Of a stretch of 41,071 bases of DNA, positions 1 to 41,071 are shown one piece after another. The position numbers and the translations under genes are program-made. Position 1 is the first letter of the stretch, and each line of letters opens with the position of its first letter. The notes beneath the pieces were generated by a model that had not been told where the DNA came from, made no database searches, and saw nothing but the letters and a program-made list of their open reading frames with translations. Source of the DNA: Candidatus Hydrogenedentota bacterium (GTDB lineage: Bacteria > Hydrogenedentota > Hydrogenedentia > Hydrogenedentales > CAITNO01); assembly GCA_022706235.1 (NCBI GenBank), contig JAKJCY010000016.1, forward strand, positions 1 to 41,071, given 5' to 3'.

Positions 1-670
1 CGCTGATGCCATCCACCAGTTCCAGCAGGCCCCGTTTAAAACACTCCCTCAGGAAGTCCCGGTCCACCCTGGAAACCGCCGGGGCGATGATGCAGGCGTC
101 CGGGTCGCCTTGCCGGATGGCAGGCGCCACGGCATGGCACCAGGCCATGTAAGCATCCACGTCAGGTTTTGGTTTCCAAAAGTGGTCCAGATTTGGCTCG
201 TTCCACAATTCCCAGATAATGGATTTTCCCGCATACCGTTCCGCCAGCGCGGCGCAGAACCTTGCAGAGGCCTGGCGGCCCGCATCGGAACAAGGCGCAA
301 GTCCTTCATCATACAAAGTATTCCCGTAGTCAATAATAAAAAGGATCCTGACGCCTCGCGCTTCCATGTCGGCAATGAGGAAGTCATACTGGCTGAAATC
401 ATAAACACCTGGCACTTTCTCGACACCGTCCCAGCTGATATCCATGCGGATGATACCCATTCCCGAGGCTTCTATCATGGCCAGGTCTTTTTCATTGCCC
501 TGATAGAAATGGATGTTGACACCCACCCCCTGTGGAATGGGCTTCATCCGGAGTTCCGGATGAACATCGTCAACTTCAGCAAATCGACTACTATCCTCAC
601 CTTCCAGATGCAGGCATCCCGCAAACAGTAAAAACGGCAACGCAATAAAAAGCTTGAACACCTTGCACAT
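1..670 (-). CDS. Partial lipoprotein glycoside hydrolase, clan GH-A (GH39/GH5-like)
   Basis: The frame starts at the ATG on 670-668 and stays open to the left edge, giving 223 codons; the C-terminal half lies outside the window. A strong ribosome site (GGAGGAG) sits just upstream. The N-terminus is a hydrophobic signal ending in LLFAGC, a plausible lipobox with Cys19 as the lipidated residue. A TIM-barrel-like stretch follows, with WELWNEPN at residues 153-160. In GH-A clan retaining glycosidases the NEP glutamate (here Glu158) is the acid/base; the nucleophile would be in the missing half. The opening GVNIHF and the overall order resemble GH39/PslG-like enzymes, but the family cannot be fixed from half a protein. 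It probably acts on polysaccharide at the outer envelope, in keeping with the neighbouring sulfatases. Identification as a GH-A lipoprotein is fairly sure; the substrate is unknown. Confidence 0.85.
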   Translation of the reverse strand, partial: MCKVFKLFIALPFLLFAGCLHLEGEDSSRFAEVDDVHPELRMKPIPQGVGVNIHFYQGNEKDLAMIEASGMGIIRMDISWDGVEKVPGVYDFSQYDFLIADMEARGVRILFIIDYGNTLYDEGLAPCSDAGRQASARFCAALAERYAGKSIIWELWNEPNLDHFWKPKPDVDAYMAWCHAVAPAIRQGDPDACIIAPAVSRVDRDFLRECFKRGLLELVDGIS

Positions 671-704
671 GATGACTCCTCCATTCGTTTCTGTTGTTAC
701 CGGC

Positions 705-733
705 ATTATAGCCCTCCAAAGTCGGCGCTTCAA
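705..733 (-). promoter_or_regulatory. Sigma70-like promoter for the GH-A glycosidase
   Basis: On the minus strand a TTGAAG box (733-728) and a perfect TATAAT box (710-705) are separated by 17 nt. Transcription would start near 698, leaving about a 28-nt leader with GGAGGAG before the ATG at 670. This is read from consensus only. Confidence 0.6.
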
Positions 734-840
734 AAGAAGGTGTTCCGAATCACGCCGAACAAACATATCCTCCATGTCAGCCCCCGCGGCGCCCTGAAAT
801 GGCTGTGCACCCCGGGGGCCCGGCCTGCCTGCAACCGGGA

Positions 841-870
841 TTGCGAAGGCCTCCGTGCGCGGGTTACAAT
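841..870 (+). promoter_or_regulatory. Sigma70-like promoter for the first sulfatase
   Basis: TTGCGA (841-846), an 18-nt spacer and TACAAT (865-870) lie directly ahead of the AAGGAG ribosome site and the ATG at 889. The leader would be about 12 nt, which only just leaves room for the ribosome site. The -35 match is moderate. Confidence 0.45.
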
Positions 871-888
871 GGGAAAAAAGGAGCCCTC

Positions 889-2328
889 ATGAATACAAAC
901 CATCCTCTCCAGCGTGTCAGCCGGCGAAACGTGTTGCGGAGCGGCGCAGCGGCTTTTGCCGCCCTCGGACTTTCCCGGGCGGGCGCTGCGGAGGTCCCAC
1001 CCGCATCCCGGCCGAATATTCTGCTGCTTCACTGTCATGACCTGGGAACCTATCTCCAGTGTTACGGCACGGAAACGGTGCAAAGCCCGAATCTGGACGC
1101 CTTCGCGGCCAAGAGCGTGCTTTTTGCCAGGAACTTCTGCACCGCCCCGCAGTGCAGCCCGTCCCGGGCCTCCATTTTCACCGGCAGATACCCGCACAAC
1201 AACGGCGTCATGGGGCTGTGTCACGCCGACTTCGCCTGGGACCTTAATCAGGACGAGATGCATCTCGCACAACTGTTGAAGGATGCCGGTTATGCCGCTG
1301 AATCGGTGGGCGTGATTCATGAAACCCGCTCAGGTGCGGCGCGCTGCGGCTATGAGAAACATACAGGCAAGAACCGCGCCTCCGAAATGGCTATCGGCGC
1401 AATCGAGCGATTGCGCCACTTCGCCGAAACGCCCGGAAAACCCTTCTTCCTCTGTGCCGGGTGCATCGAACCCCACCGGATGCGCTCGCCGGAAGAGACG
1501 GATTACATGGGGTTTCTCTCCCCGGAATTCGGGCCGGACGACACACTGGGCGTGAATGTTCCCGGATTCCTGCGCGATACGCCGGGCACCCGCGCGGAAC
1601 TGGCGGAACTGCAGGGCGCGGTGAGGCACATGGACACGCAGATGGGCCACGTATTGGACGCCGTTTCGGAACTGGGCCTGGAAGAGAACACACTGGTCCT
1701 GTTCACCACGGACCACGGGTACGCCATGCCCCGCGCCAAATGTTCGCTCTACGAACCGGGCATCACGACAGCGCTCATTCTGCGGTTACCCTCGCGAAAG
1801 GGCTGGCATGGCGGCATTGTAAAGGAGGAGCATCTCTCCAACATAGACATCCTCCCCACGCTGCTGGAACTGGCAGGCGCGCCTGTTCCCGCAAACGTCC
1901 AGGGACGCTCCTTCATGTCCCTGCTCGACGGCGGCTCCTATACGCCCCGCGACAGTATCTTTGCCGAAATCAGCCATCATGACTACTACGACCCGCGCCG
2001 GTGCATCCGCACCGAAACCCATAAACTTATTGTCAACTTCTCCTCGGCGCCGGCCTACATGGACCCCTCCCAGTCCTGGCGGCCCCGGTCGGATACGGTT
2101 GTGCCGGAAAACCGCGCCGTCGCGTACCACCCCTGTTGCGAACTGTATGATCTGCGCGCGGACCCTTGGGAACAACATGATCTCGCCGAATCCGACGAAC
2201 ACGCGGCAATCCGCGAGGAGCTCCTCGTACGCCTGCGTGGCCACCTTGCGGCGACAAAGGACCCGATTTTAAACGGCGCTATTACACCTCCGCAACATAA
2301 AAAAGCCCTCGAATGCCTGGGGTTGTAA
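889..2328 (+). CDS. Tat-exported sulfatase, heparan N-sulfatase-like
   Basis: This 479-residue type I sulfatase should hydrolyse sulfate esters or N-sulfates outside the cytoplasm. The ATG at 889 is preferred over an upstream in-frame start at 799, because AAGGAG lies 6 nt before it and the protein then opens with a twin-arginine signal (SRRNVLRSG, residues 11-19). The sulfatase signature CSPSRASIFTGR starts at Cys89, the residue converted to formylglycine. The C-terminal metal motif TTDHGYAMPRAKC and the overall pattern recall bacterial N-sulfoglucosamine sulfohydrolase-like (SulfAtlas S1_8-type) enzymes. The first metal-binding block reads HCHDLG instead of the usual ADDLG. The preceding gene points the other way and a second sulfatase follows after 117 bp. 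Subfamily assignment is from memory. Confidence 0.9.
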   Translation: MNTNHPLQRVSRRNVLRSGAAAFAALGLSRAGAAEVPPASRPNILLLHCHDLGTYLQCYGTETVQSPNLDAFAAKSVLFARNFCTAPQCSPSRASIFTGRYPHNNGVMGLCHADFAWDLNQDEMHLAQLLKDAGYAAESVGVIHETRSGAARCGYEKHTGKNRASEMAIGAIERLRHFAETPGKPFFLCAGCIEPHRMRSPEETDYMGFLSPEFGPDDTLGVNVPGFLRDTPGTRAELAELQGAVRHMDTQMGHVLDAVSELGLEENTLVLFTTDHGYAMPRAKCSLYEPGITTALILRLPSRKGWHGGIVKEEHLSNIDILPTLLELAGAPVPANVQGRSFMSLLDGGSYTPRDSIFAEISHHDYYDPRRCIRTETHKLIVNFSSAPAYMDPSQSWRPRSDTVVPENRAVAYHPCCELYDLRADPWEQHDLAESDEHAAIREELLVRLRGHLAATKDPILNGAITPPQHKKALECLGL

Positions 2329-2445
2329 AATGCTTCAGACAGGATACATATAGGGGCCTGTCCATACGATGGTCCGGTATTTCAGCCATACTTGAAAACT
2401 TGCAGCGGCCTTTTTTGCGGGCGCACCACCCATGAGGAACAGCAG

Positions 2446-3843
2446 ATGGCGACACGACGAACGTTTCTGAAAACGTGCGCGGGTGTGCTGGCTCTGGAAG
2501 CGATGGCCCACCCCTTGACTGCGTTTGCCAGGGAGTCCGCTCGGGCAAACCATAAGCCTCCGAATATTATTGTGATTATGGCTGATGATCTTGGTTATGG
2601 CGACCTGGGCTGTTACGGCCATCCTGAAAATAAGACGCCGCATCTGGATCAACTGGCCCGGGAAGGCCTGCGATTTACCGATTTCCATGCAAACGGTCCC
2701 ATGTGTTCCCCCACGCGGGCCGCGTTGTTGACCGGCCGCTACCAGCACCGGCTGGGCCGGGAATTCGAGGGCGCCCTTTCCGCGAAGTCGCCCCATATCG
2801 GCCTGCCTCCGGAAATAACGACCTTGCCGAAGATACTGAAACAGGCGGGATACGCCACGGGCATGTATGGGAAATGGCACCTGGGCTACCAGGCGCCCAG
2901 CGTGCCGACCTATTTTGGCTTTGACGATTTCAGGGGACTTCTGACCGGGGACGGCGACCACATATCCCATGTCAGCCGTTCGGGCGGTGAGGATTGGTAT
3001 CACAACGAAAAGATTGAGATGGAAGAAGGGTACAGTTCCGAACTGATTACCAAGCACAGTATTGATTTCATGCGCAAAAACAAAGACACCCCCTTTTTTT
3101 TATATGTGGCGCATCTGGTCATCCATTTCCCCTGGCAGGCGCCCGGCGAGGAAGCCCACCGCAAGGTGGGCACGGATTACTGGAGCCTGGAAAAACTGGG
3201 CCCCCATCCCGAGGGAAGCGTGAAACCTGTGGTCCGGAAAATGGTGGAGGCGGTGGATGACAGCATCGGCGCCATCATGGCGGCCTTGCGTGAACTGGAA
3301 CTGGATGACAATACCTTCGTGCTGTTCCTGTCAGACAATGGCGGCTATCTGCATTATGACGACCTGTTTAAAGGCGAGATATCCCGAAATGCCCCGTTCC
3401 GGGGACAAAAGACGGACGTCTGGGAAGGGGGACACCGGGTGCCGGCCATCGCCTGGTGGCCGGACAAGATCGCCCCTGGAACCGTGTCCCGGGAGACCGC
3501 TATGACCATGGATATCCTGCCGACCTGCGCCGCCCTGGCTTCGGCTCCTGCGCCGTCCGGCCTGGATGGCACGACCCTCGCACCGCATTTGGTTGAGGGC
3601 AACGCCCTGCCGGAACGGGACCTCTTCTGGCGCATCGACGCGGCAAAGGCTGTCCGGCGCGGCCCCTGGAAACTTGTCGTTGAAGGGGACAGCGTGTTTT
3701 TATTCAACCTCGAAAAAGACATTGGAGAACAAGATAATATTGCCGCCCAGCACCCGGCGCTGGTCAAGGAACTGCTGGCGGTATTACACGCCTGGGAAAA
3801 AGATGTGGATGAAACCGGCTTCATGGGCTCCTTATCCCCCTGA
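2446..3843 (+). CDS. Tat-exported sulfatase (arylsulfatase family)
   Basis: This is a 465-residue type I sulfatase. The ATG at 2446 follows GAGGAA by 6 nt and gives a twin-arginine-like export signal (ATRRTFLKT). The frame is also open from a TTG at 2392, but that start has no ribosome site and would bury the signal. IMADDLGYGDLG (residues 44-55) supplies the calcium-binding Asp pair. CSPTRAALLTGRY begins at Cys87, the formylglycine site. GKWHLG and SDNGG blocks follow in the usual order. It belongs to the large arylsulfatase A/GALNS-like group; the substrate cannot be read from the sequence. It lies 117 bp after the first sulfatase on the same strand with no terminator between, so the two are probably co-transcribed. 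Confidence 0.93.
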   Translation: MATRRTFLKTCAGVLALEAMAHPLTAFARESARANHKPPNIIVIMADDLGYGDLGCYGHPENKTPHLDQLAREGLRFTDFHANGPMCSPTRAALLTGRYQHRLGREFEGALSAKSPHIGLPPEITTLPKILKQAGYATGMYGKWHLGYQAPSVPTYFGFDDFRGLLTGDGDHISHVSRSGGEDWYHNEKIEMEEGYSSELITKHSIDFMRKNKDTPFFLYVAHLVIHFPWQAPGEEAHRKVGTDYWSLEKLGPHPEGSVKPVVRKMVEAVDDSIGAIMAALRELELDDNTFVLFLSDNGGYLHYDDLFKGEISRNAPFRGQKTDVWEGGHRVPAIAWWPDKIAPGTVSRETAMTMDILPTCAALASAPAPSGLDGTTLAPHLVEGNALPERDLFWRIDAAKAVRRGPWKLVVEGDSVFLFNLEKDIGEQDNIAAQHPALVKELLAVLHAWEKDVDETGFMGSLSP

Positions 3844-3891
3844 GGCCGATGTTCTGCGTGTCCTTTTCCGGGGAACGAAGTGCGCATTTTT

Positions 3892-6429
3892 CTACCAGGC
3901 GATATTTACGTTTCCGGTGACGTTCTCTACAACAAAATGCCTGCCGAACTTCGGGTCACCCGTTTTGAGTTCTACTTTGCCTGCATGGTACGGGTAGCTC
4001 GAATTAACAGCGATACGCACATTGTTCACATCAGAGGCGGTGTCCGGGTAGAAACGGAGTGTGGCGTTCTCGAGCCCGGCGACCTGTAGTCTTCTCTTAA
4101 CACCGTAGTGTCCCGAGTGTGCTTCCCGGCAGGATAGTTTGCCATCCTGTTGCCCGTCAACGAATACGCGGCATTCCCGGTGCCAGGCGCGGGGCAGGGT
4201 ATAGGTCGAACGCCCTTCCTCAAGCCAGGTTTCATACCCGATAAGCAGGGGCGCGCCCTGGGGATAGCGAAACCGTTCCGTTACCGTGGTGTCGGGGCTG
4301 TAGCCGGAAAAGAAAAAGCCGTTATGCCGCCTGGCGACACCTACCAGCGGGTCGGGTTGTTCAGCGAGCCGTTTTGTGACAACAAAGTCGTACCCGAAAA
4401 CATGCAGGGCAAAACGCATCAGGAGCTCCCCCTGAAACCACGTTGCGGGATCATCGTTCAACAGCAGCCGTGCCCCTTTTCGGTAATAATTCGAGTTTAC
4501 GCCGCGTATCCACACCAAACCGCCGCCGTTCCATTCCGGCAGGAACCGGGACGCGGCGATGACCCGGCTCTCCCCTTCACGCGAAACCGACGCGAGCACC
4601 GCGGCATCCGCGGCCTGTACCGTCGCCCGCAACGGTCCGCCGCCCGTCAACGAACGGTGTTGTATCCTGGTCGGCCACTGTCCCGCCTCCAACTGGTCAA
4701 GGTTCATGGCTGTTACCAAGTCAAACTCCCCTTCCAGCGGCGTGTCCAGACGCACCCCCAGCAAGTCCAGCAGGTTGGCGCTTGCATGCGCCAGGGGACC
4801 ATACAGCAATACGCGCCCACCTTTTTTGAGCGTATCCAGCAAGCCGGCTTCCAAGGCCGTTCCCTCGTCGGGCACGATGGACAGGAGCACCGATTCGTCA
4901 TAAATTTCGGGGCGCGCCACTCTTGATGACAGAAAATTGTTCGTGGATACAACCGTATTAACCGGGAATCCGATGTTGATTGCCCGGCAGATAAACCAAT
5001 CGCCGAACAGCACTTCCCCCACCCTCGGGTTCTCCGCGAAGGTCATGTCGTGGTATTCGTCGAAAGGATATATCCAAACGACGGGCCCGGACTGATCGGG
5101 GCTGTCCGCGCGGCCGCGCAGGATATGGGGGATAACCTCATTCGGCACTTCCACCGGCATTTCGCCGAATGAATTGTCTGCCGTAAGGAACAAGATGGAA
5201 GTCGGCAGCCACACCGCGCCTGTCGCGTCAATACGGGCCACGGACATGGGCAGATAAATATCGTGCGGCTCCCGCCCGTACCGGTCCAGCCAGGGACTGT
5301 TCAGCCACCAGGGGTCATGGGTGTAATACCGGAACGGGTAGTCGTCCCCGGGGATTTCCGCTATGTGCGACATGTACCCGGCCAATTCCAGCCCGAAATT
5401 GCCGTCCAATGCGGCCCAGGGCGAATTGGGCGGTGGAACCATGTTGAATCCGCCCCGGTAAATCTCCCGCAGGGGAACGCCGTCCGAGGCAAGGTCCATG
5501 CCCGTGGACAGGTTCGTGCCGCGTGTTTCAATCAAATATTCCGGGCACTCTTCCCGGAACAGTCGCCAGAAGTCGAGGATTTTCTCCCGCACGGGGGGAA
5601 GTCCTGCCGTGTCGAAGCGTTCACCGTCAAAGACGGCGCCGGTGCATCCCCAGGTTTCGAGGCCGAACCCGAATCCGTTCGATAACCAGAGGTAGTCAAA
5701 GGATAAATCGCGAAGGAAATGCCGGCATTGCCTGCCGAAGAAGGTGCCGAAGGGGGTTCCTTCGGGAATGCCTTCCGGAAACCCGGCATACCGTTCCCGG
5801 TCTCCTTTCAACACGGAATAACTGCAGACCATGGTGCCTTTGCCCATGGTGTCGCCGAGGCAGATTTCCGGGTGAAGTTTATATTTGAAGGGGGAATCGG
5901 CAAACTCGGGGCCGGGATCGAAGGTGGCGCCCGCGCGCACCGGTTTGCCGGTGATTTCGTTACCCACCCGCTTCAGCGCCGCCACGATGCGTTTCAGGTC
6001 GCCGTAGGTGATTGTGGGCGGGTTTTCCGTGTAGAGAAAGGCACGCTGATGCAAAGAGAGATGTTCGGGACCCGAACCGACTTCCACCTTGGAATTCGCG
6101 CCGCCAATATAGCGCCCCCACTCTATTTCTTCCGACAGGTCGCCTTTATACGTGAGAATTTCCGAGCCATCGGCCGTCCAGAGCAATACGGACACCCCGT
6201 CCGCGTGACGGGTCAGGGGCGACCACTGCCGGAATAGTTCCTTGCACGTCGCTTCAATATAAGCCTCATCCATATTCTTAAAAGGTTTGAGGCTCAGTTC
6301 CAAGGTAACATTTTTAATCCCCGGATAGTCCAGCGCCTGGTCCATCGGGCGTTCCCCGGAGGCGCCCGGGACCGCAAGCCCCAAAGCCAACAGCAGTATC
6401 CCTGTCTGAAACTGATGCGTTGCGTGCAT
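3892..6429 (-). CDS. Large secreted protein of unrecognised family, probable glycan-active enzyme
   Basis: This 845-residue protein starts at an ATG preceded by GGAGGAG. It has a Sec-type signal ending near residue 25 (VPGASG/E). I do not recognise a named family. Residues 40-450 look like an alpha/beta barrel-type domain with many Trp, Asp and Glu residues (LLWTADGSEIL at 82-92, FDPGPEF at 170-176, THDPWWLNSPW at 370-380). Residues 505-565 look like a Rossmann/GATase-like unit (LKKGGRVLLYGP), the arrangement seen in the trimerisation domain of GH42 beta-galactosidases. The remainder is predicted beta-rich. It follows the third sulfatase by 32 bp on the same strand, so the two are an operon and it may cleave the desulfated glycan. 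The enzymatic role is inference. Confidence 0.7.
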   Translation of the reverse strand: MHATHQFQTGILLLALGLAVPGASGERPMDQALDYPGIKNVTLELSLKPFKNMDEAYIEATCKELFRQWSPLTRHADGVSVLLWTADGSEILTYKGDLSEEIEWGRYIGGANSKVEVGSGPEHLSLHQRAFLYTENPPTITYGDLKRIVAALKRVGNEITGKPVRAGATFDPGPEFADSPFKYKLHPEICLGDTMGKGTMVCSYSVLKGDRERYAGFPEGIPEGTPFGTFFGRQCRHFLRDLSFDYLWLSNGFGFGLETWGCTGAVFDGERFDTAGLPPVREKILDFWRLFREECPEYLIETRGTNLSTGMDLASDGVPLREIYRGGFNMVPPPNSPWAALDGNFGLELAGYMSHIAEIPGDDYPFRYYTHDPWWLNSPWLDRYGREPHDIYLPMSVARIDATGAVWLPTSILFLTADNSFGEMPVEVPNEVIPHILRGRADSPDQSGPVVWIYPFDEYHDMTFAENPRVGEVLFGDWFICRAINIGFPVNTVVSTNNFLSSRVARPEIYDESVLLSIVPDEGTALEAGLLDTLKKGGRVLLYGPLAHASANLLDLLGVRLDTPLEGEFDLVTAMNLDQLEAGQWPTRIQHRSLTGGGPLRATVQAADAAVLASVSREGESRVIAASRFLPEWNGGGLVWIRGVNSNYYRKGARLLLNDDPATWFQGELLMRFALHVFGYDFVVTKRLAEQPDPLVGVARRHNGFFFSGYSPDTTVTERFRYPQGAPLLIGYETWLEEGRSTYTLPRAWHRECRVFVDGQQDGKLSCREAHSGHYGVKRRLQVAGLENATLRFYPDTASDVNNVRIAVNSSYPYHAGKVELKTGDPKFGRHFVVENVTGNVNIAW

Positions 6430-6461
6430 GGTTTTGACTCCTCCGAGGCGATTGTAATCCG

Positions 6462-7868
6462 CTACCCCTCGGGCCTCCAGATGGCCCTGCCCTCGTAGAG
6501 GGAGCCGACAGGATACCGGTCGTCAGGACGGACCGCCTTTTTCATAATAGCTTCAATCTTTTGCACCACGTCGGGGTGGCCGGCGGCGACATTATTTTTC
6601 TCCCCCATGTCCGTGTCGAGATCATACAGTTGGATTTGGGAACCGGTGCCCAGACGAATACCTTTCCAGTTACCCATGCGCACGGCCTGATCGTACCGTT
6701 CACGGCAGTGCCCGTAATCCCAGTACAGGTATTCGTGGGGATTCGTAATCCGGCCTCCGGCCAGGGCGTCCACAATAGAAACACCATCAATGCCGGGTGG
6801 CGGTTCCGTGCCGGCCAATGCAGCGAAGGTGGGGAGCATGTCCCAAAAGGCGATGATCTCGTTACTGGTGACGTTCGCCGGTATCCTGCCGGGCCAGCGT
6901 GCAATGAACGGCACCCGGATACCGCCTTCCGTCAGGTCCCGTTTGAATCCCCGCAGCGGCCCGCTGGTGTTCAGGTGTTCCGGAATGTCCTCATGGCCGC
7001 CGTTGTCGCTGGTGAAGATAACGAGGGTGTGATCGGCGATGTCCAGTTCCTCCAGCAGAGACAGGATGCGCCCCACGTCGCGGTCAAGCCGGTGAATCAT
7101 GGCGGCATATTTCTTCGCTTTTTCGCTCCAGTTCTTACCGGTGTACGGTTCGGTCGAGGGCACGGCCAGACCGTCGGCGTCTTCGCTTTTCGAGGAAAAG
7201 TGGGGCAACGTGAAGGCACCGTAAAGAAAGAAGGGCGTGCCCTTGTTTTCACGAATGAACTCAAGGGCCCGTTCGGCAATGAGATCATGGCTGTAGTGGG
7301 CGTGTGATTTGGTGTTGCCGGTCAATTCAAGACGGCCATCATTATCATCAAGGTACTCTGTGTAATAGTAGTGGGCATGGTCCTGGTTGAGGTAGCCGAA
7401 CCACGTATCGAAACCCTGGTTTGTGGCACGCCCCACGGTGCCGGGATCGCCGAGGGACCATTTGCCGAAGCCACCGCAACGGTAGCCGGCATTTTTGAGC
7501 ACTTCAGCGATGGTAATATCATCTTCTTCGAGGTAGGTGTGATAGTGGGGGATATTATCGCGCGCCGGCGTATGACCGTTGTGCAGGCCGGTCATGAGTA
7601 CGCTGCGTGACGGGGTGCAAACAGGGCCGCCGGCATAGGCCTGGGTGAACCGGAGACCATCCGCGGCCAGGCGGTCAATGTTTGGTGTCCGGATTTGCTG
7701 TTGTCCATAACAGCCAAGATCGCCATAACCAAGGTCATCGGCCATAATAAAAACGATATTCGGGCAACGGCTAGCCAAGGCAGGTGTTTTTTCGGCAGCT
7801 GCTTTGGTCATGGGGAGCGCCGCCGTGCCTGCCAGAACGGCGGTTTTGAGAAAATATCGTCTATCCAT
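6462..7868 (-). CDS. Exported sulfatase (arylsulfatase A-like)
   Basis: This is a 468-residue type I sulfatase. The frame is open upstream to 7985, but the ATG at 7868 has GGAGA 8 nt ahead and begins MDRRYFLKTAVLAGTAAL, a twin-arginine-like or Sec signal. IMADDLGYGDLG (residues 41-52) carries the metal ligands. CTPSRSVLMTG begins at Cys84, the formylglycine site. FGKWSLG and TSDNGGH continue the pattern. The closing KNNVAAGHP block is common in the marine arylsulfatase A-like group. It sits between the Gfo/Idh gene upstream (202 bp, containing a double-hairpin repeat) and the 845-residue secreted protein downstream (32 bp). Substrate is unknown. Confidence 0.93.
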   Translation of the reverse strand: MDRRYFLKTAVLAGTAALPMTKAAAEKTPALASRCPNIVFIMADDLGYGDLGCYGQQQIRTPNIDRLAADGLRFTQAYAGGPVCTPSRSVLMTGLHNGHTPARDNIPHYHTYLEEDDITIAEVLKNAGYRCGGFGKWSLGDPGTVGRATNQGFDTWFGYLNQDHAHYYYTEYLDDNDGRLELTGNTKSHAHYSHDLIAERALEFIRENKGTPFFLYGAFTLPHFSSKSEDADGLAVPSTEPYTGKNWSEKAKKYAAMIHRLDRDVGRILSLLEELDIADHTLVIFTSDNGGHEDIPEHLNTSGPLRGFKRDLTEGGIRVPFIARWPGRIPANVTSNEIIAFWDMLPTFAALAGTEPPPGIDGVSIVDALAGGRITNPHEYLYWDYGHCRERYDQAVRMGNWKGIRLGTGSQIQLYDLDTDMGEKNNVAAGHPDVVQKIEAIMKKAVRPDDRYPVGSLYEGRAIWRPEG

Positions 7869-7923
7869 TCGTATCTTCTCCGGTTGCCGCCTTGGGTATA
7901 GGAATTCACACACAAATAGGACG

Positions 7924-8012
7924 TAGTAGGCGTACCTTCCCAGGTGCGCCATAGAGTAATATGACAATCTATGGTTCTGCCCCATGGCGCACCTGGGAAG
8001 GTACGCCTACTA
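7924..8012. repeat. Double-hairpin (BIME-like) inverted repeat
   Basis: Arms at 7924-7952 and 7984-8012 are perfect 29-nt reverse complements around a 31-nt centre. Each arm is itself a hairpin (GGCGTACCT, four-base loop, AGGTGCGCC). A competing pair CCATAGA (7949-7955) and TCTATGG (7968-7974) spans the centre. It lies in the 202-bp gap between the Gfo/Idh and sulfatase genes. Confidence 0.85.
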
Positions 8013-8070
8013 AAAAGTCGCTTTGGGCTTGCAGAGCGCGTTATTCGTTATTTTTTCGCTGCTCCGTCCG

Positions 8071-9528
8071 TTAAACCTCGGTAATGGCGGGGATTTCGAA
8101 ACCGGGACGATTCTCGTCCTTGACCAGTTTGTTCGCCTCTTCGGCATGGTCGCCGACAAAAAGTTCCGTTTCGGGATCGAAGTTCAGCCAGGGACCTACG
8201 ATATATTCGTTGCCGTCTTCCGGGATACCGACACCGGCACTCATGATATCGTGGAGTTTCGCAAAGTGTTCATAGGCCTCCGGAATGTCCCCGAACTGCC
8301 CTGCTTTGGCATTGAACGGCGCTTTTTGGCCGAGCCGGTAGGAATTGTTAATCACATGACCCAGAACGCAACTATAATGGGAATCGGGCGCGTTGCCGTT
8401 GGCCATGTTCGGATCGCCCGCACGGCAGGCGCCGATAAAGCTGCCCCAGTTCCCGCCGGGGGTCGCTTTTCCGGATACGGCGGGAATGTCTTCACCTTCC
8501 GTACTACCCTTGGCATAATATTTATTGCGGATGATTTTGCCGCCGTCCTCGAAGTAGTATTCATTTTCGACCTGGTGCTCATACCCATCGTAATTAATGT
8601 TGCGCACGTTGAAGAACACGTATTGGCCATTGGGATACTCGGCGATGCCAAACATGGTGTTCGGTGTTTCCCCCTGGTCCGCCCACTTAAAGCGGCCGCC
8701 GAGGGCCATGGCGCGCACCGGATGGGTTTGATTCAGGTCAAGGGCCCAACGGGCCTGGTCCAGCTGATGCGTTCCCTGGTTGTTTAAATCACCGTTGCCC
8801 GTCGGCCAGAACCAATGCCAATTATAATGCACATAGTTGTCATGGTACTGCTCGATATTGGCCGGTCCCCGCCAAAGATTCCAATCCAGATTTTCCGGCG
8901 GGTCCGAGGGCTCCTTGAACCCGATACCTTCGCGGGGCTTGCAGCAGTAACCGTAGGATATCTTTAACTTGCCGTATTTTCCGGCTTGAATGGCCTCATG
9001 TAGCCCTGCAATCTCCGCATTGCTCCGGTTCTGTGTGCCATGCTGAATGACGACGCCGTACTTTTTCTGCGCTTCCACAACAATCCTGCCTTCGCCGATG
9101 TCATGGCTCATTGGTTTCTCGACGTAGACGTGTTTCCCGGCCTGCGCACCCCAGATGGTCATCAGGGAATGCCAGTGGTTGGGCGTGGCAACGGAGATGG
9201 CGTCAAGATTCTTGTCTTCAAGGGCTTCGCGGACATCACGGACCCCCTTGGTGACAAACTTCCCTTCCCCTTTTCGTTCCATGGCGCGCAGGGCCCTGTT
9301 CAAGACCCGCTCGTCCGGATCAATGACATAGGCAATCTCGACATTATCCTGGTCCAGCCAGCCACCGATATGGCTTTGGCCGCGGCCGTTAAGCCCGGCC
9401 ACGGCGATGCGGAGCCGGTCATTAGCGCCAATGACCCTTCCCGAGGCGCTCGTGCCGCTGAGGATCAGAGAGGCCCCCGCAAAAGCGGAGGCGGATTTCA
9501 TAAACTGACGACGACTGATAGTTGTCAT
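8071..9528 (-). CDS. Tat-exported Gfo/Idh/MocA-family oxidoreductase
   Basis: This 485-residue protein starts at the ATG on 9528, with GGAGA 8 nt upstream. The frame is open to 9744 but that extension overlaps the end of the neighbouring HAD gene and lacks a signal. ISRRQFMKSASAF is a twin-arginine signal. The Rossmann motif GLNGRG lies at 45-50 and the family EKP motif at 137-139 (VEKPMSHDIGEG), so the presumed catalytic Lys is present. HQLDQARWAL matches the C-terminal histidine region. Exported relatives in Planctomycetes and Bacteroidetes carry their NAD(P) as a cofactor and act on sugars or glycosides; some are alpha-N-acetylgalactosaminidase-like. It is probably the first gene of a minus-strand sugar operon with its own good promoter. 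The exact substrate is not readable. Confidence 0.92.
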   Translation of the reverse strand: MTTISRRQFMKSASAFAGASLILSGTSASGRVIGANDRLRIAVAGLNGRGQSHIGGWLDQDNVEIAYVIDPDERVLNRALRAMERKGEGKFVTKGVRDVREALEDKNLDAISVATPNHWHSLMTIWGAQAGKHVYVEKPMSHDIGEGRIVVEAQKKYGVVIQHGTQNRSNAEIAGLHEAIQAGKYGKLKISYGYCCKPREGIGFKEPSDPPENLDWNLWRGPANIEQYHDNYVHYNWHWFWPTGNGDLNNQGTHQLDQARWALDLNQTHPVRAMALGGRFKWADQGETPNTMFGIAEYPNGQYVFFNVRNINYDGYEHQVENEYYFEDGGKIIRNKYYAKGSTEGEDIPAVSGKATPGGNWGSFIGACRAGDPNMANGNAPDSHYSCVLGHVINNSYRLGQKAPFNAKAGQFGDIPEAYEHFAKLHDIMSAGVGIPEDGNEYIVGPWLNFDPETELFVGDHAEEANKLVKDENRPGFEIPAITEV

Positions 9529-9561
9529 GGGTTGTTTCTCCTTTTGTGTTGACCCTCGGCA

Positions 9562-9590
9562 ATTATAGGTGGACCACTTCGAAAAATCAA
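9562..9590 (-). promoter_or_regulatory. Sigma70-like promoter for the exported Gfo/Idh gene
   Basis: On the minus strand TTGATT (9590-9585), a 17-nt spacer and perfect TATAAT (9567-9562). The predicted leader is about 28 nt and includes the GGAGA ribosome site. This is one of the best promoter matches in the window. Confidence 0.65.
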
Positions 9591-9664
9591 GGAAGCGGCG
9601 CTGGTGTGCGTCCCTTATACAAGGCAAGGGCCCGTCCACAACCCTCTTCAGGGGGTGTTTTCCT

Positions 9665-10378
9665 CTACGGGACCACCGTCGGCAACACTTCAAGAAAATG
9701 CCGCCAGGAGGGCAGGACATAATCCGCGCGGGTGGTTTCGGCATACCGGTTATTCACGCCGGTAAACAAGCCGGCCTTACTGTTAACCTGATGGGCGCCG
9801 ACAATATCCGTGGGCTCCAGATCGCCGATGTGCCACAGTTCATGGGGGGCGACGCCCAGTTTTTCCGCAGTTCGGTCAAACATGCCCCGTTGCGGCTTGG
9901 CGATTCCGGTTTCATCGGAAAAGGTCAAAGCGCTGAAATGGGCAAGGAACCCTTCTTTCTCCAACACCACCCGCAGATGTCTTCCCGGACTGAATCCGGT
10001 GTCGGAGATGATGGCAATGGGGACACGTTCCGCGGCTGTCCGCACGGCCTTGAGAGCACTTGTGATAGGTTCGGGAGGATGCTCGAGGATGGCAGCCCCG
10101 AAACACTGGGCGAGGTACGCAAAGGTCTTTTCGTCAAGTTCCAAATTATTTTTCGCACATACCATTCCAACCGCGTCTGAAGGAGTAAGGGTATGCTGTG
10201 TCTCCAGATGCTTTTGAAGAAAATAGACCATAATCTCACGAAGGGATCTATCGGCCTGTTCTGCGGGAATACCCGTGGCCTCGGCGAGCGCCTTCACACG
10301 AAGGCCGTGCCTTTTATCACCATTGGCATCCCGAAACAGGGTGCCCCAGAAATCAAATGTGATTGCGCGAATCGTCAT
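9665..10378 (-). CDS. HAD-superfamily hydrolase
   Basis: This is a 237-residue cytoplasmic protein. HAD motif I is ITFDFWGTL with nucleophile Asp9; the second acidic residue of the usual DxD is Trp, as in the D-x-Y of haloacid dehalogenases. Motif II is IISDTG, motif III is the Lys in GIAKPQRGMF, and motif IV is HIGDLEPTDIVGA with both acids. A helical cap domain sits between motifs I and II, so it is a C1-type HAD. The reaction could be phosphatase or dehalogenase; the missing acid/base Asp makes ordinary phosphatase activity less certain. GGTGG about 10 nt before the ATG is a weak ribosome site. It ends 136 bp before the exported Gfo/Idh gene on the same strand. Confidence 0.88.
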   Translation of the reverse strand: MTIRAITFDFWGTLFRDANGDKRHGLRVKALAEATGIPAEQADRSLREIMVYFLQKHLETQHTLTPSDAVGMVCAKNNLELDEKTFAYLAQCFGAAILEHPPEPITSALKAVRTAAERVPIAIISDTGFSPGRHLRVVLEKEGFLAHFSALTFSDETGIAKPQRGMFDRTAEKLGVAPHELWHIGDLEPTDIVGAHQVNSKAGLFTGVNNRYAETTRADYVLPSWRHFLEVLPTVVP

Positions 10379-10440
10379 TGCGTCCAGCCACCTTGGTTTT
10401 CACCCACAGCAGCACCCTGCCCACCGTTCAATAAAGAGGC

Positions 10441-10470
10441 ATCATAACAAGTTATGTTATTCCCTGGCAA
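10441..10470 (-). promoter_or_regulatory. Probable promoter for the HAD hydrolase
   Basis: Minus-strand TTGCCA (10470-10465), 18-nt spacer, TATGAT (10446-10441). It diverges from a plus-strand TATAAT at 10476-10481, so the two genes probably share this 315-bp control region. Confidence 0.45.
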
Positions 10471-10475
10471 GTGGT

Positions 10476-10481
10476 TATAAT
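10476..10481 (+). promoter_or_regulatory. Perfect -10 box ahead of the sialidase-like gene
   Basis: TATAAT at 10476-10481 has only a weak -35 (TTATGT-like, about 18 nt upstream). If used, transcription starts near 10488, the left end of the MITE-like copy, so the element would form most of a roughly 205-nt leader. Confidence 0.4.
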
Positions 10482-10488
10482 ACAACAA

Positions 10489-10626
10489 AAGGCGCACGTA
10501 AGGAATGGCAAGAGCGCAGAAGTGGCATCCTGCCCCTTCCATCGTGAATGCGGCCCGCATGTCCGTCTTGATGCAAAGCGGCAGGATGCCGCTTCTACGC
10601 TCATCCTTATTCTTTACGCACGGATT
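10489..10626 (+). repeat. MITE-like element, copy 1
   Basis: This 138-bp copy shares a perfect 42-nt block (10549-10590) with the reverse strand of copy 2 (18624-18665). It contains a 21-nt near-perfect inverted repeat (10514-10534 with 10580-10600, two mismatches) and a small inner stem (ATGCGG, CCGCAT). Compared with copy 2 it lacks about 26 nt near its right end. Ends resemble GGCGCACGTAAGGAAT on the left and CGCACGGATT on the right. It carries no gene. Confidence 0.85.
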
Positions 10627-10693
10627 TACAATACACGGCAGTCAGAAACTCCACAAACCGCCGCTTAGGCTGCAGAAAAGAAAAGGCACGTTG

Positions 10694-11911
10694 ATGATAC
10701 TTGGTCCCCGCCTGTTGAAGCACATAGCCCTTACTCTCCTGACCTTGCTTATCCCGGCTGCACCGCTTGTGGCGGAACATACGTCTTCCATCCCTTATGA
10801 AATCTCCCTTAACACCCTGCTGGAACATGACGACGGTACGTTTCTCTGGTTCCATCCACGGGCGGCCGCCATTCCTTCATCCGGAACAGACCGGCCGCCC
10901 GAAGTGATCATCACCTTGCAAAAACATCTGCAAGTGTCGGATTTCTATTCCGGGATGTATATGATGAATAGCAAGGACCTGGGAAAGACCTGGTCGGGCC
11001 CGACCGAAATTCCCGAGCTCGCCTGGCGCGAAGGTCCGGACGACACAATTCGCGCCGTGTGCGATGTGACGCCCGGCTATCACGAACCCACAGGCAAAGT
11101 GCTTGCCATCGGTGCGCAGTTGTACTACAAACGTGACGGCAGCCAGTTTGCGAGCCTTCATCGGGCCAACCAGACCGCCTATGCGGTTTATGACCCCGTC
11201 GCCGGAATCTGGTCCGGCTGGCGGGAATTGAAGATGCCGGCAGAGCCGAAATTCGATTTTTCACGTTGCGCCTGCGCCCAGTGGTCGGTGGAATCCGACG
11301 GCCGCCTTCTGCTGCCCCTGTATTTCGGGATCAACGACCAGGTGGACGCCTCAGTTACCGTAGCGTCCTGCACTTTTGATGGCAAAGAACTGTCTTACGT
11401 GGAACACGGCACGGAGATGACCATTGCCGGCGGCCGCGGCCTCTGTGAACCTTCATTGGCCCGGTTTAAGGACCGTTATTTCCTGACCCTCCGGAACGAC
11501 ACCTGCGGATATGTAACCTCAAGCGCGGACGGGCTTCACTTTGATTCCATCCGCCCCTGGTGCTTTGACGACGGGACCGAACTCGGCTCCTACAATACCC
11601 AGCAGCATTGGATAACGCACCCGAAAGGCCTCTTTCTGGCCTATACGCGACGGGGCGCGAACAATGACCACGTATTCCGCCACAGGGCCCCCCTGTTCCT
11701 TGGACAAGTCAATCCTGACACATTGCAGGTAATCCGCGCCACAGAACGGGTGGTTATCCCGGAGCGGGGCGCGACCCTGGGCAATTTTGGAGCATCGCGG
11801 ATCAATGCGTGCGAGTTTTGGGTCACGGTGGGTGAAGGCATATGGAACGATGAAATACGGGCCAGAGGTGCTAAAGGCGCCCTTTACCTTGCACGTATAG
11901 CATGGGAATAG
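10694..11911 (+). CDS. Secreted sialidase/BNR-repeat family protein
   Basis: This 405-residue protein starts at the ATG on 10694, with AAGG 8 nt upstream. The frame is open from 10505, but that part is the MITE-like repeat and not protein. The N-terminus is a Sec signal (LLKHIALTLLTLLIPAAPLVA). An Asp box SKDLGKTW is at residues 93-100, and the rest is compatible with a six-bladed sialidase-type propeller. The RDGS, LCEPSLARF and HPKGLFLAYTRRG segments match the exo-alpha-sialidase-like family common in Planctomycetes. That family contains sialidases and other glycosidases, and the catalytic Arg triad cannot be assigned with certainty here. It would act in the periplasm or outside the cell. 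Confidence 0.8.
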   Translation: MILGPRLLKHIALTLLTLLIPAAPLVAEHTSSIPYEISLNTLLEHDDGTFLWFHPRAAAIPSSGTDRPPEVIITLQKHLQVSDFYSGMYMMNSKDLGKTWSGPTEIPELAWREGPDDTIRAVCDVTPGYHEPTGKVLAIGAQLYYKRDGSQFASLHRANQTAYAVYDPVAGIWSGWRELKMPAEPKFDFSRCACAQWSVESDGRLLLPLYFGINDQVDASVTVASCTFDGKELSYVEHGTEMTIAGGRGLCEPSLARFKDRYFLTLRNDTCGYVTSSADGLHFDSIRPWCFDDGTELGSYNTQQHWITHPKGLFLAYTRRGANNDHVFRHRAPLFLGQVNPDTLQVIRATERVVIPERGATLGNFGASRINACEFWVTVGEGIWNDEIRARGAKGALYLARIAWE

Positions 11912-11968
11912 TGCACTTTCACGGGTTCTCCCACACACTTCACGGTCTTTCCGTTCCATAGCCAATCA

Positions 11969-11977
11969 TGCTATAGT
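11969..11977 (+). promoter_or_regulatory. Extended -10 promoter for the second Gfo/Idh gene
   Basis: TG (11969-11970), one base, then TATAGT (11972-11977) make an extended -10. No good -35 is visible, as is usual for this promoter type. The leader to the ATG at 12084 would be about 100 nt. Confidence 0.4.
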
Positions 11978-12083
11978 GAGAAGAAGATTTCTTCAGCGCC
12001 CTTCCCCGCCTTCCCGGGGAACCGAAACAGATACACGTTTTGTCTTGCAAGGACCGTACTTTGCCGGAATAAGAAAGGTTCCT

Positions 12084-13049
12084 ATGTCTGTCCTGAAAAT
12101 TGGGTTTGTCGGATGCGGCGCCCTGGCCAAGACGCATCGCGACAGGCTTGTTAATCGTGCCGGCATTGAACTGGTCGGCTGCCAGGACGCACACACGGAA
12201 AAGGCGGAGTCCTTCGCTGCTGCCTTTAACTTTCCGGTTTTCAAGGATATTGTGTCGCTCTATGAGAGAGCACACCCTGACGCTGTGTATATAACGGTCC
12301 CCCCCGAAGCCCACGGCGACATTGAACTGGAAGCGATCGCAAGAGGCATTCATTTTTACGTGGAGACACCTATTGCGCCTGATTTACAAACCGCCCGAGC
12401 CATAAGCGCCGCAGTCACCAAGTCCAAGATTCTTGCCATGGCCGGTTATAGCCGCCGCCATAACGACTTGACCCATATGGCACGTCAGTTCCTGGGGACT
12501 GAAGTAATTTCTCTCGCTACGGGGCGATCTTACTGCCCCGCCCCGGCATCCCCCCCCTCTTCGCACGGGAAACCAGCCGACTGTCACCTCCTGGAAGAGG
12601 TTTCTCATGTCATCGACTTAATGCTCTATCTTTGCGGACCGGTATCGGAGGTACACGCACTGAGTGTTCGTGGCAGTTTGTCCCGTTCGGATTACTTTGA
12701 TTTGGAAGAAAGCGCTGTCATCAATCTTCGTTTAAAAACAGGCGCCGTCGCCTCCATAACGGCTACATGCGTTTTGAATCATGCCACAGGTATAAATCTG
12801 GAGGTGATCACGCCCTGTTTCAGCCTTGTCCTTACGGATACAACGCTCCGCGTCCAGGAGACCTTCAAGGCCACGGACTACCTCAGCCAGACAGACAGGC
12901 GCACAAATGAAATGGATGCCTTTATCCACGCGCTGCAGCAAGGCAAACCCGGTGGCATCCGCACGTCCTATCGTGAAGCGGTGAAAACGTTTCGGATATG
13001 CCTGGCGGTACAGGAATCAATTAGAACGGGACTGCCTGTCTTACTATAA
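12084..13049 (+). CDS. Cytoplasmic Gfo/Idh/MocA-family protein with altered EKP motif
   Basis: This 321-residue protein starts at the ATG on 12084, with AAGAAAGG 5 nt upstream; the open frame from 11976 has no such site. The NAD(P)-binding motif GFVGCGALA is at residues 7-15. The position of the family EKP motif reads VETP (93-96), so the Lys normally proposed as catalytic is Thr95; the codons are GAG ACA CCT. LLEEVSHVIDLMLYL fits the C-terminal His-containing helix. It might bind sugar without oxidising it, or use another residue. There is no export signal, unlike the other Gfo/Idh protein in the window. An aldo/keto reductase follows after 65 bp on the same strand. Confidence 0.88.
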   Translation: MSVLKIGFVGCGALAKTHRDRLVNRAGIELVGCQDAHTEKAESFAAAFNFPVFKDIVSLYERAHPDAVYITVPPEAHGDIELEAIARGIHFYVETPIAPDLQTARAISAAVTKSKILAMAGYSRRHNDLTHMARQFLGTEVISLATGRSYCPAPASPPSSHGKPADCHLLEEVSHVIDLMLYLCGPVSEVHALSVRGSLSRSDYFDLEESAVINLRLKTGAVASITATCVLNHATGINLEVITPCFSLVLTDTTLRVQETFKATDYLSQTDRRTNEMDAFIHALQQGKPGGIRTSYREAVKTFRICLAVQESIRTGLPVLL

Positions 13050-13050
13050 T
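13045..13050 (+). promoter_or_regulatory. Possible -10 box for the aldo/keto reductase
   Basis: A perfect TATAAT overlaps the stop codon of the preceding gene, 64 nt before the aldo/keto reductase ATG. The -35 (TTAGAA, 18-nt spacing) is poor, so it may be chance. Confidence 0.3.
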
Positions 13051-13114
13051 AGCCACCCGTGAGGAAGAAGCGACTGCCGTCCTGCGACGGACAGACGCGC
13101 CATAAGGAGTACCC

Positions 13115-14110
13115 ATGCTTTATCGTACGTTGGGAAAAAGCGGCCTGAATGTCTCCGTAATTGCATTCGGCGCCTGGCAAATTGGCGACCCGGAGTTCTG
13201 GGGCGACGATCCGCAGGCGGACCCGGACGGAGTAGTGGGCGCGGCCATAGACGCGGGTATCAACCTTTTCGATACTGCGGAGCTGTACGGCAACGGTCGT
13301 TCTGAGGAAGTGCTCGGCAAAGCGCTCCAAGGACGCCGCGAACAGGTCTTTATCGCGAGCAAAGCGGCCACCCAGCACTGCAATGCCGATGACCTTCGCG
13401 AAGCGTGCGAAAACAGTCTGCGCCGTTTGGGCACAGACCGGATCGACCTGTATCAAGTGCATTGGCCCCTGCCGCACCGTTTTAATGAAGCGATCATCCC
13501 GATATTGGAACGGCTGCGGATAGAAGGCAAGATTCGGGAAATCGGCGTGTCGAATTTTGGGCCTCAGGACATTGAAGCCTGGATGGGCTCCGGAACGGCC
13601 GTATCCGACCAAATCGGGTACAATCTGCTGTTCAGGGCGCCCGAATATGAGATGATTCCCGCCTGTCGGCGTCATCATCTGGGCGTCTTGGCCTATATGC
13701 CCCTTATGCAGGGACTTCTCTCCGGCCGATACCCGGACTTGGACAGCATTCCAATGAAACGCAGGCGCAGCCGCCATTTTTCCGGAGTCCGGGAAGGCAC
13801 CCGACACGACGAAGAAGGGTATGAGCGTGTGCTTAAAGCCACGTTGGAAGCCCTGCTGGATTTTTCGGAGGCCATTCATATACCCTTGGCCACAGTGAGT
13901 CTGGCGTGGCTGATTTCCCAACCAGGTGTCACATCCGCCATTCTCGGTGCGCGCAACGTCGACCAGTTACGATCTAATGTAGAGGCTGTCAATCTGAATA
14001 TCGGCCCGGCGGCCATTGCCTTACTCAATGAGTATTCCTACGAACTGAAAGCAGTCATGGGCTATAATTGCGACATGTGGGAAACAGAAGCGAACAAGCG
14101 CATTCATTAA
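13115..14110 (+). CDS. Aldo/keto reductase
   Basis: This 331-residue cytoplasmic protein has AAGGAG 5 nt before its ATG. It is a standard (beta/alpha)8 aldo/keto reductase. The catalytic tetrad is visible as Asp53 and Tyr58 (LFDTAELYGNGRSEE), Lys83 (FIASK) and His116 (YQVHWP). GVSNFG and the closing SAILGARNVDQL, which contacts NADP(H), are also present. It would reduce or oxidise sugar or aldehyde substrates with NAD(P)H. Beside the Gfo/Idh gene it may act in catabolism of an oxidised sugar. The glycosyltransferase gene starts 13 bp after its stop, so the pair is co-transcribed. Confidence 0.95.
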   Translation: MLYRTLGKSGLNVSVIAFGAWQIGDPEFWGDDPQADPDGVVGAAIDAGINLFDTAELYGNGRSEEVLGKALQGRREQVFIASKAATQHCNADDLREACENSLRRLGTDRIDLYQVHWPLPHRFNEAIIPILERLRIEGKIREIGVSNFGPQDIEAWMGSGTAVSDQIGYNLLFRAPEYEMIPACRRHHLGVLAYMPLMQGLLSGRYPDLDSIPMKRRRSRHFSGVREGTRHDEEGYERVLKATLEALLDFSEAIHIPLATVSLAWLISQPGVTSAILGARNVDQLRSNVEAVNLNIGPAAIALLNEYSYELKAVMGYNCDMWETEANKRIH

Positions 14111-14123
14111 GGGTATCGTTTCC

Positions 14124-15086
14124 ATGATCACATTTGTCATTCCCGTATTTAACGAATCGCCCACGTTGCCCGAACTGGCAAAGGGTATTCGCGACAACAT
14201 CGGCGACCATCCGTACCGTATCCTCTTTATAGATGACGGCAGCTCGGATGATTCCTGGGAAACGTTGCGCATGCTGCGTGACCAAAGCGATGTTGTCGAT
14301 ATTGTGCGCCTGAGGCGCAATTTCGGAAAGACAAGCGCCCTGGCCGCTGGATTCGCGCTGGCCCGAGGCGACATCATTATCACCATGGATGCCGACCTGC
14401 AGGATGATCCACGGGAGATTCCGGCTTTACTAGCAAAACTTGAAGAAGGGTATGATGTCGTATGCGGATGGAAGCAACGTCGGTACGACCCATGGCATAA
14501 GACCTTTCCCTCCCGCATCTTCAATGCATGGATCGCGCGCACATTCAAGCTTCCCTTGCATGATGTCAACAGCGGATTCAAGGCCATGCGCGGGGAAGTG
14601 GCGATGCACTTACCGCTGTGGAGTGATATGCACCGGTTGATTCCTGTCTTCGCCTCGAGCATGGGATACAAGGTAACGGAAATTGCCGTCCAGCATCATC
14701 CCCGCAAACACGGAAAATCCAAGTATGGGATTGAACGGTTTATGCGCGGGGGCATGGACGCCATAACGGCCACCTTTCTCACCCGATATGGAGATGCCCC
14801 CGGACAGTACTTCGGCCGGATGATGCTATTCTTCGTTTCGCTAGTGGTGCTGGCCCTGGTTGCCGTCATTGTCTCCGGTCTGGCCGTACCCGCACTGTAC
14901 AATGATGCACCGCATGGCGACCAGTTGGCCATGACAGCTATTGTATTGTTGTTTGTACTGGTCAGCCTCGTAATCATCAGTATTGGCGCAGTGGGACTCG
15001 GCCTTGGATTGCTGGGAGAATTGCTGTTACGCTATGCACCGCCACCAGACCCGAAGCGTCGCATTACCGAAACCCACATGGGATAA
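14124..15086 (+). CDS. Membrane-bound GT2 glycosyltransferase (polyprenyl-phosphate type)
   Basis: This 320-residue protein begins 13 bp after the aldo/keto reductase. The N-terminal GT-A domain has VIPVFNES, FIDDGSSDDSW and the metal-binding DAD within MDADLQDDP. A DVNSGFKAMR block and a HPRKHGKSKYG loop are typical of the DPM1/ArnC/GtrB group, which transfers a sugar from a nucleotide donor to undecaprenyl phosphate. Two transmembrane segments follow, at roughly residues 235-255 and 273-305. It probably supplies a lipid-linked sugar for cell-surface decoration. Donor sugar is unknown. Confidence 0.93.
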   Translation: MITFVIPVFNESPTLPELAKGIRDNIGDHPYRILFIDDGSSDDSWETLRMLRDQSDVVDIVRLRRNFGKTSALAAGFALARGDIIITMDADLQDDPREIPALLAKLEEGYDVVCGWKQRRYDPWHKTFPSRIFNAWIARTFKLPLHDVNSGFKAMRGEVAMHLPLWSDMHRLIPVFASSMGYKVTEIAVQHHPRKHGKSKYGIERFMRGGMDAITATFLTRYGDAPGQYFGRMMLFFVSLVVLALVAVIVSGLAVPALYNDAPHGDQLAMTAIVLLFVLVSLVIISIGAVGLGLGLLGELLLRYAPPPDPKRRITETHMG

Positions 15087-15305
15087 GACCGCGAGACAAT
15101 CAGGGACGTTTTATTATGCGCCGCACGGATAACCTGCTTAAGAAGCGAGCCTGACCCCGGCGTCTTAAACGATTTGAAAATGCGTAGTTGCGCCTTTCAG
15201 CGACAACAGGAACATCGGCGTTGTGCCGGTTTTAATCACAAGAGTTTCCATGGCTCCGAGCCAAGGCGCCACAGAATCTGCAACACAGTTTAAGGAGTAA
15301 AGACA

Positions 15306-15797
15306 ATGGCACCAAAGGTTGAACCCCATCCCCTGGAAAATAAGAAAGCGCCGACATTCACCCTGGATTCCATTTCCGGCGCCATGGTAAAACTGTCTCA
15401 GTTTAAAGGGAGCATTGTGATAGTCTATTTTTATCCCAAGGACAACACGCCGGGGTGTACCATGGAAGCAAATGACTTTCGGGATGTACAACCAGCCCTT
15501 GCGGCCCTGGATGCCACGGTGCTGGGCATAAGCCCGGACAGCGTGGACTCCCACTGTAAATTCGCGCAGAAATACCATTTGAATTTTCAACTCCTGGCCG
15601 ATACCGATCATGGCACGGCGGAAAAATATGGCGTCTGGGTGGAAAAAAGCCTGTATGGCAAAAAATATATGGGCATAGAACGAACTACTTTTCTTATCGA
15701 CAGGGAAGGAAAAGTCCGACGGGTTTGGCGCAAGGTCAAGCCGGAAGGACACGCCCGGGCGGTTCTTGAAGCGGTGCAGGCCATAGCCGCATCATAA
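15306..15797 (+). CDS. bcp: Peroxiredoxin, PrxQ/Bcp type, lacking the usual resolving Cys
   Basis: This 163-residue protein has AAGGAG 8 nt before its ATG. It is a thioredoxin-fold peroxidase of the PrxQ/Bcp group that reduces hydroperoxides. The peroxidatic Cys51 lies in NTPGCTMEANDFRD. In typical Bcp a resolving Cys sits five residues later; here that position is Asn56. The only other Cys is Cys84 in DSHCKF, a helix where some atypical PrxQ proteins hold the resolving Cys, so either this one resolves or the enzyme is 1-Cys. It stands alone after a 219-bp gap in which I see no gene. An inverted repeat (CCATAGC, GCTATGG; 15781-15806) spans the stop codon. Confidence 0.93.
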   Translation: MAPKVEPHPLENKKAPTFTLDSISGAMVKLSQFKGSIVIVYFYPKDNTPGCTMEANDFRDVQPALAALDATVLGISPDSVDSHCKFAQKYHLNFQLLADTDHGTAEKYGVWVEKSLYGKKYMGIERTTFLIDREGKVRRVWRKVKPEGHARAVLEAVQAIAAS

Positions 15798-15837
15798 TCG
15801 CTATGGCTTAAGTATGACGGGGTGTCAGTAAACGAAT

Positions 15838-15887
15838 CCGCCGATGTGGCATCGCTGATTAGTATCTTCCCGTCTTCCCGTCGGCGG
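15838..15887. repeat. Short inverted repeat ahead of the symporter gene
   Basis: CCGCCGA (15838-15844) and TCGGCGG (15881-15887) are perfect complements around a 36-nt centre, 27 bp before the symporter ATG. This may be an operator or leader stem; it may also be chance. Confidence 0.35.
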
Positions 15888-15913
15888 ACGCATAAACCAA
15901 GAGGGATGTACCC

Positions 15914-17746
15914 ATGCTGTTATCACCGATTGACTGGGGTATCGTAGGACTTTTTTTTCTGTTGTCGCTTGTTATTGGTATAGCGGTAACCAAGCGTGCC
16001 GGCTCCGACACGACGGAGTTTTTCGCCGCAGGCCGCAGTATGCCCTGGTGGCTGCTGGGAGTTTCTATGGTGGCCACCACCTTCTCCACGGACACTCCAA
16101 ATCTTGTAACCGATATTGTCCGGAAAAACGGTGTTTCGGGCAATTGGGTCTGGTGGGCGTTTTTATTGACCGGCATGCTTACCGTGTTCGTATACGCGCG
16201 TCTTTGGCGGCGCAGCGGCGTGCTGACGGACCTCGAGTTCTATGAACTACGGTATAGCGGCCGCTCCGCGGCATTTCTTCGCGGCTTCCGGGCAATTTAT
16301 CTGGGCGTTTTCTTCAACGTGATCGTGATGGCATCCGTATCCCTCGCCGCGATAAAAATCGGCGGCGTTCTTCTAAATCTTACCCCGGTTCAGACTATCC
16401 TGATTGCCTGTACCATCACGGCGATATACAGCACGCTCGGGGGCCTGCGGGGAGTACTGTACACGGATTTGTTCCAATTCGTCATGGCCATGGTCGGCGC
16501 CATCGGCGCGGCCGTTGTGGCGTTACGCCTTCCCCAGGTGGGCGGCTTGACCGGTCTGCTGTCGCATCCGGAGGTGCAGGGAAAACTGGCGCTGCTTCCC
16601 GATTTTACCGCACCGGACCAGCGTCAGGCATTGATTGCCCTTTTTCTCATGCCCATCATGGTGCAATGGTGGAGTGTTTGGTATCCTGGTTCCGAGCCCG
16701 GAGGCGGCAGTTACATCGCACAGCGCATGCTTGCCGCCAAGAACGAAAATCATGCCTTGGGTTCCGTATTTCTTTTTAACGCTGCCCACTATGCACTTCG
16801 CCCCTGGCCCTGGATTATTGTTGCCCTGTGCTCCATTATCATCTATCCGGATCTGAACGCCCTTCGAGAGGCATTCCCCCATGTTGCATCCCGGGTCAAT
16901 GACGACATGGGATATTCCGCCATGCTTACGTTTCTACCTGCAGGGCTTCTCGGACTTGTTGTGGCATCTTTGATTGCTGCCTACATGTCGACGATTTCCA
17001 CCCACTTGAACTGGGGTGCCTCCTATCTCGTAAACGATTTTTACCGCCGGTTCGTCCGCCCGAACAGCAGTGAATGGGAACTGGTCCAGGTGGGCAGGGT
17101 GTTTACGATTCTCCTTATGGTGATGGCAGGCTTGGTCGCCCTGGCCATGGAAAGCGCGTTGGACAACTTTAAAATCATGCTGATGGTGGGCGCGGGCACA
17201 GGTCTAATTTTCATCCTGCGCTGGTTCTGGTGGCGCATCAACGCGGCCAGCGAAATCACTGCCATGATTGTTTCTTTTATTGTGGCGGTTTATTTCCGCT
17301 TCTTTCATGGACAAGTCGCTTTTATGCTGGCAGAAACCGGCAGTTACAAGGCGGTGGCGGATTTCGCGGGCTTACTCATGAACGACTGGATCCAGTTGCT
17401 GTTTACCATAGGAATTACTACAGTGTCCTGGGTGCTGGTGACCTACCTCACCAAGCCAGTATCCGAAGAGAGCCTGCTCAATTTTTGCCGGACAATCCAA
17501 CCCGGCGGCCCGGGATGGGCAAGGATAACCGCTCTGCTTGAAAAAGAAGACGTGGCGCCTTCCCGCGCATGGCAAGTTCCCCAAGGTATCTTGTGTATGC
17601 TGTTAGGCTGTGTTTCCATTTACTCAGCCCTATTTGCCACGGGATATCTAATTTACGGCCGCTACCGGCTGTGCGCGCTGACGGCTTTCCTCGCCGTTGC
17701 CGCATCACTACTGCTGGCCCGCCAGTGGCGCCGCCTGGTTCAATAG
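15914..17746 (+). CDS. Sodium:solute symporter (SSS family)
   Basis: This 610-residue inner-membrane protein starts at an ATG preceded by GAGGGATG. It has about 13 or more hydrophobic segments, starting DWGIVGLFFLLSLVIGI. It carries the family opening FFAAGRSMPWWLLG, then ATTFSTDTPNLV and YSTLGGLRGVLYTDLFQF, the last being the most diagnostic SSS block. The length and C-terminal extension resemble the planctomycete/Bacteroidetes SSS proteins found beside glycan-degradation genes. It would import a sugar, sialic acid or related product using the Na+ gradient. It is the last gene of the plus-strand catabolic run and converges on pcm with a 46-bp gap. Confidence 0.95.
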   Translation: MLLSPIDWGIVGLFFLLSLVIGIAVTKRAGSDTTEFFAAGRSMPWWLLGVSMVATTFSTDTPNLVTDIVRKNGVSGNWVWWAFLLTGMLTVFVYARLWRRSGVLTDLEFYELRYSGRSAAFLRGFRAIYLGVFFNVIVMASVSLAAIKIGGVLLNLTPVQTILIACTITAIYSTLGGLRGVLYTDLFQFVMAMVGAIGAAVVALRLPQVGGLTGLLSHPEVQGKLALLPDFTAPDQRQALIALFLMPIMVQWWSVWYPGSEPGGGSYIAQRMLAAKNENHALGSVFLFNAAHYALRPWPWIIVALCSIIIYPDLNALREAFPHVASRVNDDMGYSAMLTFLPAGLLGLVVASLIAAYMSTISTHLNWGASYLVNDFYRRFVRPNSSEWELVQVGRVFTILLMVMAGLVALAMESALDNFKIMLMVGAGTGLIFILRWFWWRINAASEITAMIVSFIVAVYFRFFHGQVAFMLAETGSYKAVADFAGLLMNDWIQLLFTIGITTVSWVLVTYLTKPVSEESLLNFCRTIQPGGPGWARITALLEKEDVAPSRAWQVPQGILCMLLGCVSIYSALFATGYLIYGRYRLCALTAFLAVAASLLLARQWRRLVQ

Positions 17747-17792
17747 CCCGGTACCAGATGGCACGCCTGTAGAAACGATACGCCGGGGCGCA

Positions 17793-18476
17793 TCACCTGA
17801 CGAATAGGTGTCCTTCCCGCCACCCCTGTTTCCCTATCAGGGGAACAAACCGGCATGCCATGCCGCGTTCCTGTTCGTACAAGTCACCTTGGCGCACAAC
17901 CGTGACAATGTCCTGTATTTTTTCGTTGCCTACCGGCACCACAAGACGTCCGCCTTCCGCCAGCTGCCCCGGCAGGGCCGGCGGCACCGCCGGTGCGCCG
18001 GCGGTGACCAATATGCCGTCATAGGGCGCTTCTTCCGGAAAGCCGGAAGAACCGTCGTCAGCAATAACGCGCACGTTCGCGCAACCCAAGGACTCCAGCA
18101 AGGCGCGGGCCTCCCGCGCAAGAGCGGGATGCCGCTCTACGGTAACCACCGTTCCCGCGAGTTGCGCCAGGACCGCTGCCTGATATCCGGAACCGGTACC
18201 TATTTCCAGTATCTTGGCGCCCGGCGCAATTCTCAGCATTTCCGTCATCGCCGCCACCATATAAGGCTGGGAAATCGTCTGTCCACAAGCAATGGGCAAG
18301 GCACAGTCCTTATAGGCCTCCAACCATTGGACACGTGGTAGAAACAAATGCCTGGGCGTGTTTCGCATGACGGAAAGTACACGCTCATCCCGTACCCCCC
18401 GGGCTGCAATCTGCGAGTCCACCATGAGGGAGCGTTCAACCGGAAAGGCATTGTGTTCTTCTTCCGTGAAATACAT
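17793..18476 (-). CDS. pcm: Protein-L-isoaspartate O-methyltransferase
   Basis: This 227-residue protein methylates isoaspartyl residues in damaged proteins with S-adenosylmethionine. The ATG at 18476 has AAGG 6 nt upstream and gives MYFTEEEHNAF; an earlier in-frame start at 18509 would add 11 residues and has no ribosome site. LEIGTGSGYQAAVLAQL is the SAM-binding loop. YKDCALPIACGQTISQPYMVA matches the PCMT family signature, and DGILVTAGAP is the post-I block. Divergent from rpsA, with a MITE-like element between them. Confidence 0.95.
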   Translation of the reverse strand: MYFTEEEHNAFPVERSLMVDSQIAARGVRDERVLSVMRNTPRHLFLPRVQWLEAYKDCALPIACGQTISQPYMVAAMTEMLRIAPGAKILEIGTGSGYQAAVLAQLAGTVVTVERHPALAREARALLESLGCANVRVIADDGSSGFPEEAPYDGILVTAGAPAVPPALPGQLAEGGRLVVPVGNEKIQDIVTVVRQGDLYEQERGMACRFVPLIGKQGWREGHLFVR

Positions 18477-18561
18477 GAATCGCCTTGCTCCGCCGGAGGC
18501 ACAAGTCACCTGGCATGCTTTGCACCGGACGTTCCGACACCAGAGGGGCAGCCCTCACCCA

Positions 18562-18725
18562 AATCCGCACGCAAGAAACCCAGTTGTTGGCGTAAAGCCA
18601 ATAAGGACAAGGAACGCAGAAGAGGCATCCTGCCGCTTTGCATCAAGACGGACATGCGGGCCGCAGTCACGATGGAAGCGGCACGATGCCGCTTCTACGA
18701 TCTTGCCATTCCTTACGTGCGAATT
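18562..18725 (-). repeat. MITE-like element, copy 2 (fullest copy)
   Basis: This 164-bp copy lies in inverted orientation to copies 1 and 3. Its imperfect 18-nt terminal inverted repeats are AATCCGCACGCAAGAAAC (18562-18579) and, on the minus strand, AATTCGCACGTAAGGAAT (18725-18708), 14 of 18 identical. The inside holds long nested stems. It fills most of the space between pcm and the rpsA promoter. Confidence 0.85.
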
Positions 18726-18744
18726 CAGGCCTTCAGCCCTGTTC

Positions 18745-18774
18745 TTGAAAGTCTAGTACTTTTCCTGATAAAAT
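18745..18774 (+). promoter_or_regulatory. Strong promoter for rpsA
   Basis: TTGAAA (18745-18750), 18-nt spacer, TAAAAT (18769-18774) with TG one base before the -10 (extended -10). Predicted leader is about 50 nt. A strong promoter is expected for ribosomal protein S1. Confidence 0.6.
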
Positions 18775-18830
18775 ATCAATACTCCACATTTCGTGGAAAT
18801 TTCCATTTCAAAAGGAGCAAGTTTAGTTAC

Positions 18831-20873
18831 ATGAGTGAAGAACAACTGGTAACCCAACAAGCCCGGGCCGCGCAAGGGGAAATCAAAGTGGATTTCCATG
18901 ACGACCTGGAGGCCGAACTAGAAGAACAACTCAAAGCAGACAGCATGGCAGCCCTGCTTGAGGAAAAGATCCAAAACTTCAAGGAAGGTGAAGTCGTACG
19001 CGGTCGTATCGTAAATATCACCGATGACCGTATCATGGTGGATATTGGATACAAGAGTGAAGGGATTGTGGACCGCTCGGAGTTCATGAATCCTGACGAC
19101 ATCGTACTTGAAGCGGACTACGATTTTTACATCGATGAACCCGAAAATGACATGGGGGCGCCGATTCTCTCCAAGATTAAGGCTGACCGCATCAAAAACT
19201 GGGAACATGTGCAGGAAGTCTACAATAATGACGGCGTCATTGAAGGTGTAATTTCCCGCCGCGTCAAGGGCGGCCTCAAGATGGACATCGGCGTGGATGC
19301 GTTCATGCCCGCAAGCCAATTGACTTTCCGGCCCACAGGTGATCTTGACCGCTACATCGGCGAAAAGATGGAGGTAAAAATCGTCAAGTTAACGCGTCGG
19401 CGCCGCAATGTAGTTGTCAGCCGTCGGCGGCTTCTTGAGGAACTTCGCGCCGAAGAGAAGAAAAGACTGCTTGAGCGCATTGAGGTGGGCAGCATCATCG
19501 AGGGCGAAGTCAAAAATATCACTGATTTCGGCGCCTTCGTGGATGTAGGTGGCATTGACGGGTTGCTCCACGTCACCGATATGAGTTGGGGACGGGTCAA
19601 GCATCCTTCCCACCTGGTAAAAGTCGGCGACAAAGTGGAAGTCATGGTGCTGAGCTTTGATCCGGTCAGCGAACGGATCAGCCTTGGTATCAAGCAGAAG
19701 AAGGAAAATCCGTGGCTGACGGTAGCCGAGCGCTACCCCGTCGGCTCTATTATGCGCGGACGCGTGGTCACCATGACGGACTACGGCGCCTTTGTGCACC
19801 TGGAAGAAGGCGTTGAAGGCATGGTTCACGTCAGTGAAATGAGCTGGACCCGCCGCGTACGTTATCCCGGTGAAGTATTGAATGAAGGCGACGAAGTGGA
19901 CGTGATGGTGCTAAGCGTGGACACGGACGAAGAAAAAATCGCCCTCGGTATCAAGCAAACGATGCCTAATCCATGGAAACAACTGGGCGAGCGGTATCCT
20001 GTAGGGTCTACCATCAAGGGTACGGTGCGCAATCTTACGGATTACGGCGCCTTTGTACAGATAGAAGACGGCATTGATGCGCTGCTTCATGTCAGTGATT
20101 TATCCTGGACGAAAAAAGTAACCAACCCTGGTGAAATACTACAAAAAGGCCAGGAAATCGAAGTTCAGGTTCTGAGCATTGACCCGGAAGCGGAAAAGAT
20201 TAGCGTCGGACTTAAGCAACTGTTTTCAGATCCTTGGCTTTCCGTGGTGGAAAACCTGCCTATCGGCGCCCATGTCGAAGTGGATATCGTCAAGCTGGTA
20301 GCCTTTGGCGCCTTTGCCCGCCTTGAAAACGGCGTGGAAGGGCTAATCCATGTCAGCGAGTTGGCCGAAGATCGCGTCAATAAGCCTGAAGATGTTCTCA
20401 AGGTCGGTGACCATGTTTCGGCCAAGGTCATCAGCATCAGCCCCGCGGATCGCCGGATTGGACTCAGTATTCGCGAATATCAGCGTGATTTGAACCGCAG
20501 CGCTACCGAAGAACATGAACAGGCCACTGGAAGCGTGGATGTGAACGCTGCCCTGAGTGGTGCTGTGCCTCAGAGCATGATTCAGGCGGGGCGCAGCCTT
20601 GCTGATGTGGCTCTCGACCTGATGGCTGCGGTAAACCGCGTTGAAACGGCCCGTGCCGCCGAGCGTGAAGCCAAGGCGGAAGCCGAGGCGCTGCAGAAAG
20701 CGGAACAGGAAAAGGCGGAAGCCTCTCCGGAACCCGTTGAAGAGCCCTCCGAGATGCAGGAGCAGGCCGCTCCTGTTGAAGAATCCGAAACTGCGGACGA
20801 GGTCCCCCCCCCGTCTGCCGTATCGGAGGCACCTGTAGAAGAACTGGCGCCGGATCCTGATAAGGAAATCTGA
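18831..20873 (+). CDS. rpsA: 30S ribosomal protein S1
   Basis: This 680-residue protein binds mRNA at the small subunit and helps start translation. The ATG at 18831 is chosen because everything upstream in the long open frame is the MITE-like element and promoter; AAGGAG lies 13 nt before it, a wide spacing. Six S1 (OB-fold) repeats are visible at about 50-120, 135-200, 218-290, 303-377, 390-463 and 476-550. Repeats 3 to 5 are closest to each other (TDFGAF or TDYGAF, LLHVTDMSW, GIKQ). Residues 605-680 form an acidic Ala/Glu/Pro-rich tail absent from E. coli S1 (557 residues). A strong promoter lies before it and an intrinsic terminator after it, so it is monocistronic. Confidence 0.97.
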   Translation: MSEEQLVTQQARAAQGEIKVDFHDDLEAELEEQLKADSMAALLEEKIQNFKEGEVVRGRIVNITDDRIMVDIGYKSEGIVDRSEFMNPDDIVLEADYDFYIDEPENDMGAPILSKIKADRIKNWEHVQEVYNNDGVIEGVISRRVKGGLKMDIGVDAFMPASQLTFRPTGDLDRYIGEKMEVKIVKLTRRRRNVVVSRRRLLEELRAEEKKRLLERIEVGSIIEGEVKNITDFGAFVDVGGIDGLLHVTDMSWGRVKHPSHLVKVGDKVEVMVLSFDPVSERISLGIKQKKENPWLTVAERYPVGSIMRGRVVTMTDYGAFVHLEEGVEGMVHVSEMSWTRRVRYPGEVLNEGDEVDVMVLSVDTDEEKIALGIKQTMPNPWKQLGERYPVGSTIKGTVRNLTDYGAFVQIEDGIDALLHVSDLSWTKKVTNPGEILQKGQEIEVQVLSIDPEAEKISVGLKQLFSDPWLSVVENLPIGAHVEVDIVKLVAFGAFARLENGVEGLIHVSELAEDRVNKPEDVLKVGDHVSAKVISISPADRRIGLSIREYQRDLNRSATEEHEQATGSVDVNAALSGAVPQSMIQAGRSLADVALDLMAAVNRVETARAAEREAKAEAEALQKAEQEKAEASPEPVEEPSEMQEQAAPVEESETADEVPPPSAVSEAPVEELAPDPDKEI

Positions 20874-20896
20874 TTCTACCCATGCAATTCCTGTCA

Positions 20897-20932
20897 GCGA
20901 GCGCCATCAAACCATGGCGCTCGCCTTTCTTT
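20897..20932 (+). terminator. Intrinsic terminator after rpsA
   Basis: A perfect 11-bp stem (GCGAGCGCCAT, ATGGCGCTCGC) with a 6-nt loop is followed by CTTTCTTT, 24 bp after the rpsA stop. Confidence 0.85.
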
Positions 20933-21164
20933 AATCGATACGTTTGCCAAGTCCTACAACGGATAAATCACTGCCGAACTCGCCAGGGTTCATTCCCTTG
21001 TGCGGGTACAAACCCACTTAACTTGACTTGACTTCCGGGCTAACCCGCCAGGTTATCTGGTTTACATTCCCGGGTCTCAGGAAGAAACCGGGTCCCGTCC
21101 GTGTTTCAGAATCAATATTCCCGGCCTATTCCGGCTGCTTACGACATAATAGGAGAATCAGATT

Positions 21165-22985
21165 ATGGTTGGATCAAAACCAAAACGTGCGCATAATCAT
21201 GGGGTTATCATGAGCGGCGCGGACATGACGCTGCAAGTGCTGGCCGATGAAGGCGTGGATACGATATTCGGGTACAGCGGCGGCGCCATCCTTCCCACTT
21301 ATGACGCCATTTTCAGATACAATGAAAATCATCCTGATAAACCCATTGAACTAATCGTACCGGCTAACGAACAGGGCGCCGGCTTTATGGCCGCCGGGTA
21401 TGCCCGATCCACCGGAAAAGTAGGCGTTTTCATGGTCACCTCAGGGCCGGGTGCCACCAACAGCGCCACCCCCATCCGCGACTGCATGGCGGATTCCGTG
21501 CCTGTAGTGCTCATCTGCGGCCAGGTAGCACGTGCCGTCATCGGTACCGATGCGTTTCAGGAAGCCCCTGTGTACAGTTTGATGAGTCCTTGCGCCAAAC
21601 ATGTATTTCTCGTCAAGGATCCGGCCCAGTTGGCGGCTACGATCCGCACAGCGTTCCAAATTGCCAAAAGCGGCCGGCCCGGCCCGGTGGTCATTGACAT
21701 TCCCAAAGATGTGCAGAATTGGGAAGGCCCGTATGACAGCGAAAGCGTTTTGCAGCTTCATGGATACGGGGATAGAGTCAACGAAATTAAACAAAAGCGA
21801 ATGCCCGTGGAGACAGCCCGGGATTTCTTGCGAATGCTGAAACGTTCCAAAAAGCCCTTGCTCTATGTCGGCGGCGGTGCGGTGATTAGTAACGCCTCCG
21901 AAGAGATTCGTAAGTTCATGAAACTGTACCAGGTGCCTGCGGTAACCACCTTGATGGGTATCGGTGCGGTGGATACCACGGACGAACTTTGCCTGCACAT
22001 GCTGGGCATGCACGGAACGGCCTACGCTAATTATGCCGTGGATGACTGCGATTTCCTGATTGCGATTGGAGCACGATTTGACGATCGCGTGGCAGGCGTA
22101 CCCCGGGCCTTTGCACCCCGTGCCTTGATTGCCCACATTGATATCGACCCTGCGGAGATTGGCAAGGTAAAACCCGTGGACTGGCAATATGTCGGTGATG
22201 CCGCATTGGCTTTACGCGACCTGATGGAGGCGGGCAAATCCATTGAAATGAATCACCAGCCCTGGCTGAAAGAAGTCTGCGCCATGAAGAAACGCCATCG
22301 GCTCAACTTCAACCGGGACAGCGAGGTGATCCAGCCTCAGGCGGTTCTGGAACTTCTCAATACCTATACCAAGGGCGAAGCTATTATCGTTTCGGGCGTC
22401 GGCCAACACCAGATGTTCTGTGCCCAGTATTTTGATTTCAAGCATCCCCGCACATGGATTAGCTCCGGCAGCATGGGTACCATGGGGTTTGGCCTGCCCG
22501 CCGCCGTTGGCGCGCAAGTGGCCAATCCCGGAAAACTGGTTATTGATGTGGATGGAGACGGCAGTATACGCATGAATATCGGGGAACTGGAAACCTGCAC
22601 CACGTACAACCTTCCTGTTAAAGTGTTGCTCCTGAACAATTACGGGGACGGCATGGTGGTACAGTGGCAGACCCTATATTATAACGGGCGCTTTTCCGGA
22701 ACCGATAAATCACTGCGCACCAAAGATTTCGTGAAAACCGCGGAAGCGGACGGCTTCAAGTTTTCAAAAAGCGTTTCCTCCTATGAAGACTTGAAACCAG
22801 CGATGGAAGCCTTCCTTAAATTCCAAGGCCCCGCATTTCTTGAAGTAATTACCGACAAGCATGCCTTTGTATATCCCATGGTGGGACCTGGCATGCCCTA
22901 CAAGGATATGCTGACCGGACCTTATATTGAGAGCCGTGATACTGGTCCCGCTTCTGAAATTCTTGACACTTCCGATAGTTTTTAG
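21165..22985 (+). CDS. ilvB: Acetolactate synthase, catalytic subunit
   Basis: This 606-residue ThDP enzyme makes acetolactate from pyruvate, the first common step of valine, leucine and isoleucine synthesis. AGGAGA lies 8 nt before the ATG. Glu69 in VPANEQGAGFMAAGYAR is the conserved ThDP-activating Glu. TSGPGATNS and GRPGPVVIDIPKDVQ follow. GDGSIRMN at residues 464-471 begins the ThDP/metal motif, which ends near NYGDGMV. The C-terminal 30 residues are extended relative to the core. No ilvN or ilvC lies next to it. It has its own 232-bp upstream region after the rpsA terminator, in which I see GC-rich stems but no recognised riboswitch. Confidence 0.95.
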   Translation: MVGSKPKRAHNHGVIMSGADMTLQVLADEGVDTIFGYSGGAILPTYDAIFRYNENHPDKPIELIVPANEQGAGFMAAGYARSTGKVGVFMVTSGPGATNSATPIRDCMADSVPVVLICGQVARAVIGTDAFQEAPVYSLMSPCAKHVFLVKDPAQLAATIRTAFQIAKSGRPGPVVIDIPKDVQNWEGPYDSESVLQLHGYGDRVNEIKQKRMPVETARDFLRMLKRSKKPLLYVGGGAVISNASEEIRKFMKLYQVPAVTTLMGIGAVDTTDELCLHMLGMHGTAYANYAVDDCDFLIAIGARFDDRVAGVPRAFAPRALIAHIDIDPAEIGKVKPVDWQYVGDAALALRDLMEAGKSIEMNHQPWLKEVCAMKKRHRLNFNRDSEVIQPQAVLELLNTYTKGEAIIVSGVGQHQMFCAQYFDFKHPRTWISSGSMGTMGFGLPAAVGAQVANPGKLVIDVDGDGSIRMNIGELETCTTYNLPVKVLLLNNYGDGMVVQWQTLYYNGRFSGTDKSLRTKDFVKTAEADGFKFSKSVSSYEDLKPAMEAFLKFQGPAFLEVITDKHAFVYPMVGPGMPYKDMLTGPYIESRDTGPASEILDTSDSF

Positions 22986-23210
22986 AAGTACAACTGAGCA
23001 GGGACATACCAGACTAGCCTGAGATATTTTTTTCTTATTGATAGAACAAAATTCATGCTCATCTGTCTCTATTACAGTCTTATCAAAAGAAGTCTGTATC
23101 AACTGAAACACAGACAAAAGGGTTTTAGTGCGTGTCAGATACTTCTCCCTGTCCGGAAGAGTCAAATAGCCCCAAAACACGATGTTTTTGTGAATATACT
23201 AAAATTTTAT
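22986..23210. other. AT-rich intergenic stretch without a gene
   Basis: The first part of the 454-bp gap between ilvB and hpf. It is much more AT-rich than its surroundings. A T-run near 23024-23031 could end ilvB transcription but I see no convincing stem. No open frame here has a ribosome site. Confidence 0.5.
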
Positions 23211-23240
23211 GGGACAGAATATCAGATAAAATGATATAAT
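23211..23240 (+). promoter_or_regulatory. Promoter for the hpf-hprK-rsgA operon
   Basis: GGGACA (23211-23216), 18-nt spacer and perfect TATAAT (23235-23240) with an extended TG (23232-23233). The leader to hpf would be about 190 nt, long enough for regulation. Confidence 0.55.
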
Positions 23241-23320
23241 AATGGCAGGTCAAGAAAGTTATGCTGAAGAATGCGCCCTCTATTCCTGTCACGAAGAGCG
23301 AGCGTTGTCGGGAGGCATTC

Positions 23321-23350
23321 ATGCTCCAACGAGGATGCTCCATTAAATGA
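23321..23350 (+). CDS. Possible 9-residue leader peptide upstream of hpf
   Basis: ATG at 23321 with GGGAGG 6 nt upstream encodes MLQRGCSIK and stops at TGA, 89 bp before the hpf ATG and inside its predicted leader. The ribosome site could pair, with a bulge, with either of two ATGCTCC copies (23321-23327 and 23335-23341). Such a short frame may be chance. Confidence 0.25.
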   Translation: MLQRGCSIK

Positions 23351-23439
23351 GGTCTTTTCAAGTCAAACTATGTTGATTGAAGTGCACAGTGCGTGATATT
23401 CTTCACGCATCACGTCCAAATTTAGAGGAGAATTTCCAG

Positions 23440-24006
23440 ATGAATTTATCCATCACTGGCCGTCACATGGAGATGACGGATGCGCTCAAGGCGTATATCG
23501 AAAACCACGTAAAAAAAATCAAGAGCCATTTTGATAAGGTCATTGACATCAAGGTGGTTCTCGATGTTGAAAAACATCGCCATATAGCCGAAGTAAATCT
23601 TCATGCCAACGGGGTACGCATTCACAGCAAAGAGTCTTCAGCCGATATGTATGCCTCGGTCGATGCGGTGATGTTAAAATTAGAAAAGCAGGTTCGCAAG
23701 TATAAGGACCGTATCAACCGGCATCAGCAGCGTCCTGAACGGCCCGACTTAAGTTATAACCATGCCATCATCGGCTTCCAGTCGGGCAATGGTGATGAAG
23801 AAACAGAGGTTTCCAAAGAAAAAGCGCATCATGTTGTATTGCGCGAAAAGTTGCCAATGAAGCCGATGACGGTCGAAGAGGCTGTAATGCAGCTTGAATT
23901 GGTGGAAGACATTTTTGTCGTCTTTTCAAATGCCGAAACGTCGCAAATTAACGTGTTGTACGCCCGTGACGACAATACGTATGGATTAATTGAACCGGCC
24001 TATTAG
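23440..24006 (+). CDS. hpf: Ribosome hibernation promoting factor, long form
   Basis: This 188-residue protein binds the small subunit and, in the long form, drives formation of inactive 100S ribosome dimers in starvation. The ATG at 23440 follows AGGAG by 9 nt; the open frame from 23377 has no such site. Residues 1-100 are the HPF/RaiA domain (MNLSITGRHMEMTDALKAYI, ADMYASVDAV). A charged linker follows, then the C-terminal dimerisation domain from about 135 (KPMTVEEAVMQLELVEDIFVVF). It leads an operon with hprK and rsgA. A hairpin (24018-24038) separates it from hprK. Confidence 0.95.
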   Translation: MNLSITGRHMEMTDALKAYIENHVKKIKSHFDKVIDIKVVLDVEKHRHIAEVNLHANGVRIHSKESSADMYASVDAVMLKLEKQVRKYKDRINRHQQRPERPDLSYNHAIIGFQSGNGDEETEVSKEKAHHVVLREKLPMKPMTVEEAVMQLELVEDIFVVFSNAETSQINVLYARDDNTYGLIEPAY

Positions 24007-24017
24007 CCCCGGTAATC

Positions 24018-24038
24018 GGACATCCGGCAAGGATGTCC
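24018..24038 (+). other. Intercistronic hairpin between hpf and hprK
   Basis: A perfect 8-bp stem GGACATCC/GGATGTCC with loop GGCAA and no T-run. It could protect the hpf transcript end or partly attenuate hprK rather than terminate. Confidence 0.5.
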
Positions 24039-24063
24039 ACCGCGACAGACACGAAAGCAGCGG

Positions 24064-25032
24064 ATGGATTTTAAATCCTTAGAAGTAAAACGCAAGCGTA
24101 GCATCCCTGTTTCCAGACTGCTGGAACATCTTACCCATGATATGGATTTTGAGATGCTGGCCGGTTATCAGGGCACTGGCAAACCGATATATTCCTGGGA
24201 TGTCAATCGTCCCGGCTTGGCGCTATCCGGCTATGTGGATTATTTTGCCAACGACCGGGTGCAAATTCTCGGCAACACGGAAATCCATTTCATGGAGCGC
24301 ATGCCTGCATCGAGCCTCGCCACAATGCTGGCGAACATGGTTTCTTTTGAAATTCCCGTGTTTGTATTGTCCCGCCACCTTACGCCTCCCCCGGTTTTCC
24401 TGGACATGTGCAATCGCAGCGGCATCCCCGTGCTACGTTCCGCCATGAGCACCGATGAGGTTATAAGCCGAATCATTATTTATTTAAACGATGAGTTCGC
24501 GCCCGAGACCACAATTCATGGGACTGCGGTAGATGTCTATGGGGTAGGCTGTCTTATCCTTGGCAAAACGGGAATAGGAAAGAGTGAGACGGCAATGGAA
24601 CTCGTGGAACGGGGCCACCGCCTTATTGCCGACGATCTCGTGGAACTTAAACGCCGTCGCGAAGACTATGTTTACGCACAGACCAACAAAATTGTCAAAC
24701 ATCACATGGAGATTCGCGGTTTGGGCATTGTGGACATCCGCGCACTTTTCGGGGTTGGCCACGTTCGGGACTTCAAACGTATCGGGCTGGTGGTGGAACT
24801 GGAGGACTGGAACAAGGAAAGTTCCTATGACCGGACCGGCTTAACCTATACCCTGGAAGAAATACTCGGAGTACGCCTTCCCTACCTTCGCCTTCCGGTG
24901 AAACCCGGTCGCAATGTCGCGATTATTATTGAAGTGGCCGCTTTGGACCAGCGCTTAAAAGAAATGGGGATCAATTCCGCGCAACAGTTAAACCAGGAAA
25001 TCATTCAAAGGAACAAGCATAACAACCGATGA
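24064..25032 (+). CDS. hprK: HPr kinase/phosphorylase
   Basis: This 322-residue enzyme phosphorylates and dephosphorylates a serine on HPr, linking carbon supply to gene control or, in bacteria without sugar PTS, to other regulation. The N-terminal regulatory domain covers about 1-130. The catalytic domain has IHGTAVDVYGVGCL (His152), the Walker A GKTGIGKS at 167-174, IADD at 188-191 and the family signature EIRGLGIVDI at 216-225. No HPr gene or other PTS gene is in the window. No strong ribosome site is visible, which suggests coupled translation within the hpf operon. The hpf-hprK neighbourhood is known in other bacteria. Confidence 0.96.
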   Translation: MDFKSLEVKRKRSIPVSRLLEHLTHDMDFEMLAGYQGTGKPIYSWDVNRPGLALSGYVDYFANDRVQILGNTEIHFMERMPASSLATMLANMVSFEIPVFVLSRHLTPPPVFLDMCNRSGIPVLRSAMSTDEVISRIIIYLNDEFAPETTIHGTAVDVYGVGCLILGKTGIGKSETAMELVERGHRLIADDLVELKRRREDYVYAQTNKIVKHHMEIRGLGIVDIRALFGVGHVRDFKRIGLVVELEDWNKESSYDRTGLTYTLEEILGVRLPYLRLPVKPGRNVAIIIEVAALDQRLKEMGINSAQQLNQEIIQRNKHNNR

Positions 25033-25104
25033 ACGACTGGATGCGCCTCCAAACGGAAAGGAAGACGGTTTCTGCCTCAGGATTGCTGAAACCTCTGTTT
25101 GACC

Positions 25105-26205
25105 ATGGGAAAGCGTAAACGTCCCGGGAAGAAAAAGCGCAGCACGGTGCGCGAGCGGAACTGGGAAGATAACCGGGACGCGGATTTTTCCCATGACTTG
25201 GCGAGACATCGCCGCGCACTGGCGAAACTCCCCGAACATTCCCTGTACGCGCCCCCGCTTCCTGCGGACCTCACACCGAACGCCACCGTAGTAAGTCATT
25301 CCCGCAAGTGGGCTTTTGTGGAATGCGCCCCCTCCCTGTCCGGCAATGCGTCCGATGCGCCTGTTACACGGTTATGCCTGATTGATGAACGGCTTCCGGA
25401 AGGCGAAGAATCCCTGCTGGCACCGGGAGACCGCGTGCAAGTGGAGGAATCGGAAGGACAATTCATCGTGCGGGGTGTGGCGTCGCGTAGCACATGGCTT
25501 TCCCGGCACACGGGCGGGAAAGGACGCTTGAAGCAACAGATAATTGCCGCCAATGTGGACCTGCTGGTTATCGTTGCAGCTGCGGTTAATCCTCCTTTCC
25601 GCCCCGGACTGGTGGACCGCTTTCTGATTGCGGCCCAGCTGGGCGGTGTTACTCCTGTCCTGTGCATCAATAAGATCGATCTCGTGGACCGTGAGCCCGA
25701 GGCAACCGATTTATATCGTGAGCTGGGCCTGGAGATATTCATCACCAGCTGTAAAACCGGAAAAGGCCTGGATACCCTGCGCGACCGCCTTGCCGGCCGC
25801 ATAAGCGTTTTGGCCGGCCATAGCGGGGTGGGGAAATCTTCCCTGCTAAACCGGTTGGATCCCGCGTTGCGCATTGTAACGCGAGAACTGAGTGAAGCAA
25901 CAAACAGAGGGCGGCACGCCACCACTTCGGCGGCGCTCTACGAACTTCGGGGCGGCATCCGTATCATCGACACGCCCGGCATTCGTTCTTTGGGATTATG
26001 GGATGTCACCCCGGAAGAAGTGTCCTTTTATTTTCCCGAAATTGCGGCACTGAGCACCCACTGCAAATACAGAAACTGCACCCACATCCATGAACTGTCG
26101 TGCGCCGTGCGACAGGCAGTCGATCAGGGCGCACTGCCATCGCAACGCTACCAATCCTATAAACGTGTACGTACCGCGCTTGAGACTGAAGACACCCGGA
26201 GTTAA
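25105..26205 (+). CDS. rsgA: Small-subunit-dependent GTPase A, ribosome assembly factor
   Basis: This 366-residue circularly permuted GTPase acts late in 30S assembly. The ATG at 25105 is preferred to a TTG at 25099; neither has a clear ribosome site, so it may rely on coupling to hprK 72 bp upstream. An N-terminal basic tail (MGKRKRPGKKKR) precedes an OB-fold. The permuted G motifs follow in order: NKID at 189-192, SCK near 215, GHSGVGKSSLLN from 238 and DTPGIR from 289. The zinc finger is Cys320, Cys325, His327 and Cys333. It converges on fumC with 260 bp between; that gap shows only short weak stems. Confidence 0.96.
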   Translation: MGKRKRPGKKKRSTVRERNWEDNRDADFSHDLARHRRALAKLPEHSLYAPPLPADLTPNATVVSHSRKWAFVECAPSLSGNASDAPVTRLCLIDERLPEGEESLLAPGDRVQVEESEGQFIVRGVASRSTWLSRHTGGKGRLKQQIIAANVDLLVIVAAAVNPPFRPGLVDRFLIAAQLGGVTPVLCINKIDLVDREPEATDLYRELGLEIFITSCKTGKGLDTLRDRLAGRISVLAGHSGVGKSSLLNRLDPALRIVTRELSEATNRGRHATTSAALYELRGGIRIIDTPGIRSLGLWDVTPEEVSFYFPEIAALSTHCKYRNCTHIHELSCAVRQAVDQGALPSQRYQSYKRVRTALETEDTRS

Positions 26206-26465
26206 AAGGCTTTCTGGGATATAGACCAACCTCACCTCTGTAAACCAGAGCAGGGCATTGAAGACGTGTTTTGTTCTGCCACGCGCATATCACACTTATG
26301 TGCTTTCACTTCAGACCGATTTTACCCCAACGGCATATCGATGGGTTCCACTCCATCCGGTCTGCGGCAATCACATTCCTGACTGCCTGTTCTCTTGTCA
26401 CGCAGTAAAGACGCTTGTTCCCCGGACACACGCCCGCGTCTCTCCTCAGGCAGCCCGGAAGGGTG

Positions 26466-27878
26466 TTATTGCTCCGGTTCTTTTGTGCTTCTGTCAGGCC
26501 CCAGCATGCTTTCCGGCCGCACCAACGCGTCGAATTCTTCCGGGGAAAGCAGTTGCAGTTCCTGGGCAGCTTCTCGCAGCGTCATGTTGCGCGTATAGGC
26601 ATGACGCGCGATACGCGCGGCATTGTCATATCCAATCACGGTATTCAGGGCCGTCACCAGCATCAGGGAATTTTTCAGGTGGGTATTGATGCGCGCCACA
26701 TCGGGTTCCAGGCCCTGAATGCAGCGTGAGCAAAATGAAGATGCGGCATCAGCAAGCAACGTAACGGACTGCAGCACGTTATAGATAATTACGGGTTTGA
26801 ACACATTGAGTTCAAAGTTTCCTGAAGCGCCGGCCATATTGACGGTGACATCGTTTCCCAGCACTTGGGCCGCCACCATGGTCACCGCTTCGCATTGGGT
26901 AGGGTTGACTTTTCCGGGCATGATGGATGAACCGGGTTCATTTTCCGGCAATTTCAGTTCTCCGATACCGCACCTTGGGCCGCTCCCCAGCCAGCGGATA
27001 TCATTGGCGATTTTCATCAGGGAGACGGCGACTGTTTTCAGCGCGCCATGGGCCATGACAAGCGCGTCATGGGCAGCCAAGGCCTCGAACTTGTTGGGCG
27101 CCTCCCGAAGCGGCAAATGCAGCATTCCGCACAATACGACTGCCACACGCTGCCCGAATCCCGCCGGGGTATTCAGGCCGGTCCCGACCGCGGTGCCGCC
27201 CAGGGCAAGATCACACAGGGCGGGAAAAATTTGTTCAACCCGTTCGCATCCCAGTGCAACTTGGCGGGCGTATCCCGAAAACTCCTGGCCCAGGGTAAGC
27301 GGCGTGGCGTCCATGAGATGCGTCCGACCGATTTTAATAATGGCATCGAAAGCAAGTGATTTATCTCGCAAAGCGCTTGCAAGCGACTTCAACGCGGGAA
27401 GAAGCCTTTCAGAAACCGCCTTCGCTGCGGCAATATTCATGGCGGCCGGAAAAACATCATTTGACGACTGGCTCATGTTCACATGGTCATTGGGATGCAC
27501 CGGAGATTTGGAGCCTTTGATGCCGCCCAAAAGTTCAATAGCCCGGTTCGCGATGACCTCGTTCACATTCATGTTCGTCTGGGTGCCGCTGCCTGTTTGC
27601 CACACGGAGAGGGGAAATTCCGCATCCAAGACGCCTGTGGAGACTTGCCGGGCCGCCTTGATGACAACCCCGCCCCGTTGCGCATCCAACAAACCCAGTT
27701 CCTGATTGACAACGGCGGCGGCTTCCTTGATATACGCGAGGGCATGGATAACCTCCAATGGCATTCGTTCCGCACCAATGGAAAAGTTTATCAAGGAACG
27801 GGCTGTCTGCCCCCCGTAGTAGCTATCCTTTGGGACGTGTACTTCGCCCAAAGCATCTTTTTCTATGCGATATTCCAT
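26466..27878 (-). CDS. fumC: Fumarate hydratase, class II
   Basis: This 470-residue enzyme interconverts fumarate and L-malate in the citric acid cycle. The ATG at 27878 has AAGGG 6 nt upstream; the frame stays open to 27935 but the extra residues (Cys-rich, no ribosome site) are not like the family. [19 protein letters not shown] and the catalytic His187 in [10 protein letters not shown] are present. The signature [10 protein letters not shown] lies at 316-325, placing the catalytic Ser at 318, the same number as in E. coli FumC. Length also matches (467 in E. coli). It lies after the penicillin-binding protein gene on the same strand with a 183-bp gap. Confidence 0.97.
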
Positions 27879-27989
27879 ACCATACCCTTTTCGATGCGTC
27901 ATTTTACATGAACAATCGGGGCAAAGTGCAGCCATGGCACTGAAGCGAACGGCAACCTAACCAGGCCATACTGCACTCCATTATTTAAA

Positions 27990-28025
27990 ACCACCTCCGG
28001 CAAACAAGGTTACACCACCTCCGGC
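27990..28025. repeat. Short direct repeat between the PBP and fumC genes
   Basis: ACCACCTCCGGC occurs at 27990-28001 and again at 28014-28025, 24 nt apart, followed on the plus strand by a run of eight T (28028-28035). Function is not evident. Confidence 0.5.
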
Positions 28026-28061
28026 GCTTTTTTTTGGGGCGTGAACCCTTCTTTGCCTATT

Positions 28062-30308
28062 TCATCCTGACGGTGGCGTCGTCGCGGCTGGTGGCGCTGC
28101 GGGCGCGGGTACGAGGGGTGCAGGCGCTACAGGGGCAGGCGTGGGCGTAGCCGAGGCGGCCGGGGCCGCAGGTGACGGTGCCTGCCCGGCGCCATCCGGT
28201 GCCGCAGGGGTTTGTTCAGGTACTGGCGTTGGTGGCGGCGGTGGCTTGTAGGCTGGAGGAGCCGTACCCGCGATATAGGCTTCGCGGTAGTCTCCCCCCT
28301 TGGTTCCGGTCCTGCGATTTATATTGAAAAACTCGATGCCGGGGGGCACTTCGAAATCCTTCGCAGGAAGCCCTTCATGGGCTTCTCGCATAAAATCGAC
28401 CCAAATCGGGCAAGCCAACCGCCCTCCCGTATAGTCGCCTCCACTACCCAACGTTCGATTGTCCCGGTAACCGACCCACACAGCGCAGGTATAATCAGCG
28501 CTGAAACCGCAAAACCAGGCATCCCGGCTTTCATTGGTGGTGCCTGTTTTGCCGCCGACAGGCCGCTCGAGCACATGGGCGCGCCACCCTGTAGGGTGAT
28601 AGGAACCCGGCTTGCACACCCCCTGCAGCATGCTCAAAGTAACATAAGCGACTTTTGGATCCATGGCCTGTTCCGGACGGGTGTAGTCATGGTAATTGTA
28701 TCGTTGGATGCCGTCCGCATCCCGAATATCCGTAATCAAGGCGGCATCATACCGCATCCCTTCGTTCGGAAAGACCGTATAGGCAACGCAATGGGTAAGC
28801 GGTGTGACTTCTCCTGACCCCAATGCAATGGTAAGCCCTTCCACGTCGGTAGGAATGCCGCATCGCTGCAAATAGGAACGCACAAGCGACGTACCCACCT
28901 GGTTCGCAATTTTCACGGAGACGATATTGATTGATAATTCCAGGGCATACCGTATCGGCACCGCCCCGCTGAAATTGCCCCCGAAATTTTTTGGCGTCCA
29001 CCAGACGCCCGCCGGGGTGCGTCTTGAAAAAGGGGCATCTACTACGATTGTGGACGGCGTCATCCCGGAGGCAACACCGGCAGCCCAGATGAAGGGTTTG
29101 ATACTGGAACCCGGTTGACGCCGCGCCTGGGTCACCGTATTATATTTTTCCTTGAGGAAATCGCGTCCGCCGACCATGGCGCGGACCTGTCCCCGGTACG
29201 CGGGACGATTATCAATACACACCAACGCGCCGGAAACAGGCATCTGGTTTCCCTCTTTGTCAAGCCTGCTTCGGCTTTTACTGTGTCTTTTGTCGAAATC
29301 CTCAAGCGCTTTGAGCAGCACGCGCTCTGCGATTTCCTGCAGACGCATATCAATGGTGGTGTATATTTCAAGGCCATCCTCGAAGACCTGCTGCGACTCA
29401 TACTTGCTTAAAATAAAACGCCGGACCTCCTCCACGAAATAAGGCGCCCGAAAGCGTCCCCGAAGCGAATAGTCCATCTCTTCCGGCTTTTCCGATTTTC
29501 GAGTCACAATAGAAGCCATCATATCTTCTTGCACGGCGGCATCATGTTCCTGTTGTGAGATAAAGCCGTTTTCCAGCATTTGCTGCAGCACCGTATTGCG
29601 TCGGCTCAAGGCATTCTTGGGATTATTGATGGGGTTATTGGTATTCGGCCAGCGGCACGTACCCGCCAAGGTGGCCGCCTCTCCCAGGGTAAGATCCTTA
29701 CAACTTTTTCCGAAGTATTGAAAAGAAGCAGCCTCAACCCCGTAGGCGCTGATGCCCAGGAACGTCTGATTCAGGTACAACTCCAGGATCTCATCCTTAG
29801 TGAAGTCACGCTCCACCTGCATGGCCACCAGGGCTTCACGTAACTTTCGCTTGTACGTTCGTTCCAACCCGACTTCCAAATCCTCCACATTGCGCACCAC
29901 CTGTTGTGTTATGGTGCTGCCTCCTCGGGTGTTTCCGGTCTGTACCATGTACAACACAGAATTCAATATGGCGTCTGGACGAACGCCCCGGTGCTCATAG
30001 AAGAGCGCGTCTTCCGTGGCGATAAACGCTTTCTGCACATGCAGGGGAATATCGCTCAGCCGGACCAATTGCCGCTCTTCAATGGAGAATTCGCCAATCA
30101 CCTGTCCGTCACTGCTGTAAACGCGGGACCCTACCTTGGGCCGGAAATCGGCCAGGGCTTGCGTCACATTATGGCGTGTATCGTTAATGAGCCACATGAA
30201 ATACGCCAGGCTGATACCCCAGACCGCCCCCACAATCAAGATGAAGACAACAAATATGCCCAGGCATCCGTGGGAATGTTTAGATTCGGTTGAATTTTGG
30301 TCTGTCAT
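28062..30308 (-). CDS. mrcA: Class A penicillin-binding protein (PBP1A type)
   Basis: This 748-residue bifunctional enzyme polymerises and cross-links peptidoglycan. A membrane anchor lies at about 16-40. The GT51 glycosyltransferase domain has catalytic Glu99 in ATEDALFYEHRGV and RGGSTITQQ at 128-136. The transpeptidase domain has the SxxK serine Ser401 (PGSSIKPF), SxN at 459-461 and KTG at 587-589, so all catalytic motifs are intact. About 65 C-terminal residues are a Pro/Ala-rich low-complexity tail. No ribosome site precedes the ATG, and a promoter-like pair ends only 8 nt upstream, so the mRNA may be leaderless. Divergent from thpR (141 bp between). Confidence 0.96.
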   Translation of the reverse strand: MTDQNSTESKHSHGCLGIFVVFILIVGAVWGISLAYFMWLINDTRHNVTQALADFRPKVGSRVYSSDGQVIGEFSIEERQLVRLSDIPLHVQKAFIATEDALFYEHRGVRPDAILNSVLYMVQTGNTRGGSTITQQVVRNVEDLEVGLERTYKRKLREALVAMQVERDFTKDEILELYLNQTFLGISAYGVEAASFQYFGKSCKDLTLGEAATLAGTCRWPNTNNPINNPKNALSRRNTVLQQMLENGFISQQEHDAAVQEDMMASIVTRKSEKPEEMDYSLRGRFRAPYFVEEVRRFILSKYESQQVFEDGLEIYTTIDMRLQEIAERVLLKALEDFDKRHSKSRSRLDKEGNQMPVSGALVCIDNRPAYRGQVRAMVGGRDFLKEKYNTVTQARRQPGSSIKPFIWAAGVASGMTPSTIVVDAPFSRRTPAGVWWTPKNFGGNFSGAVPIRYALELSINIVSVKIANQVGTSLVRSYLQRCGIPTDVEGLTIALGSGEVTPLTHCVAYTVFPNEGMRYDAALITDIRDADGIQRYNYHDYTRPEQAMDPKVAYVTLSMLQGVCKPGSYHPTGWRAHVLERPVGGKTGTTNESRDAWFCGFSADYTCAVWVGYRDNRTLGSGGDYTGGRLACPIWVDFMREAHEGLPAKDFEVPPGIEFFNINRRTGTKGGDYREAYIAGTAPPAYKPPPPPTPVPEQTPAAPDGAGQAPSPAAPAASATPTPAPVAPAPLVPAPAAPPAATTPPSG

Positions 30309-30316
30309 GATGAGAG

Positions 30317-30344
30317 ATTATCATGGTTTTGCGGGAACAAACAA
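30317..30344 (-). promoter_or_regulatory. Possible promoter giving a leaderless PBP mRNA
   Basis: Minus-strand TTGTTT (30344-30339), 16-nt spacer, GATAAT (30322-30317). The -10 ends 8 nt before the ATG, so transcription would begin at or next to the start codon. Confidence 0.35.
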
Positions 30345-30449
30345 GTCGCACCCCCTTATGCCATAGTTGAACCCAGGAGGCCCGATATCGCAATATCTGG
30401 GACAATAACCCTTTGCGGAAATGCCGCCGACCTGAATTGGGAACAAAAC

Positions 30450-31022
30450 ATGCGCCTGTTCGCCGCCATATCCTTGCCGGAAGCGTCTCATGCCGCCCTG
30501 CATACCCTAGTCCATAAATTACAGCCTAAAAGTGGCGGGGTAACCTGGGTCAAGCCTGATAATATGCACTTGACACTCCGTTTTTATGGGGAAGTATCCG
30601 AAGAACAACTCCCGGCTTTATCCTGCTGCTTGGAGAAACGCCTTGCCCCGTTCAAGCCGCCGGAATTGCTCGTCCGCGGCGTGGGTGCATTCCCCTCAAT
30701 TAAAAAGCCTTCTGTTGTGTGGGCGGGCATTGAGACTGTCTCCGGGGATCTTTGCGGGATTCAGGGGGCGACAGAACAGGCCGCCCGTGAAATCGGCCTG
30801 GCGCCGGAAACACGCGCCTTCCATCCTCACGTCACCATTGCGCGCCTCCGCACTACGGCAACTACCTCTTTGTTCGCGTCCCTGTTACAGCCCTACCAGG
30901 AACCCGGGAAGATACCCGAATTTGGCCCTGATTTCTGCGCCGACAAAATTCTCCTGTTCCGCAGTCTCTTGACTCCACGGGGGCCGGTTTATACAATAGT
31001 GCGGGAGATTATATTGAAATGA
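30450..31022 (+). CDS. thpR: RNA 2',3'-cyclic phosphodiesterase (2H family)
   Basis: This 190-residue protein is of the LigT/ThpR 2H-phosphoesterase family, which opens 2',3'-cyclic phosphates on RNA ends. MRLFAAISLP at the ATG on 30450 is the usual opening, so the 51 codons open upstream are excluded. The two catalytic HxT motifs are HLTL (in NMHLTLRFYGEV) and HVTI (in FHPHVTIARLR). The ribosome site is weak (GGGA). Its stop overlaps the start of the YggT-family gene by 4 nt (ATGA), a sign of coupled translation. Confidence 0.94.
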   Translation: MRLFAAISLPEASHAALHTLVHKLQPKSGGVTWVKPDNMHLTLRFYGEVSEEQLPALSCCLEKRLAPFKPPELLVRGVGAFPSIKKPSVVWAGIETVSGDLCGIQGATEQAAREIGLAPETRAFHPHVTIARLRTTATTSLFASLLQPYQEPGKIPEFGPDFCADKILLFRSLLTPRGPVYTIVREIILK

Positions 31023-31300
31023 ACGAACCCTATGCACCACCATTCCTCTTCCAGGAAATGCTAAGAACCTGTCTGTACAGCGCCATTACGTTGTACATGC
31101 TGATTATTCTTTTACGCTGGACATCGCCGTTCTTATCCCTGGATATGAACCACGTCCGGCTACGTTGGATCCCCCCCCTCACCGACCCCTTATTAAATCT
31201 GATTCGACGACTGCTCCCCCCCATGGGATTCGCCGATTGGACACCGGTAGCCGCCGTATTGATCCTGTGGGTACTTCGCGTTTTGCTGGTTCAGGAATGA
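31019..31300 (+). CDS. YggT-family small membrane protein
   Basis: This 93-residue integral membrane protein has two hydrophobic segments (about 14-38 and 72-92). They flank the family block PLTDPLLNLIRRLLPPMGFADWTPV, here split as DPLLNLIRRLLPP and GFADWTPV. YggT proteins are widespread; roles in osmotic shock tolerance and cell division or plastid organisation have been proposed. It overlaps thpR by 4 nt. Confidence 0.88.
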   Translation: MNEPYAPPFLFQEMLRTCLYSAITLYMLIILLRWTSPFLSLDMNHVRLRWIPPLTDPLLNLIRRLLPPMGFADWTPVAAVLILWVLRVLLVQE

Positions 31301-31346
31301 ATTGTGGGGCCTGTATCCAACCCTTCACGGCGTTGCAGAGCTACTT

Positions 31347-31377
31347 TTGGCGTCTTATAACCCATAATCGGTATAAT
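31347..31377 (+). promoter_or_regulatory. Possible promoter for the small lipoprotein and rsmA
   Basis: Perfect TATAAT at 31372-31377 with TTGGCG at 31347-31352; the 19-nt spacer is long. The predicted leader to 31450 is about 65 nt. Confidence 0.4.
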
Positions 31378-31449
31378 CCACCTGTAAATGAGGTGACAAA
31401 ACCCAGTACCGATCCTTCAACCACCGGGCAATCTCCTGAGGAGCACATG

Positions 31450-32106
31450 ATGAGAACCGCAGTTTCCCTGATTCTACTTACACTATGCCTGATAACAATG
31501 TTCAGCGGATGTATTCCATCTTCCCCGTCAGGTAAAGATAATGAGCCTGCGGCCTTGCCCGTTCCGACAGCGCCAGTCCCCTCAACAGCGCCACCACCTG
31601 AAGAGCCGACGCCCGGCAAGGCCAAGAGCGCAGCTGCCCCACAGATTCCCACAAGCGACCTATCCGCAAAGTCCCATCTTCAAGTGCCGCTGGGTACTGC
31701 CCCAACGCCTGCGGATGCCGTTGCGTTACCGATTGTCGCTTTAGTTCCCCTTGAGGAGCACCAGGGCTACACGGTGAACAGCCGGTTCCCCATTGAGGGA
31801 CTCGCCATGGAGGGCACTCTGTTACGGCAGTCTCCCGGCAAATGGCTGTTTTCCGGTCAATTCCGTTCCGACCGGGCGTCGTTCGCTCCGGGTAAGCCTT
31901 CGGTGCAGGCGATGGGCGCCATGACTCCCAAGGAAGGCGGTGGACTTGCGGTTACGGAAACTGCCGGCGAAATGATCATCACTTTTTCCGCCCCCCTCCC
32001 CCCTGCGGACGAACCGAAACTCCCCGAATCCAAAGTCATCCCCTTCACCCTGACGCTGGACGCTCCGGATAACACCCTCTTCAGCATCATGCTGCTGCCC
32101 TTTTAG
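31450..32106 (+). CDS. Small lipoprotein of unknown function
   Basis: This 218-residue protein starts at the second of two adjacent ATGs (31447, 31450), which sits 6 nt from GAGGAG. The signal ends with a good lipobox (TMFSGC). A Pro/Ala/Thr-rich linker covers about 25-85, and a beta-rich domain follows (about 95-218; TVNSRFPIEGLAMEG, GLAVTETAGEMIITF). I do not recognise the family. It ends 8 bp before rsmA on the same strand, so the two are probably co-transcribed. A long upstream extension of the frame overlaps the YggT gene and is excluded. Confidence 0.8.
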   Translation: MRTAVSLILLTLCLITMFSGCIPSSPSGKDNEPAALPVPTAPVPSTAPPPEEPTPGKAKSAAAPQIPTSDLSAKSHLQVPLGTAPTPADAVALPIVALVPLEEHQGYTVNSRFPIEGLAMEGTLLRQSPGKWLFSGQFRSDRASFAPGKPSVQAMGAMTPKEGGGLAVTETAGEMIITFSAPLPPADEPKLPESKVIPFTLTLDAPDNTLFSIMLLPF

Positions 32107-32114
32107 GCACTGTC

Positions 32115-33038
32115 ATGACGCACCCACTGCAAAAGGATACCGGGCCATCACCGTCCTTTCCTTCCCTAAAGGAACTTTGTAAGCGCCACAATATCCGCTT
32201 TAAAAAAGCCCTGGGGCAAAATCTGCTACTGGACGACAATATAAACAAAATAATGACCGACGCGGCGGAACTTACGGAACAAGACGGGGTTATCGAGGTG
32301 GGCGCCGGGCTGGGCGCATTGACCAAGCGGATACTGTTCCGCGCCGGGTCCCTTCTGGCCATGGAAATAGACCCGCTGTTCATGCCTTGCCTCGAAGAAC
32401 AGTTCGGGGTTTACGAGCACGTAAGGCTATTCCGGGGCGACATCCTGAATCACGATCTTGACCAGCTGGTAGGCGAATTTCTTCCGAATGCACGATGCCT
32501 GAAAATGGTATCCAACCTGCCGTATTACATTACCACGCCCGTATTATTTCATTTTTTGGAATCGCCGGTATTTTTCGACCGGCTGGTGGTCATGACCCAG
32601 TTGGAAGTGGGTGAACGCCTGACGGCGCCTGTCGGCGCCGAAAACTACGGCGCATTATCGCTGGCGGCGCGGCTTTATGCGGAGACGGATATTGTACACC
32701 GGGTATCCGCAACCTGCTTCCTGCCGAAACCCAAGGTTGACAGCTGTATTGTGCGGTTCCGTCTTCGGCGCGAACCACTGTTGCCGGATTTAGATGTTGC
32801 ATGGACCATGAAGGTCGTGCGAGCCGCCTTTCAACAACGTCGCAAAACGCTGCGCAATACCCTTTCAGCGCAGGGACTGGGACTTTCACGTGAACAGGCG
32901 ATGCAGGCCCTGGAACAGGCGGGTATTGATCACGGCCGTCGGCCCCAGACCCTGGACTGGCGGGAATTTGCCGTTTTGGCCAACACCATTCGCTCTGTGC
33001 AATCGGGGGAATGCTCGCATCCGCCAATATCCCCCTGA
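32115..33038 (+). CDS. rsmA: 16S rRNA dimethyladenosine methyltransferase
   Basis: This 307-residue enzyme (KsgA) dimethylates two adjacent adenines in helix 45 of 16S rRNA. KALGQNLLLDDNI is a variant of the GQNFL opening. The SAM loop EVGAGLGALT is at 61-70, and the catalytic NLPYY is at 134-138. FLPKPKVDSCIV is the typical C-terminal block. Its ATG follows the lipoprotein stop by 8 bp, with no good ribosome site, so translation is probably coupled. Its stop codon touches the left end of MITE-like copy 3. Confidence 0.96.
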   Translation: MTHPLQKDTGPSPSFPSLKELCKRHNIRFKKALGQNLLLDDNINKIMTDAAELTEQDGVIEVGAGLGALTKRILFRAGSLLAMEIDPLFMPCLEEQFGVYEHVRLFRGDILNHDLDQLVGEFLPNARCLKMVSNLPYYITTPVLFHFLESPVFFDRLVVMTQLEVGERLTAPVGAENYGALSLAARLYAETDIVHRVSATCFLPKPKVDSCIVRFRLRREPLLPDLDVAWTMKVVRAAFQQRRKTLRNTLSAQGLGLSREQAMQALEQAGIDHGRRPQTLDWREFAVLANTIRSVQSGECSHPPISP

Positions 33039-33110
33039 ATCTGCGCGTAAGGAATGCCGCTTCTACGTTATTGGCCTTACGGCAACATCTCGGTTTCTTA
33101 CGCGCGAATT
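33038..33110 (+). repeat. MITE-like element, copy 3 (internally deleted)
   Basis: This 73-bp copy keeps both ends (AATCTGCGCGTAAGGAAT at 33038-33055; minus-strand AATTCGCGCGTAAGAAAC from 33110) and the CGCTTCTACG and TTATTGGC segments next to the right end. It lacks nearly all of the hairpin core found in copies 1 and 2. It abuts the rsmA stop codon. Confidence 0.75.
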
Positions 33111-33128
33111 TCGGTCCCCTTCTTGCGG

Positions 33129-33158
33129 TTGCGCCCTGCAAGATACTTCAGGTATCAT
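33129..33158 (+). promoter_or_regulatory. Possible promoter for the beta-helix/propeller gene
   Basis: TTGCGC (33129-33134), 18-nt spacer, TATCAT (33153-33158), about 70 nt before the ATG. It follows MITE-like copy 3. Confidence 0.4.
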
Positions 33159-33229
33159 GAAAAACGTTGTATCGGAAAGGCGCCATCCCTACCGGACTTT
33201 ATGCACACTCCAACACGAAAGCAGTAATC

Positions 33230-35230
33230 ATGGTTAAGTATTCACAGTTCCCGTTACTAACATATCTCGGTCTCGCCATCTTCTTTTCCCTCCAAGCAGT
33301 GGGGGCGGACGCGGAAGCCGTGACCGGAAAAACAATTTACGTTTCCAAACTCGGAGACAATAGCGATGGCTCCACCTGGGCGACGGCATTCACCACGGTG
33401 CAGGCCGGCCTGAACGCCGTTCCGGACGCCCAAGGCGGACACCGCGTAATCCTGCGTCCGGACACGTATATGGAAGCCAATTTCTCCGTCCCCCATCCGG
33501 GCGCGCCGGGCGCGTACAACCAGCTTATTGGCGACTGGGATGGCGGCCTCGGTTCCGGGACAACAGGATGGGTGGTGCTCGATTCAGGGGATCCGGAAAA
33601 AGGATTCAAGAGTTATGACTGGTGGAGCACGATTCGCGCCACGCAGCAGGGCTGGTCGCCCGAACACAAGGATGCCACCTTCTCGGCCATCTGCTGGGAC
33701 CGTTGGATACTGCGGCATCTCTATGCGACGGGCAGCGATGCGGGCCTGTTCTGGGACTGCACCAACCGGGTGGAGCCGTTCACGATAGTCGTTGAAGACT
33801 GCATCAGCATCGGGCGCGCCTTTGGCGGCGGCGTGGCCAGCTGCCTCTCCCGCAACGACGAGCCCATCACCTTCCGCCGATGCACCCTGTGGGCGCTCGA
33901 CTGGTGGGGCGACACGGGCGCGGCTTATGTGCGCGTGGAAAACGAATCCATGCCCGAACAGCCTGATGTTTACTTCGAGGATTGCGTTCTGGCCAGCCCT
34001 CAATGCGCATTGAAGGGGGGTAATTACGGATTCCACACCTATACGCGCGCCAAAGCCAATCGTTGCAAGATGGTGGTGTTGAATTTTTCCCAGCCCGTAG
34101 GCACCCCCAGCGACGGCGTTATTGTGAGTGTGCAAAACGGCAAGTATTTCCAGGTGGACCTTGAAGATTCCACCATGATGGGATATAAAGTGTTCGGGGT
34201 AAAAGTGGACACGGATTCCGTCGGCGACCTTAAGTACACCACATCAGGGGATGTAAAAGCCTATATCCAATTCACGCAAGAACTACCCGCAGGTATTCAC
34301 CGCCTGGGCCACTGGCCCGCCGATCTCTATTCGGCGATTGCGCCGCCCGCACCGGCGCGCGCCGTTCCCGCACCAGATCGGAAAGAGGTGGCAGCCCGAA
34401 ATCTGTGCGAAGTGTCGCATGTCCATTGGCAGGGCCGCCTCTGCCGCATGGAATGCATCCGTCCCGGTGAAGGGGGAACACGCAGTGACTATTATCTCGT
34501 GCTTCGTGATGCGGAAACGGGTGCAGAACTGGCACGTTTTGCCGAAGGCTACGGCCTTGCCAGCGCCCTGGTGGACGGTGATACCTTTCACGCCTTCGCC
34601 TCGCGCTGGGAAGACGGGAACTGGAACGACGTTACCCGGTTTTCCTCAAAAGACCTCGTCCAGTGGGAAACCGCAGTTGCCATTACACAAGAGAATGAAC
34701 ACCTGTTCAACAGTTCCGTCTGCAACGGCCCTGACGGCTATATCATGGCCTATGAATCGAATGACCCGCTGCATCCGGCGTTTACCACAAAATTTGCCGC
34801 TTCCCCGGATTTGAGCACCTGGACAAAACTTCCGGAGGCCACCTTCGGGACCAACCGCTATACGGCCTGCCCTTTTATCACCCATGCCAACGGGTTCTAT
34901 TACGTTCTGTATCTGGAAAGAAAATCACCCCGATGGTTCTTTGAAACCTTTATTACACGGTCCAAAGACCTAAATACCTGGGAACTCAGCGCGGCCAATC
35001 CCGTTATTTCTCCCGACGTCCTGGGGGAAGGCATCAACGTGTCCGACCCGGACCTGATTAAGCACGAGGGTAAAACACGTTTGTATTATGCCGCCGGCGA
35101 TCAACTCAAATGGATGAACATCAAATGGGCGGAATATGACGGGCCGATGGCAGATTTCCTTGAAGGGTGGTATAAGACGCCAGGCATTCCGGACAGCGGT
35201 TCCGTCGGGTTCCAGAAACCTGCAAAGTGA
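33230..35230 (+). CDS. Secreted beta-helix plus five-bladed beta-propeller fusion
   Basis: This 666-residue protein starts at the ATG on 33230, which gives a Sec signal (LLTYLGLAIFFSLQAVGA). Residues 34-365 fit a right-handed parallel beta-helix of the DUF1565/pectate-lyase-like kind, opening with TIYVSKLGDNSDGSTW and continuing with repeated short strands (IVVEDCIS, ITFRRCTLW, VYFEDCVL). A Pro/Ala linker lies at about 369-384. Residues 390-666 look like a five-bladed propeller of the GH43/GH32/GH117 kind, with paired FSSKDLVQWE, AASPDLSTWT and ITRSKDLNTWE repeats and VSDPDLIKHEGKTRLYY. The propeller may cleave and the helix may bind or cleave a glycan. Family and substrate are not settled. 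Confidence 0.8.
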   Translation: MVKYSQFPLLTYLGLAIFFSLQAVGADAEAVTGKTIYVSKLGDNSDGSTWATAFTTVQAGLNAVPDAQGGHRVILRPDTYMEANFSVPHPGAPGAYNQLIGDWDGGLGSGTTGWVVLDSGDPEKGFKSYDWWSTIRATQQGWSPEHKDATFSAICWDRWILRHLYATGSDAGLFWDCTNRVEPFTIVVEDCISIGRAFGGGVASCLSRNDEPITFRRCTLWALDWWGDTGAAYVRVENESMPEQPDVYFEDCVLASPQCALKGGNYGFHTYTRAKANRCKMVVLNFSQPVGTPSDGVIVSVQNGKYFQVDLEDSTMMGYKVFGVKVDTDSVGDLKYTTSGDVKAYIQFTQELPAGIHRLGHWPADLYSAIAPPAPARAVPAPDRKEVAARNLCEVSHVHWQGRLCRMECIRPGEGGTRSDYYLVLRDAETGAELARFAEGYGLASALVDGDTFHAFASRWEDGNWNDVTRFSSKDLVQWETAVAITQENEHLFNSSVCNGPDGYIMAYESNDPLHPAFTTKFAASPDLSTWTKLPEATFGTNRYTACPFITHANGFYYVLYLERKSPRWFFETFITRSKDLNTWELSAANPVISPDVLGEGINVSDPDLIKHEGKTRLYYAAGDQLKWMNIKWAEYDGPMADFLEGWYKTPGIPDSGSVGFQKPAK

Positions 35231-35265
35231 ACTTTACCGGCCCTCGTTGCGCCATTTGAAACAGG

Positions 35266-35301
35266 TATAGGTCCTATAGGTCTTATACGACATATAGGTA
35301 T
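35266..35301 (+). repeat. Four-unit 9-nt tandem repeat upstream of the DUF1080 gene
   Basis: Four consecutive 9-mers, TATAGGTCC, TATAGGTCT, TATACGACA and TATAGGTAT, end 29 bp before the GTG start. Units 1, 2 and 4 share TATAGGT. The last unit runs into a TATCAT that could be a -10 box. Confidence 0.7.
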
Positions 35302-35330
35302 CATGAACACAAAGACAAAGGAATCACTCC

Positions 35331-36365
35331 GTGAATCAGTTTCCTAACCACACTTCTCTTTTCGCTATCACCCTTATTTTTGCTTTGGTTACTGCGTGCA
35401 ACGCCGTACAGGCTGTGGAAACGGATGACCCGTTCATGGGCGACTGGAAAGGGCTCTGGCAATCCGGGGAGGACAAACATCCTACCCTCGCCGCCCAGGT
35501 CATTCCCCTGGGAAACCGCCAATACCAGGTCACGCTGCTTGAGGCGCTGTATCAACGGGTACCGCCGGATGCCGTCATCACCGCCACAGGCGATGGTACC
35601 GTATTACGTTTTGATGACGGCTTCTTTTTTGGTGAAATCCAAGGAGACCAGTTCAGCGGTGGGCGCAGGGGCGACAAACCGGGAACCTTCCTGTTGCAAC
35701 GCTTCAATTTGATGCCCCCTTCCCTGGGAGCGCAGCCCCCCGAAGGAGCGATAGTACTTTTTGATGGTTCCGGTTTTGACGCCTGGGGGCGGTTCCCCAA
35801 GGGCAGCGGCTGGGACATGCTCGAAGGCGGTATTCTACAAGCCAACCCAAACCTGGGTACCATAGAAACGCGACGCAAATTCGGGGATTGCCGGCTCCAT
35901 CTTGAGTTTCGCATTCCCCTGTTGCCGGATGCGCGGGGCCAGGAACGGGGCAACAGCGGCGTCTTCCTGCAGCATTATTACGAAGTACAGATATTGGACA
36001 GTTACGGCCTGCCGGGGTACTGGAATGAATGCGGGGCCATCTACCGTATTTCCGCGCCCTACGTCAACATGTGCCTGCCGCCGCAGCAATGGCAGACGTA
36101 TGACATTGAATTCCGCGCCGCCCGCTTTGACGAGGAGGGAAACCTGCTCGAAAATGCGCGCATGACCGTCCTGCACAACGGCGTGGCCGTACAGAAGGAC
36201 CAGGAAATGCCTCGCGGCACGTCGGGCGACGCCAAAAAACCGCCGGTTCCACCGGTAAAACATCCTGGAGCTATCCGCCTGCAGTCCCATAAGAACCAGG
36301 TGCAGTTTCGCAATATCTGGGTGGTGGACTTGACTGAAGAAGAACAGGGCAATAAAACGTCATAA
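35331..36365 (+). CDS. Secreted DUF1080 (3-keto-disaccharide hydrolase-like) protein
   Basis: This 344-residue protein uses a GTG start with AAGGA 9 nt upstream. The signal ends in LVTACNAVQA, which could be a lipobox (Cys23) or a signal peptidase I site at VQA/VE. Residues 32-135 are an N-terminal beta domain often found before DUF1080 in Planctomycetes. DUF1080 follows from about 140 (IVLFDGSGFDAW, GDCRLHLEFRIP, GNSGVFLQHYYEVQILDSYG, GAIRLQSHKNQVQFRNIWV), a concanavalin-like fold. Some members hydrolyse 3-keto-glycosides made by oxidoreductases, which would suit the Gfo/Idh proteins in this window. Function here is by analogy. Confidence 0.9.
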   Translation: MNQFPNHTSLFAITLIFALVTACNAVQAVETDDPFMGDWKGLWQSGEDKHPTLAAQVIPLGNRQYQVTLLEALYQRVPPDAVITATGDGTVLRFDDGFFFGEIQGDQFSGGRRGDKPGTFLLQRFNLMPPSLGAQPPEGAIVLFDGSGFDAWGRFPKGSGWDMLEGGILQANPNLGTIETRRKFGDCRLHLEFRIPLLPDARGQERGNSGVFLQHYYEVQILDSYGLPGYWNECGAIYRISAPYVNMCLPPQQWQTYDIEFRAARFDEEGNLLENARMTVLHNGVAVQKDQEMPRGTSGDAKKPPVPPVKHPGAIRLQSHKNQVQFRNIWVVDLTEEEQGNKTS

Positions 36366-36567
36366 CAGCATACGGCGGCGAGCAACCCACCGCCATGGAA
36401 GTACAGACTTCCTAGAAGATAAAATGGAAACTGTTCCTAACCGCGTATCATGCACAGCCGTGTAGTGATAGGCACTTAAGGCTATTTTCTGACAATTCAT
36501 TATGCGTTCTGTATGTCATCAAGAGGAGCCTTATGCCTGGTTTAGCTCAAGAATCCAAAAACAGCGC

Positions 36568-36803
36568 GTCATTCCGGTTTTTCGCGGTGGAAAAAGGACG
36601 TGTAGCGGAGCGGGTGCCAGGCCGCGAAAAGACCGGAATCCATCTCTTGAAACCGTGTAAAGGAATAGCCCGCTTTTTCTTCCCTCTTGAGAGCAGGAGA
36701 TGGATATTCTTCTAAGCGGGCGGAATCCGGATTCCGGTCTTTTTCGCGTTATCCAGTACCGTTCTTCGACCCGAGCCAGGGATCGCGAAAACACCGGAAT
36801 GAC
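36568..36803. repeat. Nested palindromic repeat element, about 236 bp
   Basis: The ends are perfect inverted repeats: GTCATTCCGG (36568-36577) and CCGGAATGAC (36794-36803), extended inward by TTTTCGCG. Inside are CCGCGAAAAGACCGGAATCC (36622-36641), its partner GGATTCCGGTC with TTTTTCGCG (36729-36747), CATCTC/GAGATG and GCCCGCTT/AAGCGGGC. It looks like two hairpin units in opposite orientation. Confidence 0.75.
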
Positions 36804-36941
36804 GATGGTTTAGGGTTGTTTAACTGAAAGGCGATGCAGCATTTTGTTGCGCCGAAGGCATTTATTCATCGGGGCGGAGTCCCGCACGAAGTGTAGTAAC
36901 TTACGGAAAAATTTCTATCAATAAAACAAGAAGTCAAGTGC

Positions 36942-37012
36942 GTTGTTCACGCTTTAGCGTGCTAAGTTGTTCAAAGTAATTCTATTAAAACGCACACTAA
37001 AGTGTGAACAAC
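36942..37012. repeat. 21-nt inverted repeat with internally palindromic arms
   Basis: Arms 36942-36962 (GTTGTTCACGCTTTAGCGTG...) and 36992-37012 (...CTAAAGTGTGAACAAC) match at 19 of 21 positions. Each arm has its own stem (CACGCT/AGCGTG; CACACT/AGTGTG). It lies 59 bp before the GH92 ATG. Confidence 0.8.
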
Positions 37013-37038
37013 ATACCCTGAATATTTTCTTTCTAGGT

Positions 37039-37055
37039 CGCGGGCGACGCCCGCG
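37039..37055 (+). promoter_or_regulatory. GC-rich hairpin immediately before the GH92 ribosome site
   Basis: A perfect 7-bp stem CGCGGGC/GCCCGCG with loop GAC, ending 2 nt before the GGGAG ribosome site. It could control ribosome access or stabilise the message. Confidence 0.5.
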
Positions 37056-37070
37056 TTGGGAGAAGAAATC

Positions 37071-39410
37071 ATGAAGAAATGGCTAAAACGAATTCTTGTC
37101 GTTCTGCTGGTACTGCTCGCGGTACCCGTGGTTTTTATATTGGGCGTGTACGGTGCCTATTCCCATATCACGTCCCAGAAAACGGGCCGCCTGCCCGTAG
37201 ATGTGTTCGCAGGGCCGCTGGGTACGCACGTGGACCCCTTTATCGGTACGGGTGGCATGTTCTATATGTGCGCCAACAACAATCCCGCCGCCTGCGTGCC
37301 CTTTGGTATGGTGCGCCTGGGCCCCGACACGGCATCGTTGCTGATCAATAAGACTGCTTTAAATTATTCGGGCTACTATTACGGCGACAACAAGATCATC
37401 GGGTTCAGCCATACCCGCATCCTCGGCGCGGGGGTTCGCGAGGGGGGCAATTTCAGGGTATTCCCCACGCTCTCTGATACGGTGCAAGGCGGCACGGAAA
37501 CTCCTTTTGTCCGTTTTTCCCATCGGCAGGAAACGGCCTTCCCGGGATATTACGCGATACAGTTGAAGAAGCCGGACATTCTGGCCGAGTTTACCGCGAC
37601 CGCCCATGTCGGCGTTCACCGGTACACCTTCCCCACGGGCAACTCCCCCTTTTTACGTCTGGACGTTACGAGCGCACTGGGCGACGGACGCTGTGAAGAC
37701 GGCACCTTTCATATTCTTCCGGAAACCCACGAAATCGAAGGGACCGTCCGGTATTTCGGTTCTTTTTCCGGCCGCTATGATGGCCTGGACCTGTTTTTTC
37801 TTGCCCGCTTCAACCAGCCCATCCGCCAACAAAGCGTATGGTACGGCGATACCATACAACCGGGCGCGGACGGCGCCGCAGGTACTCGTATCGGCGCTCA
37901 CCTCGGGTTTGCCCCCGCCATCGAAGGCCATCCGCTGGAAATGCGCCTCGCCGTGTCCCCGGTCAGCATCGCCAACGCCCGGCTGAACCTGGACACGGAA
38001 GCGGGCACCCAAACCTTTCACGACCTTTTCGCCGCCGCGCGGGATGCGTGGGAAGACCGGCTTCAGTGCATCCACATCCAGGGGGGCACGGACCGGTACC
38101 GGCGCATTTTCTACACCGCCCTGTACCGTACGTTTCAGTTGCCCACCCTGTTCACGGATGTAAACGGGGAATACCGCGGCTTTGACAAGGAGGTGCATAC
38201 CGCCGAAGGTTTTCGTTATTACACCGACTTTTCCCTCTGGGACACGTTCCGCACGGTACATCCCCTGTACAACCTGGTCGCTCGTGAGGAACAGCGGGAC
38301 ATGATGGCTTCGCTGGTGGAAATGTCCAAGGCTGGAGGGGGTTGCCTGCCGCGATGGCCCGCCGGTTGCGGGTACACCAACAGCATGTTCGGCACCCCGG
38401 CGGACATGGCCGTCAGCGAAGCGTGGTTGAAAGGCATCCGGGATTTTGACATCGAGACGGCCTACGCGGCCATGCGCCGCACCGCAATGGAGGGCGTGCC
38501 TTCCGGCTGCAGGTTCAGCGGACGGAGCGGCCTGGATGCGTACCTGCAGTTCGGCTATTGTCCGGACGACAAAATGAAAAATTCCGTTTCCGCCACCTTT
38601 GAATATGCCTGGGCCGACCATGCCCTTTCCCTGTTGGCAACCGATCTGGGCAAGGAGGAAGACGCCCGGGTCTTTGCCGCTCGGGCGCAATCCTATCAAA
38701 AATTATGGAATCCCGAAAGCCGCCTGTTCCATCCCCGGCATTCCAATGGCCGCTTTGAAGCCGAAATTAAGCCGGAGTTGCTGACCTACCTGGACTTTAA
38801 TCAAAAGTACACCCGCGCCTACTGCGAAGGTAGCGCCATCCAGTGGCGCTGGGCGGCCCCCTTCGACCCGGAAGGGCTGATAAATACCATCGGCGGAAAC
38901 GAGGTGTTTGTCCGGAAACTGGAAGACTATCTAAGCAAGACAAAGAAACGCCTCGGCAATTGGAATCCCGGGCCCTATTACTGGCAGGGGAATGAACCCT
39001 ATTTTCATGCCGCCTACCTGTTCAACGATGCCGGCCGGCCCGATTTGACGCAGAAATGGGTGCGGTATCTGTTGGAAAACAAGCATAACGACGATTATAT
39101 CGGGCTTGACGGCAACGATGACTGCGGCACCTTGTCCGCGTGGTATGTGCTCAGCGCCGTCGGCCTGTATCCCATCGCGGGCACGACCCGGTACTGGATC
39201 GGGTCCCCCCTCTTTGAGCGGGCCGACCTGCGTATGGATGCCGGCGTTACATTAACTGTGGTTGCCGAAAACAACGCTGCTGACAATCCTTATATACAGC
39301 AGCTGTGGCTGAATGATGTTCCCCTGGAACGTTTCTGGCTCGACCACAGAGAAATCGCAACCGGCGGCGTGTTGCGATTTGAGATGGGACCAAAACCGGC
39401 GCTTCGCTGA
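37071..39410 (+). CDS. Membrane-anchored GH92 alpha-mannosidase
   Basis: This 779-residue calcium-dependent exo-alpha-mannosidase family protein starts at the ATG on 37071, with GGGAGAAG upstream. The N-terminus is a long hydrophobic segment (about 7-31, MKKWLKRILVVLLVLLAV...) without a clear cleavage site or lipobox, so it is probably a membrane anchor. The GH92 opening VDPFIGTGG follows, then PFGMVRLGPD, GFSHTRILGAG, FSLWDTFRTVHPLY, FEYAWADHAL and the C-terminal GNDDCGTLSAW at 681-691, which contributes catalytic and metal-binding residues in this family. It would remove alpha-mannose from N-glycan- or mannan-type chains. It ends 1 bp from the end of the convergent surface-protein gene. Confidence 0.95.
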   Translation: MKKWLKRILVVLLVLLAVPVVFILGVYGAYSHITSQKTGRLPVDVFAGPLGTHVDPFIGTGGMFYMCANNNPAACVPFGMVRLGPDTASLLINKTALNYSGYYYGDNKIIGFSHTRILGAGVREGGNFRVFPTLSDTVQGGTETPFVRFSHRQETAFPGYYAIQLKKPDILAEFTATAHVGVHRYTFPTGNSPFLRLDVTSALGDGRCEDGTFHILPETHEIEGTVRYFGSFSGRYDGLDLFFLARFNQPIRQQSVWYGDTIQPGADGAAGTRIGAHLGFAPAIEGHPLEMRLAVSPVSIANARLNLDTEAGTQTFHDLFAAARDAWEDRLQCIHIQGGTDRYRRIFYTALYRTFQLPTLFTDVNGEYRGFDKEVHTAEGFRYYTDFSLWDTFRTVHPLYNLVAREEQRDMMASLVEMSKAGGGCLPRWPAGCGYTNSMFGTPADMAVSEAWLKGIRDFDIETAYAAMRRTAMEGVPSGCRFSGRSGLDAYLQFGYCPDDKMKNSVSATFEYAWADHALSLLATDLGKEEDARVFAARAQSYQKLWNPESRLFHPRHSNGRFEAEIKPELLTYLDFNQKYTRAYCEGSAIQWRWAAPFDPEGLINTIGGNEVFVRKLEDYLSKTKKRLGNWNPGPYYWQGNEPYFHAAYLFNDAGRPDLTQKWVRYLLENKHNDDYIGLDGNDDCGTLSAWYVLSAVGLYPIAGTTRYWIGSPLFERADLRMDAGVTLTVVAENNAADNPYIQQLWLNDVPLERFWLDHREIATGGVLRFEMGPKPALR

Positions 39411-39411
39411 A

Positions 39412-41071
39412 TTACTCCTCCACTACCCAGCACAGCGGGGGTGCGGTCTGGGGATCATACACATACTGTTCACCGTTTTTCCAAATATAGGCGGCACGAA
39501 TAGCATAGTTTATTGGGTTGACTCCCTGCTGCCAGCCTGTCAGATAGGCAATAGCCTCACTTATCCCAACCCGCCAATCCATATTCAAATCGGCCGGAAT
39601 AGGGATATTTTCACCTTCGCCCTCACCTTCACCCAGGCATCCCGTGTAAGCGCTCAAGTCGCTCTCGACAAAATCCACGGGCATCCCGTTCCCTTGGGAA
39701 ATTCCAACCAGTCCGTCAGTGGAGGCCATGCCGAGGTGCGTGATTGTAATCAAACCCGCATCGGGTCCGCCCTCATAATACATTTCAATTTGAAAACTAT
39801 TTCCCAGGTAACCACCATATTCGGGAACATCTTGAAATGTTATGGCTACATGGTCGGCAAATTCACGGGAAGAAACGGTCCCCGCGCTGGCGGGATTCAG
39901 GTCGTCAAATAAGCCGCTGATATGGGGCAAGGCAAAGTGTGCTCCTACACTCTCCTGGTATTCCGTTTCAGCGGTGCCAAAGGTGATATAGCCGTTGCTT
40001 CCGATATAGAAGGTCGTGTAGGAAACCCCATACAGGGACACTTGGCGTCCTCCTGATAGCGTTACCGCCGCATAGCCATCGTCCGCAAGGGAATACGCAA
40101 TTCCGCCTGCCGGGTCCGAGGAAAAACTGGTTGCCGGCTCGCGGCAGGCCTGATAGAAATTCATCGAACCGTCCGGCGTAAAAAACAGCGTCTGATTGGA
40201 AACATCATTGTCCGAAGCGTCAAATACCTCCGTAAAGTAGTCCGTCTGCTCCAAGGTGGCAAACCCGTAACAGGAACCGTTATTGTCGTTCACCGCGCTG
40301 TTGCCCACCGCATCGGCCGCCTCGATAGAAAGGAAATAAGCGCTATCCGGCAGCAACCCGGACAGCGCTATACTGTGACTGGTTTTCAATCCTGCTTCGG
40401 TGACATCGAATGTCAGCGCATCACAAGCCGTCCCATAGCGAACCACCCCAGTGGCGGGTTCGTCGGTATCAAAGGTGACGGAGGCTTCGGTTGCCTGGAT
40501 GTTGAGGATGTTCACGTTATTAATACCCGTAGGCGCACAGTCGATCACGGCATCCGCCGTTACCGGAACATCTAGGCCTCCGGCGCCGTCATCCGCATCC
40601 ACATACGTTGCGGTTATGGTATCGCCATCCGCCACCGCAAGACTGCCCGGTATACCGGTCGCACTTAAAGCAACGTTGCCCGAAAAGAAGGACGTATCAG
40701 GTCCGGATTCCGTCAAGGTTACCGGCATGCCTGAAGGTTCTGAAGTGGAAATTACCGTCACCATCACCGTTTGTGCGGTGCCGGGATCCGTGTTCAAATC
40801 GGTATCCGAGACTCTGACAACAACCGTATCCTCGCAGGCGTACCGGGAGGCGTCCAGGAACAAACTGCCCTCTGAACCGGCGGCCACGGGAAGCGCAACC
40901 TCGAGGGAACGGTAGTTTCGGCACGTTATGGTCAACAGCGCACTACCGGAAATCAGCGGAGGCGTGAAGGACATCGCCGCTTCACCGCCTGACGATACGG
41001 TTACGCCATGAATCCTACCGTCCTGGGTGATGGCGGCCACGGCGCCATCGGGTGCGCCATATACACTGAAG
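39412..41071 (-). CDS. C-terminal part of a large surface protein with Gly-Glu linker and terminal module
   Basis: The frame is open through the right edge, so the N-terminal part is missing; 553 codons are visible before the TAA at 39414-39412. In order there is an Ig-like domain (GAVAAITQDGRIHGVTV, LLTITCRNYRSLEV) like the domain after C25 gingipain peptidases, then a beta-sandwich (VVVRVSDTDLNTDPG), a fibronectin III-like domain (EASVTFDTDEPATGVVRYG) and a domain around YIGSNGYITFG. The linker is GEGEGEGEN, and the end is a conserved-looking module (ADLNMDWRVGISEAIAYL, LTGWQQG, WVVEE) with a dockerin-like DxNxD start. The protein is exported; a C25 peptidase upstream is only a guess. Confidence 0.8.
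   Translation of the reverse strand, partial: FSVYGAPDGAVAAITQDGRIHGVTVSSGGEAAMSFTPPLISGSALLTITCRNYRSLEVALPVAAGSEGSLFLDASRYACEDTVVVRVSDTDLNTDPGTAQTVMVTVISTSEPSGMPVTLTESGPDTSFFSGNVALSATGIPGSLAVADGDTITATYVDADDGAGGLDVPVTADAVIDCAPTGINNVNILNIQATEASVTFDTDEPATGVVRYGTACDALTFDVTEAGLKTSHSIALSGLLPDSAYFLSIEAADAVGNSAVNDNNGSCYGFATLEQTDYFTEVFDASDNDVSNQTLFFTPDGSMNFYQACREPATSFSSDPAGGIAYSLADDGYAAVTLSGGRQVSLYGVSYTTFYIGSNGYITFGTAETEYQESVGAHFALPHISGLFDDLNPASAGTVSSREFADHVAITFQDVPEYGGYLGNSFQIEMYYEGGPDAGLITITHLGMASTDGLVGISQGNGMPVDFVESDLSAYTGCLGEGEGEGENIPIPADLNMDWRVGISEAIAYLTGWQQGVNPINYAIRAAYIWKNGEQYVYDPQTAPPLCWVVEE

Follow-up and report, generated by a model that had tools for sequence, protein, structure and literature searches.

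What is the small, constant domain that closes the surface protein at the end of this stretch of DNA, and what does it do for the proteins that carry it? The window (the whole 41,071 nucleotides analysed, from a Candidatus Hydrogenedentota genome, G000, of 5.03 Mb and 88% completeness) ends in a minus-strand frame, 39412-41070, whose product finishes in ...GCLGEGEGEGENIPIPADLNMDWRVGISEAIAYLTGWQQGVNPINYAIRAAYIWKNGEQYVYDPQTAPPLCWVVEE*. The initial annotation described here a GEGEGEGEN linker and a module of roughly 60 residues, and proposed that the pair forms a phylum-specific sorting or attachment tag. Linker and module are both real; the module is 64 residues long and is found 52 times in the genome. 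The protein is laid out as follows.

39412-41070, minus strand: C-terminal 552 aa of an exported-type surface protein; open frame, truncated on its 5' side where the contig stops
39673-40110, minus strand: passenger domain, aa 321-466; recurs in proteins with a dockerin ending from eight genomes that lack the module
39607-39633, minus strand: GEGEGEGEN linker, aa 480-488, read from the sequence
39415-39606, minus strand: module of 64 residues, aa 489-552, present 52 times in the genome; AlphaFold2 model
39556-39591, minus strand: EF-hand loop D-L-N-M-D-W-R-V-G-I-S-E, module residues 6-17, with invariant D6 and E17
39529-39564, minus strand: helix 1, module residues 15-26, with invariant W25 and Q26 (DSSP on the model; same in the divergent variant)
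39478-39513, minus strand: helix 2, module residues 32-43, AIRAAYLW signature (DSSP on the models of both variants)
39421-39468, minus strand: C-terminal strands, module residues 47-50 and 60-62, with Y48, C59 and W60 (DSSP on the model)
39412-39414, minus strand: stop codon

The signal peptide of this protein is not visible because the contig ends. Its visible part contains a Peptidase_C25_C Ig-like domain (aa 8-54, E 5e-8), and a Pur_ac_phosph_N-like match at aa 187-254 lies below the cutoff.

An undescribed and lineage-restricted module family

The 52 copies in the window's genome (E 4e-51 to 3e-16, all in open reading frames) resemble one another in sequence far beyond chance. Mean column identity across 50 aligned copies is 69%, with D6, E17, W25, Q26, G28, A35, W42, Y48 and W60 invariant; Y48 and W60 are invariant in both genera that carry the module, and C59 is variable. 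Cys59 was considered as a site of covalent attachment and rejected, several copies having no Cys (PPMWW, TPLSW, PPLHW, PPQSW). No Pfam or NCBIfam model recognises the module, the NCBIfam scan of the window-protein tail came back empty, and the literature that we searched contained no paper on it, so that neither these libraries nor these papers describe the family.

Each protein carries a single copy, and the passengers, i.e. the remainders of these proteins, are unrelated: subtilase, PET-hydrolase-like, GH113, sulfatase, formylglycine-generating-enzyme-like, DUF3160 and CotH proteins, along with beta-helix, GLUG, TIG, LVIVD, HEAT, PASTA and alpha/beta hydrolase proteins. The annotation had asked whether hits would be confined to one protein family; they fall on many varied exported proteins. 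A signal peptide was found by a simple hydrophobic-core test in 39 of the 45 frames with a visible start in the window's genome, and several of the frames that failed this test clearly have one on inspection. Export of the module proteins as lipoproteins was rejected, with at most six loose lipobox matches in 82.

How far does the module reach? Full-length copies occur in five of 68 Hydrogenedentota genomes (G000, 52; G009, 44; G013, 17; G012, 15; G008, 1), which represent two genera of one family, and G007, from the window's own genus, is without it. Widening the profile with the divergent genus produced no additional full-length copy in the 68 genomes, only EF loops, including one extra partial EF-loop match each in G012 and G013. 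Two conserved peptides were also searched for in about 85,000 species genomes, in a scan that reaches close relatives only, and Ca. Hydrogenedentota RA.bin58 alone was returned. With full-length copies in five of 68 genomes, the module is lineage-restricted, and the label of phylum-specific has to be dropped.

Module segments also appear to recombine. A stretch of about 3.7 kb shared by G000 and G009 (L042 on C207; L127 on C212), two otherwise clearly different genomes, is 100% identical save for 17 substitutions within 100 bp of the second half of the module, as if recent transfer or cross-binning had been combined with recombination of a module segment; no donor of the divergent segment was found. 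The N-terminal module of a protein from the other genus, g4 (L140:4460-8416, G012), clusters with modules that are likewise N-terminal in the window's genome (SH-aLRT 94), a grouping of sequences hinting at exchange between genera. Could the module then be a structural cap that stabilises long repeat proteins and is spread by recombination? Recombination is seen at the module level and repeat proteins are among many of the passengers, but the module is also found at the opposite end of compact enzymes (GH113, sulfatase, alpha/beta hydrolase). Further, dN/dS over 20 G000/G009 orthologue pairs is 0.20 for the module, 0.30 for its flanks and 0.32 for the passengers, so that by codon comparison the module is shown to be under purifying selection stronger than that on its passengers, and we regard the cap as highly improbable.

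A predicted fold around one calcium loop

AlphaFold2 models are confident both for the window copy (pLDDT 97.9, pTM 0.84) and for a copy from the other genus that shares about a third of its residues (pLDDT 97.1, pTM 0.82). In both variants the predicted fold is compact and mainly helical: an EF-hand loop, two helices and a hairpin of two short strands. The single DxNxD noted in the initial annotation is present, but it understates the motif, as D6-x-N8-x-D10-x-R12-V13-x-x-x-E17 is a canonical 12-residue EF-hand loop, with D at position 1, D/N at 3 and 5, a hydrophobic residue at 8, E at 12 and a helix thereafter. A single calcium site is predicted from the residues at loop positions 1, 3, 5 and 12 (D, N/D, D/N, E), and from sequence and model together, calcium binding by the module is probable. 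The loop is recognised in profile comparisons too: module residues 4-25 align in the widened profile A4 with EF loops of the calmodulin type (best E 6e-6), and eight of 38 members match Pfam EF-hand_6 at E <= 1 (best 1e-3).

The module thus shares with EF-hand loop proteins (PF00036, PF13405, PF13202) the canonical 12-residue calcium loop and the exiting helix. It differs from them in that the loop is single and unpaired, with one loop per 64-residue module, and is followed by a helix and strands unseen in solved EF-hand proteins. Foldseek returned only matches above E 2 (best E 2.2), with EF-hands and dockerins among the best; by this search, the modelled second half is without a solved structural counterpart.

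Is the module a dockerin?

Dockerins of type I consist of two tandem calcium-binding F-hand repeats of about 22 residues each. The likeness to dockerin type I (PF00404) and its cohesin partner (PF00963) is a real one, for here too a small calcium loop and helix is appended to either end of unrelated exported proteins, often behind a linker. One might therefore ask whether the module is a dockerin by another name, which binds scaffold cohesins and builds extracellular enzyme complexes. Its loop and helix align with the dockerin F-hand over 17-19 residues (hhalign, probability 79% for 19 residues), dockerins 2y3n and 5lxv are among the weak hits of Foldseek, and G012 and G013 each encode a small protein composed of signal peptide, module and cohesin, like an adaptor scaffoldin. 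However, the module has one EF/F-hand motif and no second dockerin repeat, Glu occupies loop position 12 as in EF-hands, its second half is a helix and a hairpin, and Pfam Dockerin_1 is matched by one of 38 members (E 0.05). Nor is there a cohesin expansion to match: G000 has one cohesin, beside a true dockerin, versus 52 modules, and G009 has none versus 44. Across the family, true dockerins number 0-4 and cohesins 0-6 per genome, with no tracking of the module, and a PF00404 scan of G000 found one protein, a true dockerin on C216 and not the module. Repeat number, loop type and cohesin counts all speak against membership in the dockerins, and we consider this reading improbable. The initial annotation had itself named a known dockerin with cohesins in the same genome as the finding that would undo its proposal; one F-hand motif and no matching expansion of cohesins are what we observe.

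Three observations touch on this subject. The small cohesin proteins of G012 (L143_9, L143:4918-5679) and G013 (L165_71, L165:3745-4569) suggest by analogy that the module can anchor a cohesin, in an adaptor-like arrangement. At L054:1-2099 (G000 C216), a cohesin protein adjoins the true two-repeat dockerin protein, with GE linkers. Finally, the domain at aa 321-466 of the window protein matches L282-L285 and L287-L290 (BLASTP E 1e-20 to 4e-5), which have two-repeat dockerin ends; these loci were retrieved by a dockerin search, so that the dockerin ending was selected for, and the comparison shows that this domain occurs together with dockerins but not how frequently.

Position within the protein

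The expectation was that the module would always be C-terminal. This is indeed its most frequent place in the window's genome (38 of 52 copies, behind an acidic Gly-Glu linker on varied exported proteins, much as was first described), and in three quarters of cases 2-15 residues separate the end of the module from the stop codon. Yet 13 of the 52 directly follow a signal peptide, and one is internal, between two GE linkers in L048_88, i.e. in the mid-protein position that the initial annotation had counted against itself. On the module tree, which is weakly supported, position has changed at least 14 times. Such changes are beyond a C-terminal processing signal and are possible for an autonomous domain, and we read the module as an autonomous domain. 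Autonomous domains at either terminus are familiar from the SLH domains, which attach proteins to the cell surface. The module resembles SLH-type anchors in these respects, but Pfam scans found no relation to them in sequence or fold, and it occurs as a single copy per protein.

Exchange with CTERM tails

What do relatives of the module proteins carry in its place? In module-free genomes, homologues of module-bearing passengers finish with a Cys motif followed by a hydrophobic helix and basic residues. The tail consists of G-C-x-C or CC, a helix of the LGDWLLIGLSLLVL type and Arg (alignment A3; e.g. L293 in G008, L317 in G007, L336 and L338 in G000). CTERM sorting signals in general combine a signature motif, a transmembrane helix and a basic C-terminus, and are strictly C-terminal. 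With a profile built from 28 tails of A3, such tails were found in 17 of 17 family genomes at 4-36 per genome, and in lower numbers elsewhere. They fit the published MYXO-CTERM architecture of a GCGC-type Cys motif, TM helix and Arg-rich end (PMC11980579), and the NCBIfam MYXO-CTERM model gave 0 matches in the three A3 tails tested; we describe the family-wide tails as resembling MYXO-CTERM in sequence. The statement in the initial annotation that many secreted Hydrogenedentota proteins close with this linker and module fits the linker and not the module, full-length in so few genomes, and may well apply to the CTERM tails instead. The GE linker is not specific to the module, lying within 60 residues upstream of 49 of 56 CTERM tails and missing beside many modules.

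The passengers of the two endings overlap. A passenger homologous to that of a module protein is present in 36 of 56 CTERM proteins, taken from sister genomes or from the same genomes, including one self-match (E < 1e-10, >=80 aa). This count is inflated because beta-helix and GLUG repeats, which are common families, make up some of the shared passengers; 12 CTERM proteins remain when >=200 aa and >=40% identity are required. For example, a G008 protein (C111) and a G000 protein (C137) are 90% identical over 939 residues, and the match stops ten residues before the G000 module; the G008 protein continues instead through GE linkers into a CTERM tail. GLUG proteins of G000 have both endings: the passenger of a CTERM protein on C52 is homologous to that of L110_0 up to residue 299, and the L110_0 module starts at 303. 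A DUF3160 pair differs likewise, one paralogue being a module-free lipoprotein by its lipobox and the other, L048_88, having the module. Module and CTERM tail stand together in one of 117 module proteins (L153_10 in G008, where the module is internal). Sequence alignment has thus shown that the module substitutes for CTERM tails on homologous passengers. In the window's genus, g1, module and CTERM counts per genome are 52/7, 44/2, 1/36 and 0/15, and both are moderate in g4; the inverse relation rests on those four genomes, because across the 17 genomes of the family the two counts are uncorrelated (Spearman -0.23, p 0.38).

Does this exchange make the module an export or sorting signal in its own right, one that a secretion machine recognises and that is then cleaved away? 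Its usual nearness to the stop codon and the replacement of CTERM tails would agree with that, but the N-terminal and internal copies, the lack of any transmembrane or basic segment, and exosortase matches in G000 that fall below the cut-off would not, and we judge it quite unlikely. The C-terminal domain of type IX secretion is a C-terminal beta-sandwich, and was rejected as an identity for the module, which is helical with short strands and has N-terminal copies; SprA_N had no match in 17 genomes, nor in control genomes for that family. A CTERM/exosortase signal was likewise rejected on architecture and position, and the weak exosortase matches of G000 and G009 also occur in module-free genomes. 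Like the tags of MYXO-CTERM/myxosortase (TIGR03901; PMC11980579) and GlyGly-CTERM/rhombosortase (PMC3237569), the module marks dozens of exported proteins across a genome; unlike them, it lacks the Cys-TM-Arg architecture, is predicted to fold as a domain and also occurs in N-terminal position. The analogy first drawn with type IX and PEP-CTERM signals is accordingly withdrawn, and of the proposed sorting or attachment tag we retain the part that describes surface retention.

A proposed role in surface docking

The module works like a dockerin or an anchor tag, yet has the defining features of neither family. About fifty unrelated exported proteins with the module at either end, and relatives with a membrane-anchoring tail, probably make it a surface-holding tag, and on balance we favour, by a modest degree, the view that it holds proteins at the cell surface by docking. 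Module proteins are exported by the Sec route on an ordinary signal peptide, present by sequence in most complete frames. The module would fold around its one EF-hand calcium site, as the loop and the model indicate, and, uncleaved, would retain its protein by non-covalent binding to a single common receptor or polymer of the surface. It would do the job of the relatives' cleaved, lipid-type CTERM tail, with the same kinds of passenger, the same linker and often the same C-terminal place. It should also function behind a signal peptide or inside a protein, positions where it is found, because a folded binding domain, not being a processing signal, can work away from the C-terminus. Counting against this view, targeted searches found no conserved partner gene of the kind that the initial annotation had suggested looking for, and no receptor; the inverse counts are confined to one genus, and G007 of that genus does without the module.

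Might the module instead bind a ligand outside the cell, so that enzymes adhere to a substrate, matrix or polysaccharide in the surroundings and not to the producer? Like carbohydrate-binding modules, it is independent of position, single in each protein and attached to many degradative enzymes, and it has conserved aromatics (W25, W42, Y48, W60). These aromatics may be core residues, however, many passengers are non-enzymes (TIG, HEAT, PASTA, beta-helix), and the tails that the module replaces are of membrane type; we regard external binding as unlikely, if less so than the dockerin and sorting-signal readings.

If docking at the producer's own surface is correct, a further and more tentative step would be that one genus switched anchors wholesale, from a cleaved and probably lipid-anchored CTERM tail to a calcium docking module that stays uncleaved, acts independently of position and has a receptor of its own; we find this conceivable, leaning towards doubt. 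Were it true, the switch would add to the cohesin-dockerin and sortase-type systems a third means of holding dozens of proteins on a Gram-negative-type cell. The comparison of endings shows homologous surface proteins swapping entire anchoring devices, and the findings yield a testable prediction of how an uncultured phylum decorates its surface. For annotation, this so far unannotated module, present on about 50 exported proteins in a genome, offers a ready model, and if a receptor is found, this compact single calcium-loop domain could be exploited as a small tag for protein display.

Other genes of the window

Positions 1-9744 and 37056-39410 of the window encode two sulfatases, a GFO/IDH/MocA oxidoreductase and a GH92 glycosidase, none of them module-bearing; this set suggests a lifestyle that uses sulfated glycans. 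At 18348-20873 on the plus strand lies a protein of 841 aa that has six or more S1 RNA-binding domains and is long for ribosomal protein S1.
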